Source of the DNA: Aporhodopirellula sallentina SM41 | GTDB lineage: Bacteria > Planctomycetota > Planctomycetia > Pirellulales > Pirellulaceae | Assembly (NCBI RefSeq): GCF_000346505.1 | Contig: NZ_ANOH01000117.1 | Coordinates: 1 to 64,000, forward strand | Length of the DNA stretch: 64,000 nt | Direction of reading: 5' to 3' | Shown here: one piece after another, positions 1 to 64,000 of the stretch | Position numbering within the stretch: the stretch's first letter is position 1 | How the letters are laid out: each line of letters starts with the position of its first letter | The notes under the pieces: model-generated | What the model was told of the DNA's origin: nothing | Seen by the model: the letters and a program-made list of their open reading frames with translations, nothing else | The model's database searches: none | Translations under genes and position numbers: made by a program

Positions 1-1005
1 CTCTAGCAATATCTTTACAATCCGTTCCGATGCCTTGCCGTCCCAAAGTTCAGGACAAACGCCCGCCTTGTACTTTCCTCTGATCACCATTTCGAATTGC
101 TCGCGAAGCTGCGGTGCAGAGCTTCCGATCAGCGTTCCACTCCCCTCCGAACACGTGATCGGCCGTTCCGTGTTCGCTCGCATCGTCAGGCAGGGAACGC
201 CTAATGCCGTTGACTCTTCTTGCAAACCTCCGGAATCCGTCACAATGACTTTCGCCTGAGACGTCAAGCACAAGAAATCGAGATACCCCTGTGGCTCAAG
301 CAATCGAATTCCCGCGGATTGCTCGACGAGTGATTGCAATCCGAAGGTTTCGATGCGGGCCCGCGTCCGCGGGTGCACCGGAAACACCAACGGGAGTCGC
401 TGAGAAACATCCTGTAGCACTTCTAGCAAGGCAGTCAGTGTTTCGCGATCGTCCACATTGGATGGATGATGAAGTGTCACCACGCCGTAGCAACCAGGCT
501 CCAGGCCAAGCTTGGTTGGCGTACCGGCCGCTTTCGCCCGTTCGACCTGCGTCAGCAAGGTATCGATCATAACGTTGCCAACTATATGGATGGTCGCAGG
601 ATCGTGCCCCTCACGAATCAGGTTCTCGACCCCGGCCGGTTCCGAACACAACAGCATGTCGAAAAATGAATCGGTTAGCGTCCGATTGATTTCTGCAGGC
701 ATCTCCCGATCAAAGCTGCGCAAGCCCGTTTCGGCGTGAGCCACCGGCACGAGTACCTTTGCCGCCGCCATGGTCGAATTAACGTCCCCCAACACGATCA
801 TTCGGTCGAACGACTGGCATTCATCGGCAGCTCCCATGAACAATTCTCGATCGCCACCAACGCGTCAGCGGTCTGTTGGGCGTGCGCCCCGGAGCTCACG
901 CCCAGCACAATTGAAAAGATTCACTAGGAAAACTTCGAGACGCCTATGGCACTCCAACAATCCAACAAGAGTTGGTTCGGCGTCCCATTTCAAATCAACT
1001 TTCAT
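1..1005 (-). pseudogene. wecB: UDP-N-acetylglucosamine 2-epimerase remnant (WecB family), 3' end outside window
   Basis: The minus strand from about 840 to 1 reads as the body of a non-hydrolysing UDP-GlcNAc 2-epimerase, which makes UDP-ManNAc. Visible family motifs are LGDVNSTMAAAKV, VPVAHAETGLRS, LHHPSNVDDRET, VFPVHPRTR and VTDSGGLQEES. The 5' part is damaged. The start ATGAAAGTTGATTTG at 1005 (AGGA nine bases upstream) gives MKVDL, but the expected GTRPN motif appears only in another frame as GTPN. Stop codons TAG and TGA follow, and only about 30 codons separate this motif from SSGAHAQQTADALVAIE, where about 75 are usual, so roughly 45 codons seem lost. A further single-base loss near 845/846 puts SSGAHAQQT in a different frame from the body. 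Several independent lesions make sequencing error an unlikely full explanation. The gene runs off the left edge. Confidence 0.75.
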
Positions 1006-1184
1006 TAAGTCCATCCTGATCGTCAGTTTGAACAGTTTACCTCCCACGTTAGCATCGATCCACTGGCATGTATTTGTGGGTAATTCCATGCGATGGACGC
1101 CAACTTGTTGCATGACTGTGCACGAAGTGGGTAAGTTTGAGAATGGATACTGCCTAAGGCAGCTGCATCAATAATTAGACGTCG
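1006..1184. other. Short spacer between epimerase remnant and RTX gene
   Basis: About 180 bases with no coding signal on either strand. It lies downstream of the RTX gene stop and upstream of the decayed epimerase. I see no convincing hairpin followed by a T-run. Confidence 0.4.
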
Positions 1185-4100
1185 CTAGTGAAACGAGACT
1201 GTAGCATCGCCAACGATCGTCAAAATCGAATCGCCAGCTCGATAGACCCTAGTCCTCTGACCATTCTGATTTGTCTCTTGAGCATTTATTGCTTCGGCAT
1301 GGATAACGATATTGTCGCTAGGATCAGTGAATACTAGCAGCTCACTGCTATCACTGACTTGTCCTATCGATGAAATGTCGAGAGCCAAAGCGTCCACGAC
1401 CTCAACGTCGAAATTGGGTTGATTCCGAAGATCGATGGTCTCGATGCCCTCGATTTTTCCATCACGCAAGTCTATCTCCGCGCTGCGCCAGCTTTGCAGA
1501 GCCAGCACGTCAGCACCCGTCCCTCCCAGGACGCGATCGTCTGCCTGGTAGTACAGGATATCATTGCCCGCTCCACCGGAAAGCAGGTCGCTTCCGAGTC
1601 CACCTCGTAAAACGTCATCGCCCTCCCCTCCAAAGAGACGATCGTCACCTCGGTTGCCGAAGAGGTAGTCATCCCCATCGCCGCCGTAAATCTCATCGGC
1701 ACCGTCACCACCGTAGAGCAAGTCAACTCCCAAGTTTCCGTTGATAACGTCGTCGCCACCCCGCCCATGCAATAGCTGGCTGGAGTCGTTTCCATCGAGC
1801 GTTTCGCCGGCTTCGGTTCCCATCGTCATCGAATCACGTGAGAGCGGCGTCCCGTCCGACAGCACTGGAAGTATGGATGTGCGGGGGAATTCCGAGAACT
1901 CTGCGCCGTGTCGCCCTTCATAACTCTCCGAACTGAGGAAGCCAAAAGCCTCAAAAGCATCGTGATTATCAGCGTGCTGCATCATGGCGCCGATTCCAAT
2001 CATGGATTTGAATCCATAGGCGCGAGGACTTACCGAGAACTCACTTAACCCCGTCCCACGATCATCGATGGCGTCTTGAACCTCGGACCACGTTAAGAAT
2101 GTGCGTCCTTCTTCATCGGAACGAGGTCCACGTGCGGCCTCGGCGTCAAACGCTTCCGTTCGCGGCATGTGGTAGATACCGCCGTTTTGAGGATCGAAAC
2201 CAATATCTTCAGAAATGTAACGCCCTGCAATAGCATTGGCTTGCCACTGGAGAACGTCGGCAGCTCCGTCAAAACCACGATTCGCTAATGAACCGAATGC
2301 TGCTGCTACGTAGTCATCCATCCATAAGGAAGTATTGCCGTAGCGATCTCTAGAACCCTGTTCATTCCACGGAGTTCCAAGCAAGCCCTCAAGCATCCCA
2401 CTTGGTTGATTCTGATCCCCTCCCTCTCGATCGATAAACGTCGTGCGAACCCAATCAATGTTGTTCGTGATGATATCGCCAAATAGTTCTTTGTTGATGT
2501 GGTCATCCGGTAATGCAAAGGCGGCATCGCCTAACGTTCGCATCGTCCAACCAAACCCTCGAACTTGCTGGTGATAGACCAAGTCATTTGTGCTGCTTTT
2601 GAGGCGGCCCGGAGTCCAAACACTGGCCATCGACCAATTTGCCTGGGCGGTTAACTCGTCCGCGAAATATCGCTCTCCAGTCATCAAGTAAGGCAGGTAT
2701 GATAGCGAAGGCTGGTGCGCAAGGTCGGGAAGCGTGTCGCTGCCGTAATCAAACGCGTCGCTGACCATCGCGTCATCACCGTAGTATCGGCTTACACCGC
2801 GATGATCAAGCCATAGCAATGGGTGGTCATCAATCGAAAGATACTCCCCATCGTCACCGACAAAATGCCACGGGACCCCCCCCGAGACACGGCCATTGCC
2901 CAGCATGACAGCAAGGTCACGATAATCTTGAGTGAGCACATACCTGACCGCCCAGTCCGGCAGAACGCCAATATCCGGCCGTTCGCCAGTACCCGGCATC
3001 GCGTTGTCGACGGTGCCGCGTCCGAGTGGACCAAACGGCAGCGTACCGTCAACTAGTCCTTGGTAAGCGGCCGTTCCGATCTGGACAGGCAACGACATGT
3101 CATATGCGGGGACCGCGCCAGTAGCGATTAGATAACGCGGATCATGAACCCAATGCAGATCAGGTTGCTCGCCAATCCAAACCACCTCGCTCCAGTTGGA
3201 GTTGCGTTGGTGATGGATGGACGAGTGATCCAGAAGTACCTCACCGTTCTGGGTAAGTTTAAAATCATAGGTCATGTTTCGGTTGCCCAACTCAAATGTG
3301 GGATGCTCATTCAGCACAGTTACGGCAACCCGAGTTGTCTTATCAGCGTAGTACCGAACGTCGAACCGAGCTTTCAACCCCTTGATTATTTCTGTTTCGA
3401 CACGAAGTTCACTGACATAAGGCCCCGAAAGCCAGTACTTGATATCGCCCGACTGAATCTGATCAGCAACTAAATCTTGAACATTCACATGGTACTCAGT
3501 CGACTTCGTTCCACCGCCTAAATTGATTCCGTTGGGAATGTCCGCCCCTATGGGCAGTCCAGTCAGCTTCACTTGTTCGATTTGGTCAGCACCTTGGGCA
3601 TCAGCGACTAAATCGGCTAGGTGAAGGAATGCCTTCCCGTCTGAGACCGAAACGGTTGCAATGATCGTCTCGCTTCGAACCGTATTCCTATCAACGCGGA
3701 AAATCGCCTCAAGATGTAGTGGGAAGTTGCTTAGCTCCGTCTGAGGAAAACGCACTTCAAGTGGCAGGCGAGTGTTGTAACGCGTGAAAACATGCCTTTC
3801 CCGACGGTCCGAGTCGCTCAAGTCGTAGCCTGCATCAAACACCAGCCATTGACCATCACCTTGGTCAAATTCGAGTTCTACGTTCAGATCAAAATCGGTA
3901 TCCAGAAGGTTACCAACTTCTAAACGGTCAATCGCCGTGGCGTCGATGTTTCGCACCAATATTGCATCAACACCTTCTCCACTGACGCCGACTGGTGTTG
4001 GGATCGTGAGCACCGCGTGACGAATGGATTGATCCGGATGGGTTGCCTTCGCATCGATCTGAACTGGATGCTCTTTACCGTTGATTAATGCGGTCAGTTG

Positions 4101-5723
4101 ATCCTCCTGGAAAAGATCGCCAATGCGAAAAACTTGTCCGATGGTGATATACTGGGCCGAAGACTCTTGGTCCGAAACAGGCTTCAATTTTGCCGCGACA
4201 ATCGCATTCGGAACGGACGAGATATCAGCCAAACTTGCGACGACGTCGTTTCCAGTTCGGGTTTCGATATTTGCATTTGTAGTAGCACCACCGGCGGTAC
4301 TCGTTGGCTTCGTGCCATCGGTAAACTCACCGGTGGCTACTTCGTACGAACCATCAGCGAATTGCAGCCACTCCACATTCTGAATGACGTTGACATAGTC
4401 AGCTGACGAAATTTGCGAGACGGTTGTAATCACGCCATCAATCGAAAGCGTCATTTCAGCAAAATTTTGACTAAATGCAACGCGATCGTTGCCTGCACCA
4501 CCATCGATTTGGTTGTGACCAATGCGAGGAATCATGACATCGTCCCCCTCACCACCATGGAGTAAATCGTTACCGAAGTCACCGATCAGTTTGTCGTTAC
4601 CGGGGCCGCCAAACAGTCGGTCGTCACCTGGCCCACCATCTATACTGTCATCACCCGCGTCGCCATGCAGTTCGTCATCCCCCTTGTATCCTATGATCTT
4701 ATCGTCACCTGCACCCCCATATGCGAAATCGTTTGAGCCTGCGAAACTAAGTCGGTCGTTTCCGTCGCCACCATAGACTTCACCAAAACCCGTCGTGACC
4801 GTGATCGTATCGTTACCGCCTAAACCACGGACTAAGTTTCGTCCTGGTAGTTCGCTACTCAATACATCGTCCCCGTCGGTGCCGACCAATTCTTCTTGCA
4901 ATTCAGTCTTGGAATCCTTGAACTGAACGAATTCAACCGCCTTTAATGTACCAATTCGTTTAGATGTCTTCCCATCCAGCAACGTCCAGCTTCCTGCATC
5001 GAACGTCAAAACATAACGGTCTTCAGCATATAAGAGGTGAACGGTATCAATTCCCGGCCCGCCGTCGACCTCCACCGTTCCCAAGTGATGATATAGTTGA
5101 TCATCGCCAGCGCCGCCAATTAGCACGTCATTGCCGTAACCGCTGTAGATGTCATCGTTCCCATCGCCGCCGTCAAGGATATCGTCACCAGAATTACCTT
5201 CGAGCCGATCGTTTCCCGGCCCGCCGGACAACCGATCGTCGCCAGAGAGGCCTACAAGCCTATCATTGCCATTGCCCCCAAATAGAACATCGCTCCCTTG
5301 AGGCCCCCCGACGACAAGATCGTCCCCGTCGCCAGCACAAACTAAACCGCGACCGTCACGAACATAAATTCGATCATTGCCGCCTAGACCATGCACCTCA
5401 TTTTCAGCCGGTCCGTATACTTGAATTACGTCCGCTAGCTCTCTGCCAACCGTTCCGCCCAAAAGAGCGTCTCCGCACGAAAAGGTTGTCAACAGCGTCC
5501 GATTTTCCAACGACTGGATCAGCAGACGACGACGCGCTTTTCGCGATTTCAATTTGAATATCTTGCTAGTTGTATGCAGGAAAGCCAAGTCAATCCTACG
5601 AAACCTTGTAAATGCCTGGTCGAGTAAGTGCCGGTAATCGTCAAAAACGGATACCATTGTCATGCCGCACGTGCAGAGAAGAAGAATCGAAACGAACTTC
5701 GAACCACGCATCGTCGCCTTCAC
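1185..5723 (-). CDS. Giant secreted RTX (hemolysin-type Ca-binding) repeat protein with central carbohydrate-active-like region
   Basis: 1,512 residues, last gene of the EPS operon. GTG at 5723 overlaps the stop of the upstream glycosyltransferase (GTGA); an ATG at 5711 is an alternative start. Residues about 64-80 hold RRRLLIQSLENRTLLT, a motif type found near the N terminus of large planctomycete secreted proteins. Three blocks of calcium-binding nonapeptides (GGxGxDxLxGG) lie near residues 108-224, 291-408 and 1311-1411. The central 480-1300 region has a beta-rich N-terminal part and then an alpha-rich part (for example YLPYLMTGERYFADELTAQA). This loosely recalls PcRGLX/YetA-type rhamnogalacturonan lyases and alpha/alpha-toroid enzymes, which is an inference. 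No PEP-CTERM tail is seen. Its place in the operon suggests an extracellular enzyme or adhesin acting on the exopolysaccharide. Confidence 0.85.
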   Translation of the reverse strand: MKATMRGSKFVSILLLCTCGMTMVSVFDDYRHLLDQAFTRFRRIDLAFLHTTSKIFKLKSRKARRRLLIQSLENRTLLTTFSCGDALLGGTVGRELADVIQVYGPAENEVHGLGGNDRIYVRDGRGLVCAGDGDDLVVGGPQGSDVLFGGNGNDRLVGLSGDDRLSGGPGNDRLEGNSGDDILDGGDGNDDIYSGYGNDVLIGGAGDDQLYHHLGTVEVDGGPGIDTVHLLYAEDRYVLTFDAGSWTLLDGKTSKRIGTLKAVEFVQFKDSKTELQEELVGTDGDDVLSSELPGRNLVRGLGGNDTITVTTGFGEVYGGDGNDRLSFAGSNDFAYGGAGDDKIIGYKGDDELHGDAGDDSIDGGPGDDRLFGGPGNDKLIGDFGNDLLHGGEGDDVMIPRIGHNQIDGGAGNDRVAFSQNFAEMTLSIDGVITTVSQISSADYVNVIQNVEWLQFADGSYEVATGEFTDGTKPTSTAGGATTNANIETRTGNDVVASLADISSVPNAIVAAKLKPVSDQESSAQYITIGQVFRIGDLFQEDQLTALINGKEHPVQIDAKATHPDQSIRHAVLTIPTPVGVSGEGVDAILVRNIDATAIDRLEVGNLLDTDFDLNVELEFDQGDGQWLVFDAGYDLSDSDRRERHVFTRYNTRLPLEVRFPQTELSNFPLHLEAIFRVDRNTVRSETIIATVSVSDGKAFLHLADLVADAQGADQIEQVKLTGLPIGADIPNGINLGGGTKSTEYHVNVQDLVADQIQSGDIKYWLSGPYVSELRVETEIIKGLKARFDVRYYADKTTRVAVTVLNEHPTFELGNRNMTYDFKLTQNGEVLLDHSSIHHQRNSNWSEVVWIGEQPDLHWVHDPRYLIATGAVPAYDMSLPVQIGTAAYQGLVDGTLPFGPLGRGTVDNAMPGTGERPDIGVLPDWAVRYVLTQDYRDLAVMLGNGRVSGGVPWHFVGDDGEYLSIDDHPLLWLDHRGVSRYYGDDAMVSDAFDYGSDTLPDLAHQPSLSYLPYLMTGERYFADELTAQANWSMASVWTPGRLKSSTNDLVYHQQVRGFGWTMRTLGDAAFALPDDHINKELFGDIITNNIDWVRTTFIDREGGDQNQPSGMLEGLLGTPWNEQGSRDRYGNTSLWMDDYVAAAFGSLANRGFDGAADVLQWQANAIAGRYISEDIGFDPQNGGIYHMPRTEAFDAEAARGPRSDEEGRTFLTWSEVQDAIDDRGTGLSEFSVSPRAYGFKSMIGIGAMMQHADNHDAFEAFGFLSSESYEGRHGAEFSEFPRTSILPVLSDGTPLSRDSMTMGTEAGETLDGNDSSQLLHGRGGDDVINGNLGVDLLYGGDGADEIYGGDGDDYLFGNRGDDRLFGGEGDDVLRGGLGSDLLSGGAGNDILYYQADDRVLGGTGADVLALQSWRSAEIDLRDGKIEGIETIDLRNQPNFDVEVVDALALDISSIGQVSDSSELLVFTDPSDNIVIHAEAINAQETNQNGQRTRVYRAGDSILTIVGDATVSFH

Positions 5724-6940
5724 GTTTTTTCTTGCCTGGTCGAGTCACGTAGAGTAGGCAAGATACCTAATTTGACGATAGTCCGAAATTGCGTCTGCAA
5801 TTTTTCCCAGTTGAAGGCTTCCGCAAATTCACGTCCAGCAGCAGAAATCTTTCGTCGTTCCGATGAATTACGCAGCAAGCCGACCGCAGCATTGGCAAAT
5901 GCGATTGGCTCATCCGCAATGCGAAGATGCACTTCGTCAATCGCCTCAATTCCCTCAATTCCCTTTTTCGTCGACACAATTGGACAACCGAGCGCCATCG
6001 CTTCGACTGCTTTCAGACGAGTCCCCCCCCCCATCCGGAGAGGAATCACTGCCAAATCCGCGTCAGCATACCAAGACGACACATCTTCTACACTTCCCAC
6101 AACACGGACGTTTGACAGTTTGGCCAACCGCTGAACCGATGCAGTCGGGCTTCTACCGACAATGTCAAAGCTTGCTTCGGGTACCTTGGCTCGAATTCTT
6201 GGAAGAATCTCTCTGCAAAACCAAATTACTGCGTCGACGTTCGGCCTGTAGTCCATCGCACCGACAAATAGCAATCTACCAGTTGCTGCGAAACGATGCA
6301 CTGCTACAGAATTTGGAGCATCTGTTCCGTTAGGAATAACTTCGATCCGGCCAGAGGAAGACAGTTTAGAGAAAAGCTGTTTCTCCTGCACAGAGCAGGC
6401 CAGTGTCATCGATGAATGCGAGACAACCGCTGCCTCTGCGGCGGCTAATCGCTTGGCCTCCGCACGCCACAGAATCGCCGCCAAGCCGGTGGCGTCTTGG
6501 GCACGCTCGTTGGCCATTTCACTTAGGCAGTTGTGAGAATCGAAGACTGCTGGCAAACAGTCTAGTGGTTCTAAGTAGCAGGCTGTATCCAGGTGATTGA
6601 AATAGACCAATTCAAACTGCCCAGTCGAATATAGCTCCTTTGCCCTACGCAGCATGGCTGGTGAATAGTTTTTCGAGACAAAGATCGACCGACCGCAGAG
6701 TACACCGGACCACACTATCTGGAACCAGCTCCCCAATCTCGACGGAGGACGAATCATCTCGATTGCGGCTAAATCCGCTACACCGGTCTGCATTAAAGCG
6801 ATGGGAAGGTCTGCTCGATGATGAGCGACCATGGTCACTTGGTAATCCGTAGCCAACGCTTCCAATAGACGAAAGGTCCGAATGTTGCCGCCATCGTCCA
6901 ATGGCCATGGGAACCTTTCGGTCAAGAAAAGGACATTCAA
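5720..6940 (-). CDS. GT4-type glycosyltransferase, exosortase/EpsH1-associated sugar transferase type
   Basis: 406 residues, TTG start at 6940. The N terminus MNVLFLTERFPWPLDDGG and the early RTFRLLEALA match the GT-B fold family known as sugar transferases of PEP-CTERM/EpsH1 systems. The C-terminal donor-binding half has VIPNGTD, LLFVGAMDYRPNVDA, MGGGTRLKAVEAMALG and GCPIVSTKKGIEGI, typical of GT4 enzymes including the acidic/glycine-rich nucleotide-sugar site. It probably adds one sugar to the lipid-linked EPS repeat at the cytoplasmic face. It overlaps the downstream RTX gene by 4 nt and follows the methyltransferase by 43 nt, so it is in the same operon. The sugar donor cannot be told from sequence. 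Confidence 0.88.
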   Translation of the reverse strand: MNVLFLTERFPWPLDDGGNIRTFRLLEALATDYQVTMVAHHRADLPIALMQTGVADLAAIEMIRPPSRLGSWFQIVWSGVLCGRSIFVSKNYSPAMLRRAKELYSTGQFELVYFNHLDTACYLEPLDCLPAVFDSHNCLSEMANERAQDATGLAAILWRAEAKRLAAAEAAVVSHSSMTLACSVQEKQLFSKLSSSGRIEVIPNGTDAPNSVAVHRFAATGRLLFVGAMDYRPNVDAVIWFCREILPRIRAKVPEASFDIVGRSPTASVQRLAKLSNVRVVGSVEDVSSWYADADLAVIPLRMGGGTRLKAVEAMALGCPIVSTKKGIEGIEAIDEVHLRIADEPIAFANAAVGLLRNSSERRKISAAGREFAEAFNWEKLQTQFRTIVKLGILPTLRDSTRQEKT

Positions 6941-6983
6941 ACTATTGAATTTTTGAGGGAATGAAAATCAAGATTCGGCGGAT

Positions 6984-7799
6984 TCAGTTTGCGGCTGACT
7001 CATTTCGCTTTTTGTAAACACCCAAAATATTAGACTCAGGATACCGAAAACGAAATTTTCGAAACAGCGCACCTGCTCCGATTTCGATCCTGGAAAGAAA
7101 CTTGTAGCGATGGAAAAGCCCGCAGTCTGGCAGCATGAGAAAACCGACCTCATCAAACCCAGCAGTATTAAAGTGGCATCGAAGGTCATGTCGAGTATTG
7201 AGCCTGTAAGCTGTTGGAAAAACGTCCTCTTCAAGTCGATCCGGCGTTAGCAAACGTGTGAATATCCAGTGAAGCGAATCAGGAACAATCCGAGATACCA
7301 GAGTGTTAGGAGAGTATTTCCAAGGTGTAAGAAGAACCACATGCCCGCCTGGAATCAGTATTTTTGACAAAGTACTAAGTGCCTCATCTGGTTCCTCAAT
7401 GTGTTCGGCGACCATTCGAAGTGTCGCCAGACTGTATCGTTCGTGATGCTCGGTCTTGTTGTCCAGGTCTTCAATCATGCATTGCAGACGTTCGTGGACT
7501 ACATCATTTTCCTGAATGTTATCAGAAGGGTCGAGGCTAACCAATTTTTTGCACTGACTGGAGAGTTTGGTTTCCAATCCGGGGTTGTGGAAGACTGACT
7601 TACCCCCTCCTACATCCAGCCAAACGCATTCGCTAGTTACCAAGTTATCTATAAGTGTTTGGTACCACTCATCTGGCGTGAAGTAATTGTATAACCAACG
7701 TAAACGAGGGTGCCATCCTTGAACGTCAATCGGACCATAGCTATCTTCAAACATGCGACGAATTTGATTTTCCGTCACCTCGAATTCATTGCTATTCAT
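6984..7799 (-). CDS. SAM-dependent class I methyltransferase
   Basis: 271 residues, ATG start. SAM-binding motif I is VWLDVGGGKSVF near residue 60, the acidic motif follows at VSLDPSDN, and the post-motif RMVAEHIEEPDEALSTLS and ILIPGGHVVLLTPWK fit the Methyltransf_11/25 pattern in which glycan-modifying methyltransferases are common. There is no membrane segment. It lies 28 nt after the amidotransferase and 43 nt before a GT4 gene on the same strand, so O-methylation of an EPS sugar is the simplest inference. The acceptor is unknown. Confidence 0.82.
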   Translation of the reverse strand: MNSNEFEVTENQIRRMFEDSYGPIDVQGWHPRLRWLYNYFTPDEWYQTLIDNLVTSECVWLDVGGGKSVFHNPGLETKLSSQCKKLVSLDPSDNIQENDVVHERLQCMIEDLDNKTEHHERYSLATLRMVAEHIEEPDEALSTLSKILIPGGHVVLLTPWKYSPNTLVSRIVPDSLHWIFTRLLTPDRLEEDVFPTAYRLNTRHDLRCHFNTAGFDEVGFLMLPDCGLFHRYKFLSRIEIGAGALFRKFRFRYPESNILGVYKKRNESAAN

Positions 7800-7827
7800 T
7801 TGGGTCTAATCAGTGGGCAGTGTGAAA

Positions 7828-9732
7828 TTACGTATTGATCTCTAAGGCCGATCTGGCCCAGCTTTCCAAGAACAACAGGCTCCAGATCCGACTTCCATGA
7901 TTCCAATGTCCTGATTCATGCTCATCAAGCATCTTCTCGATAGCGTTTGAGTCCAGATATACTTGGCAGCGGGAATTTGCTGCCAATAGCAAGTCGCGTG
8001 CGCGGTCTCGGAGTCCGTTTCGAAACCACCGATCCAGTGGAACCGAGAATCCCATCTTGGGACGGTTCCGCAGTCGGTCGGTCAAGTGCTGGTCAAAACA
8101 CTCCGTCAGAAACGGTTTGACTTGGCCTGGTTGATACAGCTGCGAAAACGGAATTTTGTAGGCGGCTTCCACAACATGGTGGTCCAAGAACGGGCTGCGA
8201 CATTCCAGGGAACTGGCCATGCTGGTGATATCGACCTTGGCTAACAAATCACACGGCAAATACGATCCGACATCGGTTCGCATCGCTCCCAAGCCAGGTT
8301 GCAACTTCTTGGTTCCGGCCATCAATGTAGATATGAAACGCTCGGATACCTCGCCATCAATCAACGCTGCGAAGTCGTCCCGGTACAACCGCGATCGCAT
8401 TGCGGGCGGCGATCCCGTCGCCCAGTTCAAGTAGCGGCGCTCCATCGGCAATCCAAACGTTTGCAGCCGTTGTCGCGTCCGCCGACCCCACGACCGTTCA
8501 CTTTGACCAGGAATCAAGTTAACCCACGGCCCCGTCAACAATCGACGCACAAGTTTCGGCAGCCGATCAAAACTGGCTAAGCCGTCCGCCGTGGGGTACC
8601 GATCGTAACCGCAAAACAATTCGTCGCCTCCATCACCCGTCATGGCAACCGTGACGTGTCGACGAGTCAGCTCTGACAAGTAGAAGGTTGGAACCGCACT
8701 GCTGTCGGAAAACGGTTCGTCAAAGTGACGCACCAAGGTGTCGAGGACATCTAAGGAATGCGGCTCAACCATCATGCATTGATGCTTGGTTTGCAGATGC
8801 TCGGCGGCTTCGCGCGCGAACTCGGATTCGTCATACCGTGGGTCGGGAAATCCGATCGAGTAGGTCTGGACCTGGGATTCGGATTGTTGCTGCATGCAGC
8901 CAGTGATGATCGTCGAATCAATGCCTCCGGAAAGAAACGCGCCCAGAGGGACATCGCTGCGTAACCGCAGACGAACTGCCTCGTTCAGGCTTTGTCGGAC
9001 TTCTTCGATCAGCGTTTCTCGCGGTGCAGAGGAATCTGGTGATTGTTCGGGGCTCCAGTACCTGCGAACCTGCCACTGCCCAGCTTGCCACGTCGCTACG
9101 TGAGCGGGCGGCAGTTTTTCGACGTCCCGGTAGATCGTGCCCGGGTGCGGAATGTAGCCGTATAAAAAGTACTCATCGATCGCTTGCGGTCTGATGTCCT
9201 CCGCGACGTCGCCCGATGCCATCACCGCCTTGATCTCGCTGCCGAAGATGACTCGATCATCCGAGCGATGATAGACCAGCGGCTTTTGACCCATGCGATC
9301 CCGTGCGAGCAGCAACCGACGCTTCCGGTCGTCCCAAATGGCGAAGGCGAACATGCCACGCAGATAGTTCACACAACCGTCACCGAATTCTTCGTACAGG
9401 TGCACGATGGTTTCGGTATCAGATTGAGTTTTGAATTGATGCCCGCGAGCGATCAGATTTTCACGCAACTCGCGATAGTTATAGATCTCACCATTGAAGG
9501 TAATCCAGACACTTTCATCCTCATTGGTCATCGGCTGCCGGCCGGTGCCCAAATCGATGATCGATAACCGGCGATGGCCAATGGCGATACCGCTGCCGTC
9601 ATCATGACGAATGAAGTGAACACCGCGGCCGTCCGGGCCGCGATGAACTAGCTGATCTGTCATTCGATCAAACTGGACCATCGAAGGTGACTTGGCCGCC
9701 GGTGTCCACACATACCCGCTGATTCCACACAT
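7828..9732 (-). CDS. asnB: Asparagine synthase (glutamine-hydrolysing)-type amidotransferase
   Basis: 634 residues, the usual AsnB length. The start MCGISGYVW leaves catalytic Cys2 at the N terminus, as class II glutamine amidotransferases need, and this fixes the start. HRRLSIIDLGTGRQPM and NGEIYNYRELR complete the glutaminase domain. The synthetase domain has the PP-loop LSGGIDSTIITG near residues 266-277 and GDGGDELFCGYDRY. Homologues in exosortase-linked EPS loci are annotated as EpsH1/PEP-CTERM amidotransferases, and here it sits between a hexapeptide acyltransferase (10 nt) and a methyltransferase. Amidation of a uronic acid in the EPS is therefore a plausible role, and more likely than bulk asparagine synthesis. 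The symbol follows the family; the substrate is inferred. Confidence 0.9.
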   Translation of the reverse strand: MCGISGYVWTPAAKSPSMVQFDRMTDQLVHRGPDGRGVHFIRHDDGSGIAIGHRRLSIIDLGTGRQPMTNEDESVWITFNGEIYNYRELRENLIARGHQFKTQSDTETIVHLYEEFGDGCVNYLRGMFAFAIWDDRKRRLLLARDRMGQKPLVYHRSDDRVIFGSEIKAVMASGDVAEDIRPQAIDEYFLYGYIPHPGTIYRDVEKLPPAHVATWQAGQWQVRRYWSPEQSPDSSAPRETLIEEVRQSLNEAVRLRLRSDVPLGAFLSGGIDSTIITGCMQQQSESQVQTYSIGFPDPRYDESEFAREAAEHLQTKHQCMMVEPHSLDVLDTLVRHFDEPFSDSSAVPTFYLSELTRRHVTVAMTGDGGDELFCGYDRYPTADGLASFDRLPKLVRRLLTGPWVNLIPGQSERSWGRRTRQRLQTFGLPMERRYLNWATGSPPAMRSRLYRDDFAALIDGEVSERFISTLMAGTKKLQPGLGAMRTDVGSYLPCDLLAKVDITSMASSLECRSPFLDHHVVEAAYKIPFSQLYQPGQVKPFLTECFDQHLTDRLRNRPKMGFSVPLDRWFRNGLRDRARDLLLAANSRCQVYLDSNAIEKMLDEHESGHWNHGSRIWSLLFLESWARSALEINT

Positions 9733-9742
9733 GCCTTGCCCC

Positions 9743-10405
9743 CTAGCCTTTCGCCACGTGTGAGTCTTGCAAGGCTAGCGTCCACCCTTTTCGGTAGCGA
9801 ATGACGTTGGCGGGCGAACCGACCGCGACAGCACCGTCGGGAACCGCCCGAGTCACCACAGCCCCGGCCCCGACGATCGCGTCACGACCCACGTCGGCCA
9901 TTACAATCGCTCCGGCCCCGATCCAGGCTCCATCACCAATACGAACTTGCGAATACGTTTGTCCCTGTTCGTGCATAGACCGGTCGGAATCATCAGAATC
10001 ATGTTCCCGACCGCCACTGAGGATTTGAACCCCATCGGCCAACATGACCTCCTCACCAATATCAGCGAAACCAATCGAGCAAAAACGGCCAATGAAGGCT
10101 TTTTCGCCGACCACCGCTTCCGCCATTGAAAACACCGAGCTCCAGCCGATATAGACGTCGCGACCGCACTTAGACAAGGTAAACCGGTAAAACGCCTGAC
10201 GCGAAAAGACACCGCGTTTTCCTGGGATTTTCGCGATCGATTCGGATGCTGGAGTCATTGCCCGAGAACCGGTTAGACTCCTCATGAAAAAGTACATTGC
10301 CAGCCGCGGAGCAACATACACCAAAAAACAGCACTGGATACTGCGTTTGATCCATCGAGATGCTTGTTTTGGTGACGACCGAACAACATGCGTTTTGTCA
10401 CTCAT
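9743..10405 (-). CDS. Left-handed beta-helix (hexapeptide) acyltransferase
   Basis: 220 residues from ATG at 10405 (MSDKTHVVRSS), which overlaps the upstream GT4 stop by 8 nt. An upstream in-frame start at 10555 would run 158 nt into that gene and is unlikely. The N-terminal half is basic with a short hydrophobic stretch (CCFLVYVAPRLAMYFF). The rest shows imperfect hexapeptide repeats: EKAFIGRFCSIG, DGAWIGAGAIVMADVG and DAIVGAGAVVTRAVPDG, ending in the VGSPANVIRYRKG seen in WbbJ/LacA-type enzymes. It probably O-acetylates an EPS sugar from acetyl-CoA in the cytoplasm. The WbbJ-like call is firm; the acceptor is unknown. Confidence 0.85.
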   Translation of the reverse strand: MSDKTHVVRSSPKQASRWIKRSIQCCFLVYVAPRLAMYFFMRSLTGSRAMTPASESIAKIPGKRGVFSRQAFYRFTLSKCGRDVYIGWSSVFSMAEAVVGEKAFIGRFCSIGFADIGEEVMLADGVQILSGGREHDSDDSDRSMHEQGQTYSQVRIGDGAWIGAGAIVMADVGRDAIVGAGAVVTRAVPDGAVAVGSPANVIRYRKGWTLALQDSHVAKG

Positions 10406-11618
10406 TCGGTAGCCACGCTTCCAAGCAACGGTCATAGACGTTGGCAACATCTGACATCCGACGGCGAAAGCAATAGTCATTTTGGATGCGAAGACGAGCT
10501 TTCGCGACCATTGAACATCGCATCGCCTCGTCATCAACCATTGACTGAATCGCATCTGCCAATTGCTCAGGGCAATTTGGCTTTACCAACAAGCCGCTTT
10601 CAAGGTTCTCCACAAGCCTAGGAATCCCACCGACGTTGGTCGAGACAATCGGGACCTCGAGCGCCATCGCTTCCAGCAAAACATTCGGCAAACCCTCGGT
10701 AACGCTGCTGAGCACGAACAAGTCAGCGGCCTGCAAAAAGGACCTCGAGTCTTCGATATTTCCCAGAAAGAGAAATCGGTCTTGCAGGCTCGCCGCACGT
10801 ACAAGGTCCTTCAGTTCCGTTTCCAACGGTCCTACGCCTCCGACCCACACGCGGACATTAACGTGCCTTTCGGCCAGTGTTGATACGGCCGCAATTAGAT
10901 CGTGATAGGCCTTTTCTTTTGCCATTCTACCAAGTGAAACGACAAGAAACTCACCCGGTCCTGGCTCTAATACATCGAGTGCTTCAGCTACCTTGCCTCT
11001 AGCTTCCCGGACAGACAAGGAACGTGAATAGTATTCAACGTCGATGGCGTTCTCGATGTGGTGTACTTTTTTGCTGCCCAATGCCCAACGACATGCATCT
11101 ACGTAAAGTTCTCGCGACACGGCAATCGTGGCATCGTAAAACGGCAGGCAAATCCGACCTGCGGTTGCGTAAAGCCAGCTTTTCCACCCCGTAATACACC
11201 ATCCGTGGGCTGTCGTCACAAGCTTCATTGGAAAGCGGCGCCGGACGAGTAGCCCCAGAACGTTCGTTTTGAAATCGTGTGCATGCCAAATCGCCACATT
11301 CCGTCGTCGGCACAATTCGACGAGTTCCCGCACAGAATCTTTTTTAATTCCGGTTCCGTCCACCATTAGGATAATCTCTGCCCCCGCAGAAATCGCACGC
11401 TTCTGAATGACTTGGATGCCAGTATCGTTCTCGGGATACAAATACAAACACGCCGAATCATACCCAAGATCTCGTAGGTATCTCGGCGAATTAAGAATGG
11501 TCTTTTCGGGGCCGCCGCCAACACTGTTAACGATCCGAGTGTGCAATACAAAAGGATGTTTTTTTAAAGTCTTTTGTTGGTCTACAGGATCGATTACGGA
11601 TTTTGAGTTAACTGACAT
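10398..11618 (-). CDS. GT4 family glycosyltransferase
   Basis: 406 residues. The N-terminal acceptor domain has NSVGGGPEKTILNSPRYL and IWHAHDFKTNVLGLLVRR. The donor domain has VVSLGRMAKEKAYHDLIAAV, FLFLGNIEDSRSFLQAADLF and SVTEGLPNVLLEAMALEVP followed by VSTNVGGIPRLV, the canonical GT4 EX7E region. It shares one base with the upstream GT4 gene and overlaps the downstream acyltransferase by 8 nt, so translational coupling is likely. A cytoplasmic EPS repeat-unit enzyme of unknown linkage. Confidence 0.9.
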   Translation of the reverse strand: MSVNSKSVIDPVDQQKTLKKHPFVLHTRIVNSVGGGPEKTILNSPRYLRDLGYDSACLYLYPENDTGIQVIQKRAISAGAEIILMVDGTGIKKDSVRELVELCRRRNVAIWHAHDFKTNVLGLLVRRRFPMKLVTTAHGWCITGWKSWLYATAGRICLPFYDATIAVSRELYVDACRWALGSKKVHHIENAIDVEYYSRSLSVREARGKVAEALDVLEPGPGEFLVVSLGRMAKEKAYHDLIAAVSTLAERHVNVRVWVGGVGPLETELKDLVRAASLQDRFLFLGNIEDSRSFLQAADLFVLSSVTEGLPNVLLEAMALEVPIVSTNVGGIPRLVENLESGLLVKPNCPEQLADAIQSMVDDEAMRCSMVAKARLRIQNDYCFRRRMSDVANVYDRCLEAWLPNE

Positions 11619-12772
11619 TACGATCTTTTCAATTCGGAAGTCAGTGACCGATATAGCTGGTGGTAGGCGTCGTGCATCACCTGGTCGCTGAAGTGCTCAA
11701 AAGCCCTTGCCTTTGCATTCGAGCCGAGTCTTTCACGAAGGCCTTGTTCAGCACTTAGTCGACGGATCGAAGATGAGAATCCGTGGACGTCTCCAGATTC
11801 AATTAGGTAGCCATTTTCGCCATCCACGATTACTTCCGGAACTCCGCCAACGCGACTTGCAACGCATGGTAAACCGTTTGCCATGGCTTCGATTAGGGTT
11901 AGCGGGATCCCCTCGGAGATGCTGGTCAGCATCATCAAATCAGCGGCATTGATGATTTCTGCAACATCATATCGAGTCCCCAGCATGCAGACTTGATCCT
12001 CCAGGCCGTGCTGCTGAATTAATTCTTCAGTCGATGCTCGCAGTTCTCCATCGCCGACGATCACCAATTTGACATGGGGCACGTCTTTCAAATGCGTCCA
12101 AGCGAGAACGGCTGTTGCATGATCCTTCAGCGGATTAAGCCGTGCAACTTGGAACACGGCAACGTCATCCGGCTCCAGTTCCAATCCCTGCCGGCTCTGT
12201 TGACGAGCTTGCTCGCATCGAGCAAACCGTTCCAGATTGATTCCGTTGTAGACCACATCAATACGCGCCGCAGCGATTCCCTCCTTATCAATCAAGGCCT
12301 GCTTGACATTATTCCCTACTGCTACGCAGCGATCACGTCGCCGAAGCAGGACCTGGTTCGCGAGCACTCTTTTGGATTTGCGAACGTCGGGATAGTGTCG
12401 CCCGTGCTCGGTAAACAAAACCGGCGGCAGCGCTCGCCAGGCTTTCCACCAGGGGGAAAATCGACTCATCGCAGCATAAACAAACGGTGTGTATTGGTGT
12501 GCGTGAATCAAATCGACGTCGTGCTGCTGGCAAAAATGAGACAGCCGGCGCATCAATGATCGATCTAATCCGGGTTTTCGTTCGAAACACTCGACCGTGT
12601 ATCCCGAATCGATTAGCTGTTCCCCCAAAGTACCGACTTCATCGAGACACGCAAACACTGTGTGAAACTCCGGAGCTGCAGCGATCGCGAAATCGCGTGC
12701 AAGCATCTCAGCCCCCCCCACCGACAGTGAGTGCACGAACTGGCAAATGGTCACTTTCGAATCGGTTTTCAA
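11618..12772 (-). CDS. GT4 family glycosyltransferase
   Basis: 384 residues. FVHSLSVGGAEMLARDFA is the glycine-rich acceptor-side motif. HAHQYTPFVYAAM, LFTEHGRHYPDVR and VYNGINLERF lead to the donor half with VFQVARLNPLKDHATAV, VCMLGTRYDVAEIINAAD and SISEGIPLTLIEAMANGLP, then VASRVGGVPEVI. This is the standard GT-B/GT4 layout. It lies 19 nt after the MBOAT gene and overlaps the next GT4 by one base, and no membrane helix is seen. It is presumed to build the EPS repeat unit. Confidence 0.9.
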   Translation of the reverse strand: MKTDSKVTICQFVHSLSVGGAEMLARDFAIAAAPEFHTVFACLDEVGTLGEQLIDSGYTVECFERKPGLDRSLMRRLSHFCQQHDVDLIHAHQYTPFVYAAMSRFSPWWKAWRALPPVLFTEHGRHYPDVRKSKRVLANQVLLRRRDRCVAVGNNVKQALIDKEGIAAARIDVVYNGINLERFARCEQARQQSRQGLELEPDDVAVFQVARLNPLKDHATAVLAWTHLKDVPHVKLVIVGDGELRASTEELIQQHGLEDQVCMLGTRYDVAEIINAADLMMLTSISEGIPLTLIEAMANGLPCVASRVGGVPEVIVDGENGYLIESGDVHGFSSSIRRLSAEQGLRERLGSNAKARAFEHFSDQVMHDAYHQLYRSLTSELKRS

Positions 12773-12791
12773 CGCGTTTATTAGGTCACTC

Positions 12792-14222
12792 CTAAAATTG
12801 AAAATAAATGAACTGCGGGGTTCCCATTGTCGCCGCGATCAGCAGCAAAATTGTCGCTGCATAAAGGCAACCGAGCACCGGTGAGGGGCATCGAGATGCA
12901 GCCCAGTCTTGAAGCGATTGCAGTCGAATTTTGGATGAGAAATGAATACAGGACGCAATCGCGAGCACGGCAAGATAAATCCTCGAGGCTTGCATTTGCA
13001 ATTGAGTATTGCCTTCGAAAAACAACCTTAAGTCTGACAATGATTCGATTCGGAACAGCAACCAGCCCAAAAGCACCAAATGAAAGCAGATGATCCACCG
13101 CTTGATCCAGTGGACAGGCGATGTTGGTGATTTCGTATCGGAATTCCCGCGATTCGCAAATGCGTGAGCAATGACCAGCAGCCCACCATGATAGCCCCCC
13201 CACAAAACAAAGTTCATGGCCGCACCATGCCAGAGTCCGCCGAGCAACATCGTCAACATCAAATTGACATAAGTGCGAAGCTTCCCACGACGATTTCCCC
13301 CCAGGGAAAAGTACAGGTAGTCGCGGAGCCATGTAGAGAGCGAAATGTGCCAACGCGACCAGAAATCGCGTATGTCTGTCGCCAGATACGGACGATTGAA
13401 ATTCAGCGGCAACGTAAACCCAAGCAGTGCGGCTGACCCAATCGCGATGTCACTGTAGCCCGAAAAGTCGTAATAAATTTGAAAAGCATAGCCGTACAAG
13501 GCCAGCCATCGATCGATCAAGCTGAACTGTCTTGGATTCGCAAAAACATCATCAACCAACAACACAGCCAGCAGGTCAGCAAATACCACTTTCTTTATCA
13601 GCCCAATACAAATAAGCAGCACTCCGCCGTGGAAAATCGCCGGTGTGATCGTACGCGGTTGATGCAATTGGGGCAAAAACTCTACAGCTCGAACGATCGG
13701 GCCCGCCACCAACTGGGGGAAGAACGATACATAAACAGCAAAGTTGAGGAAGCTCTTTTCATGAGCGATGCGTCGACGGTAAATGTCGATACTGTAGCTC
13801 ATCGTTTGGAAGGTGTAGAACGAAATTCCAACCGGCAAGAGAAACTGCGACCTTCCTAAATCCCACTTAGCACCTACCCAAGCTAAGGCGGATTCACTGG
13901 TTTCAGCAAAAAAATTGAAATACTTAAATGTACCCAGCACGCTCAAGTTGCAGACTAGGCTGGCCGTTAGCCAGGTTTTTCGTTTCCACTTAGCGTCCGC
14001 GGCGTCAAGCCATTTGCCGACAAAAAAATCCACAACGGTCGAACCCAGCAAGAGGCCAGCGTACCGCCAGTCCCAACTCATGTAAAACACGTAGCTTGCA
14101 GCCAGGAGCACGAACCGGCTCGTTGCCAGTTGTTTCCGGGACGACCAAAACGCAATGACGACCACCGCAAGAAAGATGGCGTAGCCGAGCGAATTGAAAA
14201 TCATCGCTGTTTTGGCTCCCAA
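12792..14222 (-). CDS. MBOAT family membrane O-acyltransferase (AlgI/DltB-like)
   Basis: 476 residues and about ten membrane helices. The N-terminal part has FILL-rich helices and SFYTFQTMSYSIDIYRR, found in AlgI-type proteins. The core MBOAT motif is FWSRWHISLSTWLRDYLYF followed by the invariant-histidine segment GGLWHGAAMNFVLWGGYHG. AlgI homologues move acetyl groups across the membrane for O-acetylation of alginate or other glycans. It overlaps the upstream SGNH-type gene by 22 nt, matching the AlgI-AlgJ/X arrangement of a transporter plus a periplasmic acetyl-transfer protein. The full-length core makes it likely to be functional. Confidence 0.93.
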   Translation of the reverse strand: MGAKTAMIFNSLGYAIFLAVVVIAFWSSRKQLATSRFVLLAASYVFYMSWDWRYAGLLLGSTVVDFFVGKWLDAADAKWKRKTWLTASLVCNLSVLGTFKYFNFFAETSESALAWVGAKWDLGRSQFLLPVGISFYTFQTMSYSIDIYRRRIAHEKSFLNFAVYVSFFPQLVAGPIVRAVEFLPQLHQPRTITPAIFHGGVLLICIGLIKKVVFADLLAVLLVDDVFANPRQFSLIDRWLALYGYAFQIYYDFSGYSDIAIGSAALLGFTLPLNFNRPYLATDIRDFWSRWHISLSTWLRDYLYFSLGGNRRGKLRTYVNLMLTMLLGGLWHGAAMNFVLWGGYHGGLLVIAHAFANRGNSDTKSPTSPVHWIKRWIICFHLVLLGWLLFRIESLSDLRLFFEGNTQLQMQASRIYLAVLAIASCIHFSSKIRLQSLQDWAASRCPSPVLGCLYAATILLLIAATMGTPQFIYFQF

Positions 14223-15355
14223 TCCTCAACGACAACACCATCGAGCAACGATGGATGACCGACGATGGATTCAGCCAAAAACTCGCCAACCGCTTGATGC
14301 CCCAATTCAGAAAAGTGAACCGGATCGCGAAATAATTCTGTTTCCCCCCTCGCAAACTTAGCGACGTCAAGAACGACAAAAGTGTCCTTCTGGTCGCGTA
14401 ACTGGTGATTCCACCGATCGAAACACTTGCTCCAAGCGACAGGGGCAAGGTCAGGAATTGTCTTCAGAAGGATCAGCCGATAGTCGTCAGGCAGCGTATT
14501 TAGTTCGCCAGCATGGCTAAAAGCGAACGTGCAAACGGCAAATTTGGCGTCGATGGCCTCTGCAGAGGACTCCAAACGATGCAGATCGCTGAAAAACTGG
14601 GACGCGTACGCGTCTGGAACGTCCGTGTCCAAGATCCGCGCCCCGTTCAAGCGAGCCGTGGCATTCGCCTTGATCAGTTCGTACAGCGAGCACTGTTCGA
14701 TCCACTCTTGAATCGGACCGACAAGCGACGGCAGCCCGCGAGGCGACGTAATCGATTCTTTGATAACCCATTCGTTTTCAGCCGCGCGTAGTCCATTCTT
14801 CACCATGGCAGACAGATCATTGGAGGCTTGGTAAACCAGCACGATATCGGGCTTCCATTCCGCCCCCGTCGCCGCCAACTGATGATTGTTCGTACTCAGA
14901 GTCATTCCCGCACGGCTCGCATTTAAAACCTCAGCTCGTACACCCCGCGCCCGTAGCTCTCTTTCCAAAACAGCAGGGAAGATTCTGTCCAATGGTGTTC
15001 GCCGGTCCTCCGCATGCGAAGAGGAAGCGACCCAAACTCGTAGGGTGCCACTCTCTCTGCTAGTCGGGATCACAACACTTCGAAACGGGAATGCATCTGT
15101 GGGACCAGCTTGGCTATCACCTCTAAGTCCGTTCTGCCCCGAAACGCTCAATAGCGTGTCGGAATGCGAGCTTCCAAAAATGTGTGTCGCAAACCCGCGT
15201 TGAGCAGCACGATACTCAACAACCAATTCAGTGAAGACAAGGAAGAACAATGCCCATAGCAAAGGCCCGACCCATCTGGTGACAGACAAAGTGGCTGACG
15301 ACGATTTCTCCATTAAACGTCTGTCAAACACAGTTTTTTGGAACCGAATCATCAT
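14201..15355 (-). CDS. Membrane-anchored SGNH/GDSL-like protein (AlgJ/AlgX-like partner of MBOAT)
   Basis: 384 residues. One N-terminal membrane segment (WVGPLLWALFFLVFTELVV) points the rest to the periplasm. SGNH-like blocks are WVASSSHAEDRRTP (candidate nucleophile Ser), LNASRAGMTLSTNNH (block II Gly), VYQASNDLSAM (block III Asn) and the C-terminal DPVHFSELGHQAV with the Asp-x-x-His pair. Its 3' end overlaps the MBOAT gene by 22 nt. Such pairs finish O-acetylation of secreted polysaccharides. The exact nucleophile could be Ser in SSSH but I cannot align it here. Function is inferred from motif plus neighbour. Confidence 0.75.
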   Translation of the reverse strand: MMIRFQKTVFDRRLMEKSSSATLSVTRWVGPLLWALFFLVFTELVVEYRAAQRGFATHIFGSSHSDTLLSVSGQNGLRGDSQAGPTDAFPFRSVVIPTSRESGTLRVWVASSSHAEDRRTPLDRIFPAVLERELRARGVRAEVLNASRAGMTLSTNNHQLAATGAEWKPDIVLVYQASNDLSAMVKNGLRAAENEWVIKESITSPRGLPSLVGPIQEWIEQCSLYELIKANATARLNGARILDTDVPDAYASQFFSDLHRLESSAEAIDAKFAVCTFAFSHAGELNTLPDDYRLILLKTIPDLAPVAWSKCFDRWNHQLRDQKDTFVVLDVAKFARGETELFRDPVHFSELGHQAVGEFLAESIVGHPSLLDGVVVEDWEPKQR

Positions 15356-15412
15356 TTATTTAAACACAACCGTTTTGCATCGCGATAGGCGTTCTGCTAG
15401 AAACCTAACCTA

Positions 15413-16369
15413 TTAACGGAAAAACGAAAGCAAGGAAACGAGCATTGCAGTTGATCTCGCCGCAAAATAGGTGAGATAGATCAGGAAGTATTGTGGGGAC
15501 CGAACTAAGTTTCCTTTGGCTAGGATCGCGCGAATGGTGTAGGCGACGGGCAATGCTATCGTGACTAGGACACTAAATCCAAAAAACGGAGTTACTTGAC
15601 TGCGCCTAAAGCAGTCTACAAGAGCTATCACAATGCAAGAAACGCCCGCGAAGAAGTAAATTGGTGCGACCAGGCTTGGCACCTCTGCTAAGGTCCAGCG
15701 ACCAGAGCGAATGCCGCTAAAGCTGTGCTTTCCGTGCCAAATCTCTTTCTTGAAAAACTCGAGTAAGTTCTCTGGTTCTCGGTGGTGATACACTTGAATT
15801 TTCGGGTCGGAAACCATCGGGCCTAGACTGGATATGCGAAATCCAAGATCAGCGTCCTCGCAGGTCTCCAACTCTTCATTGAATCCACCAACCTCTTCAA
15901 AAGCCGTACGTCGCACCCAAACATTAGCCGACGGTATCCAGCGAACTGCCATTCTCTTGGGGCGTTTCTTGCGTTTTAAAAAACTCCACCCTCGTTGCAC
16001 CCAAGTCGTGCCATCTAACGGTACGCTTGGTGGACATCCGCCTCCTACAACTTCGTGATCCAAAAAGAGATCCATGCCGCTCTGCGTCCACCCCGGAGCC
16101 ACAGTGCAGTCCGCATCCAAAAACGCCACGACATCACCGCCTGATGCAGTAACTCCAGCGTTCCGTTGTGCGGCGATAGTGGAACGGGCATGCTGCACTA
16201 CACGAACACCTAGTGACCTGGCAATAGCGACGGTTTGGTCAGTTGAGCCTGCGTCAACCACTATGATCTCCACGTCGTAAGCCTCACTTGAGTCCTGCTT
16301 GACCGAGCGAATGCAATCGCCGATAAAACTCTCTTCATTTAAGCACGGAATAATGACGGACAATTTCAA
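15413..16369 (-). CDS. GT2 family glycosyltransferase with C-terminal membrane helices
   Basis: 318 residues. The GT2 fold begins MKLSVIIPCLNEESFIGDC; IIVVDAGSTDQTVAIA and VAFLDADCTVAPGW give the nucleotide-binding Asp and the DXD motif (DAD). CEDADLGFRISSLG is the catalytic ED-type region. Two or three hydrophobic helices follow after residue 230. Its ATG overlaps the stop of the double-GT2 gene by 4 nt. It is a likely EPS chain-building enzyme at the inner membrane. Confidence 0.9.
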   Translation of the reverse strand: MKLSVIIPCLNEESFIGDCIRSVKQDSSEAYDVEIIVVDAGSTDQTVAIARSLGVRVVQHARSTIAAQRNAGVTASGGDVVAFLDADCTVAPGWTQSGMDLFLDHEVVGGGCPPSVPLDGTTWVQRGWSFLKRKKRPKRMAVRWIPSANVWVRRTAFEEVGGFNEELETCEDADLGFRISSLGPMVSDPKIQVYHHREPENLLEFFKKEIWHGKHSFSGIRSGRWTLAEVPSLVAPIYFFAGVSCIVIALVDCFRRSQVTPFFGFSVLVTIALPVAYTIRAILAKGNLVRSPQYFLIYLTYFAARSTAMLVSLLSFFR

Positions 16370-18822
16370 TGTTGCATCTCCGATGAAGCCTGCGGATCAC
16401 CAAAACCGGAACGCGTCGCTGGATTCCAGCTTGAAGTCGTATGCCCCAACAATTCCATCAAGATCCCCCATCCCATACCAAGCATTACTACATGGCCGAA
16501 AGCCAATAGCCTTCCAAAGGCAAACTGTCGAATCCAATACTCAGGCAAAATCCATGGCATTACGTTGACGGCGACAAACAACACAGATCCACTCGCTAGC
16601 CAATACGGCGTAGATATAGAAATCGCAACTATTGCGAGCAATGCAGTGAGCAGTAGAAACGGAGTTGCCCAACGAGCTAGCTTGTGGAATACAAATGCAA
16701 TAAACGGAAATCCCGTGTGTGGCATCGGGTGCGTTCCTCGCTGCAAGCATTGGACGACACCACGCCCCAATCGCTCCCTGCGACGAAATTCATCGCTCAC
16801 ACGGGTACAAGAATTTTCAAAGGCTCTAGCCATCGCGACAGTTTGAATCGTTCGCCCTTGATTTAGCGCCGCGGCAGAAATTGAAAAATCATCAAGGATA
16901 CAGTCGAATGCTGGCGGAATAAATGACTCTCGACGGATCGCGTAGAGCCCACCATCCACACAGACAGCAGACTTCCACGCGGATTCCCAGGTCAGCACCT
17001 GAAATTCAAATGTCTGGTAGTCTCCTTCACATCGAAGTAGTTCATTTGGAGACTTAAGGCGGACATCCGCAACCGTACAAGCAACCAAAGGATCCTTCAG
17101 GCCGGCGACCAAATGTTTGGCAGCATCGGCATCTACATTGACGTTCGCGTCGGTCAGCAGTAGCACGGAACCTATGGAAGCATTAAAGCCAACCTTCAAG
17201 GCAGTAGCCTTTCCACCTCGGTTGGGCAGGCCAATAAACTTGATGCACTTGCCAAACTCCGACGCAATTTCAGCCGTTCTGTCTTCACTAGCGTCGTCGA
17301 CAACAACCACCTCAATGCAGTCACTCGGATAGTTCAATTTGAGACTATTTTGAATTTTTTTCTCGATGCAAACCTCTTCATTCCGTGCTGGGATAATGAC
17401 ACTCAGCATCGGTAGCTTCGGATCGGTATTCGACTCAACCGCCTGTGAGCTTAATTGCCGCTCATTCAATTTCGCGTTTGCTTTAAGAACCAAAGGAAAT
17501 GCAATGTGGGAACTTACCAAGCTAACGCAGCAAACAGCGAGAGTTGCCTGCGGGAACAACAAACTTGCCGCGATCGCGATCATCAGCAACAAAGGCAGCA
17601 ACCACCGGAATGACCTACCTCGCGACGTCTTCTGCATTTGAACAGACTGCTCACGGTCAGGTTTCCACGTTGCGTGTTTTCGCCCCACACAGTAGTGGAG
17701 GATCCCGTGAGCCGCAGCTAGGTTTCCCAAACAGAAGTAGAATGGGATTGAGAAAAGCCGAAGTGCTCGCAACCGTTGAATTGCACCCAATGCGGCCAAG
17801 CTACAGAATGCTGTTTGTCCTCCGCATAAAGCAATGGCAATCCAACTATTTCCAGTCACGGCAGAAGCGCTGGCTAACAACCAAGCCACGAGTATCAAGA
17901 AGGCGGTAAACCAACGCAATACTTTATGACTGATCAGATGAAAGGCAAACAAGCCTGTTCGAAACGGGTTAGCAGCAGGCCATTCTCGAACAAATGCCCG
18001 GAAACTGCGATTAGCGATCCGGACTTTACGTCGATATTCGCCGCCAAAAGAGCCGGCAACTCGCTCCACACAGACAGCATCAGGTTCGTAGACCCCTCGG
18101 TAACCCAACTGAATAATTTGCAGAGGATTGATGAAATCATTGATATCGTCGTCACGTAGCGGTTTAAATAGTGACCGCCGTATTGCATAAATTGCACCAT
18201 CTCCACCAACGACTGAGTCAACTCGGCTTTCCCATCGTTTCAGCAAAGTCTCATACTTCCAGTAAAACCCTTCCGACTCACTAACCTGGTCACCTTCGGA
18301 CTCTAAGTACTTTTGCTGGCCGACCACGTAACCGACGGTGGGGTCACGAAAGTGCTTCACGAGATACTGAATGGCATCTGGTCGAAACATTGCATTGGCG
18401 TCGGTAAATACAACGAAATTGTGTTTGCACTCCGGGACAAACCGCGTCAAACCCGCTGATTTACCGCGACGCTCAGGCATTCTAGCCAGACGCACATCAG
18501 TCGCGTCGAACCCCTTGACAATTTCGTCGGTGCCGTCATCAGAGCAATCTGAAATGACGATACATTCAAGCCGCTCCTTCGGGAAATTGAGATCCGCTAC
18601 GTTTTGAAGCTTGTCTAGGATCACCTCTGCTTCATTGTAGGCACTGATGACAATACTAACGCCTGGCGAAAGCTCGTCATTTGCCACGTCACTGAGATTT
18701 CGGTGTCTGTGATTAATTAGGCAACCGAGCCCCCAAAGCCACAACGGATAGCCAAGCCAAGGCCAAGCAGCGATAGCAAGAAGCACGATGCTAGTTCCCC
18801 AGAGATGCCAACCTGTCATCAA
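16366..18822 (-). CDS. Tandem fusion of two GT2 glycosyltransferase domains, multi-pass membrane protein
   Basis: 818 residues holding two complete processive-type GT2 units. Unit 1 (residues about 50-400) has VSIVISAYNEAEVILDKL, VFTDANAMFRPDA, SVVGGDGAIYAIRR, DDINDF and RRKVRIANR, then several helices. Unit 2 (about 470-800) has LSVIIPARNEEVCIEKK, LLTDANVNVDADA, VCVDGGLYAIRR, CILDDFSISAAAL and EFRRRERLGRG, then helices. Both keep the DXD-like DAN and the acidic catalytic residues, so both could be active. Single-unit relatives are normal in EPS loci; the fusion suggests two consecutive sugar additions by one polypeptide. It overlaps both neighbours by 4 nt. Confidence 0.9.
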   Translation of the reverse strand: MMTGWHLWGTSIVLLAIAAWPWLGYPLWLWGLGCLINHRHRNLSDVANDELSPGVSIVISAYNEAEVILDKLQNVADLNFPKERLECIVISDCSDDGTDEIVKGFDATDVRLARMPERRGKSAGLTRFVPECKHNFVVFTDANAMFRPDAIQYLVKHFRDPTVGYVVGQQKYLESEGDQVSESEGFYWKYETLLKRWESRVDSVVGGDGAIYAIRRSLFKPLRDDDINDFINPLQIIQLGYRGVYEPDAVCVERVAGSFGGEYRRKVRIANRSFRAFVREWPAANPFRTGLFAFHLISHKVLRWFTAFLILVAWLLASASAVTGNSWIAIALCGGQTAFCSLAALGAIQRLRALRLFSIPFYFCLGNLAAAHGILHYCVGRKHATWKPDREQSVQMQKTSRGRSFRWLLPLLLMIAIAASLLFPQATLAVCCVSLVSSHIAFPLVLKANAKLNERQLSSQAVESNTDPKLPMLSVIIPARNEEVCIEKKIQNSLKLNYPSDCIEVVVVDDASEDRTAEIASEFGKCIKFIGLPNRGGKATALKVGFNASIGSVLLLTDANVNVDADAAKHLVAGLKDPLVACTVADVRLKSPNELLRCEGDYQTFEFQVLTWESAWKSAVCVDGGLYAIRRESFIPPAFDCILDDFSISAAALNQGRTIQTVAMARAFENSCTRVSDEFRRRERLGRGVVQCLQRGTHPMPHTGFPFIAFVFHKLARWATPFLLLTALLAIVAISISTPYWLASGSVLFVAVNVMPWILPEYWIRQFAFGRLLAFGHVVMLGMGWGILMELLGHTTSSWNPATRSGFGDPQASSEMQH

Positions 18823-20459
18823 TTCTTGCTCGGCTCTGCTGGGGGAAGTGCGATTGGGCCGATGTACTTTCTAGCAACGACTAAATTATCGAAAAATAAG
18901 TCTTGGTCGTACGGAGAAGGTTCAACACCTCCATGATAGACATTCATCCAAACGTTCTGAATTTTGAGCGTGTCTATCGTACGAAATCTTACGTCTGCCT
19001 TTCTAAAGGCAAGTCTTCCATCTATCCAACCTTCAATCAGTCCGTCGGACTTGCCAATCTCGTTCAGGCGAATGTGATGCTCAATGCAATACCACCGTTC
19101 GTTCTCGAGATAGCCACGATAGCCGCGACACCAGACCCAATTATCACCGTAATTGCCGACCATGTCTGCGTGGTAGCAATAGACGCCAATTGGTGTCAAA
19201 CCGCGGAGCGGATTGTCTCCTGCAAGAGTTTTCAAAAATAGACCACGCGCTGACCACCCATTCGATCCAATTGCTTTGCGCCCCCCCCACCCTCCGCGTC
19301 CATAGGTGCCTGAGATTCCCGGAAGCTTTCCTCCCTGCAGAGTCTGATTCCAAGTTTTGCCAAGTCGAAGATAGTACCGGAAAAAGACTTCGCTTGGCTC
19401 CTGCCCACTGTGCTGCTCAAAACTGAATCGACGATCCATTACAGTGAAGCTTCCCTTCTTCATTTCGACGTGCAACGCTGTTTCTAGTAACGGAGGCACT
19501 CCGGTTCTGCCAGCCAACCGCAACGTAGATGAGTTTTCCCGCGAAGCATTGTGTGCCGGCCAATAATCCTCCCATGAAGATTCCTCAAATCCTGTCGCAC
19601 AAAATACGTCTTCACTTTCCCCAATGCCTGCGTCGAGCGGAAAGTTAGTCGCAAGCCCCCATTCGACACTGTCACCGCGCCCACCAGCGTCCTGTGAACA
19701 CTGAAAAACACCGACCGTACCACTTCCATATTGAGCGATGCAATTCAGGAAAAGTGCAGCAGTCTCAACCCTTGTTACCAGATCTTTTGGCAACTCGAAC
19801 CGCACAAGAACTACATCCTGATCTGAGACCCGAAGTTTGACGTTTCGACCCAACGAGTGAGCAGTGGAAGGATTCAAGTAAGTGTCGGCGATTGCGGGCA
19901 GGACCAGATTGTCTCCACCATCCAACTCCAGCTTTAGAATCGGTCTGATTTCAGCGTCGGCTGATTCCCGTGACCCAAAGTCGAGTTTACAGCGGTCCCG
20001 AGTCCGTAACAGAAAACCTCTATTAGGAGTATCTGCATTCATCCATTGATGCACAAGTTTGGTAACATCCCACTCTATCAGCTGCAGCTTATCCGTGTCG
20101 CCAATGTTCGCCACGGCAATTGGCTTATCACCCTGCGGTACATCGTCCGCATCGACCCAGTCACCGAATCGGTTCTTCCAAGCAAGTCCCGCCTCGGAGT
20201 TATAGTACTCTCGGGTAGCGCCACCTCGGCCGTTACGATCGCCTTCCCACCAATCGAAGGGGCGTCGACCTATCTTTTCATCATCTGCGAATCGCTCACT
20301 TGAGAAAAGGTCCGATAATCGCTTAGATGCTTGTTGAGGCCCCTCGCGCTGAACTTCTGAAGCTTGCCCATTTCGTTCATACACGTGAAATGCTAACCAA
20401 AGCAGCGGTAACCCGCCAAACACAATCAATACTACTACAGATCGCCTAGACAACGTCAT
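18819..20459 (-). CDS. Secreted/membrane-anchored PL14-like polysaccharide lyase with DNRLRE/CBM96-like domains
   Basis: 546 residues. The N terminus (VVVLIVFGGLPLLWLAFHVY) is a signal anchor. Residues about 105-270 look like DNRLRE/CBM96-type beta domains: WDVTKLVHQWMN, RGFLLRTRD, FGSRESADAEIRPIL, then a second start at LPAIADTYLNPSTAHSLGR. The last 200 residues match the pattern of PL14/PL20 jelly-roll lyases: GGKLPGISGTYGRGGWGG, NGWSARGLFLK, WYCIEHHIRLNE, GLIEGWIDGR and VYHGGVEP ending in DLFFDNLVVAR. Lyases often sit in the locus of the polymer they cut or release, and this one is 2 nt after the flippase gene and overlaps the GT2 fusion. Family call moderately firm; substrate unknown. Confidence 0.72.
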   Translation of the reverse strand: MTLSRRSVVVLIVFGGLPLLWLAFHVYERNGQASEVQREGPQQASKRLSDLFSSERFADDEKIGRRPFDWWEGDRNGRGGATREYYNSEAGLAWKNRFGDWVDADDVPQGDKPIAVANIGDTDKLQLIEWDVTKLVHQWMNADTPNRGFLLRTRDRCKLDFGSRESADAEIRPILKLELDGGDNLVLPAIADTYLNPSTAHSLGRNVKLRVSDQDVVLVRFELPKDLVTRVETAALFLNCIAQYGSGTVGVFQCSQDAGGRGDSVEWGLATNFPLDAGIGESEDVFCATGFEESSWEDYWPAHNASRENSSTLRLAGRTGVPPLLETALHVEMKKGSFTVMDRRFSFEQHSGQEPSEVFFRYYLRLGKTWNQTLQGGKLPGISGTYGRGGWGGRKAIGSNGWSARGLFLKTLAGDNPLRGLTPIGVYCYHADMVGNYGDNWVWCRGYRGYLENERWYCIEHHIRLNEIGKSDGLIEGWIDGRLAFRKADVRFRTIDTLKIQNVWMNVYHGGVEPSPYDQDLFFDNLVVARKYIGPIALPPAEPSKN

Positions 20460-20461
20460 GG

Positions 20462-21820
20462 CTAACCCCTAGCTCCCGCAACTAAGTCTCGCACACGCTT
20501 GTATGCTGATTTCAGAATACCCCAAATGAGTTTTCGATCACTATCATTGAGCCAGAGTATTTCACGTAGCGAGCGTTTGTTAATACGCATGAAGAGCGCT
20601 AGCACGACCGTCGACATGCATAGGTACGATATGCTCGTCGCAAGTCCGGCCCCTACAACACCCAGCCTGGGGATCAACCAGCAGTTGGCCCCGACATTAA
20701 TCAACAGTGCGATCGCTGACGCGATTGTGCCAATCCCCGGACGTCCACGAGCAGCTAAATCGACCGTTAACAGCTTGAAGACCGGAAAGAGACAGATTCC
20801 AGGAAGCAATGCAAGAAAGGGGTAATACGAGTCGCCAAATTCCTTTCCGTACAATAGGTGGATCGCAGGAGAGCCGACGAACACTCCTACCACTGACATT
20901 AGTGTCAGAATTAGTATTGAGAAACGAACAGTTCGGAGCGTTCTTTCACAACCGTCCATGGCGTCCGCAGTCGCGACCCGGGAGAAAAGTGGCGCCACTG
21001 CAGAGTTGGGGATCAGCCACATGAGCTCGGCCATCCCTACTGCAAGCGAGTAGATTCCGACTGAAAAGTCCCCATCGAAATGCTTTAACAACGCTAAATC
21101 CACTCTGTAATTCAAGAAGTTAATCACAAGCAGGGCGTGGGACTTCAGACCGTAAGTCAAGTTCTGTGCAATGAAATCGCCGCTCCAAAACGGGTCAAAA
21201 TGAACGTCTTCTCGCGTCAACCAGCCGATCGTTACTATCTGCACCACCGTTGATGCCAGTAAGCCAACCAGGAGGCCCGCTAGTCCAAGGTCAAAGTACC
21301 AGACTGCGATGACGACAAGTGAAAAATTTACTAACGCCTTGATTAGTGACGCAGCATTCACCTCATTGATTTTCCCCTGGCCAATGAGGATTCTCGTACC
21401 GTAGTTTATCAAAATATAGTTCAAGGCCAGTAATGCACCAATCACCAAAAAGTTGATAGGCAATCCTGACCAAATCGAGCGATGCAAATTCCATGAAAGG
21501 GTAAAAGCACTCACTCCGATCAGCCAAAGAATAACTCCGGAGACAATGGCGGCCGAAACAATTTGGGAGTTTCTGTACTTGTCTTTCGCGATGGCAAATG
21601 AAAAGGAGGCACCCAGGCCAAGACTGAAAAACATAAATCCGCAGTGAGCCAGAAGGTCAATGAGAGCTGCCTTGCCCTTGAGTTCCGGACCTAAAATCCG
21701 TGCTACCATTGCACCGCCGACAACGCTGATCGCTATCAGCACGATTTGTGTGGCGAGCGTGGATGCCGATTCAAGAAAAAAGCTATCTCGTTTTCCCGCG
21801 AGTTTGCTACGAGACGTCAC
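20462..21820 (-). CDS. wzx: Lipid-linked oligosaccharide flippase (Wzx, MOP superfamily)
   Basis: 452 residues and about 12-14 helices. It begins at GTG 21820 (the G is shared with the TAG stop of the upstream acetyltransferase). The N-terminal LATQIVLIAISVVGGAMVARILGPE is the usual polysaccharide-flippase opening, followed by LGLGASFSFAIAKD, and a second half with IHLLYGKEFGDSYYPFLAL and PRLGVVGAGLATSISYL. It should turn the undecaprenyl-linked EPS repeat to the periplasm. It is the only flippase seen in this window, and the family call is firm. Confidence 0.9.
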   Translation of the reverse strand: MTSRSKLAGKRDSFFLESASTLATQIVLIAISVVGGAMVARILGPELKGKAALIDLLAHCGFMFFSLGLGASFSFAIAKDKYRNSQIVSAAIVSGVILWLIGVSAFTLSWNLHRSIWSGLPINFLVIGALLALNYILINYGTRILIGQGKINEVNAASLIKALVNFSLVVIAVWYFDLGLAGLLVGLLASTVVQIVTIGWLTREDVHFDPFWSGDFIAQNLTYGLKSHALLVINFLNYRVDLALLKHFDGDFSVGIYSLAVGMAELMWLIPNSAVAPLFSRVATADAMDGCERTLRTVRFSILILTLMSVVGVFVGSPAIHLLYGKEFGDSYYPFLALLPGICLFPVFKLLTVDLAARGRPGIGTIASAIALLINVGANCWLIPRLGVVGAGLATSISYLCMSTVVLALFMRINKRSLREILWLNDSDRKLIWGILKSAYKRVRDLVAGARG

Positions 21821-22380
21821 TATTCCCGTCCGCCCTTTTCGTCTGTTCTCGCCGGGCTCCCAATGACACCGTCGTCGGCCTCGACGTCGCTAAGGACAAC
21901 TGAGTTTGCGCCGAGAACCACTCGGTCACCGATATGAATCGCCCCGAATACTTTTGCCCCCGTAAACACTGTGACTTGGCTTCCAACTACTGGGTAACGG
22001 GCTTTTGATTGCGATGAATCTCTTCGAACGGCACCAATTGTAATTCCATTGTAAAGGGTGGCCATTTCTCCTAACGCGACCCCTTCTCCCACCACTATAT
22101 TTTGAGTGTGAGCTAGCATAAGACCGGAGCCAATCGACGCACCTAAGCTGCATTCGAAACCGGTTAGAACCTCATTCATACGTTTTAGAATGGCGGCGAG
22201 CCTTCAAACTAGTTTTTTTGTCGCCAGATACTGCGACAGTCTCATTAGTACAACCGCCAGCACTCTCCCTTCAATAACGCAGCGATAGATGACACTACGC
22301 ATACGAACGCCAGGTTCATGCTCTCTTATGTCAACCAAGAAGCACTCGCTAAGTGATTTGCAGATCACATCGATGCTCAT
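21820..22380 (-). pseudogene. Serine O-acetyltransferase-like hexapeptide protein with an in-frame TGA
   Basis: Reading from ATG at 22380 (MSIDVICKSLSECFL), the frame is open to the TGA at 22206-22204, then continues in the same frame to the stop at 21820. The sequence around the stop (RLSQYLATKKLV, stop, RLAAILKRMNEVLTG) matches one continuous CysE/SAT-type protein: a helical part, then GASIGSGLMLAHTQNIVV, LGEMATLYNGITIG and VLGANSVVL hexapeptide repeats. The TGA could come from CGA or TGG by one change. A 119-residue beta-helix could still be made by restarting at ATG 22179. The gene overlaps murB by 32 nt and the flippase by one base. Alternatives are a base-call error or read-through; a selenocysteine is unlikely because I see no hairpin support. 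Confidence 0.75.
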
Positions 22381-23317
22381 GAGCAGGAACTTGTTGACCG
22401 GTCGTCTTGACGTACCTGACCTCGCAATTGAGCAAAAAACCAGTTGCCTCGAAGACACGGTTTCTGACCGCATGAACGATACTCAAGACGTCAGAAGACG
22501 AAGCATTGCCGAGATTCACGATAAAATTAGCGTGCTGCTCAGGGATTTTCGCATTGCCAATTTGGAATCCTTTGAAACCGCACTTCTCGATAATGGCACC
22601 GGGCGGGCCAAACGCCGAATAGTTTTTGGGGTCGCTCAGAAAGACTGATCCACAGTTTGGATAACGACGTGGAAATTTCTTCCTTCTGTTTCGCAGAATT
22701 TCACGCATCCGATCTAGAATTTCTGCGGCATCACCATGAACGCAACTCAATTCAACCCGGGTGATCACCAATCGCGAATGCTGCAAAGCAGATTTACGAT
22801 ATGCGAATTCGCACGCTTTTTGATCAAGTTGAAGTTCCTCGCCAGCACGGTTTATCGCGTGAACCCTGCGTACGTTTGATCCGATCCCCTGCCGAAGGCT
22901 GCCTCCGTTCATTAACACCAATCCACCGAGCGTGCCCGGAATCCCGACTGCGTGCTCTAAGCCACTTAACCCTGATTTACCAATGCAACGCACTAGTTTC
23001 GGTACGAAAACACCGGCTTCCGCGACTACATCGCGGCCCTTGATTTGGAAACTCGATAGATTGCGGCCAAGCTTCACCACCGCGCCGCGAACACCGCTGT
23101 CATCAAAGAGAAGATTGCTGCCATCCCCAATGAAGAGATGGGGTATTTCATATTCGCGTAAACACTTTATTAGCAAACACAGCTCAGTCGACGACGTCGG
23201 CTGCACCAGCAAGTCTGCAGGACCTCCAATTTTCCACCAACTATGGTCACGAAGAGGAGCGTCAAAACTTGAAAGACCGACGTTCTGTCGAGCAACCTTT
23301 TCTAATACGCTACGCAT
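22349..23317 (-). CDS. murB: UDP-N-acetylenolpyruvoylglucosamine reductase (MurB)
   Basis: 322 residues from ATG 23317 (MRSVLEKVARQ), which overlaps the murA stop by 8 nt; a GTG 15 bases upstream is also possible. FAD-binding features are SWWKIGGPADLLVQP and FIGDGSNLLFDDSG; LEHAVGIPGTLGGLVLMNGG is the MurB signature. The active-site part keeps CGSVFLSDP (proton-donor Ser, residue 229 counted from the GTG), PGAIIEKCGFKG, PEQHANFIVN and a C-terminal Glu in LNCEV. It reduces UDP-GlcNAc-enolpyruvate to UDP-MurNAc in the cytoplasm. All key residues are present. Its operon is an EPS cluster, not a division/cell-wall cluster, which is unusual. Confidence 0.92.
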   Translation of the reverse strand: MRSVLEKVARQNVGLSSFDAPLRDHSWWKIGGPADLLVQPTSSTELCLLIKCLREYEIPHLFIGDGSNLLFDDSGVRGAVVKLGRNLSSFQIKGRDVVAEAGVFVPKLVRCIGKSGLSGLEHAVGIPGTLGGLVLMNGGSLRQGIGSNVRRVHAINRAGEELQLDQKACEFAYRKSALQHSRLVITRVELSCVHGDAAEILDRMREILRNRRKKFPRRYPNCGSVFLSDPKNYSAFGPPGAIIEKCGFKGFQIGNAKIPEQHANFIVNLGNASSSDVLSIVHAVRNRVFEATGFLLNCEVRYVKTTGQQVPAHEHRCDLQIT

Positions 23318-24596
23318 AGTCAATGTCACCACCGAGATTCTTTAGCTTGGCCACCAAGGAGTTGTAGCCTCGCTCGACTTGCCACGCATCTTCAATGATC
23401 GTTTCGCCCGCATGTGAAGAAAGCCCAGCCAGCACTAAAGCGATACCAGCTCTCAAATCAAGTGCCCGAACGCGACTTCCACGAAGAGATGTACCGCCAT
23501 CAATCATCAACAGGTTGTCCTCCGTACGATACTGCATTCCCATTTTGGCCAGCTCTGCCGCATAACCGTACCTGCCTGGAAATCGCAAATCGACGATCAC
23601 ACTTTGCCCCCGAGCCGCCGCGCCAAACACCGCAAACAATGGCTGCATGTCCGAATTGATTCCAGGGTAGGGTCCCGTGCTGATCTCAAAAGGGTAGCAG
23701 CACCCCCCGCTAACAATCAAACTGCTGTCGCCCCGGAAAAACCGTGCACCACTTTCTCTAAGATGGATAAGCGGAACCTCAAGATCCCCAAATGGAAAGT
23801 TGTGGATCTCGATCGTTCCATTTGTTACCACGGCCGCAATAAGCCATGTGAGTGCTTCCATGTTGTCAGCCAAAACTTCGTACTTGGTTCCATTGAGACT
23901 CTCCTTTCCTGTGATCTCAATTCGCTCTTGACCATAAACCTCAATCTCGGCGCCCATGGTTCGCAGGAATCCAATCAGATCAAGAATCTCGGGGCGAATA
24001 TGGGGGTTCCAAATATTCGTGACTCCTTCGGCAAGACAGCCACAAATGATGCCATTCTCCGTGGCACCGGTTGAGCGTATTGGTAGGTGTATGTCGCATC
24101 CTTGCATCCGCCCACTAAGGCTCGCAGAGAGATACCCATCTTGCATCTTGACGGTCGCTCCAAATTTCTTGAGCAACATTTCGTGAAGATCGTATTTTCT
24201 GTCGCCCAAATTGCACCCACCGGGCAGTGGAACCCTTCCTTCACCAAACCGAGTGGTAAGGGCCCCCAAGACCAGCAACGTGTTTCGTATTGAACGCTGA
24301 TCCCACTGGAGATCCGTATTCAATGGTTGATTTTCGGAAATCGTGATGCCGCCGCTCTCGGTAATTGATGTCTTTCCGAGACGTGAAAGCATCTCAACAT
24401 GAACCTTTGCATCAAGAAGCTCATTGGGATAGTTCGATAGTGTGATTCGCTCCGACGTTAAAAGTGAGGCCGCCAAGAGACGGAGCACACTGTTCTTCGC
24501 GCCGCTTAAATGGACTTCGCCATGTAATCGCGAAGGTCCGATCCGGTAGCAGAAGTTCTCCGACGGTGGAGTGGAAATATGGTTCATGTAAATCAA
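23310..24596 (-). CDS. murA: UDP-N-acetylglucosamine 1-carboxyvinyltransferase (MurA)
   Basis: 428 residues, normal length. The EPSP-synthase-type fold starts LHGEVHLSGAKNSVLRLLA with the substrate-binding Lys-Asn pair. The loop VPLPGGCNLGDRKYDLH keeps the fosfomycin-target Cys (residue 128), and PYPGINSDMQPLFAVF keeps the catalytic Asp; DLRAGIALVLAGL is the C-terminal Arg region. It moves enolpyruvyl from PEP to UDP-GlcNAc. The start ATG overlaps the stop of the upstream glycosyltransferase by 4 nt, and murB follows with an 8 nt overlap, so the pair is translationally coupled. It is probably a second copy devoted to EPS sugar synthesis, an inference that needs a genome-wide count of murA. 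Confidence 0.92.
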   Translation of the reverse strand: MIYMNHISTPPSENFCYRIGPSRLHGEVHLSGAKNSVLRLLAASLLTSERITLSNYPNELLDAKVHVEMLSRLGKTSITESGGITISENQPLNTDLQWDQRSIRNTLLVLGALTTRFGEGRVPLPGGCNLGDRKYDLHEMLLKKFGATVKMQDGYLSASLSGRMQGCDIHLPIRSTGATENGIICGCLAEGVTNIWNPHIRPEILDLIGFLRTMGAEIEVYGQERIEITGKESLNGTKYEVLADNMEALTWLIAAVVTNGTIEIHNFPFGDLEVPLIHLRESGARFFRGDSSLIVSGGCCYPFEISTGPYPGINSDMQPLFAVFGAAARGQSVIVDLRFPGRYGYAAELAKMGMQYRTEDNLLMIDGGTSLRGSRVRALDLRAGIALVLAGLSSHAGETIIEDAWQVERGYNSLVAKLKNLGGDIDYA

Positions 24597-25831
24597 TCTG
24601 GAATTGGCAGTTTTGTCAAACCAAAAAACTGTAGAACTCTTTTTGCAGTGTGAATCGAGTTGTCGCGAACAATTGGAAGTAGGCGTTGGAGAAAACTAAG
24701 CCATCGTGCTATTCTGCTGGCCTGGTGGCCGCATTCCAGAAGACTCCTGTAGATTGCAAGCGTCGTGGGCACGCCCGCGCTCACCTCGATCTGGTCCTCG
24801 AGGTATTGCTTACCGAATGCACCGATTTCTTCTTGATGCTTCGGATTGAGCATGAGCATTTTGATTGCCGCGGCTAGTGCTTCGGCAGGTTGCGGTTCAC
24901 TTACGTTTCTTCCGCTGAAATTGAACCAAGCAATGTCATCAACCGATCGTGAGTCGACGACCCCCGCGTACCCATTCTTCCCCACAACGATCGTGGGGCG
25001 TCCGATCGCCATCCCTTCGAAGGCACTTCGGCCTACTCCGAGAACGAGATTCGAGTGATGAAGGTAACGAAATGCCTTGGCCACAGGTCCGGTAAAAAGC
25101 ACTTTACCCGACCCATATTGGTTGCAAATTGATTCGCCCCGACGCTTCGCGCTTTCAAACAATTCACCTTTGCCACCCATCATCACCAGCTGAATTTTCA
25201 ATCCGTCTTTAATGAGCAATTCAACTGAGTCGAGCACACTATTGATGGAATCAATTTTCGAACTGTCAAACGAGCTGATCATCATGATCTTGAACGCTTG
25301 TGGATCTAAGCCAATCGACTTGGCCTCGCAATCGCCGAGCACGAAGCGGGCATCATGGATTTCCGCATGATCAATTCGCGACCGCATCACCACAACAGCG
25401 TCCGGATTCCACTTGTAGATATCCGTCATCCGTTTTTTTTGCTCTTCCGAAAAGACAATAATCGACGGAGCAGTTGGAAGGTTGTAAAATGGGTCGACAC
25501 CTCCGCAAAGCGTACACAGAACAGGGACATTGCTGATGATGCTCGCCGGATACACATTCATGTAAGATCGTGCATCGAATGCATGAATCAGGTCGATCTT
25601 ATGCTTTTTGACAACTTCCAATATCCGTTTTGTTACTGCCGGCGACGCCCAAGTGAAGTACGATTCACGCACGCCGTGATAAATGGGGATGTCGACGACT
25701 TCCACATCCATCTCTTTTTTCATCTCATCCATCAACTCTCCCTCGCCGCCCGCGAAGACCGGCGTTACGCCATGCTTCCGGAGCTCACGAGCGATCGTCA
25801 ATGCGGATAAAACGTGGCCGCCACGCAGCAA
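24593..25831 (-). CDS. GT4-like glycosyltransferase, start uncertain
   Basis: 412 residues from TTG 25831, which starts inside the first domain. In-frame sequence upstream reads GEEPSNGPKVLFVVFKL before LLRGGHVLSALTIAREL, so the first beta strand (KVLFVVF) is coded but has no ATG, GTG or TTG start before the TAG near 25937. CTG at 25903 or ATT at 25918 are the only near-cognate options I see. Further motifs are DLIHAFDARSYMN, IIVFSEEQKKRMTD, MMISSFDSS, GKVLFTGPVAKAFRYLHHSN and GRSAFEGMAIGRP, the GT4 donor pattern. It is the first gene of the tight operon and overlaps murA by 4 nt. The function is probably repeat-unit assembly. Confidence 0.82.
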   Translation of the reverse strand: MLRGGHVLSALTIARELRKHGVTPVFAGGEGELMDEMKKEMDVEVVDIPIYHGVRESYFTWASPAVTKRILEVVKKHKIDLIHAFDARSYMNVYPASIISNVPVLCTLCGGVDPFYNLPTAPSIIVFSEEQKKRMTDIYKWNPDAVVVMRSRIDHAEIHDARFVLGDCEAKSIGLDPQAFKIMMISSFDSSKIDSINSVLDSVELLIKDGLKIQLVMMGGKGELFESAKRRGESICNQYGSGKVLFTGPVAKAFRYLHHSNLVLGVGRSAFEGMAIGRPTIVVGKNGYAGVVDSRSVDDIAWFNFSGRNVSEPQPAEALAAAIKMLMLNPKHQEEIGAFGKQYLEDQIEVSAGVPTTLAIYRSLLECGHQASRIARWLSFLQRLLPIVRDNSIHTAKRVLQFFGLTKLPIPD

Positions 25832-25924
25832 CTTAAAGACTACAAACAGAACCTTTGGGCCGTTTGAAGGCTCTTCACCAAGGTAGGAATCGCGAGCGTC
25901 CAGATGATTTACCCCAATATTTGA

Positions 25925-26357
25925 AACGTTTGTTTTCTACGCCGAACTCGTCTGCGATTACCAGTTGTCGTATATTGGAAGTCAAGATTCAGTAGTATCT
26001 AGCGGGTCATCCACGGATGAGTGCATCGTGCCACAATCATCCATTGAGCTACGGAACCGGCCACTGGAAAAGTTAGAGCTCATCAATGGACGGGGGCGCA
26101 AAGCTTTACTCAATCCCATGGGCACTTTCCTTTCTGATGCGATGGAAAGGCGTGCCAGACTCTTGGCCTGATCTCTGTAGAGTGGAAATATTAAATTTGC
26201 CAAACCGCAAGACGTAAACGACAACAGAAACGCCCTGCGAAATCGCTCAAAGCCAAGTGCACCAAACTCGTTGCGATGAAAATACTTCTTGCTTCACCGA
26301 TTGTGAAACTGGGTTCACTCTGTTGCTGCGCAACGAAACAACCTTGAAAACAGGGAA
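25925..26357. other. Upstream region of the glycosyltransferase operon
   Basis: About 430 bases between the ligase-like gene stop and the first gene of the tight operon. Both strands have only short open frames with no family resemblance. Because everything below 25.9 kb is packed on the minus strand, the main operon promoter is probably here, but I could not pick a convincing -35/-10 pair. Confidence 0.3.
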
Positions 26358-27713
26358 TTAGTTCGATATTGACATAGCCGGAAAAACAACTGCATCTTCC
26401 TGCGCTAAACTATCCACATTCGGTTCGTCTTGCTTTTCACAAGAATTGCTAAACTGCCTCACATAAGTCGACATACACGACCCCAACGCTAGGAAAACGT
26501 AACTGGATTCGGACAAAGCAGCTGCAGAAAACATGCTCGCAACGAAATAACCTGCCAACCCCGCTATGACAGATAAACGCACTATCTCCAACGCCGACTG
26601 ATCGTCTGGAACAGTCGAAAAACGGTACAATAACGGACGGGTGCGAAGTGATCGGTACCAAGCTAACCAAAAACTGCCGAAGTACGCGAACGCCGCAAGC
26701 AAGCCGCACCCAGTCGAAATTTCTAGGAAGATGTTATGCAACTCTTTTCGTGAGTTAGGCAGATCAGCGTAGCTAGGCACAAGCATCGATCCGCACCAAG
26801 GCCCGACCCCCAACAGCGGGTAGTCGCGTGTAATTTCCAAACCGGCTTTCCATACGACAAACCGGCTCGCCGCTGAACCGTCCAAATTGTCCCGGGATTC
26901 AAATGCCGAAGCAAACTCTTTCACGACTGGCGGACCAGCAAGCAAAGCCCCAACAATCAGGCCACACGCGAAAACGGTGTTGATGTACGTCGTTTTACGT
27001 ACCATTAGCACCAACACACCGAACGCTGCGATTGCTCCCAACATCGCACCACGTGATTCCAAGAGCATGATTTGATGTGTAGCAAGAACAGCAATCGATA
27101 GAAATAAAACTCGCTGCCATGTTCTTTGGAGCAGCAGTCCCAGAGCCAAGCTACCACTGAGCATGGGAATCGTGGCACTGGAGTAAATGTTATTATCCCC
27201 ACGCATTCCGAAGGCCCAACCATTTCGGGAATACGCCGAAAACCCATCTTGGAAGTACTGCACGTTGATTTGCAGAGAATTGTAGCCCTGGGCGACGCAA
27301 ATTGCCATCAACAGAACAAGCATCTTTTTCGGCGTATCAATCAGCCCCATAGCCAAACAAGCCATCAAGATAATCTTCCATAAATACCGCATATAGAATG
27401 CGGTCAGGTCCGGTCCGATCGTAGAAAGCGAAGACATAAATGCCAACGCAATGAACGCAATCATCCCAAACATCGGCGACATCAGGCTGATCCGAAGCTT
27501 AAAGCCTGGGAACCCGCCAAGCCCCAAGCCGATCAGTGTGCAAACCGTAATCATCGTTTGATAGGGAAAGTATGATGGCATCGCCCATCGCCAATTCCAT
27601 TCAGGAATCAAGAACGTGAAGAAATAAAACGCAACGATGCCCCACCACGGCCTGGTTAGTGCGACCCCACATCCAATTACGACCAGGGCAATGGTAAGTA
27701 GAGCGCCTAACAT
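26358..27713 (-). CDS. O-antigen ligase/polymerase-like membrane protein (exosortase-associated ligase type)
   Basis: 451 residues, about eleven helices. The opening MLGALLTIALVVIGCGVALTRP, then FTFLIPEWNWRW, resembles the exosortase A-associated O-glycosylation ligase family (Wzy/WaaL superfamily). The large periplasmic loop holds SRFVVWKAGLEITRDYPLLGVGP and LHNIFLEISTGCG, the Arg and His regions seen in the family. It may polymerise EPS repeats or attach glycan to a carrier. No other Wzy candidate is visible in the window, so it is the best guess for the polymerase, though the ligase reading is equally open. Confidence 0.8.
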   Translation of the reverse strand: MLGALLTIALVVIGCGVALTRPWWGIVAFYFFTFLIPEWNWRWAMPSYFPYQTMITVCTLIGLGLGGFPGFKLRISLMSPMFGMIAFIALAFMSSLSTIGPDLTAFYMRYLWKIILMACLAMGLIDTPKKMLVLLMAICVAQGYNSLQINVQYFQDGFSAYSRNGWAFGMRGDNNIYSSATIPMLSGSLALGLLLQRTWQRVLFLSIAVLATHQIMLLESRGAMLGAIAAFGVLVLMVRKTTYINTVFACGLIVGALLAGPPVVKEFASAFESRDNLDGSAASRFVVWKAGLEITRDYPLLGVGPWCGSMLVPSYADLPNSRKELHNIFLEISTGCGLLAAFAYFGSFWLAWYRSLRTRPLLYRFSTVPDDQSALEIVRLSVIAGLAGYFVASMFSAAALSESSYVFLALGSCMSTYVRQFSNSCEKQDEPNVDSLAQEDAVVFPAMSISN

Positions 27714-28405
27714 TTACTCGCGCCGTATTTAAATTTTGCACTACTGCCCATGTTTGATTCCTGCGAAGCGTTTTGAAACCGCAGATCAATCTGCGATGAC
27801 ACTGGTGAACAAGACAATCGCAAAGCCAACCGTACTGGGTCGTGCTGTACTAACGCGAATCGAATTCTAATGACTGGGCGATGCGTCATATCTTGAAGCC
27901 GCTAGAATAATTCCGGCATCTGGCGCGACGCCCCATGCTCGCTGCCCGCAGACGTAAATTGAAGGAGACGCCGCCCCAGGTAGACGTTGAGCTTCAAGCG
28001 ATTGTGCTGACGACCGTCGTTCTCATTTGACCTGAAGTTTGCCAGCGTGAACCTCGTTCACTTGACTGACACGCCTCGACAGTTCAAGCACGCGGAAAGC
28101 TGTGAGTGCAGGCCACCACTTGGCTTGCGGTTGCTGCTCCCAGCCAGTTCACCTGGGCCGCATTTGCATGTTCGGGGGACGGCCCCCTTAGGTACTTGCT
28201 TGCCGCCGCGTGATGGGCCATTGCAGCACCTGCGATGCGGCATTGACCAGTTGACGCCGAATAACCCCGCAGGGATCGCTAGTGTTTGCTTGCAGGTCCA
28301 CATAACCTCCATGATTCGCGACTGCGCCAACGCGCCCGCTGGGATGCAATTGCGGCGGTATGCAATGCGATTGACAATCATCGGACGGATCAACCGTCGA
28401 CCACC
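27714..28405. other. Long spacer with no recognised gene
   Basis: About 690 bases between the ligase-like gene and the UDP-sugar dehydrogenase. The half near 28050-28390 is more GC-rich than its surroundings and is open in overlapping frames on both strands (111 codons minus, 120 codons plus), but neither product resembles a family and both are rich in Pro/Arg/Cys in the manner of shadow frames. It may be a decayed gene or mobile-element scar. I see no terminal inverted repeats. Confidence 0.35.
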
Positions 28406-29761
28406 CTAACACTTGCGGATTTTTTCGCGGAGATCTGCGATGTTCGCGGTCGCGTTGCGGGTGTCGATCACAAGCAAACTGTGCTTGACGATCTCCTCAT
28501 AGTCGAAGGCGGTGTGATCCGTCGCGATCAGGACTGCGTCGCAGGACTCGAGGAATTCCGGCGTCAGCTCCTGGCTCTCCATCACCGGGAGATCGTAGTG
28601 CCTCATCGCAGGCAAGCATGGGACGTGCGGATCGCTGTAGAATACTTCCGCGCCGAGTTCTAGCAGTAGCTCCATGAGCTCGAACGATGGACTTTCACGC
28701 GGGTCATCAACATCCTTTTTGTAGGCGACCCCCAACAAACAGATTTTACTCCCCCGAACTGGCTTTCCGAACTCGTTGAGGAACTTGACGGACTGCGAAA
28801 CAACATACCCTGGCATTGCCCGGTTGACTTCGCCGGCCAATTCGATGAACCGTGCATTACCGCCTTGCTTTCGCGCCAACCAAGACAGGTAAAAGGGATC
28901 AATCGGGATACAATGGCCGCCGAGTCCAGGACCGGGGTAAAAGGCCTGGAACCCAAACGGCTTCGTCTTCGCCGCGTTGATGACCTCCCACACGTCGATC
29001 CCCATCCCGTCAAAAAGCACCTTGAGCTCATTCACCAAAGCAATATTGACGGCGCGATAGATATTCTCTAGCACCTTGGCCGCTTCGGCGACTTCACAGC
29101 TGCTGACCGGAATCACTCCCGCTACGGCCGACTCATACAAGACCTTGGCGATTTCGAGACTTGTTTCGTCAATGGCACCGACAACTTTAGGAATCCCGGC
29201 GGCCGAGAAATCCGGGTTGCCGGGATCTTCACGTTCAGGGCTGTACGCTACGAAGAAATCAACGCCTGCCTTCAGACCGGACTTTTCCAAGATCGGCACC
29301 ATGACGTCACGGGTCGTCGTGGGGTAGGTCGTGCTTTCGAGCACGACAAGCTGACCTGGCCGCAGTGACTTAGCGATCGATTCACAAGTGCCTACCACGT
29401 ACTTCAAGTCGGGGTCGCGGGCATCGTCGAGTGGTGTCGGGACACAAATCAGCAAGACATCGGGCTCGCCGAGACGCTCCATCTGGTCAGTCGCGTCGAA
29501 TGCCTCCTTCCCCAGCCAAGATGAAATTTTCTCGTCAACGATGTGCTTTATATAGCTCTCCCCCGCTAGCAACGAAGCCACCTTAGAACTGTCGATATCG
29601 TACCCGGTGCACCGGAATCCGGAGTTGATAAATGCATCGATCAGCGGGAGCCCAACATACCCGAGCCCTATGACGCCGACGACGCATTGGCGAGCTGCGA
29701 TAGACTCGACAAGCGATTGACCAGAAGCTGCGAGGACGGGGGAGTGACTGACAATTGACAT
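28406..29761 (-). CDS. UDP-sugar 6-dehydrogenase (UDP-GlcNAc/ManNAc dehydrogenase, WbpA/WecC type)
   Basis: 451 residues. The NAD site is VVGVIGLGYVGLPLIDAF (residues about 27-44). VPTPLDDARDPDLKYV and ESTTYPTTTRDV are typical of the UDP-N-acetylhexosamine branch. The catalytic Cys is at 284 in GPGLGGHCIPIDPFYLSW, and NIYRAVNIALVNELK is the dimer/active-site helix. It oxidises C6 of a UDP-sugar to give an acidic sugar for the EPS. With the wecB-like gene at the left edge broken, a WbpA-type reaction on UDP-GlcNAc is more likely than WecC on UDP-ManNAc, unless an epimerase exists elsewhere. It stands alone, with long spacers on both sides. Confidence 0.9.
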   Translation of the reverse strand: MSIVSHSPVLAASGQSLVESIAARQCVVGVIGLGYVGLPLIDAFINSGFRCTGYDIDSSKVASLLAGESYIKHIVDEKISSWLGKEAFDATDQMERLGEPDVLLICVPTPLDDARDPDLKYVVGTCESIAKSLRPGQLVVLESTTYPTTTRDVMVPILEKSGLKAGVDFFVAYSPEREDPGNPDFSAAGIPKVVGAIDETSLEIAKVLYESAVAGVIPVSSCEVAEAAKVLENIYRAVNIALVNELKVLFDGMGIDVWEVINAAKTKPFGFQAFYPGPGLGGHCIPIDPFYLSWLARKQGGNARFIELAGEVNRAMPGYVVSQSVKFLNEFGKPVRGSKICLLGVAYKKDVDDPRESPSFELMELLLELGAEVFYSDPHVPCLPAMRHYDLPVMESQELTPEFLESCDAVLIATDHTAFDYEEIVKHSLLVIDTRNATANIADLREKIRKC

Positions 29762-30394
29762 TTCAAATCTGCAGAAAGACAGAGGAAAACATGATTAACA
29801 ACAAACGAACGGCGAGACATTCAATAGGAAGGAATAACCAAGAACGAAAACAAGCAAACCGCGACGCACGATGCATAGCCCCAGACAACTGACCAATGCG
29901 CCAACGGCACAAACATTTGCAATCACGCTTCGTCCACTCGCCACGAATCCTTACGACCACAGAGCGTTCAGCATTGCCCCGATGGGCCTGCGTCCAGAAA
30001 CGTCTCCCCGGCCCGGTCTCGCATTGCCAAGCAAGGTGCTCAAGTAATCGCGAGGGTAAACGAGAGAACAAGAACCGCCCTGAAAGCGCGGACTTCGTCC
30101 ACATGGGTGACAGCAAATCACTGCAACCACGGACGCAACGCCCAAACATCAGCCAGTGGTCCACCTACCAGCCACTGCCTCAGAAAAACGGTAGAGAGCA
30201 AGCAAGAACGCCCTATGACGACACAGCCACTCGCTCACCAACCATGACTCACTCCACTTAACCTACGGCCAAAACGCCTCTCGACGCCGCCATCCCCCCT
30301 TCTAGTTCCTGATGCAACCGCACGTGGCCAATCACTCCGTGAATGAGCGCCCCATAGAAACGCTATTTTGCGGGAGTACGCCGCCACACTAGCC
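29762..30394. other. Long spacer with no recognised gene
   Basis: About 630 bases between the dehydrogenase and deacetylase genes. The plus strand is A/C-rich, and frames open here (133 codons on the minus strand) have no family-like motifs. It probably carries the promoter of the dehydrogenase gene; no clear elements were found. Confidence 0.3.
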
Positions 30395-31309
30395 TCAAAC
30401 CGCATTCACATAGCTACCGCACCCATCAACCAAACACACTGAGTCCTCCATCGCTCCGAACCGATGACCCGAAATCAACCTGCTTAATTTCGACGCCGTC
30501 GCCGCTAACCCGACACAGTGCCGAAAGCGACTCTTTATACCCACGCCCATTACACGCGGCTGATCGGGATCAATTTCCCACGGGTGGATGTAAAACATTG
30601 CCGGACGGTTCTGCTGCTCTAGCTTTCGAATCGCTGCCGATGTCGCCGCACGCGGGAACAGGCGAAAGTAGCCTCCACCAATCGGCACAGTAACGCCACC
30701 GACCTTTTCAAGCGTGGGAGGGAACTCGACCAGCTTTCCGCTACCGATCTCTCTCGTATGAATCTCTCTCTTTGCACCTGGCATCCCATAGCGATCATGG
30801 CCATTGATCGGAAAAATACTGCTATCGGTAGTAAAGCCGTGCTCAACCAACACCTCCAACGCCCATAACGAACGCTCAACGATCGAGAAACTGGGTGCCC
30901 GATACGCAGTCACCTCCACGCCGCATGCGTTACAGATCGCATCTTTTGAGGCAGCGATATCGCCCGCGAATTCTTCGGGCGTCAGATCGTATACCAAGCG
31001 ATGCCAATAGCCATGCGAGGCAACCTCGTGACCAGCCTTCGCGATACGCTGAACCAGCGCCGGGAAACGCTCGGCAACCCAGCCCAGGACGAAGAAGGTT
31101 CCGCGAACTTGGCAATCATCAAAGAGGGAAAGCATTCTCTCTGTATTTGCGACTACACGGCTTTCGTACGTGTCCCACTGTTTCCGGCTGACGCGATGTT
31201 CGAACGCCGAGACTTGGTAGTAGTCTTCGACATCGACTGTTAATGCATGGCAGACCGCCTCCGAGCTGGAATGGGATGCGGGCGCGGAATGAGAAGATGA
31301 AATACTCAT
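30395..31309 (-). CDS. Polysaccharide deacetylase, XrtA/PEP-CTERM-associated type (DUF3473)
   Basis: 304 residues. The NodB-type domain has HALTVDVEDYYQVSAFEHR (Asp-Asp-like metal motif), GTFFVLGWVAERFPALVQ and EVASHGYWHRLVYDLTP (metal-binding His-x(3)-His: SHGYWH). APSFSIVERSLWALEVL and the C-terminal YIHPWEIDPDQPRV belong to the exosortase-linked deacetylase family, which is characteristically placed in PEP-CTERM/EPS loci. It removes acetyl groups from amino sugars of the EPS. It has no signal peptide. Its start ATG shares one base with the stop of the sugar-phosphate transferase gene, so the two are coupled. Confidence 0.92.
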   Translation of the reverse strand: MSISSSHSAPASHSSSEAVCHALTVDVEDYYQVSAFEHRVSRKQWDTYESRVVANTERMLSLFDDCQVRGTFFVLGWVAERFPALVQRIAKAGHEVASHGYWHRLVYDLTPEEFAGDIAASKDAICNACGVEVTAYRAPSFSIVERSLWALEVLVEHGFTTDSSIFPINGHDRYGMPGAKREIHTREIGSGKLVEFPPTLEKVGGVTVPIGGGYFRLFPRAATSAAIRKLEQQNRPAMFYIHPWEIDPDQPRVMGVGIKSRFRHCVGLAATASKLSRLISGHRFGAMEDSVCLVDGCGSYVNAV

Positions 31310-32277
31310 TAGCGGGGGCGACGAACCGCACCTGACGAAGGAGGGATCTCACCGGCGCCTGCAAAAGCAAACGCCGCTTGAAACTGTTCGCTGTCCTCGC
31401 ACGACGCTATTGGTGCTGACTGCAGGCACACAACACTAGGTGGAAGAATTCGATCGCCATCTTCTTCAATGCAGGCATCCTTCACGAGATCCAGTCGGTC
31501 CAAGCACATCAGTCGTGTCACTATGACGCCTTTGAGCCCAATGAGGCGAAGCGCAGTGGCCATCATCATCCGTGCATCGAGCCACAAGCTGGCGTTCTCG
31601 ATATAATGAAGGTCTAGAATCTGCTTGCGGCGTACGTCTGCGATGCTCTCATCTGGGGGAAGGTTGATCTGGGCTAACCCCGTTACGCCTGGTTTGACGG
31701 CTATTCGTTGATAGTATCCATCGATTTCTTTGGCGAGATCGTCACAGATCTGAGGCCGTTCGGGGCGAGGTCCGACGAGAGACATGTCTCCACGGCACAC
31801 ATTCCAAAGTTGCGGCAATTCGTCGAGATGCAGCTTGCGAAGCATCTGGCCGACACAGTTGACCCGAGGGTCATTCTTGCAAGCCCACTGTGGCTTGCCT
31901 GGCTTTTCGGCATCCACAACCATGGATCGCAGCTTGATGATATCAAACGTCTGTCCATTGAGGCCCACCCGCTCCTGCCGGTAAAAGCCAGGGCCACGAG
32001 AAGTGAAGCGTACCAAGAGATACAGAGCTGCAATGAATGGCGATGCAAAGAACAGCATCAGTCCGCCGAGTGCACGATCAACGAAGTATTTTCGTTGGAA
32101 AAAAACTTTGCAGCGTTCCGGGCAATGCAGGCGATAGAACTGTGGGGATTGGCGGGCGATGGAGTCGATGTCGTCTTCCCCCACCGAGTCGTTCTGCCCA
32201 GTGTTTCGCCAAGAGGCATGTTCCCCGTCCAGGTGGCTGTGATGCTTCCCTCTCGATGACAGTGATCCCGCTGACAT
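31309..32277 (-). CDS. Undecaprenyl-phosphate sugar-1-phosphate transferase (initiating enzyme, PF02397)
   Basis: 322 residues from ATG 32277, chosen because AGGAG lies six bases upstream; an ATG at 32382 without such a site would add 35 His/Gln-rich residues. The core begins FFQRKYFVDRALGGLMLFF with a membrane helix, then FYRQERVGLNGQTFDIIKLRSM, ARKDPRV-like WACKNDPRVNCVGQMLRK, LDELPQLWNVCRGDMSLVGPRPERP and YYQRIAVKPGVTGLAQIN, the complete bacterial sugar transferase signature. It lacks the four-helix N terminus of WcaJ-size enzymes, so it is a short PglC-like core with a polar N-terminal extension. It starts EPS repeat synthesis on the lipid carrier. Confidence 0.92.
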   Translation of the reverse strand: MSAGSLSSRGKHHSHLDGEHASWRNTGQNDSVGEDDIDSIARQSPQFYRLHCPERCKVFFQRKYFVDRALGGLMLFFASPFIAALYLLVRFTSRGPGFYRQERVGLNGQTFDIIKLRSMVVDAEKPGKPQWACKNDPRVNCVGQMLRKLHLDELPQLWNVCRGDMSLVGPRPERPQICDDLAKEIDGYYQRIAVKPGVTGLAQINLPPDESIADVRRKQILDLHYIENASLWLDARMMMATALRLIGLKGVIVTRLMCLDRLDLVKDACIEEDGDRILPPSVVCLQSAPIASCEDSEQFQAAFAFAGAGEIPPSSGAVRRPR

Positions 32278-33422
32278 GCCCTTCTCCTGGGGGTGAGTGT
32301 GGCTTTGTTGGGTGATGCGATGTTGATGTCGCGTATGTCCGGCAAGGGGGTGGGCACCCGTCTGTTCGGCAGTTCTGTTCATCCTAATGTGGGTGGGTTC
32401 AAAAAAAGGGGGGAGCCAGGATTATTCATAGAATTGGTGTACTTTCACATTGTGAGCGATTGGTCAATGTGATGACCGTTCGGTCGGGCGAGAGCGGTTT
32501 AGGAACGAAAAAAGCAGGTTTTCGCCACGTATTTCTTGCGTTCTTTTAAGGCGTTGTTGCCCGGTGGCACGAGCTCGATTGAAATCGAGCATTCGCATGA
32601 ATTTCTTTTTTATGTTGTGGTTGACGCAATCGCGAAGAGATCTGTTGCGTTGGCGTTGCCTGTTTTATCCGGCGTTTCTTGCGTGGAATCGCACCTGTCT
32701 GTCTAATTTGCGAGGGGTGTATGTTTGGTTGGGTAGCGGGGGCGGGGAAGCTTATTGATGACGTTCCCGAAGGGAGCATCTGAAGAATGGGGAGTTAAGA
32801 TTCGTTACAGCAGGGCGACTGAGTCACGTGTGTGCTCTGTGGAAGGAGATGCACTGTCGCTGGCAATTCAGAGGTGTAAGATCGTCCGTTGGTAAGTCCC
32901 TGGACTATTTAGGGGCTCTGCTGGCCTAAGGCTCTGTTGGCAGGATATGGCTTCAACGGATTGCTTATCAGGAGAAGAATTGGCACTCTCCTTTCGGTTG
33001 GCGTTCGCAGGAGGCGACGACCCCTGACGACTATCTGCACGTTCACTCGAGCAATTGAGAATTTGACGTTTCGGATCCTTGTAGCTGAATTTGCCAGAAT
33101 TCAGGCCGCCAAAGTGCCTGGCGGTGTCGGCTACATCATCTCTAGAAAATGCTCGTGCGTCCCGTAGCGGGCCTGTGCGAGTAGCTATGTAGCAGGCGCG
33201 GTGTCGCCCAAGGTCAACGACTATCTAGACGCGTCTGGCCTCGAATGGGACTCGATGCCCACGCCGCAAGTTCCGCGGGGGCGATGCTGCTTGCTTCGTT
33301 CGTGTTCCGACATCGTTCGCGGCGTTCGGTCGCCGACTTCTAGTGCTGGATGCGACGTGGATTCAGAAACAACAGGCAAGTGTTCATCGGATACTCAGGT
33401 TGCCGAGTTGATGTGGCTGTTT
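32278..33422. promoter_or_regulatory. 1.1 kb non-coding region, presumed promoter of the sugar-transferase/deacetylase pair
   Basis: No frame here resembles a protein family. The AGGAG ribosome-binding site of the sugar transferase is at about 32284-32288. Between 32383 and 33422 the sequence is T/G-rich on the plus strand with many short stops. At over 1 kb it is the longest gene-free stretch in the window, between genes on the same strand, so regulatory sequence, an unrecognised small RNA or a decayed gene are all possible. Confidence 0.35.
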
Positions 33423-34109
33423 CTAGTTGCTAATGAGTGTGTGAGTGTGAGGAAGAATCTCGGTAACGAACTCCTGAACCGGTCGGTACGAGTCGGTCTC
33501 GGCAGGGCCTGCGATCTGGATTTTGAATAGTGAGTCTGCAAACCAGAATCTCGGTTGGTTTCGCGCCTGCCAGTCGTCACCGCTGCTCCATCCATACCAC
33601 ACTTCGAGTGTCGGATCTGGAAGAGGGGCATTGGCGAAGCGAACCGACCAAAGAGTGTCTTGGTAGCCATCTGAACCTATGGACTCGACTTGTCGATCGC
33701 CTACTTGTTTGGTGCCGATAGAGCTATAGCACACCTCGGGCGTGTGCACGGCGATCGGACCACGAGGGCCGAAAAGTATGGCTACATTCACTTTAGCGCC
33801 GGTTGATTCATTTTCGTACTCGCGGACAATCGAGCCGTAGCATCGGAGCAAGCTAGCCGCCCCAGCGTCTAGTTCCGTGGTTTCAACGAGTTTCCAGTCC
33901 CCGAGTTGGTTAGGTAGGTTTAAAAGCTTGCTACCCTTTACGGTAAGGTCGTCATTGGTTGACCATCGTCCATCGAGATAACCATGTACCATGCCTGACA
34001 TAAGCGTTAGAACGGCAAGGATTGCTGTCGCGGCGACCCGGGCTGAGCCGGGTCGACGGGGTAGGGAAGGATAATGGTAGGTGTGCATCCCAGTCTCTTG
34101 GTTCTGCAT
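33423..34109 (-). CDS. epsI: EpsI-like exosortase-associated protein
   Basis: 228 residues. The N terminus has one hydrophobic signal-like segment (ARVAATAILAVLTLMSG). The rest is periplasmic, with LPNQLGDWKLVET (the 'P..i..W' opening typical of EpsI/DUF3485), LLRCYGSIVREYEN, FGPRGPIAVHTPEVCYSSIG and DTLWSVRFA. The HTPEVCY-type motif is the mark of this family, which is often fused to, or next to, exosortase genes in EPS loci. Here it is a separate gene 8 kb from the exosortase but in the same direction. The biochemical role is unknown. An internal ATG at 34088 is an alternative start. Confidence 0.85.
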   Translation of the reverse strand: MQNQETGMHTYHYPSLPRRPGSARVAATAILAVLTLMSGMVHGYLDGRWSTNDDLTVKGSKLLNLPNQLGDWKLVETTELDAGAASLLRCYGSIVREYENESTGAKVNVAILFGPRGPIAVHTPEVCYSSIGTKQVGDRQVESIGSDGYQDTLWSVRFANAPLPDPTLEVWYGWSSGDDWQARNQPRFWFADSLFKIQIAGPAETDSYRPVQEFVTEILPHTHTLISN

Positions 34110-34355
34110 GGGGTGGTAAGAGCGGAGGTCGGAAATAGGTTTTCAGGACTGTTTGTGCTGGCGGAGAAAAGGGGAATGTAGGGAAATCAGTGCACTAAAA
34201 TGGTAGACCCTTTCCGTAGCTTATCAGCCGATCATCTTTGGCGACGATTAACAGGGGACATTCCGGTGCTAATGTCCGTCGGCAGATGGGGGCTTGCTCG
34301 TGAGTTGGACCTTGATTGAGTTGTGAGCAGTGCGTCTCAGGGATTCAGTTGGCTG

Positions 34356-37300
34356 TTACAGTTGTCCGCCAAATTGCTTCTTGAGGGTCTCCAAACGCTT
34401 TCTCTCGGTCGGTGTTAAGGCCGTTGGGTCGAGTCGTTTCAGGTCAAGTCTCTTCCACGCTTTTTGCCCGAGTTCTTTCTTGCCTTGCGCCAGTCGAGCA
34501 AGGACTACGTGAAATTGATGACGAGGTTCATTTGTGGCCGTGAATGCTTCTTCGAAGATCGCTTCGGCTTCCGCCAGTCGATTCGACGCCATCAAGACAA
34601 CGCCTTTGGTGTCGAGCAATTCAGGGTTTTGATTGGTTAGGTTCAGTGCGGTTTCAATCGGTGCGAGGCCTTGCGAAGCGAGTTCAGGAATTTCGGAATA
34701 TGCCATTGCCAAATTGTTAAGCGCGCGAATGGAGGTTGGCTTAACTTTCAATACCTGCGAAAATGTTTTGATCGCAGATTGGTTGTTTCCCTGTGCCATT
34801 TGTAGTGTTCCGACACCTTCTAGTAGTAAAGCATCTTTTGCGAATTGGTCGACGCTATCTGATAGTCGTTCTTTGTGAACGCCAACTAGCTCTGCCAGGC
34901 GTGATTCTTCCTGAATACTCAGTAGTAGCTCAACAAGCAATTTGGCTGACTGTGCATCGCGGTGTTGGTCGAAATGGTGGGCACAAACTTCAATTGCTTC
35001 TTCAGTTTCTCCGTTCTTGCCCAGTGCAATAACATAGGGGCCAAGTGCTCCCGGGTGTTCTTTGTAGGCGCGTTCGAACCATTCCACCGACTCTTCTGAA
35101 AAGCCCAGCTTTTGCAGCGAAGATCCCGCGGCAGCCAAGATGGCAAATTGTTTTAAACTGGCTTGTTCATCCTCTGCTCGATTGCCGTGCGGCGAAACTT
35201 GCGAGATTGCTGTGTTTGCCCAATGGCCCACTATGGCAGGCATTTCATTTCGGTTGCCTTGCCGTCCGGAGAAACGTAACGCTACCTCAAGCGTCTCAAG
35301 CTTGTTCCCTGCAACGAGGTTCATTTGCTCTAGCAACTGCTGGATCTTGGAGTTGTCATGCTCGTCGTCCAGGTTCAATAGATAGGTGGCGTATTGATAA
35401 AGGTCGCCGGCAAGAGGCTCTGCGCGGTTAGTTAGGTTTTCATAGAGCGTTCGAATTCGAGATGCTCGTTGCAAACGTTCGTTGTCAGTGATTCCGGCGC
35501 GGTACCGTGCCCCTTTCTGCAGCAACGATGCCAACGCACGTTGCGCCATGTCAGTGTCGGTTTCGTGACCTGTGACTAGCTGCTGCAGTATTTCTTCTGC
35601 TTGGCTCAGCTGCTCGACGTGCTTTGAATCGTTCGGCCAGGAATCTGTTCCGCCTGTTTCGGATTCGGCGAGATGCCGTAATGCGTCGCCTGCGAGCAAG
35701 ATGGCGTGCATGAGGCGATTTCTCGATCCTGCAGCGTCGTTTTTTGAAAGCAGTTCGCTAATCTCTGACCAATTCACTTCTCCAGCTCTACCACTTTGGG
35801 CAACCAGTTTTTGTGCAAGTGTGTTTCTAACGGTGGAGCTATTCGGGTTGCGTTGAAGTGAGATTCTGAGAGCTTCGATTTCTTGTTCTGGTTGGTCAAG
35901 AAGGCGGTAAATCCTAGCAAGTTTTAGCTGTGACTCGGATGTTGGGGCAAGCTGGTCTGCTCGAATCAGCATCTTCAATGCACCATCAAGATCGTTGATT
36001 GCAGTGAGTGCTTGTGCGAGCAGTTGGCTTTGGGAGGGGTCAGGCACGTTGGATGCTTGGATTTCCTGTGCTAGTCTTTTGATTGCCTGCTCGTCAGACA
36101 AGGCAATGTGAAGGCGTAGTCGTGCTGATAGGACCCGGATATCACTATTGCCTACAAGTTTTGATGCAGCCTCGATCGCCTTGTATGTTTGATCCAGAAA
36201 CTTTTCACGGTCTTCCGCGGGGGGAGTTTTCTGCAGGGCAGTTGTTCCGGTTGCCGCAACGACTAGGTGTGTTACGGGGTCGTCTGGATTTTCGGCGGCA
36301 GCATCCATGGCGACTTGCATGCTTTTGGAATAGTCTCCTTGTCGCAGTGCGAGGTTGATTTTGGTAGCGATCAGGTCACTCGGTCGGTGGGCCGATTCCA
36401 ATTCTGCGAGCTGAATTTCTTGTTCTGCTTCATCGGTGCGGCCTAGTAAGATCAGTTGTTGCCATAGCAGACGGCGGATGTGCATTTGGCTGCATCCGGC
36501 ATCGATTCCCCGCCGGAGTTGGTCGACTGCTTGGTGGGGCTTCCCTTTCAGTGCGGATATCCAGCCTTCCAACGCCAAGGCATTGCCCCAACGAGGGCGA
36601 CGAGCCAGGATGGATGTCACCAGGTCGTGTGCCTGTGATAACTCTGGCTTGGCAGTGTCTATATCTCTTCCCGCGGACTGAAGAGATTCAAGTAGTCCCA
36701 GTGCTTTCAAATACCGCCAATGGGTTCCTTCATCGCCTTCGCGATTGCGAAGTAGGTCAAGCCAGTGCTGTGATAGTTCTTGGGCCGATACCTTTTCGTT
36801 GTTTAAGTGTAGGCTCGCAGATTCGACTGGAAGACGAGCAGCAATTCGTGTGACCGCAGTTAGTGTGGAGACTGTCTGATGTTCTGGAGAGATGGAAGAG
36901 AGGGCCTCATAGGCCAGTTCCAGGTCGCCGGCTCGCGATGCAAAACTTGCCGCTGTTTGCAGCAGGTTGGCTTTGGATTCTCGCAAGTCAGCGACTTCGT
37001 CCGGTGGAGCGTTCCTGCCGAGGGGATCCCGGCTATTGGCGATGTCGATTAGATAGTTGGCTGCGTCTTCATGAAGTCCTAGACCGGCGAGTGTCCGTGC
37101 ACGAACGATAGGAATAAAGACGCTGTTGCTGTCGTCAGCATTTTCGAGACGTGTCAGGGCTTCCAAGGCTGGTTCGGACATTCCTGCGTGTGCTAGTCGT
37201 TCCGCAGCGAAAGCTTGTAGCGTCGCCTCACCCGGATGCTTTTTCGAAAGTTCATCGATTTTTTCCGCGAGACGAGTCGAGGTGAGGTGGTCTTCGCCCG

Positions 37301-39502
37301 ACGTGCCGTCCTGAGGAAGCGTCATTTCGAATGCCTCGACATAAAGAAGCCGCGATCGGAGGCTTTCTTCATCGTCACCCGTTTCTTGTTTATTGAGTGC
37401 CCCCTGTTCGAACGATAGAGGGGAGTTATCAGCGTTTGGTAACAACGAAGTACCGCTTACTGCCTCCGATGCGATTTGGAGCTCTTTCTTAAGTTGGCGA
37501 ACGTCTGTTCGAATGTCGTCGAAGTTTCGCTGTTCAGGTAAGAGTCGAAATTGGAAGTTGAATCGAGCTTCGATACGTGCAATTCGGTTTGAAAGAGAGG
37601 TAGATGTATTGACGAAGTCCCAGTGTCGCATTGCTTTTAAGCTATTGCCCGACTGATTCCATGCGTTCGATGCGGCGATGCGTAACTGCTCGTTGTTTGG
37701 CGCAAGGGCAATTGCTTTCTCGAGAGCGATTGCCGATGCGTCCCACATGCCCTGGCTTCCGTAAAGCTCCGCGAGACGAATGCATACCTGGACTCGCTCT
37801 GCAGTCTCGGCTTCCGTGTCTGAGTCTACCACTCGTTGAAATTTTTCGATGGCGACGAGTTCATCGCCCTGTTCAGCGGAAATTGTGCCAAGCAAGACAT
37901 CGAGATGCCATTGCGCCAAGTCGAGTCGCCTGTTTGCAGCGACTCTTTCTGATTGAGCCATCTCCGACTGTGAGGCGCGGTTGATCTTGGTTGTGGCTGT
38001 TTGAATAGCCTGCTGCAGAGTGCGTGCGGTATTCTCGGCTTCCTTGTATTTGCCTTGGTTCACATAGGAGGCTGCAATTGCTCGTGGCAAAACAACGCTT
38101 TCATCTGCTAGTTTAGTGAGGCCTTCTTTCCAGGTCTGTACGGCCTCCTCGTGTCGCCCCTGTTCCAAAGAGACCATGCCTGTTTCGAGGTAAAGGTGCT
38201 CGATCTGTTGTTTGGGTACAGCGTTTGAGTCAAGCGATGCAAGGAACTGAAAGTGTTTGAGTGCTTCCGTTGGAGAGTCGTGTTTCGTTTGACGGGCATA
38301 TTCGTAGAGAAGCAAGAAATCCCAGTGCGCCGATGGTCGTGGGAGCGACGTTTGAAGTGGTGCATTGAGCGGTTTAGTATCCGCCTGATTTGCTGAATCG
38401 ATCCCACTGCGTACTAGGTTATTCGTTGCGTGTTCAGTGAAAGACGCGAGGACTCCTATTGCTAAGTCTTGTTTGTTCAGGGTTTGGTAGTAGTTGGCTA
38501 GAAGCAGTTTGGCGCGACTATTCTTGATCTCTTTGAGTGCTTTGACACAAGCAGATTCCGTTTCAGCACGCGTCTCAGGGGAAAGCGATGTCTCAGCTTC
38601 TTGGTCACCTCTGAAAAGTTTTGGGTGTGTTTTCCTAGAAAAGAGGAAGTGAACGATGAGGTCGAGGTTGTGCGTGCTATGCGTTAGAGATTGATCAAGA
38701 AGATAGGAGGCGGGCTGGTTGGCTAACCACAGCCAGTAGTCCTCGTCTTGAGGCACGGATTTTGGATCACGAACTTTGTACGTTCCATCCTGAATTTGAT
38801 TGGCGATCGCGACGGCTAGGAAACGTGTGGCATCGGGATCGTCCGTGCTAGCGCCGAGTTGCAGGATCTGACGCTCTGCTTCTCGGTTCCATGGCCCTCC
38901 CAGTTGTAGAAGACGACTGATAAGTCGCTTGCGGAGTTCCAGGATCTTGGAGGAGTCTTTGACGCCTAACTGTGCGATTGCATTGCTTAGAGTCTTTCTC
39001 GCGTGGTGAATTTGGGGGCCGAGTAATTCTCCTGGGCTATCCGCAGCTCGGTCGGCTGCGATTGCGGTTTGATAGATGGTTTGAGTGTCTTCGGGGACCA
39101 GCAGCGAATACCGCTGCAGCCACTTGGACTGACCCGCATAGTCATTCTGCGATTCAGCGATGTGGGCGAGCTCTAAGAAGGTTGTTGCGGTTTTGAAGAG
39201 TGGTGGTAATACGATGCCGTGCCTGCGATCAGAGCGAGCAGGGTGATAAGACAGGAGATTGCCAGTAGACGTGTATTCCAGCGCCAGCGATAACGTCGCT
39301 GAGTGAGCTTGGCTTCGCGGAAGGAACTTGTGTCCCCTGACGCGGAATGGATCGAAGGCGCATCAGAAACGCCACGCGAATTTGCTTCCGGTTCAATGTC
39401 TGGTGACATTTGAGCGATGTGAACAGGTGCCTTGGACATCGGGGGCAGTATGGGGTGGGGCGGAAATGGCAGAGGAGTATTACCAGGAGGGGGGCGTTCC
39501 AC
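34356..39502 (-). CDS. Large membrane-anchored TPR-repeat protein, frameshifted near its N terminus
   Basis: The main frame runs from a GTG at 38756 to the stop at 34356 (1,466 residues). It is open in the same frame, without a start codon, up to about 39190, where it continues as TATTFLELAHIAESQND. A separate frame, 39502 to 39173, codes an N terminus with a membrane segment (LLAISCLITLLALIAGTASYY) that ends in SSKPQQPS. One extra A in the coding-strand AAAA run (plus-strand T run 39191-39194) would join them as SSKTATTFLE, giving about 1,700 residues. The body is TPR-like helices throughout (for example IRALNNLAMAYSEIPELASQ). Such proteins accompany exosortase/EPS systems as scaffolds, and some carry export roles. 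A sequencing error and a true frameshift both fit. Confidence 0.85.
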
Positions 39503-39557
39503 ATGTGCCCCTCTAGACGTTGGGGATTAAGAATTCCTTGAGGAGCGAGTGGCGTAA

Positions 39558-41963
39558 CTACGTGGCAACGGGCTCGCCACCGATAGCGTAGTGATAGTCT
39601 CCGTACCGGTAGGCGTATTGGCGTGCGGATACTCCCGAGAACACGGTGCCCGCAACGCTGGCTCCGCTCGCTTCTAGGCGCCGAGTGGTCCGCACGACAC
39701 TTTCTTTGCGACTGACATCTCTCATGACGCAGATCAGAGTTGAGTCAACTACTGCCGTTATTGCCAAGGTTTCTCCCGCCGCCAAGACAGGAGCCGTGTC
39801 AAACACAACGTATTGATATTGTTCGAGTGCGCTGCTCACGAAGTTGTCAATGTTCGCTGGGTTTATCAAACGGTGTGGGCTTGCGCTTAGCCTGCCCGCG
39901 GGCAGCAGATGAATCAGGTTTCCGAGCGAAGTGTCAACGACGTCTTTCAGTTCTGTTTGCTTGGCGAGTAGGCTGGTCAGGCCGCGTCCCATGTCCAAAC
40001 CAAATATTTCGTGTTGATCAGGACATCGCAAATCGGCGTCAACGAGCAAGACCGTTTCTCCGGTGGCTTTTGCGATTGAGAGTGCGAGTTGCGAAGCAAC
40101 ACTACTTTTTCCTTCGCCCGACATGCTGCTAACCACGGCGATGGAACGTGTGTTTCTGGTGTCCATTGAGAGAAATAGGTTTGCACGAAGTGTGTCGATG
40201 CTTTCTTCAAAAACTCGACGGCCCTTGGCTGCCCCGTGGCCAGCAGGAAGGCGAGCGATCTCACCGAGTACAGGGGCCAAGTCATGGTTTTTGTCGTGCG
40301 TTTCTGCGTCGGTGAGTCGTTGGATTTTGTACTCCCATAGCAAGCCTAGGAAAAATGGCACCGCGAATGCGATCGCAGACGCCATTAGCAGTTTCTTGTA
40401 TGGCATCTTTTCAACGGGGCTTTTGGGGGGAGTTGCCGACGCTAGTGTGCGAACTGCACCGTCTTGCCTTCGCTCGGTTCGAATCGCCGCGACGCGACCG
40501 CGAAGTTTGGTTAGGACATCCGACGCGACGGTCAATTCGTCATTGGCAAACTGCAGCTCAGCGGTCGTTCCGCCGTACTGTTCGAGGCGTTCCCTTTCTT
40601 CGTCGTGTTGCGCTTGGAGGATGTTGAGTTTGGCGAGTAATGCTTTGCGTTGTCTTTCGCGTTCGCGTTCTTGCGCGGCAATATAGGCTTGCTGCGCGGC
40701 TTTCTGTTCTTCGGCAGAATTCGCTTGTTGTTTCTTGAGTTCCTCCTGCTGTTTTGCCAATTGCTCTTTTTGCCACGCGAAAGTTCGGGCTACTACTTCT
40801 TTCTGGCGTTCATATTCCTCTTCGACGATTCGTTGCAGTTCTTTTGTGGCTCGGTCTCGCGCAAGAGTTCGTTCTTGTGCAAGTTTGCGTTCTGCTTCTT
40901 CCATGTTTTTGCGCATCTGGTTGTAGTAGTCGCGGCTAACGCGAACCATGTCTTTTACTTCTAGGTCCAAGACGATTGCACTGTAGCGATCAACCACTCT
41001 TTTGGCTTCTCGAACCTTCACGTCGTCTTCGACCGCGGATTTGATATCCGATTCATTTACGATTCTTTTCTGAACCTTGATATCTGCAACTGCGGGGACA
41101 GACGGAATCGCCTGCGGCGAGGAGGAAGTGTTTTCGAGAGGGAGGGCAGGAAAATCTTCGGTTGCATCGAACAATGCGAGTTCGATTTTCAATTCGCCGA
41201 TTTGGGCGCGAAGGTCAGATAGCCGACTGAGGTTGGACTCGCTTTCGGCTCGATCAAGGTTTTGTCCAGGCGCGAAGCCCAACGCCTTTTCGCTGAGCAT
41301 GTGGACGCGCTGTTGGCGACTTTCGACCTCCTGTTCCCAGCGTTGTATTTCGGGTTCCAGCCAGCGTTCCAAATTATTGATGCGGGTGTCGTCAAAAGAA
41401 TCGCGTTGACGTAGGTAAGACTCGACTACTGCGTTGCATACCATTGCGGCCGCCTCTCGATCAGTGTCGGTGTAACCCACTACGAGTCTCGCCTCGGTTC
41501 CTCCGCTACTGACCGAAAGGTTTTCTCTTAGCTGGGCTTCTGCGGTCTCAGCGTCTGATAGGCTCGGTGCACTGCGTAGTTGCGGGTCAGCCAAAACAGG
41601 GTCTAGGACGATCGGGTTAAAAAACAAACTTTTCTCGTTGCGAGCCAAATCCTTTACGACTGGCATCACGCCTTTAAAAACTACAAAATCTTCGTTGGCT
41701 TCGAGCAGATGAGTTGCCTGGTATCTCGGCACAAAGCCAAGCATGACGGCATAGGCAGCAATGCCTGCTAAAACTGCACCGCAAGGAACCGCCCACGGCC
41801 AGCAGCGTCGGAAAGTGACCCAGAGGATCCATGGGTCAAATGCCGGAGTTTCAGACGACGAGGCGGCCGATTTTGCCATTGCTGCTTGAGCTGATTTGCC
41901 GGAGTGTTGAGTTCCGCCGTTTGAGGGCAATGCTTGCATGTTGTCGTTCGTGTTCTTGGTCAT
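39558..41963 (-). CDS. Polysaccharide co-polymerase with C-terminal tyrosine autokinase (Wzc-like)
   Basis: 801 residues. The N-terminal Wzz-type domain starts with a membrane helix (RRCWPWAVPCGAVLAGIAAY), followed by a long charged coiled-coil region rich in Glu/Gln/Lys/Arg/Ala (residues about 330-470). A second helix (KLLMASAIAFAVPFFLGLLW) precedes the BY-kinase with Walker A VSSMSGEGKSSVASQLAL, Walker A' VLLVDADLRCPDQ and YQYVVFDTAPVLAAGETLA. The C terminus has a tyrosine cluster (QYAYRYGDYHYA), the usual autophosphorylation tail. It sets EPS chain length and controls the machinery by phosphorylation. It lies 55 nt before the TPR gene and 150 nt after the exosortase. Confidence 0.93.
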   Translation of the reverse strand: MTKNTNDNMQALPSNGGTQHSGKSAQAAMAKSAASSSETPAFDPWILWVTFRRCWPWAVPCGAVLAGIAAYAVMLGFVPRYQATHLLEANEDFVVFKGVMPVVKDLARNEKSLFFNPIVLDPVLADPQLRSAPSLSDAETAEAQLRENLSVSSGGTEARLVVGYTDTDREAAAMVCNAVVESYLRQRDSFDDTRINNLERWLEPEIQRWEQEVESRQQRVHMLSEKALGFAPGQNLDRAESESNLSRLSDLRAQIGELKIELALFDATEDFPALPLENTSSSPQAIPSVPAVADIKVQKRIVNESDIKSAVEDDVKVREAKRVVDRYSAIVLDLEVKDMVRVSRDYYNQMRKNMEEAERKLAQERTLARDRATKELQRIVEEEYERQKEVVARTFAWQKEQLAKQQEELKKQQANSAEEQKAAQQAYIAAQERERERQRKALLAKLNILQAQHDEERERLEQYGGTTAELQFANDELTVASDVLTKLRGRVAAIRTERRQDGAVRTLASATPPKSPVEKMPYKKLLMASAIAFAVPFFLGLLWEYKIQRLTDAETHDKNHDLAPVLGEIARLPAGHGAAKGRRVFEESIDTLRANLFLSMDTRNTRSIAVVSSMSGEGKSSVASQLALSIAKATGETVLLVDADLRCPDQHEIFGLDMGRGLTSLLAKQTELKDVVDTSLGNLIHLLPAGRLSASPHRLINPANIDNFVSSALEQYQYVVFDTAPVLAAGETLAITAVVDSTLICVMRDVSRKESVVRTTRRLEASGASVAGTVFSGVSARQYAYRYGDYHYAIGGEPVAT

Positions 41964-42114
41964 GATGAAAACGCCTGCGAACTTAGGGCCGTGCTCGTTT
42001 GTTTGCTTTCGAGGCGAAAATGGGCGGCGATTAGTTCTGTGTTGATGATGGTTCGATTGGGATAATGTTCAGTATTTTGCGTTGCATTGAGGCGGAGTTG
42101 AGAGCTCATTAATG

Positions 42115-43101
42115 TCATGACGTCGGAACGAAATCCTTGGCTGTCAGTTGCTCGACGGGACGATATAACGCCTGCCAATAGACTTTGATCGCCCATAGCA
42201 AGCCAAAGGCAGCGGGAATCATCAGATAGCCGGTCCAGTCGTGGATCGCGGATCTCATGGCGTCACTTTCGAACCATTGATAAAGCAAGCCAACACTGAC
42301 TATTCGAAGTGCGTTGACGACAACTGCGAGCGGCACTACCGCGACCAGCAGGACCAATCGGTCGATCCATTTACGATCGGCCATGACTGCCCAGAAGTAG
42401 GCTAACGCCGCTACGCCTATAAAAATGCGAAGCCCTGAACAGGCTTGTTCTACGAGTAGTCGCTGGTCCGAAATCCAAATAACGTGACCCTCTGCGACGG
42501 CAGGTTGCCCCGCCACTCGTAGCAATGTTGTGCTCAGTCCGGTTGCGATTCCTTGCAGTTTCCAACTAAGCAAAGTCTCAGCTTGATATGGGAGCGGGAT
42601 CATGAAGAACAAGAAAACGATTGCCGGCATAGCCCATTTCATGGCTTCCCATCCCAGCAAAACCCACACGATTCCCGCGATCAATGGCAGCATGGAGTAT
42701 CCGTCGAGAAAATCCATGTACAGCATTCGCCCCGCGAATCGCATTGCGATTGCTGTGAAAATGAGGAGCGTTCCTGTGTAACTCGGAGTAGATCGGACAC
42801 CAGGAAATTTGTGGGCACGGTGCCAAAGCATCATTATCGCTAATAGCGGAACCAAGTATCCGTGTGAGTAGTCGGGTTGGCGGTTCCAGGTATCTTCCAT
42901 CCATACGAGGGTGGGCCAATAGGCGTAAAATAAGACGGCAATCAGCGGAAGAAGCCGAATCGTCCAAAATGCAACGTTCCCCAGCGACGCCATGGAAACG
43001 AGATTCTCGGTCGTTTTTGCTGGCGAGTCCCTGCGGTCGACGCTACGCATAACCGGTTGAGCGGTGCGGCGTTTTCGTGTCTTGGTTTTGGTTCGCGCCA
43101 C
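42115..43101 (-). CDS. Exosortase (EpsH family, likely planctomycete-type)
   Basis: 328 residues with about eight helices after a basic N terminus (ARTKTKTRKRRTAQ). The three invariant active-site residues are visible: Cys221 in LLVEQACSGLRIF, Arg266 in VVVNALRIVSVG and His287 in SAIHDWTGYLMIPAAFG. The YSHGYLVPLLAIMMLW helix is also typical. Exosortases cleave PEP-CTERM-type tails of secreted proteins and move them to a new anchor at the cell surface. The gene heads the minus-strand EPS series with wzc-like and TPR genes, and a plus-strand gene at 45913 codes a fitting substrate. The subfamily name (for example the planctomycete XrtU group) is an inference. Confidence 0.93.
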   Translation of the reverse strand: MARTKTKTRKRRTAQPVMRSVDRRDSPAKTTENLVSMASLGNVAFWTIRLLPLIAVLFYAYWPTLVWMEDTWNRQPDYSHGYLVPLLAIMMLWHRAHKFPGVRSTPSYTGTLLIFTAIAMRFAGRMLYMDFLDGYSMLPLIAGIVWVLLGWEAMKWAMPAIVFLFFMIPLPYQAETLLSWKLQGIATGLSTTLLRVAGQPAVAEGHVIWISDQRLLVEQACSGLRIFIGVAALAYFWAVMADRKWIDRLVLLVAVVPLAVVVNALRIVSVGLLYQWFESDAMRSAIHDWTGYLMIPAAFGLLWAIKVYWQALYRPVEQLTAKDFVPTS

Positions 43102-43829
43102 GCGATGAATCCCTGAGTCAGCTAGGAACGGCTACGTTATACCGAGAGAGGGGAGAGGTTTGCGCCTTGTCTGGCCCGTAGTTAAGGAGGCTGGGTGCGG
43201 CCCTTGTGGGCTAGTTGGTTTTCTCCCTGCAGAGCCGTATCATAGCCACTCCTGTGGCGGTGCCAAGGATTTGAGTTCGGAAAATGAACCTTTGTTCTTC
43301 CAGGTAACGTTATTCGGTTGCTGGTTTTTGCGGTTTTTTTGAGATTCTGTGCGATTCCCCCCGTGTGTTTTGTTCGTTCTGGGATGGCACAGAGAGGTGG
43401 GTTGCAGGTTGAATGGGGCCTCTGCGCCGTTTTGTGGACACTTGGTTGCTTCGCACGAGAGACTCGCCTTTATCGATGAATCTATCCCGCTGGCTTTGCC
43501 AAGGGAGGGGTGTTCTTGCAGGGGTGGCCTGGGTGCAAGGGGGGCATCTCGCGCCAAAGGCAACACGGATGAGCAAAAGGGATTAGTATGGTGGCAGGCG
43601 TTCACCCCTTTCGAGGTCCCTCCGGTAGATGTGGGTGTCCTGCTCTTGTCGCTTCTTGGAACCTGTTTGGAAGCCACGGTAATGATTTGCCAGCGGGGGA
43701 TTAGCCTCTGGTTGTCTGTGTTTACTGCAGCTGACGCCGATCTTTTGGCGAGTGTTCAGATAGGTTCTTAGTGTCCTTCGGATGTCTCTTTTCTAGTTCC
43801 AAGGTCTTTGACGACCTTTTGATGCGATT
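43102..43829. promoter_or_regulatory. Divergent spacer between exosortase and FHA-like gene
   Basis: About 730 bases between divergent transcription units, so it should hold promoters for both. A 140-codon frame (43349-43771, plus) is open but looks like no family. The plus strand is G/T-rich, as in the downstream genes. I found no convincing promoter pair, operator palindrome or RNA gene. Confidence 0.35.
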
Positions 43830-45002
43830 ATGCACTGGACAAGTTCTACTTGGTTGATAACGAGTTCAGTGGCCGGTTTGAGCAAGCGTTTTGTGCCAGA
43901 TCGACCTTTTGTGTTGATCGGTCCGGGCGAGGGTTGCGATGTTTGTGTTCCCTCTCGAGGCGTTGCGTCAGCGTGCTATTTTGCCTGTTGTTTTGACAGG
44001 AAAATCGAAGTTTGGCCGCTTTGCGCTCTGGCGTTTCCGCACTGGGGAATTGTGGAGAAGGACACCGAAGTGCTGCTTGGCCAGCATCGTTTGCGTTTTG
44101 CCCATCTGGGTGACGCAGCAAGGGGAGGAGAGGTGGCGGATTCCGGTGAGCCAGTCGACAGGCTGGATCGAAATGGGCGGCAGGGCTGTGATGCTGAATT
44201 GACTCTGAGTTGGGGAGAGATTGTGACGAAACGGAAGCTTCTGCGTTCCGTCACGATATTAGGCGAAGGCCACCCAAGCATCCTCAGGGCTCGTGGGCGT
44301 GGGCTGCGTCGGTGCGATCACGCAATTATCTGCGTGGGTGACCGTGTTTGGATCGTCGATCTCAATCGTGAAAACGCACTGGCGGTGAAGGAACCGGGAT
44401 CCAAGGGTGGTTGGGATACTTCTGAGTCTGTCTGTGAACTGAAGTCTGATGGGCTGTATTACCAGATCGGTGACATGAAAATCTCGATCGGAGACGCCCG
44501 ATCAGAGAGTGAGCAGTCGGTTAAACGCCGGCGATATCTAAGCGAATTGCCGGACCGGATGTCATGTGAACCGCAGATCGTTGCTGGAGACGGTGCGAAG
44601 GAGGTGCCCGTCGTTTGCTCTGGCAATTCATTCGACACCGAGGAACTGCACGCCGCGTCTGCAGTCACTCAGGAATCGTTGTGTCAATTGAAGACCGCTG
44701 GGGCAACTAACGTTCTGAGAAGCGAGTCTGCAGGGCATCGCGAGGATGACGACGCAACTTTAGGGGGGCTAGAAAGTGCTCGCGAATCCCCGGTTGTTTC
44801 GATTGCAACTCAGGAAGTTCTTGAAGGCGAAGAGTCGACGATCGAAGGGTTTGATTGCCCTGAATTGTTCACGTCGCACATTACCAGTCGGCTGGTCAGT
44901 ATTAATAAAACTCGGATTACGAAGCGCAACGTGGTGTACACGCTCTGCATGCTCGCCGTCTTTGCAGCAGCAGCGGGTTTTTTAGTTTGGCTAGCTTGGT
45001 AG
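43830..45002 (+). CDS. C-terminally anchored protein with two FHA-like domains
   Basis: 390 residues. Two stretches recall FHA phosphothreonine-binding domains in degenerate form: VLIGPGEGCDVCVPSRGV (residues about 28-45) and SVTILGEGHPSILRARG (about 141-157), the latter followed by HAIICVGDRVWIVDL, where FHA domains have an H.....WIxDL pattern. The middle is acidic and Ser/Glu-rich. A single membrane segment lies near the C terminus (YTLCMLAVFAAAAGFLVWLAW), so the bulk is cytoplasmic if it inserts tail-first. It is the first of three plus-strand genes next to the exosortase. It may sense phosphorylated Wzc-type or Ser/Thr kinases; this is inference. Confidence 0.65.
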   Translation: MHWTSSTWLITSSVAGLSKRFVPDRPFVLIGPGEGCDVCVPSRGVASACYFACCFDRKIEVWPLCALAFPHWGIVEKDTEVLLGQHRLRFAHLGDAARGGEVADSGEPVDRLDRNGRQGCDAELTLSWGEIVTKRKLLRSVTILGEGHPSILRARGRGLRRCDHAIICVGDRVWIVDLNRENALAVKEPGSKGGWDTSESVCELKSDGLYYQIGDMKISIGDARSESEQSVKRRRYLSELPDRMSCEPQIVAGDGAKEVPVVCSGNSFDTEELHAASAVTQESLCQLKTAGATNVLRSESAGHREDDDATLGGLESARESPVVSIATQEVLEGEESTIEGFDCPELFTSHITSRLVSINKTRITKRNVVYTLCMLAVFAAAAGFLVWLAW

Positions 45003-45423
45003 GCAATCGGGAGCGTTGCAATTGCGCGTGCTAGCTGTTTTTTTGCGTGTCGCTCGCCGGACTTTCTCTTTCCTTCTCATACGTAGGGCTTGTACGTAGT
45101 TGGCGAAAAGGTTGAGGTGCCCATTTTGTGGCATGGTAATTGCTCGCTTGAGAGCCGGTTGCCGCCGCCTTGAGGCGTGCGTGTCGGTCGGTGTAGTTCG
45201 AGCGAGGTGGCAACTTCAGTAACTACGGGGCAGCGTCGACGCGGGGCAACGCGATGCGGGGCGCACTATTGCAATGGTAAAACCAGCGAGTAATGGACAA
45301 GGCGGCAGTTCGGGCAATCGTCGCTTTATCCTGAGCTCGATGTAGCCGAACTGTTGCTAGTAGTGGTTTTGGGTTGACAATCGAAAACCTCGCGACCATC
45401 CTGCGGTATTTTCAGGGTCACCT
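45003..45423. other. Spacer without a recognised gene
   Basis: 420 bases between the FHA-like gene and a small membrane-protein gene. No family-like frame and no clear promoter or terminator. GC-rich short repeats of CGGGGC/GGGGCAACG type near 45228-45270 are noted but too short to interpret. Confidence 0.25.
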
Positions 45424-45717
45424 ATGATAATCTTCAGTGTTCTGGCGGTTTGTGCTGTCTGCACTTGCGTTTTGATTGTGTTGTTTCGGCTTGCCCCGCG
45501 AATCGAACCCCGTGATTGCTGCGCGGGGGACGGTGTCGGCACGCGTGCGTGCGAGATTTCAGCCGGCGTGGGTGAGGGTAAAGAATGCTCTTCGGAAGTA
45601 AGCGAACCTGCGTTTCCTGCTAACATTACAACGGGGGCCTCGCAGAATCATGGCGCTCCTGCTGAATTGCGTAGTCGTGATCAAGCCAGCTTGCATAAGA
45701 AAGACTCTCGCGTTTAG
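45424..45717 (+). CDS. Small single-helix membrane protein, unknown function
   Basis: 97 residues starting ATG at 45424 with AGGG about seven bases upstream. The first 22 residues form a membrane helix (IIFSVLAVCAVCTCVLIVLF), then RLAPRIEPRD and a soluble tail rich in Glu, Gly and Cys. No family is recognised. It stands between the FHA-like gene and the PEP-CTERM gene, so it may belong to the same transcript. A start-to-stop frame with a good ribosome-binding site and a sharp N-terminal helix argues for a real gene, but a chance ORF cannot be excluded. Confidence 0.45.
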   Translation: MIIFSVLAVCAVCTCVLIVLFRLAPRIEPRDCCAGDGVGTRACEISAGVGEGKECSSEVSEPAFPANITTGASQNHGAPAELRSRDQASLHKKDSRV

Positions 45718-45912
45718 GGCATTGGGAGTCGTTGCTGCGATCGATGTCCTCCACTGTCAGCGTTTTGCGTTTGGGCGCTAGTGGTTTTTGCGGTCTGCAA
45801 CGTTAAGTGGCTGCAGGGTTTTGTCTCGATAGCTGAGGATTTGCTTCCTCAAATGAACCCAGGTGTTTAAGCTGGGAAAGCTGACAAGACAAACTCGTGA
45901 TAGGTCAGCAGC

Positions 45913-46689
45913 TTGAATTCTTTTCTTACTAGGGCGACCCAGTTACAGCGTTCTTCCGTGCTCTTGTCGTTGGGGGTGTCCAGTCTCTTGTTTGGGGTTT
46001 GCCGGGCCAGTTCTCACGCGGGAGAGCTCCGGTTTGAACGCTCGCAATCCGAATATGCGTGGCAACCAAAGGCAGGGGGGCTAGGCGTTCCGAGAATTCG
46101 GGATTGTGGGATGACGGTGCCAGCGATTCTTGGTGGTCGGCAAAGAGATGTTGGATCTCAACAAGGGTTGGGAGTAAGCCCTTGGTGTGAAACGCTGCCT
46201 CGTCCTGCAAGCGGGGTCAGCAGCGGTTGTTGGGATGATTTTGTCGGGAATGGGTGTATTTCTTGTGCAGATGCCGCGGGAGATAGGGCCGGTTCTGTAG
46301 GTCGCGGTGTCGGGGGGCACTGGGCGGGCACAATTCGGAGCGAAGTGTCTGTTGCAGAGGCGAGTGCGATTTCCGGGGGCGTCTTCGGTTCAATCGGCAT
46401 GCAGAGTAGACGGGAAGGTTGGATAGGGCTTTTTTACAGGCAAAGCGGACGTTGGTTGCTGCCGCGAAGCACTCGACCTGGGTATGAGCACGTTGACGTT
46501 TTGGGCAAAGGTTCTCATGCAACCGTCCCAATAGGGCTTTCTTCAGGGCTTGTTTCGAACATCCCCGAGGGAGATCTGACTAGGCAACTACCTGAACCGA
46601 CGTCATGCCTGATTTGGGCTGTTGTCGTCTTTGGGGCGTGTTGTATTCGGCGACCGATGTGGCGTAGTCGCGAGTTTGCGCTGAATTGA
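45913..46689 (+). CDS. PEP-CTERM protein, candidate exosortase substrate
   Basis: 258 residues. TTG at 45913 is the first start after the in-frame TAG at 45901; a GTG at 45958 is possible. The N terminus is a signal peptide (RSSVLLSLGVSSLLFGVCRA). The C terminus has all three parts of a PEP-CTERM sorting signal: LPEPTS (Pro-Glu-Pro at residues 227-229), the helix CLIWAVVVFGACCI, and a basic end RRPMWRSR. The middle is Gly/Ser/Arg-rich with no family. It lies 2.8 kb from the exosortase and should be secreted, cut near PEP and anchored at the cell surface. I saw no other complete tail of this kind among the genes I read here. Confidence 0.8.
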   Translation: MNSFLTRATQLQRSSVLLSLGVSSLLFGVCRASSHAGELRFERSQSEYAWQPKAGGLGVPRIRDCGMTVPAILGGRQRDVGSQQGLGVSPWCETLPRPASGVSSGCWDDFVGNGCISCADAAGDRAGSVGRGVGGHWAGTIRSEVSVAEASAISGGVFGSIGMQSRREGWIGLFYRQSGRWLLPRSTRPGYEHVDVLGKGSHATVPIGLSSGLVSNIPEGDLTRQLPEPTSCLIWAVVVFGACCIRRPMWRSREFALN

Positions 46690-46979
46690 AGCCGTGTCCT
46701 TGCGAGTCTGCTGCGAGCGGCTATGCCGGTGCGCCGGCGTGTTCAGAATTCCATGTTGAGAGGCCACATTTACCGTCGCAGTGTCTCAGAATAAATCCGA
46801 GAGTCTCACATTGCGATGCTTTTGAAGTCGAAATGTACTCGGCGATTTTGAAAAAAAAGAAAAAAAGCCGAAGGTTTATTGGGGACGTGAGTTTGAGCTG
46901 ACGTTTGGATGTTCAGTTGCGGGTTGGTTTATCTGTGTCAATGTGTTCAGTACGTTATTTGCTGTTGCGTGCTCTGTCG
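46690..46979. other. Convergent spacer
   Basis: About 290 bases between the converging PEP-CTERM and acyltransferase genes. It contains an A-rich purine tract (46850-46867) which, read on the minus strand, is a T-rich run preceded by a weak ACCTTCGG-like loop. It could be a terminator for the acyltransferase, but the stem is too short to call. Confidence 0.25.
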
Positions 46980-47831
46980 TCATTGGACTCGAGTCGGGTA
47001 CTGGCCCGTTAAGGCAGCGTGGGCTAGTTGCCCTCGCACGTGGTTGTTCTGGCGATCTTCTTTTGATTGTAAGTATTGCTTTAGGTATTCACGCGTCTCC
47101 TTGTCCCAGGGTCGAGGGGACACATCTAAGGCACTTGCCATTGAGCCAAAGAACCTGTCGTAGAGGTTGGTGCCTTTGTGGTCATCGAAACGTAGCGTGA
47201 GCATGACCGCTGGGTTCCCATTGGCGTAGGGGCAATCGATGACATCGCCAACTTGCTCAAACGGGAGAACGCGTTTGTAGAGGCGGGCGTGTCGCGGATG
47301 AGTTGCCACGACAAGTCCGTCGTATCCTCGCACCTTTGCGGTTTGGGCCAGCATTCTTCCCATGGTCGCGAAGGTTTCCATGAAGCGAACGGGAGATTCG
47401 CGTCGATCGGCAAGGCATCCTACCTCTGCCATTCTCAGGCCTCTTGAGCGAATGTTGCTTATTGCGTTGGGGTAGATCGATTCGACAGGCAAGCCCAGGA
47501 AGCCGTCTCCAATCAATGAGACGGTCGAGACCACCTGGCTTTGATACTGTGTCACAAAGACTTCGGTCGTCGGTAGGAAGTGAAATGGAGTGATGCGGAT
47601 ACCATCTGGGTTCGCCTCCATCAGGCCAGTGCGAAGATAGGCCTGGTAGACCAACTGAAAGGCCTCTGTTAGTTCATCGAGTCGGTGAGCGATTCGGTAT
47701 CCCAGAGGTGAGTCGAGTGGGCGCCGTCGAGGAAGGCTGCTCGATTGGGCACATTTGGGAGCGTCGTTTTGGCTTGGGTGAAGCGGGCACGGGCGGATGC
47801 CCTGTGTCAATTCGTGACTCGTGGATAGCAT
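46980..47831 (-). CDS. FeeM-like / PEP-CTERM-exosortase-associated N-acyltransferase
   Basis: 283 residues in the acyl-homoserine-lactone-synthase-like GNAT fold. Family features are YRIAHRLDELTEAFQLVYQAYL near the N terminus, FVTQYQSQVVSTVSLIGDG, MAEVGCLADRRES (the catalytic E..L..R region), MLAQTAKVRGYDGLVVATHPRHARLYKRVL and a long C-terminal helix-rich tail. This matches the exosortase-system-associated acyltransferase family and FeeM N-acyl amino acid synthases. It may make an N-acylated amino acid or acylate a surface molecule. It is separated from the exosortase by the plus-strand cluster but converges with the PEP-CTERM gene, which supports membership of the same system. Confidence 0.82.
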   Translation of the reverse strand: MLSTSHELTQGIRPCPLHPSQNDAPKCAQSSSLPRRRPLDSPLGYRIAHRLDELTEAFQLVYQAYLRTGLMEANPDGIRITPFHFLPTTEVFVTQYQSQVVSTVSLIGDGFLGLPVESIYPNAISNIRSRGLRMAEVGCLADRRESPVRFMETFATMGRMLAQTAKVRGYDGLVVATHPRHARLYKRVLPFEQVGDVIDCPYANGNPAVMLTLRFDDHKGTNLYDRFFGSMASALDVSPRPWDKETREYLKQYLQSKEDRQNNHVRGQLAHAALTGQYPTRVQ

Positions 47832-48340
47832 CTAAGATCAGAAAAGGGAGGACCACGCATGTGTGGCGTGCCGGCCACGTTGCGATCGGATTGGAGTGTG
47901 TCCCCCCGGACAAATTTCCTATATCCAAACCTACGTCAGGCTCTCATCGTGAGCCCGGAATTCTCTGCTCGAAGTGCTCGTGTCTTGTGAAACGGGGCGT
48001 TTGTAGTGATTGCAACATGCCAAGTCAGAAGGCAGTGCTGACCGTTCGCGCTTATTGTTGTTTAGTCTGTTTTTTTACGCGGCGTTTGAGCTGAAGTTAT
48101 GCTCGTTGGCCACTTTCACGCAGTAACAATACCTGCGTGTTTTAGTGGTTGGATTTTGTTTTTGCGAATGTTGTTTTTGCGTGTTCTCGATTGGTTGCGC
48201 AGTGGAGTTTCGTTTTCACGTAGTTTCACCACCGGTTTTAATCGAAGGGCGTCGTACTGTGTCACACGATGTCAGTCGTGATTGTTTTTGCGTTGCCGAT
48301 TTGATCGCAAGCGTTCGATTGCCTGCTTTCTCAAGGACGT
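47832..48340. other. Spacer without a recognised gene
   Basis: About 510 bases between two minus-strand genes. A plus-strand frame (about 47708-48094) has a short Cys-rich run (CSKCSCLVKRGVCSDC) but overlaps the acyltransferase and has no family match. The acyltransferase promoter should be in this interval; no elements were identified. Confidence 0.3.
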
Positions 48341-49660
48341 TTAGGGCAAGCGGGGGCGATGGAGGAGGGTGGTGGCTGTTATTGCGAGGATGGGGATTGC
48401 GGGGGAGCGCATGCGGGGGTTGCTCCAGTAGACGGCGTGGACGGCGCTGAGGGTGAGGACGAGGGTGGCGGCCGGCCACCAGGGTATCCATCGTCTCCAG
48501 TTTCTAGGGTGAAGGTTGGCTCGGTGCCGGTAGGCGGCTGCTAGGATGCAGGCGTAAATGAGGCTTTGGTAGATGCCGACGGCCGCGATCGATGCAGTCG
48601 AACGTCCGCTCGTTGCGTGAGGAAACGGTTGCCATAATCGAGCGAGTCGCACGACGCAGGAATACCAAAAGGTTTGTGGGCGGGATTGGATGGTTGACTT
48701 GGCGGCGTTGTAGGCGACTCGGTCGTCAGTCCATTCGTCTCCCGTGCGTGGCATTTCGCTGTAGGTTTGAAAGAACTCGCTCGGGTCCCATGCTTCGCTC
48801 TTCCATGGCAGTTGCCATGGCTTTTGTTCGAGGTAGTCGTAGAACGAATCGTTGTTGGCAAGCAGCAACGTGTAACCGCCGTGTGTTGTTGCCCAAACCG
48901 GATGTCCGATCACGCTGAGGTTGCGCATTGTCCAGAGTCCGACTCCGGTCACGATGATCGTTGCGGTGGTGGCGATCAAAGCCAACCGGCGGATGCGGCA
49001 ATGTGTAAGAGCAAACCACATGGATGGGATCAGTAACGCTGACCAGACCAAAAATGTAGGCCGGCATAGAATGGTCAACAGAAGCAATGTTCCCGCAATC
49101 GCAGCGTTGACGTAACCTGTTTTGCGGTCGGTTTCGCAATGGACGTTCAGGTCGTCGGTTGGCGTTGGCATGATGCGAACCACCCACCACCACCAGAACA
49201 CCACGACGAGTGTTGCGGCGATGGTCTCGGTCATGATCAGTGTCGACTGCCATAGCAAGATCGGATCAAACAGCACGAGTGCGGCGGCCAGCCATGCTGA
49301 AGGTGTCGCCATCAATCGACGTGCGATGTCCCAGGTAAGAAGGACGGTGATGCCGCCGAGCAGTAGGTGCAGTAACGCGGGAGCTAGGTTGTGCAGTTGG
49401 CCGTCGTCGCCGACAAACCATGCCAGGAGCCAGGGATAAAGAGGTGGACGAAACGCTGTCGGCCGTGCGCCTGTGTCGCCCGTGGGCAAGCCGAAGACGC
49501 CTGTTTGAGAGAGCGTTTCGGCGATTACCCGATAGGCGTCGGGATCGTCATTGAGTGAGTCAAACTTCGCAACTAAGAATCCGCCACGAATGACAACGAC
49601 TGCGATCACCAATAGCAGAACGCTGCGCCAACGGATTCGTTTCTCGTTGCTCAATTCCAA
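48341..49660 (-). CDS. ArnT/PMT-type membrane glycosyltransferase (GT39/GT83-like)
   Basis: About 440 residues from TTG at 49660 or 49654. The frame stays open for another 147 codons through the upstream dehydrogenase, but that part is a shadow. The first helix is [21 protein letters not shown], followed by [17 protein letters not shown] (Asp-Asp near helix 1, typical of ArnT/PMT) and [14 protein letters not shown]. About ten more helices follow. These enzymes transfer sugars from polyprenyl-phosphate to lipids or proteins in the periplasm. The start overlaps the dehydrogenase stop by 4-10 nt, so the two are probably cotranscribed. The acceptor is unknown. Confidence 0.82.
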
Positions 49661-50616
49661 TCCATTCCTGACAGATCGGCGACCGCGCGAACGAGTGCTT
49701 GCGTGCCGTCTTTTGCGCCGCCTTTGGCCATCACGGAAAGATAGAGTTGTTCGGCAAGAGCGAGGCCAGGTAGGGACAGGTTCATTTGTTTGGCTTCGGC
49801 GAGCGCGATCCCCATGTCTTTTACGAAGTGTTCGACAAAGAATCCGGGGTCGAAATCGCCGTCGATCATTCGCGGGGCAAGATTGCTCAGCGACCAACTT
49901 CCCGCGGCACCTGATGAAACCGATTGAAGGACCGTTGGCAGATCGAGTCCCGCGCGGGATGCGTACACGAGGGCTTCGCAAACGCCAATCATGCCGGTGG
50001 CGATCAACGTTTGGTTCACCATTTTGGTGTGTTGGCCGGCGCCGGGGCCGCCTTGGTGGACGATCGTTTTTCCGAAACACTTCAGGCATGGCATCACACG
50101 TTCGACCGGGGCGTCCTCGCCACCAATCATGATGGAGAGTGTCCCCTCTCGGGCGCCGCGGTCGCCTCCTGATACTGGTGCGTCGAGTGAGTGGAGCCCG
50201 CGGCGTTTTGCGGCTTGGTGGATTTCGACCGCGAGCGAGGGTTGGCTCGTTGTCATGTCGACGAGAATTCCCTCAGGGCTCAATCCAGCGATCACCCCGT
50301 CGTGCTCATCGAGAAAAACCTGTCGCACATCGGACGGGAATCCGACGATGCCGAACACGATGTCCGACCGTTGGGCGACTTCTTTGGGATCGTCTGCCCA
50401 GCGGGCGCCGCGATCGAGCAGCGTCGACGCTTTGGCTCGCGTCCGCGTGGTAAGCGTGACTTCATAGCCGGCGTCGAGAAGGTGCCCGGCCATGCTGGCC
50501 CCCATCACTCCGGTGCCGATCCATCCAACGCGAGGTATGTCTTTCGCATCGGACGCAGGAGTCCCGGTGGCGTTCGTATTCAATGGTTTCGACCTTTCGC
50601 GATTCGATCTTGGCAA
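49651..50616 (-). CDS. NAD(P)-dependent 3-hydroxyisobutyrate / 2-hydroxy-3-oxopropionate dehydrogenase family
   Basis: 321 residues. The Rossmann motif is [21 protein letters not shown] (residues about 29-49). [20 protein letters not shown] is the substrate-binding signature, and HTKMVNQ carries the catalytic Lys. [13 protein letters not shown] is the C-terminal helix of the family. It oxidises a beta-hydroxy acid (3-hydroxyisobutyrate) or interconverts tartronate semialdehyde and glycerate. Nearest neighbours do not settle which. The leading 28 residues are an extension over the core. Confidence 0.88.
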
Positions 50617-50646
50617 TTGGTTTGCCGGGAACGAGATGGCGAGTGA

Positions 50647-51876
50647 TTACTTGCCAACGTTCTTTGCCGCTTCGCCGAGTTCTTCGTCGACGTAACCGTA
50701 GCCGCTGCGTCCTTCGCTCACACGGCTTTCGACGTCATCAAGGGTCTCTTGTGAAGAGGCTTCCCAGAACTTGCTGATCGTTTCGGCTGGCAACTCCTCG
50801 AGCGACCGGAACATGCGAAAGCCAACGCCTCGCGACGGATCGCTGGTGAACCACCAAGGGCTCCGTGGGAAGTTGGGGTCTTCCGATTTCCATTCTTCGT
50901 CATCGGAAGCCAAGCGAGCGGCACTTCGCAGATCCGGCGGATCCATTTCCCAGCTACCACCGCGGGCGACACACGGATAAGGATTCTCGGGCCAACGGGT
51001 AGCACTGGTTGCGTCGCCTGGGTTGGCTTCGTTCATCCACTCGTATCCGTCTTCGGTGTATTCGTTGACGGTCCACTCTGCCGCGTTGCCGTGCATGTCG
51101 TAGAGGCCGAACGGGTTAGGCTTTTTCGTGCCAACGTCACCGGGGCCGTCGAGCGAGTTGTCGAAGTACCATGCGTAGTCTTCGATCTCATCGGCGTCAT
51201 CGCCCCAACTGTACGCGGTCGTGGTTCCCGCGCGGGCGGCGTATTCCCACTCGGCTTCGGTTGGCAACCGGTATTGGATACCGGTCATCCGAGAGAGCCA
51301 CTTTGTAAATTGCTGAGCGGCGTACTGCGTCATCGTGACGGCAGGTTGCGTTTCTTTGGAACCGTACTCAAACGTGAACGAAGGGTCGTAAAGTTCAGTC
51401 GGCGCCGTCACGGCATCGGTGATGTTCGAGTCATCAACGAGCCGGACTCCTTGCGATTCAAACTCTTTGAACACGCCATACATTCTCATGTATTCCTTAT
51501 ACATGTCCCAACGAGTTTCCGTCTTGGCAACCCACATCGGTTTGACTTTCAACGGGATCGTTGGCCCTTCGTCTTCGACGAAATCGTCTGCGTCTTCAGG
51601 AGTCCCCATCGTGAATGCACCGCCGGGAACCGGGATCATCTCGAACTGGATATCTGTGCCGGGGATGCGTTGGATGTAGGGGACCATGAACGTCCCGTCC
51701 TCCAACATGACCGAAGGCCCTTCGGCCGGCTTTTCGGTGGCGATGCCCGGTGCGGTCTTGGTGGCACTGGCATCCGCGAACGAATACGAGGCAGCCGCGA
51801 GGGACGCGAAAACGCAGACCGTGGCGGTAAAGAGGGTCGAGAATTTCAATTTTCTGTCTGGTGTAGTGCAATGCAT
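50647..51876 (-). CDS. Secreted SUMF1/FGE-sulfatase-domain protein, lacking the FGE cysteine pair
   Basis: 409 residues from ATG 51876 (MHCTTPDRKLKFS), chosen because a signal peptide (FSTLFTATVCVFASLAAASYSFADA) follows directly; an in-frame start at 51942 adds 22 residues. The FGE-type fold shows FTMGTPEDADDFVEDEGP, YRLPTEAEWEYAARAG, GLYDMHGNAAEWTV, RGGSWEMDPPDLRSAAR and GVGFRMFRS. In true formylglycine-generating enzymes two Cys sit after GGSW; here the segment EMDPPDLR has none. It is therefore likely a carbohydrate- or cofactor-binding scaffold, or a pseudo-enzyme, rather than a sulfatase activator. The stop is 30 nt upstream of the dehydrogenase ORF, so cotranscription is likely. Confidence 0.85.
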   Translation of the reverse strand: MHCTTPDRKLKFSTLFTATVCVFASLAAASYSFADASATKTAPGIATEKPAEGPSVMLEDGTFMVPYIQRIPGTDIQFEMIPVPGGAFTMGTPEDADDFVEDEGPTIPLKVKPMWVAKTETRWDMYKEYMRMYGVFKEFESQGVRLVDDSNITDAVTAPTELYDPSFTFEYGSKETQPAVTMTQYAAQQFTKWLSRMTGIQYRLPTEAEWEYAARAGTTTAYSWGDDADEIEDYAWYFDNSLDGPGDVGTKKPNPFGLYDMHGNAAEWTVNEYTEDGYEWMNEANPGDATSATRWPENPYPCVARGGSWEMDPPDLRSAARLASDDEEWKSEDPNFPRSPWWFTSDPSRGVGFRMFRSLEELPAETISKFWEASSQETLDDVESRVSEGRSGYGYVDEELGEAAKNVGK

Positions 51877-52330
51877 GAGAATCAACCCCACGAACACAGC
51901 GAGGCGGAATGAGAGGGAGGGGAGTGAGGCGGGGGGAAGCAATTCCTGTAGGTACCCATTCTAAACGTCCTGACAGTCAATGCCACTGCCGTACTATGCC
52001 GCATCATGCAGAATTTCCCAACCGAAACGCGGCAGCAAGCAAAAAACGCGTCGGTTCGGTCGACGCAGCACGGTACTTGGGTCAATCGGTCGCACGAGGA
52101 CTCGATGACACCGCAGCGATCGGCGAGGCTCTTTGATCGCATCGGCGGTATCTTCTGAGGTTGGCCGTCGGGATCTCCCGATATTGGCGGTCGGGATCTC
52201 GTGAGATCAGCGGTCGGGTTTTGCGGGCCGGAAGACGGCGAATCTGACTTCGTGTTCTGATTTGTTTTGTGTTAATTCGGTGTGAGCTGGGTAGAATGAA
52301 ACCAAGCAATTCCCCACGCGAGCTGATTTC
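51877..52330. promoter_or_regulatory. Divergent promoter region
   Basis: About 450 bases between the FGE-like and histidine-kinase genes, which point away from each other. It must hold both promoters. A tandem similarity, ATCTCCCGATATTGGCGGTCGGGATCTC-like, runs near 52164-52214 (GGTCGGGATCTC / GGTCGGGTTTTG), which could be an operator or a small repeat. Confidence 0.35.
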
Positions 52331-55300
52331 ATGAACCATTCCCAGCCCCAGAGCGTTCGGTCTTCTGTCAATGAAAACGGTGCGGCGTCCTCCGACGTGT
52401 ACCACAGCCTCTATCAGAAGGCGGCCAGCTCGCGTCAGTGTCGGAGCGAACGGCTCGACCTCTGTGTGTTGCGAAAGGATTGTGACGGGCGAATCCTCGA
52501 GGTGAATGATGCCTTTTGCGATTCGGTTGGTTTGGATCGCAGTGAGGTGATTGGCTGCACCGATTTCGATCTCTTTTCGTCCGAGGTTGCTCGCGTCGGA
52601 TGGGAGATTGAACAAAAGGTAATGGAAAGTGGGCAGCCCGATCACATGATCGAAGAATACGCTCCCAATGTTCGCGAACGCGACTTGCGCGACTTTGACA
52701 TGTTACGGGGCGAAGTGAAGTCGTCGTGCTATCTCGAGGTCATTCGGACGCCAGTCTACGGAGACGATGGGGCGGTCATCGGGGTCGAGGTGATCTGTTG
52801 GGATGTGACGCAGCAGAAGCGGACCGAGGCGGAACTGAAGCACACGCGTTTTTTGATGGATGCGTGGTTTGATAACATTCCCGACGCGGTCTATTTCAAA
52901 GATCGCAAGAGCCGGTTCATTCGCATCAGCCAAGCCCAGGCGGAAATGTTTGGGCTCGAGAAAGCGGAAGACGCGATCGGAAAAACAGACGCCGACTTCT
53001 TTGGCGAGGAGCACGCCACCGACGCGCTCGAAGATGAGCGACGGATCATCCGCACCGGCGACTCGATCATCGGGAAAGTTGAAAAAGAAACTCGCGATGG
53101 CAAACCCGATACATGGTGTTCGACGACGAAGATGCCGTTGCGAAATGATCGGGGTGAGATCATTGGAACCTTTGGTATCTCTCGCAATGTGACTGCACAG
53201 GTTCGCGCCGAAACCGAATTGGCACGCGAACGCGATTTGCTCAAGACGATCATGAATAACATCCCTGACATCATCTACGTCAAGGATCGTTACAGTCGTT
53301 TCTTGACGGGGAACCAAGCGATACTCGACATGCTCGGCCTGAAAGAGGTCAGCGAACTGATCGGCAAGACGGACTACGACTTTTCGCCGCCGGAGCTAGC
53401 GTGCAATTTTGTGACCGACGATCAGGTTGTGATGCGATCGGGCGAGCCTCTGATCGATCAAGAGGAGACGATCATTCGCTCCTCGGATGGGAAGTCAACT
53501 TGGTTGCTGACGACGAAGGTGCCGCTGTCTGGAAAAGACGGCAAGGTGATGGGCATGGTTGGTATCAGCCGGGACATCACGGCGCGGCGGATGGCGGCGG
53601 AGGAGTTGTTGGCTGCCAAGGAAATCGCCGATGCGGCGAACTCGGCGAAGAGCGAATTCCTGGCAAACATGAGCCACGAGATCCGCACGCCGATGAACGG
53701 CATTCTCGGGATGACAGAGTTGTTATCGGGAACCGAAATGACGACCGAGCAGCGAGAGTTCCTGACGCTTGTGCAGCAGTCGGCCGACTCGTTGCTCCGA
53801 CTGCTCAACGATATTCTCGACTTCTCGAAGATCGAAGCCGGGCGGCTCGAGTTGGACACGGTGACGTTCAACCTGCGTGATTGCATCGGCAAGGCGATCA
53901 AACTGCTAACGCTCAAGGCGAATGAAAAAGGGCTCGAACTCGCCGGACGGATTGACCCGAGGATCCCCAATGAATTGGTGGGTGACCCCGGGCGACTCCG
54001 GCAGATCGTGGTCAACTTTGTCGGCAACGCGATCAAGTTCACCAACAGTGGCGAAGTCGTCGTTGACGTGAATCCGGAAACGCTCGACGACGACGAAGCG
54101 GTGTTGCACGTGACGGTGCGAGACACCGGGATCGGCATCGCGAAGGAGAAGCAGGAAAAGATCTTCGAAGCGTTCTCGCAGGCCGATGCCTCGACGACTC
54201 GCCGGTTCGGCGGCACCGGGTTGGGGCTGACGATTTCGGCGCGGTTGATCCAGATGATGGATGGGAAAGTGTGGGTCGAGAGTGAACTCGGCGTTGGAAC
54301 GACGTTTCACTTCTACGTCAAATTGGGCGTTTCGCCCGACCAGACACCGCGTCGTCCGGCGGCGTTCTCCAAGATCGCGGGCACGCGAGTTCTCGTGGTC
54401 GACGACAACGCGACCAATCGCCGTATCCTGCAGGAAATCCTGCAGCTCTGGAACTTGAAACCGGTCATGGCCGATGACGGGGAAACCGCACTTGATGTGA
54501 TCGCAGAATCCATCGCGGAAGAGGATCCGTTTGGTTTGATCTTGCTCGACTACCACATGCCCAATTTGGATGGTGTCGGATTCGCCGAGCAACTGGTGAC
54601 TCGGTCGGACGAGCTACGGCATGGCCCGATCGTGATGTTGTCCTCTTCGTTTGCGGGGCTCAGTTCGCCGCGGATGCGTGAACTCGGTATTAACCGCTAT
54701 TTGACAAAACCTGTGATCGCGTCGGAACTGCGCGATGTGGTTCTCGAAGTCATGGGAGTCGATCACGAGAAACGTTTGTATCCACAGCAGCGGACGTCGC
54801 TTCCCAAAATTGCTCCTCGGAAGATTCTTCTCGTTGAGGACGGACTCGTTAATCAAAGGGTCGCGCTCGGATTTCTCAATAAATGGGGACACCAAGTCGA
54901 GTTGGCGGTCAACGGCAGGGAAGCGATTGAGGCTCTCGAGAAAGAGAAGTTCGACATCGTGTTGATGGATATTCAGATGCCGGAGATGAACGGTTTTGAA
55001 GCGACGACCATTATTCGCGAACGCGAAGCGGAATCGGATGAGCATCAGTTTATTGTGGCGATGACCGCGGAAGCGATGAAAGGCGATCGCGAGAATTGTC
55101 TGTCGGCCGGGATGGATGATTACATCTCGAAACCTTTTGATGTCGCCGACCTGCAACGCGTGCTCGTCAAAGCACCTGCAATGCTCAATGCGGATGACGA
55201 GGCTCTCAATCCCAAGCCCGGCGAAGCGCCGACGGAAGCGTCCGTTTTCAACGAGCACTCGGCCGAAAGTGAGGCGTCGGATCGGCATTTTGCGCCGCAG

Positions 55301-56083
55301 ACGCCTACGATCGACGACGTGTCTGAACCCGAAGAAGAGCAAGAGTGCGATGAGGCAAGTGAGCCAGTGTTGCCACGCCCGTCTGCGCGGCGACGTGAGT
55401 CTCTCGACAACGGGACCGGTTCGCAATCGACGGCTGCCGTTGACCGATCACGGTACGGTTCGAGGCGTGACGAACTGCAAAACGAAGACCACGAGCCGGA
55501 TGTGAATGATCTCTTCTCGGAGCATGAAGCAGAGGTTGAAACAGCCCCGAAGCCGGGGCGGCCTCGTCGTGCGCCGCGAAGAAATGTCGGCGTGAGGCGT
55601 GAGGGAGCAAAGTCGCCCGGTGATGTTCGTGGCCAAGCCGAGCCCTCGCCGGATTCGTCGACGGGCGATCATGAAGTTCGCAGCAACGGACGGTCGACCA
55701 ACAAAACAGCCAAGGCAGCAGATGACGATTCGCTGCCGTCCGCCTGGGTGACGGTTTTGAACAAAACTCGTGGCGACGAAGAGATGGCGGGCCAACTCGC
55801 GGTTGCTTTCATTGAGGAAGCCGAGCAGTTGTTACCGTTGATGCGGGATCAGCTCAATGACTGTGACGCGGCCGCGCTTCATCGCAGCGCACATACTCTG
55901 AAAGGAGCTGCCGGGTGTCTCGGAGCCGATTCGGTAATCACATCGGCGCAGCGGTTGGAGCGACAGGCGAACACCGGTGATGTTGCATCGGCCGGATGGA
56001 TGCTCGATGAGTTGGTTCGTTGCACGCAGTCTTACTTGAAAGACCTCAATCGGTCTCAGACGTCGCGTCCGCCTTCTGCTTGA
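52331..56083 (+). CDS. Hybrid sensor histidine kinase: PAS x3 - HisKA - HATPase - REC - REC - HPt
   Basis: 1,250 residues, no membrane helix, so a cytoplasmic sensor. Three PAS-type units: LCVLRKDCDGRILEVNDAF onwards (about 45-160), DNIPDAVYFKDRKSRFIRIS (about 175-290), NNIPDIIYVKDRYSRFLTG (about 310-420). The phosphoacceptor His449 is in MSHEIRTPMNGILGM. ATPase boxes are VNFVGNAIKFTNSGEV, DTGIGIAKEKQEKIFEAFSQ and FGGTGLGL. Two receiver domains follow with Asp740 (LLDYHMPNLDG) and Asp880 (VLMDIQMPEMNG), then an acidic/Arg-rich linker and an HPt domain with His1188 (AHTLKGAAG). This allows a full internal His-Asp-His relay. The output may be the response regulator whose gene ends 38 nt inside it on the other strand, or a protein elsewhere. 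Confidence 0.95.
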   Translation: MNHSQPQSVRSSVNENGAASSDVYHSLYQKAASSRQCRSERLDLCVLRKDCDGRILEVNDAFCDSVGLDRSEVIGCTDFDLFSSEVARVGWEIEQKVMESGQPDHMIEEYAPNVRERDLRDFDMLRGEVKSSCYLEVIRTPVYGDDGAVIGVEVICWDVTQQKRTEAELKHTRFLMDAWFDNIPDAVYFKDRKSRFIRISQAQAEMFGLEKAEDAIGKTDADFFGEEHATDALEDERRIIRTGDSIIGKVEKETRDGKPDTWCSTTKMPLRNDRGEIIGTFGISRNVTAQVRAETELARERDLLKTIMNNIPDIIYVKDRYSRFLTGNQAILDMLGLKEVSELIGKTDYDFSPPELACNFVTDDQVVMRSGEPLIDQEETIIRSSDGKSTWLLTTKVPLSGKDGKVMGMVGISRDITARRMAAEELLAAKEIADAANSAKSEFLANMSHEIRTPMNGILGMTELLSGTEMTTEQREFLTLVQQSADSLLRLLNDILDFSKIEAGRLELDTVTFNLRDCIGKAIKLLTLKANEKGLELAGRIDPRIPNELVGDPGRLRQIVVNFVGNAIKFTNSGEVVVDVNPETLDDDEAVLHVTVRDTGIGIAKEKQEKIFEAFSQADASTTRRFGGTGLGLTISARLIQMMDGKVWVESELGVGTTFHFYVKLGVSPDQTPRRPAAFSKIAGTRVLVVDDNATNRRILQEILQLWNLKPVMADDGETALDVIAESIAEEDPFGLILLDYHMPNLDGVGFAEQLVTRSDELRHGPIVMLSSSFAGLSSPRMRELGINRYLTKPVIASELRDVVLEVMGVDHEKRLYPQQRTSLPKIAPRKILLVEDGLVNQRVALGFLNKWGHQVELAVNGREAIEALEKEKFDIVLMDIQMPEMNGFEATTIIREREAESDEHQFIVAMTAEAMKGDRENCLSAGMDDYISKPFDVADLQRVLVKAPAMLNADDEALNPKPGEAPTEASVFNEHSAESEASDRHFAPQTPTIDDVSEPEEEQECDEASEPVLPRPSARRRESLDNGTGSQSTAAVDRSRYGSRRDELQNEDHEPDVNDLFSEHEAEVETAPKPGRPRRAPRRNVGVRREGAKSPGDVRGQAEPSPDSSTGDHEVRSNGRSTNKTAKAADDDSLPSAWVTVLNKTRGDEEMAGQLAVAFIEEAEQLLPLMRDQLNDCDAAALHRSAHTLKGAAGCLGADSVITSAQRLERQANTGDVASAGWMLDELVRCTQSYLKDLNRSQTSRPPSA

Positions 56084-56960
56084 GCATGACGATTTCGGTC
56101 CCCTCCGAGTTGTGGGTGACCTTGTCCATGAAAGCGTTGATCAAGAGCAGTCCGCGGCCGCCACACTCGCCGAGGTTGCTGAAGTCGGTTGGGTCGGGCA
56201 GCGCGTTGACGTCGAACCCTTTGCCTTGGTCACGGATGGTGAATTTTACCTGTTGTCGGTTGGCCTCCATGAGGATCGTCACATGTCGGTCGCAATAGGG
56301 AGCCTGCCGCTGCCGCGTGTGGACGATCTCACGGAATTTATCGTCCGATCCTTCGTACCGCAGTTCCGTTGAAATCTCGAGGTTTCCGTGAATGATCGCG
56401 TTGATTAAGGCTTCATCCAACGCGGTCGAGATTTGCATTTGCATGGTGTCGTCGAGCAGGCCGAGTTCGGCCAAGGGTTGCTCGAGACGGGCGATCACAC
56501 TGGGGACTTCGATATCGTTGTTACCGAGCGACATCTCCAGGTGAACTGATTTCAAGATGGACGATGGCTTGGTGTGGTGATCGGCCACATCGACCATCGA
56601 CAGCATTCGCTCGATCGTCGGAACGAGGTCTTCGTTGAGGGTTCGTTTGGGAACGTAGCTCGACGCCCCGAGTCGCAGTGCTTTCGCAGCGATTTCTTCA
56701 CTACCCTTGGCGGTGGTCAGGATAATCGGCAAACCGGCAAACTCTTCACGCAGTGCCGCGACCAATTGCAGCCCATCCATTTCCGGCATTTGGAGGTCGG
56801 TCACGACGACGGCGGGTCTGCGTTCGCGGATCGATTCCAAGGCGGTGCGGCCGTTGCTCGCCGTCACCACTTCATAGCCGTGTTGCTGCAGCATGATCTG
56901 CATACCGGTGACCTGAGTGATGCTGTCATCAACGGCGAGGACGAGGGTGGGTTCAGGCAT
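56046..56960 (-). CDS. Response regulator fused to an RsbW-type HATPase domain
   Basis: 304 residues from ATG 56960 (MPEPTLVLAVDDS); a 31-codon upstream extension has no such fit. The receiver domain has LVLAVDDSITQVTG, VVVTDLQMPEMDGLQLVAAL (phospho-Asp) and SYVPKRTLNEDLVP. The C-terminal half is an anti-sigma-factor-type ATPase: LDEALINAIIHGNLEIS, FTIRDQGKGFDVNALPDP and GGRGLLLINAFMDKV. Such proteins are the receivers or switches of a partner-switching pathway. Its stop lies inside the 3' end of the convergent hybrid kinase gene (38 bp overlap). The physical pairing suggests a shared pathway, but is not proof. Confidence 0.88.
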   Translation of the reverse strand: MPEPTLVLAVDDSITQVTGMQIMLQQHGYEVVTASNGRTALESIRERRPAVVVTDLQMPEMDGLQLVAALREEFAGLPIILTTAKGSEEIAAKALRLGASSYVPKRTLNEDLVPTIERMLSMVDVADHHTKPSSILKSVHLEMSLGNNDIEVPSVIARLEQPLAELGLLDDTMQMQISTALDEALINAIIHGNLEISTELRYEGSDDKFREIVHTRQRQAPYCDRHVTILMEANRQQVKFTIRDQGKGFDVNALPDPTDFSNLGECGGRGLLLINAFMDKVTHNSEGTEIVMLKQKADATSETD

Positions 56961-57089
56961 GTTGAATTCGTGACAGTTGAATTGGTCAAGCAACCAACGG
57001 GAAAACCGACGAGCCGACGACACTTTTCCGGTTTGCCGATACGACGGGTGCAATCGCCGATTGTATCAGGTCCGCGGCTTCTAGGGTGG

Positions 57090-57716
57090 TTACTTTGATT
57101 TCTGGTAGATCGCGGTGAGCAGAGATTCGGTGTCCTTGAATTTGCGTCCGCTGGCGATCGCCTCGTCGATCAGGTGTCGTGCGTCGGCTTCGCTGTGGCC
57201 GAGCATCACGAGGGCTTCGTAGGTTTCCTCGACGACCGGCGAGCTCTGCGTGGTGCCTTCGGAGGACAGGTCCTCGCCTGCAACGATAAGGGCGAATCGA
57301 GGCATTTTTCGTCTCAGTTTGGCAACAATCCGCTCGCTCGTCGCGGCGCCGATACCGGGCAACGTTGAGAGCGCCTTCGTGTCTTGTTCCTCGATCAAAA
57401 CGGCGAGCTCGCGAACAGGGCGGACCATCGCCCGCAGGGCTTTCTTGGCCCCGACACCGTCAACGCTGCAGAAGAGATCAAAGAACTGGCGTTCCGGTAA
57501 AGTCAAAAAGCCAACCAGTCGCGGTGTCAAACGTCCGCCGGTCGTGTTGCCCTCGATGTAGTCGAGCGTGTGAAGGCGGATGTCTTCGTTCAATTTGGGC
57601 TGCAGTTGCCGGCGGGTAAAATCGCCAACGTAAACTTCGTAATCGAACGGTCCCGCCTGGATCGTGACACTCGTTTCTCCGACGTGGCTGAGCTTCCCAG
57701 CGATCGCGCTAATCAA
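57090..57716 (-). CDS. ruvA: Holliday junction branch migration protein RuvA
   Basis: 208 residues, TTG start with AGGAAG eight bases upstream. The OB-fold N terminus begins [20 protein letters not shown], and the family motifs [33 protein letters not shown] and [23 protein letters not shown] (two helix-hairpin-helix units) are complete. A C-terminal three-helix domain ([20 protein letters not shown]) contacts RuvB. RuvA tetramers bind four-way junctions in recombination repair. No ruvB or ruvC is next to it here. Confidence 0.95.
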
Positions 57717-58108
57717 TTCGTTTTCTTCCTGAATGAATAAACAGTAGTTCGTGTGTGGGTCTTCGCAAAAGCGAATTTAGTGGATGGCTACGGATGTCGC
57801 CAGAGTTTGCCAACAGGTCTTCGAGCGTTCGTCGGCAAGTCGTGTTCGAAACGGGAAGTATTGCCTGTAACTGCCACGCAACTGGTCAGATTGTCTCTCT
57901 TGCTTAACTTTTCACGAAACTTCTTTTGGGTGCAAAATTCCAACGATTCGCGGGGGCTAAGCGGTTTCGCGGGGCAAAATGGGATTGTCGGATCGGCGGA
58001 ATGCATCGCCAAAGTTCGCTCTGGACGATACACTTCGTGGCAGTAGTTGGTTACCGATGACACACTGTCGTTGGGTGCGGCTACAAGACACCAAATAGGA
58101 ATGAACAG
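57717..58108. promoter_or_regulatory. Divergent region upstream of ruvA and the cold-shock gene
   Basis: 390 bases. The cold-shock gene probably has a long 5' leader here, as csp genes often do; AGGA lies nine bases before its ATG at 58109. I see no clear -35/-10 pair or cold-box. Confidence 0.35.
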
Positions 58109-58309
58109 ATGGCAGAGGGTACGATCAAACGAATCACTGATAAAGGATTCGGATTTATCGACACCGGAAGTAGTAAAGACTTGTTTTTTCACTTGTCCAA
58201 CCTCGATGGGGTCGCATTCGACGACCTCCGCGAAGGACAACGTGTGACTTACACCGAAGGACGAGGCCCTAAGGGACCTTGCGCAGAGAACGTCTCGCTC
58301 GCTGAGTAG
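58109..58309 (+). CDS. csp: Cold-shock-domain protein (CspA family)
   Basis: 66 residues, standard length. The CSD fold is MAEGTIKRITDKGFGFIDTG, carrying RNP1 (KGFGFI), then DLFFHLSNLDGVAFDDL with RNP2 (LFFH), and a final GPCAENVSLAE. The aromatic nucleic-acid-binding residues of both RNP motifs are present. It binds single-stranded RNA/DNA as an RNA chaperone. AGGA is well placed upstream. The usual KGFGFI start is slightly shifted (KRITDKGFG in place of KWFNxxKGFG), so the first Trp/Phe is replaced. Confidence 0.95.
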   Translation: MAEGTIKRITDKGFGFIDTGSSKDLFFHLSNLDGVAFDDLREGQRVTYTEGRGPKGPCAENVSLAE

Positions 58310-58914
58310 TAGCCTCCCCGGCGGATATCGCGGCGAGAGACTCGCTGGTCTCATTACGATGAGCAGCAGTGTTCTCAAACCAAGTTTTCGCTGGATGATT
58401 GATATACAGAAGTGAAGAAGTGACAATTGGACAACGCGGCAAACGGCTCTTTACGAGCCGGTAAAATCTGCCGCGTGAGGAAGTTGAGCGTTCGTCGAGA
58501 GAAGGTCGTGCACGACTCGATCAGGCGAATCGCTCCCTCCCAAATCGATTGACCGGGAAACTCTTTTCCCGATGTTTGCAGTGCCTCTGCTTGGTACGCC
58601 GCTAATTCGGCGGAACGATAGCTCTCTCTTTTAGGCAGCTGTTTTTGCAATCAAGCTCGCCCGGTGTGGCTTTGTTTCTGCCTGATGCTCGAGATTTTTC
58701 TCTCGGCGGTGATTCGCTTTTGATGCGGACGAGACACAAGCAAGAATTTTGAATGATCGGTTAAGTTCTGTGGCGAACGGGTGGGTTGGCGATGAATGTC
58801 GTTCGTTTGTGTGGTAGCGACACAAGAGTCGCGTAGGCGATACCGTCAGGCTTGTGGGGCCTGATTCTGGCGGATCCAGTTGCGGGGATCGGAAGCATCG
58901 AATCTCGAAGTGCT
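58310..58914. other. Spacer downstream of the cold-shock gene
   Basis: About 600 bases between converging csp and rhomboid genes. A 91-codon minus-strand frame (58375-58650) begins MQKQLPKRESYRSAELAAY and could be a small gene, but it resembles nothing I know and has no strong ribosome-binding site. A GAGAC/GTCTC inverted repeat near 58338-58353 lacks a T-run and is not called a terminator. Confidence 0.3.
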
Positions 58915-59814
58915 CTAAGCCCATGCCGCCACGGCCCACGAAATGATCAGTAGCGCGATCGTGAGGGCTGCGGATGCGAATTGAACGGTCTCGCTTGCGA
59001 GAACGCGTTCGGGAAGTCGGCAGCATCCCCAACCGACAGCCATTCCGGATAGGAAGCCCGTTGTGTGGGCCAGCACGTCGGTGCGTTCTCCTTCGAGTCC
59101 CAGGAATGCGAACATCAGCAGGCCTGCGATCAACGGTGTCCATCGTTGCATGGCTGTCGATGTGCTGCCCTTTCGCGGACGGAGTGCGTGCGAGACGAGC
59201 ATGCCCAGCGCCGCGAATACTGCAGTGGATGCACCGATAGATACATGGTCGGCGTCTCGCATGAAGGCATTGGCCGCGTTACCGAGGGCTCCGGCGACAA
59301 CGATCGCCAACCAGGCAACGCCGCCGCCAAGTATTCTTCCCGCTAGTAGTCCGAAGAAGCCGCCGAAGGCGAGATTGGACATGAGGTGCAATGTGTCCGC
59401 GTGGAGTGTGAGTGCCGTCACGGTGCGCCAAATCTGTCCTCCCATGACGTCGCCGGCACGCATGTGGCCGACGTCGCTCCACTGCACGCCGTACGCGGAG
59501 ATTCGATCGAGGACGTTGACCGCGCAGAGAATGGAAACATAGAAGACCACGCCAATGACCGCGCCACCAAAGAGGCGTACTCTCGATTCAACGCGCGGTA
59601 CCTCGACCGATTTATCACTGAGGTAGTCTTCGATTTCAGTAATCGCTGCGGCGTGGCGAGCGTCCGGCACGGCGACGACCCAACCGGTTTCGTCTCGGGC
59701 AATGGCGGACGGGATGCCTACCGCCTGCAGAACCAGGCTGACTTCCTGGCAAGGGTCGCGGTGGGACGATTCGAATACGGCAACGGGTGGTGATGAAGAA
59801 GAGGCGTTTTCCAT
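58915..59814 (-). CDS. Rhomboid-family intramembrane serine protease with N-terminal DUF2007-like domain
   Basis: 299 residues from ATG 59814 (MENASSSSPPVAVF), 46 nt after the preceding gene's stop; a longer start at 59907 would overlap it. Residues about 12-70 (VFESSHRDPCQEVSLVLQ and IEDYLSD) look like a small DUF2007-type domain of signal-transducing proteins. The rhomboid part has six helices, WRTVTALTLHADTLHLMSN (His-x-x-x-Asn region), the catalytic Ser in HVSIGASTAVFAALG and the catalytic His in VLAHTTGFLSGMAVGWG. It cuts single-pass proteins within the membrane. Substrate unknown. Confidence 0.9.
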   Translation of the reverse strand: MENASSSSPPVAVFESSHRDPCQEVSLVLQAVGIPSAIARDETGWVVAVPDARHAAAITEIEDYLSDKSVEVPRVESRVRLFGGAVIGVVFYVSILCAVNVLDRISAYGVQWSDVGHMRAGDVMGGQIWRTVTALTLHADTLHLMSNLAFGGFFGLLAGRILGGGVAWLAIVVAGALGNAANAFMRDADHVSIGASTAVFAALGMLVSHALRPRKGSTSTAMQRWTPLIAGLLMFAFLGLEGERTDVLAHTTGFLSGMAVGWGCCRLPERVLASETVQFASAALTIALLIISWAVAAWA

Positions 59815-59860
59815 TACCCAATCGTCCTCTCGAAATCGCTTTCGAGCAACCCGGTAAGGG

Positions 59861-61996
59861 TCAGTCTTTGGGAGGAGTCGCAGCCAGGGATTTGGGGGGA
59901 GTGGCAACGAAGGTGCTCGACGTTCCCAGCGAACCCATGGATGCCGAATCGCTTTGGTCGAGGACGAATGGGCCCGCCGACCGATCCAGGTGCATCAGCA
60001 GCACCGTGTCTGGCGTCGGGGTGTTCCTCGGTGCCGGGGTGAAGGGACCGGAATAGATTGCTGTGTTGGAAAGACGTACCTCATCAATCAGGCCTCGCAT
60101 CCCACGGGTAGGTGCGCCGCGGGCGTTTGTGTCAGCGCCGATGTACAGCGGCAGTTTGTTGCGTTTTCGTTTCAATACAGCCGAGCGGTCGGTGCCGGCG
60201 ACGTGGGCGACTTGGGAATCGACTTCCGCGCCATCGACAAAGAGTCGAACGAACGCGCCGTCATACACTCCCGCGATGTGCGTCCACTGATCGACGATCA
60301 TCGGTCGTTGTGATTTTGCAACGACATAGCGCCCGCCGACGTGTACGGAGAACTCCGGTGCGCCTTCGTTGCTAAAGATCGCAAACTCGGAGTTCTCGGT
60401 TTTTGCGAGTACCCCTCGATATCCTTGGATGCTCGACGGTCGGACCCACGCCTCGGCTGTGAACGGGCCGTCGTGAAGCGGAACGTTTTTCGACTCCACA
60501 CGAATCGCGGAGTCCTCGTCGGTAACCATCAAGGCTTGGTCAGGGTTGCCGGAGAAGAAGCTAGCGGGGACCTGTCCGGGAACGATTTTGATGTACTGGT
60601 CGATGGTGGGTAAACGTACTCGTGCCTCATCCATCAAAACGTCAACCTGCATGCGGATCTTTGGAATGAGTAGTTTGCCGAGGGCGCCCGCGTTTCGGGC
60701 GATCGAAAAGGTTAGCTCTTTAGTTTCATCGCTGCGGAGCACGAAGTGGCTGTGGTCCAGGCTCGATTGCCAACCGTTGTCGGACGTTCTCGGTTCGTTC
60801 GAAAGAGTGATGTCGACGTCGCGAGGGCCAGGATTTTTAATCGAGAATGTGACTTCTCCGTGGCAGACTTCATCGCTGGTGAAGACCAGTTCCGGTGATG
60901 TTTGCCGGCAACGGATTTTGGTCGCGGCTTCGACTTCGGCGAGAAACTCAGGAGTGAATTTCTTTGGGTCCATTACCGTCCCGATCGGGATTGCCGAGAC
61001 CGAGATGCGTTCCTTTCGGACCGTCACCATATTGAGGTGGTGTAGGAAACCCGCGTCAGGAATCTCGGCGTGCAGTGCACCACCGGTCGTTGCCAATGCG
61101 TAGTAGGCGATGCCGTCCTTCTCACCCTCGTACCGCATGTGGTGGATGTGACCCGCGAAAACGGCAGTGACGTTTCCTGCCTTGGCGAGCATCTCGTGCA
61201 CACGCGGCCAATTGCTGCCTTCGTATCCACCGCCGATCCATCGAGGGTGATGAAGGAAGACAAAGATATGGTCTCGATCGCTGTGGTCGTCGAGCGCCGA
61301 TTGGAGGAATTCGAGCTGCTCGTCGCTCATGTTTTGCAACGCACCGACATTGAATGCCTTCAGGTTGGTCGCGGTGTCACCTTCGTCCGAATAGAGGACG
61401 ATAAAACCAGAGTTCTTGTGAGCGAAGCTGTACCAAAGTGGTCCGAAATGTTTTTCGTAGTTGGCTTCGTGGTGTCCCTGCGGAGCCGAGGTTTGGCCGC
61501 GCCAATAGATGTCATGGTTTCCGGCAACGGGATACCATTTCATGTTAAGGCGATTGACAATCTCTTTGAACTCATGCATTTGTTCGGTCCACTGATCGGT
61601 TTCGTTATAACCTTGGATCAGGTCGCCAACTGTCATGACTAAATCAGGGTCGAGAAGGTTGGTATCGACAACCGCCTGTTCGAGTACTTTCAGGCCTGCC
61701 GGAACGCCGCCGGTGCGATCGCCATAGATGACGAAATGGAACACGTCGTCGCCCGCGGGAGGCGCCGGCAAGATCATCGTGTTGGGACGTGATGTTGTCA
61801 CCGCTGTGGAAGATGTGTTGCCATGTTGATCGGCAGAGTGTTGGGACTCAGGATGATGGTGTCCTTCATGCGCGACGGTTGTTGCCGCGTCGATGCACAT
61901 CAGAGCGATTACCGGTAACGCTGCGCATCGAATCAACTTCGCAAAGTCGAAGCCTCGGAATCGGTTGACTGTTTGTGATGAACCTAGCGTCAGCAT
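59861..61996 (-). CDS. Secreted metallophosphoesterase with C-terminal LamG-like domain
   Basis: 711 residues from ATG 61996 (MLTLGSSQTVNRF); a signal-like helix (RCAALPVIALMCIDAATTVA) follows. An upstream frame of 74 codons lacks coding features. Phosphoesterase motifs are FVIYGDRTGGVP, VMTVGDLIQGYNE, YPVAGNHDIYWRG, VFLHHPRWIGG and VFAGHIHHMRYEG; the first is GDR rather than GDxH, so one metal ligand differs. A middle beta domain (200 residues) precedes a LamG/concanavalin-like domain (FTAEAWVRPSSIQGYRGV, QWTHIAGVYDGAFVRLFVDG and LIDEVRLSN). His-rich stretch HEGHHHPESQHSADQHG follows the signal. It is probably an extracellular or periplasmic phosphoesterase that binds carbohydrate. Confidence 0.87.
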   Translation of the reverse strand: MLTLGSSQTVNRFRGFDFAKLIRCAALPVIALMCIDAATTVAHEGHHHPESQHSADQHGNTSSTAVTTSRPNTMILPAPPAGDDVFHFVIYGDRTGGVPAGLKVLEQAVVDTNLLDPDLVMTVGDLIQGYNETDQWTEQMHEFKEIVNRLNMKWYPVAGNHDIYWRGQTSAPQGHHEANYEKHFGPLWYSFAHKNSGFIVLYSDEGDTATNLKAFNVGALQNMSDEQLEFLQSALDDHSDRDHIFVFLHHPRWIGGGYEGSNWPRVHEMLAKAGNVTAVFAGHIHHMRYEGEKDGIAYYALATTGGALHAEIPDAGFLHHLNMVTVRKERISVSAIPIGTVMDPKKFTPEFLAEVEAATKIRCRQTSPELVFTSDEVCHGEVTFSIKNPGPRDVDITLSNEPRTSDNGWQSSLDHSHFVLRSDETKELTFSIARNAGALGKLLIPKIRMQVDVLMDEARVRLPTIDQYIKIVPGQVPASFFSGNPDQALMVTDEDSAIRVESKNVPLHDGPFTAEAWVRPSSIQGYRGVLAKTENSEFAIFSNEGAPEFSVHVGGRYVVAKSQRPMIVDQWTHIAGVYDGAFVRLFVDGAEVDSQVAHVAGTDRSAVLKRKRNKLPLYIGADTNARGAPTRGMRGLIDEVRLSNTAIYSGPFTPAPRNTPTPDTVLLMHLDRSAGPFVLDQSDSASMGSLGTSSTFVATPPKSLAATPPKD

Positions 61997-62245
61997 TTGA
62001 GTCTCGATTTCGGCAGCAAGATAGAAGTGGGTTTGGCGGTTGCCCGGACGGGATTGCGTGATCTGTCCACACGCGCCCGCACCGATCGGTGTGCAAGCGA
62101 GGGAGGAGAACAGGCAGTCGTTCGGAGTGCATTTCGGCTCTCTTGATGAGAGCTGAGTTGTGTCTGCGTGCGGCTCAGCCGCCCTCGGCGGGTTTTCCGC
62201 GCCGAGCGATCCACTCAAGGTTAGTGGGGAGATCAGCGCGAGTGG

Positions 62246-63673
62246 TTAGCTCAGGTGGTAAGAGGCCTTGGTTTTCCGCCGCGCGACCCCGGTTTCGAGT
62301 GCCGCGGTGGAGACCGCTTGAGCGACCACCTGCGAGACCCTTCGATCGAAGACGCTGGGGATGATGTAATCATCGAGTAGATCGGAGGGCGGAATCACGT
62401 CGGCGATTGCGTCCGCTGCAGCAACTTTCATCTCATTATTGACGGTCGTCGCGCGGACGTTAAGCACTCCGCGGAACAAACCGGGGAAACATAACACGTT
62501 GTTAATCTGATTCGGGAAGTCGCTTCGTCCGGTTGCCATGATTCGGACGTGAGGGCCGGCGAGGGATGGGCTGATTTCAGGATCGGGGTTCGCGAGTGCA
62601 AAGACGATTGGATCACTGCTCATGCTCTTGATGTCATCGACGGTCAGCACGTCCGCGGCGGAGACTCCGATGAAAACATCTGCGCCCCGAATCACTTCAC
62701 TCAGCGACCCCGAGACGCCCTCCGGGTTTGTGTTTTGGGCCAGCCATTCTTTGGTAGCGTCCAATTCCGTTTCTCCGGCGTGCAAGGCTCCATTGCGGTC
62801 GCACGCGATGATGTTTTGTGCGCCCGAGGTGATCAGGAGTTTGCAGATGGCGGTTCCGGCCGCACCGGCGCCGTTGATCACGATGCGTACCTGCGACATG
62901 GCTTTCCCGATTCGTCGCAGCGAGTTCTTGAGTCCTGCGAGCACGACGATGGCGGTGCCGTGTTGATCGTCGTGGAAGACAGGGATTTCCAATTTCGCAT
63001 CGAGTCGTTCTTCGATTTCGATACAGCGAGGCGCGGAAATGTCTTCCAGGTTCACGCCTCCAAACGTTGGAGCGAGGCACTCGACGATGCGGACGATTTC
63101 GTCGGTATCTTGGGTGTCGAGGCAGATCGGAAACGCGTCCACTCCTGCGAACTCTTTGAACAGCATCGCCTTCCCTTCCATCACGGGCATTGCCGCGCGA
63201 GGTCCGATGTTGCCGAGGCCGAGGACGGCTGAACCGTCGCTGACGACGGCGACGGTGTTTTGTCGAATCGTGAGGGCAAACGAGGCGTCAGGGTCTTCGG
63301 CGATCGAATTGCAAACCCGGGCCACGCCGGGCGTGTAGGCCATCGAAAGGTCGTCACGAGTTTTGATCGGTGATTTCGAGAGCACTTCGACTTTACCGCC
63401 AAGGTGCATCAGGAACACGCGGTCGGACACGTGAACCACTTCGAGGCCTTCGACCTTTCGAAGGCATTCGACGATCCGCTTGCCGTGCTCGACGTCCTTG
63501 GCGTTGACCGTGAAGTCACGTGAGATCGCGTGGCCCGTGATGTTAACAATATCTACCGCGCCGATCGCACCGTCAGCATCTCCGATGGCGGTTGTGATTT
63601 TCCCCATGGCGCCCGGGGCATCGGTGTAGCGGAGGCGGATGGTGATGGCATAGGTAGGACTGTGCTGGGTCAT
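62246..63673 (-). CDS. NAD(P)-dependent malic enzyme with N-terminal ACT-like domain
   Basis: 475 residues. Residues 1-85 look like an ACT domain (ITIRLRYTDAPGAMGKITTAI). The malic-enzyme core has MAYTPGVARVCNSIAED (catalytic Tyr in AYTPG), VSDGSAVLGLGNIGPRAAMPVMEGKA-type motif (VLGLGNIGPRAAMP) with KA, HDDQHGTAIVVLAGL (metal Asp) and IVINGAGAAGTAICKLL (Rossmann NAD site). SDFPNQINNVLCFPGLFRG is the C-terminal signature. It decarboxylates malate to pyruvate. The ACT domain suggests control by an amino acid or other small ligand. The phosphotransacetylase tail of long malic enzymes is absent. Confidence 0.93.
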   Translation of the reverse strand: MTQHSPTYAITIRLRYTDAPGAMGKITTAIGDADGAIGAVDIVNITGHAISRDFTVNAKDVEHGKRIVECLRKVEGLEVVHVSDRVFLMHLGGKVEVLSKSPIKTRDDLSMAYTPGVARVCNSIAEDPDASFALTIRQNTVAVVSDGSAVLGLGNIGPRAAMPVMEGKAMLFKEFAGVDAFPICLDTQDTDEIVRIVECLAPTFGGVNLEDISAPRCIEIEERLDAKLEIPVFHDDQHGTAIVVLAGLKNSLRRIGKAMSQVRIVINGAGAAGTAICKLLITSGAQNIIACDRNGALHAGETELDATKEWLAQNTNPEGVSGSLSEVIRGADVFIGVSAADVLTVDDIKSMSSDPIVFALANPDPEISPSLAGPHVRIMATGRSDFPNQINNVLCFPGLFRGVLNVRATTVNNEMKVAAADAIADVIPPSDLLDDYIIPSVFDRRVSQVVAQAVSTAALETGVARRKTKASYHLS

Positions 63674-63824
63674 TGTTTTTTACCGTGAGAACAAAAGAGC
63701 GAGATGCGCCATTGCAGTCTTTTACCATGAAGCAGCGTCGCGACACATCGGAGGGCGGACCGGTGGGGCTACAACCGGCACAACAGGTAAAAGTGTGTTG
63801 ACATGATTTCCTGTGTCGGGCTGT

Positions 63825-63854
63825 TTTTTAGTGCACTTTCGTTTTTAGTGCACT
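63825..63854 (+). repeat. Two direct copies of TTTTTAGTGCACT
   Basis: The 13-base word TTTTTAGTGCACT occurs at 63825-63837 and again at 63842-63854, 17 bases apart start to start. It contains the palindrome AGTGCACT and lies 27 bases before a plus-strand ATG at 63881, in the divergent spacer with the malic enzyme gene. It is a plausible operator with half-sites on one helix face or a short promoter duplication. Confidence 0.55.
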
Positions 63855-63880
63855 GTGGCGTTCGCGACGTAGGTTTGGGC

Positions 63881-64000
63881 ATGTTCTGGCTCGCATTTAT
63901 TTTTTCGATCGCTGCGCTTCCCTGGCTTGCTCCGCTAGCGGTGCGGATGCGTGTGTTGTCGTCTGTGATCGCGATTTTGGTTCTCGGGACCGTGTTTGGG
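63881..64000 (+). CDS. N terminus of an integral membrane protein, cut by the window edge
   Basis: ATG at 63881 opens 40 codons to the edge without a stop. The residues FWLAFIFSIAALPWLAPLAV then RMRVLSSVIAILVLGTVFG are two hydrophobic helices. A polysaccharide polymerase, ligase or transporter could begin like this, but the fragment is too short to decide. The direct repeats just upstream suggest a regulated promoter. Confidence 0.5.
   Translation, partial: MFWLAFIFSIAALPWLAPLAVRMRVLSSVIAILVLGTVFG

Follow-up and report, generated by a model that had tools for sequence, protein, structure and literature searches.

The 64,000-nucleotide stretch of Aporhodopirellula sallentina SM41 DNA analysed here (the window) carries a murA-murB pair within a polysaccharide locus. 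We think it probable, though far from settled, that this pair is a dedicated nucleotide-sugar branch for an exopolysaccharide or capsule, in which MurA, MurB, and a neighboring GT4 glycosyltransferase make UDP-MurNAc and insert it into a Wzx/Wzy-type polysaccharide. Related pairs are found in polysaccharide clusters of many bacteria, which suggests that muramic acid is also a building block of surface coats. According to this model, MurA would transfer enolpyruvate from PEP to O3 of UDP-GlcNAc, an acceptor that we infer in the absence of enzyme activity data, and MurB would reduce the product to the D-lactyl ether, yielding UDP-MurNAc. The GT4 enzyme would then place MurNAc on an undecaprenol-linked repeat unit, to be flipped by Wzx and polymerized by Wzy. 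That the glycosyltransferase uses this product, and that the polymer contains muramic acid, are likewise inferences; there is no chemistry of the polymer.

Table 1. Features of the polysaccharide locus, in window coordinates
Feature	Coordinates	Strand	Basis
Two further GT4 glycosyltransferases, non-GGH	10398..12772	-	GGH profile, 9.2 and 13.4 bits vs 320.1
GT2 glycosyltransferases, one double-domain and one single	15413..18822	-	Profile matches
Wzx/MurJ-like lipid-linked oligosaccharide flippase	20462..21820	-	Profile match
Hexapeptide acyltransferase gene in two pieces (22204-22473 and 21820-22179)	21820..22473	-	One frame, stop between
MurB, short (PRK13905-type) form	22349..23332	-	ORF and profile scores; catalytic Ser and Glu kept
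MurA-type enolpyruvyl transferase, polysaccharide-locus subfamily	23310..24596	-	ORF, profile scores, and residues
GT4 glycosyltransferase, GGH subfamily; proposed MurNAc (lactyl-sugar) transferase	24593..25831	-	Profile match
Wzy/O-antigen-ligase-like polymerase	26358..27713	-	PF04932
NDP-sugar dehydrogenase	28406..29761	-	TIGR03026, 402.5 > 189.8
Polyprenyl glycosylphosphotransferase-like initiating enzyme	31309..32382	-	TIGR03025, 255.1, under cut-off of 295.55

The initial annotation had described the pair as a MurA and a MurB with their catalytic residues intact, and the open reading frames, profile scores, and residues bear this out. The window MurA has a full-length EPSP-synthase fold (PF00275, 222 bits) and exceeds the PRK09369 subfamily cut-off (370.9 > 297). 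It falls short of the TIGR01072 equivalog cut-off (358.9 < 392.7) and is therefore filed as a MurA-type subfamily member rather than an equivalog. The PGGC cysteine, Cys115 of MurA, is kept as residue 128, as are the equivalents of Lys22, Arg120, Asp305, Arg331, Arg371, and Arg397, the last being present in 53 of 54 subfamily rows. The MurB frame surpasses both NCBIfam MurB cut-offs (PRK13905, 288.9 > 259; TIGR00179, 208.6 > 144.5), contains the FAD-binding and MurB_C domains by profile search, and retains Ser228 of the GSVF motif and the C-terminal Glu303, residues conserved in all 48 partner MurBs, its own included. MurB probably starts at the ATG at 23317, which lies inside the 3' end of murA (GACTATGCGTAG) with an overlap of 8 nt, while the stop codon of the upstream GT4 gene overlaps a possible TTG start of murA. 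Given these overlaps, GT4, MurA, and MurB look translationally coupled, as had been proposed for the pair, although this judgment rests on sequence alone.

The pair had also been placed within a glycosyltransferase series that includes a flippase, and its GT2, GT4, Wzx/MurJ-like, and Wzy-like neighbors agree with that description (Table 1). An initiating transferase, glycosyltransferases, a flippase, and a polymerase lie in one cluster and meet the criteria for a Wzx/Wzy-type locus, with the caveat that several of these assignments rest on Pfam matches or on NCBIfam matches below cut-off. An MBOAT protein is also encoded nearby. The profile match of the GGH-type GT4 enzyme (GT4-GGH) reaches 25855, so its true start may lie upstream of the one tabulated. 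After TIGR03026, the next best models for the dehydrogenase are UDP-HexNAc dehydrogenases, with scores under their cut-offs. The same order of deacetylase, Wzy, GT4, MurA, MurB, acyltransferase, and Wzx genes is found in Rubripirellula obstinata (locus L093); chance is thus not an issue for the placement of the pair. Between the two species, MurA is 78.3% and MurB 70.0% identical; synonymous change is saturated, so that no dN/dS ratio is given, and dN is 0.178 for MurA and 0.233 for MurB. The few nonsynonymous changes against saturated synonymous ones indicate purifying selection on both genes across this span.

The Pirellulales, the order of the host, have been reported to have lost murA, murC, murD, murF, and murG. 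A PF00275 search of the host genome found AroA as the only EPSP-fold protein besides the window MurA, and each of 12 same-genus genomes has one such protein and no MurA (12/12); most of the genomes searched likewise have a single one. Matches to TIGR01072 of 15 to 88 bits occur across the order, and we considered whether the genus has, among them, a second MurA of divergent sequence; they are AroA-like. All 25 examined loci (L009-L033) are far closer to the AroA of the host than to the window MurA, even in the weakest case (L009 of genome G014; 107 vs 30 bits). This check left out TIGR01072 matches without a retrieved locus, nine of them in the genus. The second MurB of the host genome has Met and Asn at the positions of the catalytic Ser and Glu, which leaves the window MurB as the sole one found with both catalytic residues; the window MurA is the sole MurA found. 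The PF08245 Mur-ligase domain has just two matches in the assembly, PgsB (522.8 > 222.7) and FolC (238.8 > 162.65), and no MurC, MurD, MurE, or MurF was found by this search. The genome is estimated to be 99.99% complete, yet it is split into 491 contigs, so these absences are not absolute. The peptidoglycan pathway has apparently been lost in the host, and since no MurC-F was found, it is very unlikely that the product of the pair goes into standard peptidoglycan. The initial annotation held that a lack of any other murA or murB would make these the peptidoglycan copies; although we do find no other murA and no other active murB, the inference fails because the rest of the pathway was not found, and we set this assignment aside.

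The window MurA belongs to a subfamily that we observe in polysaccharide loci of six phyla, usually with a MurB nearby (53 loci, 54-78% identity). In a tree with 30 ordinary MurAs from the subfamily genomes and 18 MurAs from planctomycetes, 31 subfamily members fall on one side of a branch with SH-aLRT support of 100, apart from all of these. An ordinary MurA is additionally encoded in 48 of 50 subfamily genomes. Together with the location of the subfamily and the lack of a detected MurC-F in the host, this supports the earlier proposal that the pair is dedicated to supplying a nucleotide sugar for a surface glycan. In 24 of the 53 loci, the start of a MurB lies no more than 1.5 kb from MurA, compared with none of 62 loci of ordinary MurAs (0/30 and 0/32; flanks of about 1.5 kb). 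In wider stretches, MurB is present in 47 of the 53, always within 3.4 kb of MurA, and absent from the retrieved stretch in the remaining six. The partner MurBs split into two groups; hence, a single joint origin of MurA and MurB is not shown. A Wzx-like gene is present in 34/53 loci. Escherichia coli genomes gave no DNA match to the Shewanella subfamily member, which left us without a known O-antigen structure for comparison.

GT4-GGH, directly upstream of MurA in the window, recurs in 32 of the 53 subfamily loci and is missing from 21, including all seven alphaproteobacterial ones. In a set of 40 relatives, the host genome itself is the only one to have it (1/40), and it is present in 3 of 296 Vibrionaceae, each time in a polysaccharide locus with MurA-MurB. 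These three loci span three MurA lineages; of the five Vibrionaceae loci opened, two have MurA-MurB without GT4-GGH. It should be noted that the profile was trained on members of these very loci. In one of the three (L246), the accompanying MurA has ordinary pocket residues (582.2 > 392.7 bits); this favors UDP-MurNAc as the product that the loci share.

The identity of the acceptor is the main point on which another reading has to be weighed. Thirty-four diagnostic columns separate the subfamily from ordinary MurA, several of them at or near substrate-pocket positions. We compared 54 subfamily rows with 62 ordinary MurAs (Enterobacter cloacae numbering, by alignment). Glu188, Ala186, and Ile233, each present in 62/62 ordinary MurAs, are replaced by Arg, His, and Met, respectively, in all 54 subfamily rows, as is Val163 (60/62) by Thr. 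Positions 161, 232, and 327 are Arg, Asn, and Arg in 54/54; many ordinary MurAs have Arg232 and Ile or Val327, both replaced in the subfamily, the window included. Val163 is assigned to the diphosphate pocket, and Asp305 to that for glucosamine, in PMC10500568. With such invariant changes, a lactyl sugar other than MurNAc is not excluded. The subfamily might act on a different UDP-sugar, such as an acidic or epimeric HexNAc, so that the pair would supply another UDP-lactyl (3-O-carboxyethyl) sugar to the polymer. We hold this to be unlikely. In its favor, NikO, a structurally characterized relative of MurA, acts on UMP. On the other hand, the loci contain no near-universal acceptor-making enzyme: after MurB, the commonest sugar-modifying family is an SDR family (30/53), and NDP-sugar dehydrogenase is present in 19/53. 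The acceptor is therefore probably a common nucleotide sugar. A UDP-HexNAc dehydrogenase was considered as the maker of an acidic acceptor; the window does have an NDP-sugar dehydrogenase, but the family is found in just those 19 loci, and the one in the Photobacterium locus is UDP-glucose 6-dehydrogenase-like. The same GT4 also stands beside an ordinary-pocket MurA in L246, and it is a further inference that the altered pocket may serve to escape feedback by UDP-MurNAc. We likewise regard as doubtful the wider proposal of a much-exchanged MurA-MurB-GT4 cassette whose rebuilt-pocket MurA makes a new UDP-lactyl-amino-sugar rather than UDP-MurNAc, inserted by a dedicated GT4 family into surface polysaccharides of several phyla, including a bacterium without a peptidoglycan pathway.

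Two further readings were considered. The pair could be an unused passenger of a horizontally moving cassette in this strain, as subfamily members occur on plasmids (7 of 55 matching records; 58.9-64.5% identity) and the neighboring acyltransferase gene is interrupted, its pieces being 46.8% and 60.9% identical to the intact R. obstinata homolog (L093:12181-12777). Every catalytic residue is kept, however, and selection relative to R. obstinata has been purifying, making this improbable. Slimmer still is the prospect that, in a lineage whose own MurA was lost, the pair once more provides UDP-MurNAc, for some residual or unconventional form of peptidoglycan. No other MurA was found in the genome, nor any other MurB that has both catalytic residues, and MurNAc and DAP are reported for Rhodopirellula baltica (PMC4432640). 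This idea is already disfavored: MurC-F were not found in the genome, all 12 same-genus genomes searched lack MurA, and the pair neighbors GT4, Wzx, and Wzy genes.

A dedicated MurNAc branch for a surface polysaccharide would have chemical precedent. Vibrio vulnificus ATCC 27562 has a capsule whose chemistry, unlike that of the window polymer, has been determined and which contains N-acetylmuramic acid, the product predicted for the window pair (Gunawardena et al. 1998, as cited in PMC7247339). The O-antigen of Proteus penneri 62 is also reported to carry a lactyl ether of GlcNAc, N-acetylisomuramic acid, which is the S-lactyl epimer (as cited in PMC4515632). Loci from the family of Photobacterium pectinilyticum (L244-L247) resemble the window in that MurA-MurB is accompanied by genes that, judged by eye, encode a flippase and glycosyltransferases, and two of the four share GT4-GGH; they differ in comprising three MurA lineages, one with an ordinary pocket. 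Canonical MurA and MurB (TIGR01072, PRK09369; TIGR00179, PRK13905) share family, catalytic residues, and presumably reaction order with the window pair, whereas the window MurA belongs to a separate subfamily, in a polysaccharide locus of a genome without detected MurC-F. Searches of the open-licence PMC literature, which excludes most subscription papers, brought up no title or abstract that describes MurA and MurB paired within a polysaccharide locus; this is no proof of absence.

Our reading would separate muramic acid from peptidoglycan, and it is relevant to the continuing disagreement about peptidoglycan synthesis in Pirellulales. Should muramic acid be part of the polymer, the sugar could no longer be taken as safe evidence for peptidoglycan in planctomycetes, or for wall biomass in the sea. 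The combination of a polysaccharide-locus MurA, a MurB, and a GGH-type GT4 is offered as a gene signature for polymers with muramic acid or lactyl ethers, and the GT4 itself as a putative MurNAc-transferring enzyme. The MurA subfamily, for all its changed substrate pocket, retains the cysteine targeted by fosfomycin.

The MurA and MurB genes belong to an overlapping run headed by a family 4 glycosyltransferase gene (GT4). Both enzymes retain their catalytic residues, as the initial annotation had stated. Around the run are a Wzy-like protein, an initiating-transferase-like protein, an NDP-sugar dehydrogenase, and further glycosyltransferases. A polysaccharide-lyase-like domain also occurs within this biosynthesis locus, and the acyltransferase gene, which is interrupted here, is intact in Rubripirellula obstinata (L093:12181-12777). 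The XrtA-system deacetylase and the PEP_O_lig-like protein suggest an exosortase-associated EPS locus.

Features of the polysaccharide locus in the window
Feature	Position	Strand	Remark
PL14 polysaccharide-lyase-like domain	18819-20459	-	With disaggregatase-related repeat
Wzx/MurJ-like flippase	20462-21820	-	After MurB and the interrupted acyltransferase gene
Hexapeptide acyltransferase	21820-22473	-	In-frame stop splits one frame into two pieces
MurB	22349-23332	-	Above its family cut-offs; ATG within the 3' end of the MurA gene
MurA	23310-24596	-	Passes MurA subfamily cut-off (370.9 > 297); misses TIGR01072 equivalog cut-off (358.9 < 392.7)
GT4	24593-25831	-	Overlapping run GT4, MurA, MurB
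Extension of GT4 profile match	25831-25855	-	Upstream of first ATG/GTG/TTG
PEP_O_lig-like protein	26358-27713	-	102.5, under its cut-off
XrtA-system polysaccharide deacetylase	30395-31309	-	350.2 > 276.2

A scan of named genomes found 53 loci with MurAs of 54 to 78% identity, an undercount since only six 8-residue patterns were used. Their hosts are R. obstinata, many Bacteroidota, Pseudomonadota, a Geobacteraceae member, an Armatimonadota MAG, and Microbacterium; in Planctomycetota (392 genomes), none of the matches listed outside the window's own genome exceeded 41% identity. We constructed a MurA tree of 79 rows from 31 members of this subfamily, the 30 best-scoring ordinary MurAs of the same genomes, and 18 planctomycete MurAs. 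All 31 members fell on one side of a branch with an SH-aLRT of 100; the method was a quick one, and the program flagged long branches that meet. The genomes of 50 of the 53 loci were searched: an ordinary MurA is also present in 48 (in pieces in two), the exceptions being R. obstinata and one Sphingomonadales MAG, and two MurBs exceed the cut-off in 45. Seven of 55 matching plasmid records, from Rhizobium, Agrobacterium, and Qingshengfaniella, carry the subfamily (58.9 to 64.5% identity; next best, 38.6%). Three were examined; in the two that are annotated, murB adjoins the subfamily gene, one pair lying among polysaccharide genes and the other with a GT2.

Neighboring genes were ranked as homologous families without preselection, within 10 kb per side or less on short contigs, and named by eye except for MurA and MurB. 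Across the 53 loci, MurB occurs in 47, a Wzx-like protein in 34, the GT4 family in 32, a hexapeptide acyltransferase in 31, an SDR in 30, and an NDP-sugar dehydrogenase in 19. In 24 of 53 subfamily loci, the start of MurB lies no more than 1.5 kb from MurA; this holds for none of the ordinary MurA loci (0/30 and 0/32, flanks of about 1.5 kb). All 48 partner MurBs retain Ser and Glu. In a 74-row tree, 28 partners separate from 30 ordinary MurBs and form two groups; thus, the tree neither establishes nor rules out a single shared origin.

The initial annotation held that, without another murA or murB in the genome, these would be the peptidoglycan copies. The assembly (8.19 Mb, 491 contigs, an estimated 99.99% complete) encodes two MurBs but no MurA besides the window's; AroA (385 > 287.25) is the one further protein with the EPSP fold. 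The second MurB (G000:C38:17118-18026) fails to reach its cut-off, and Met and Asn occupy its catalytic Ser and Glu positions, replacements found in all three same-genus MurBs aligned. A MurB match nevertheless exists in 12/12 same-genus genomes; the native MurB is retained, although apparently inactive. Its neighbor looks FtsQ-like by eye, with no Pfam or NCBIfam match. In one genome of the genus, a further MurB match of lower score occurs (G008:C1:266994-267743, 98.3 bits), and several MurBs from the order Pirellulales have Cys for the catalytic Ser (GCIF) with Glu kept. The condition is therefore literally met, there being no other murA or intact murB, yet its conclusion misfires because no enzyme turning UDP-MurNAc into the standard peptidoglycan precursor was found in the assembly; the Mur ligase middle domain occurs only in PgsB and FolC.

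The MurA-MurB pair is absent from the 12 same-genus genomes searched, which lack MurA and have just two weak Mur-ligase-domain matches each (identified in the own genome only). No TIGR01072 match exceeded 88.1 bits in these or in 12 other same-family genomes, and all matches examined from the 24 were AroA-like. The window MurA had no match in at least 8 same-family genomes, nor in 14 further genomes of the same Planctomycetota search; across the wider order, a clear MurA is present in 4 of 15 genomes and is fragmented in one of them. This pattern agrees with the loss of murA, C, D, F, G, murJ, and ftsW reported for Pirellulales, Isosphaerales, and Gemmatales in the available part of a 2025 paper (PMC12283558). 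Together with the gene order common to the window and R. obstinata, it is the basis for inferring that the host is a planctomycete of the family Pirellulaceae. The loss pattern is in tension with the MurNAc and DAP reported in Rhodopirellula baltica, in the portion available of PMC4432640.

The GT4 directly upstream of MurA matched no NCBIfam family at E 1e-5. Its listed start may be wrong, or its start codon unusual, since the profile match runs upstream of the first candidate codon. A profile trained on the family's own members gathers 33 proteins in 32 loci, with invariant GGH, GG, S-E, GR-E, and NFS-R positions; it scores the window member at 320 and the window's two other GT4s at 13 and 9. 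The family is absent from all seven alphaproteobacterial loci and, among 40 relatives, occurs in the own genome only (E 1e-12). Its relatives of solved structure are remote: an unnamed group-1 glycosyltransferase (2jjm, E 1.8e-6), a bacterial alpha-1,3-N-acetylgalactosaminyltransferase (6.8e-6), and BshA (4e-4). Three of 296 genomes in the family of Photobacterium pectinilyticum (Vibrionaceae by name) carry it (E 1e-30, at most six candidates scored per genome), each time in a locus with MurA-MurB. These MurAs belong to the window's subfamily (L130), to a sister lineage (L244), and to the ordinary type, with a PRK00046-type MurB (L246). Fifteen genomes of this family had two MurA matches; of five examined, the other two (L245 and L247) carry MurA-MurB but no GT4 of this kind. 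The association of one GT4 with three MurA lineages argues that it uses the MurA-MurB product; that the L246 MurA has an ordinary pocket points to UDP-MurNAc as this product.

Thirty-four columns distinguish 54 subfamily MurAs from 62 ordinary ones; six of these columns are close to invariant among the ordinary enzymes (58 to 62 of 62), with changes such as E188 to R and I233 to M. Only some of the changes are found in the sister lineage (K121, S304, R327, and Y334). These pocket changes could mark the use of a new acceptor or an escape from inhibition by the product. A common acceptor such as UDP-GlcNAc is likelier, since acceptor-making enzymes are not near-universal in the loci. The catalytic Cys is kept in 54/54 polysaccharide-locus MurAs. 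Among 30 ordinary MurAs (L146 to L175), 19, presumably the 19 Bacteroidota rows, have Asp at Cys115, a replacement reported to give fosfomycin resistance in the part available of PMC4062475.

The window's MurA and MurB share 78.3% and 70.0% identity, respectively, with those of R. obstinata, and synonymous change is saturated, indicating that both have been maintained. The proposed product has chemical precedent: according to the accessible part of PMC7247339, the capsule of V. vulnificus ATCC 27562 contains N-acetylmuramic acid, and no gene route for it was found in the literature searched. The cross-phylum subfamily, its polysaccharide-locus neighbors, and the failure to find a standard peptidoglycan route in the assembly favor the original proposal of a dedicated supply of UDP-MurNAc or a lactyl sugar for a surface glycan, a function that remains inferred. 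The MurA-MurB module is real, conserved, and, within reach of the literature searched, new as a gene system; it probably serves to supply muramic acid, or else a closely related lactyl sugar, for a surface polysaccharide.
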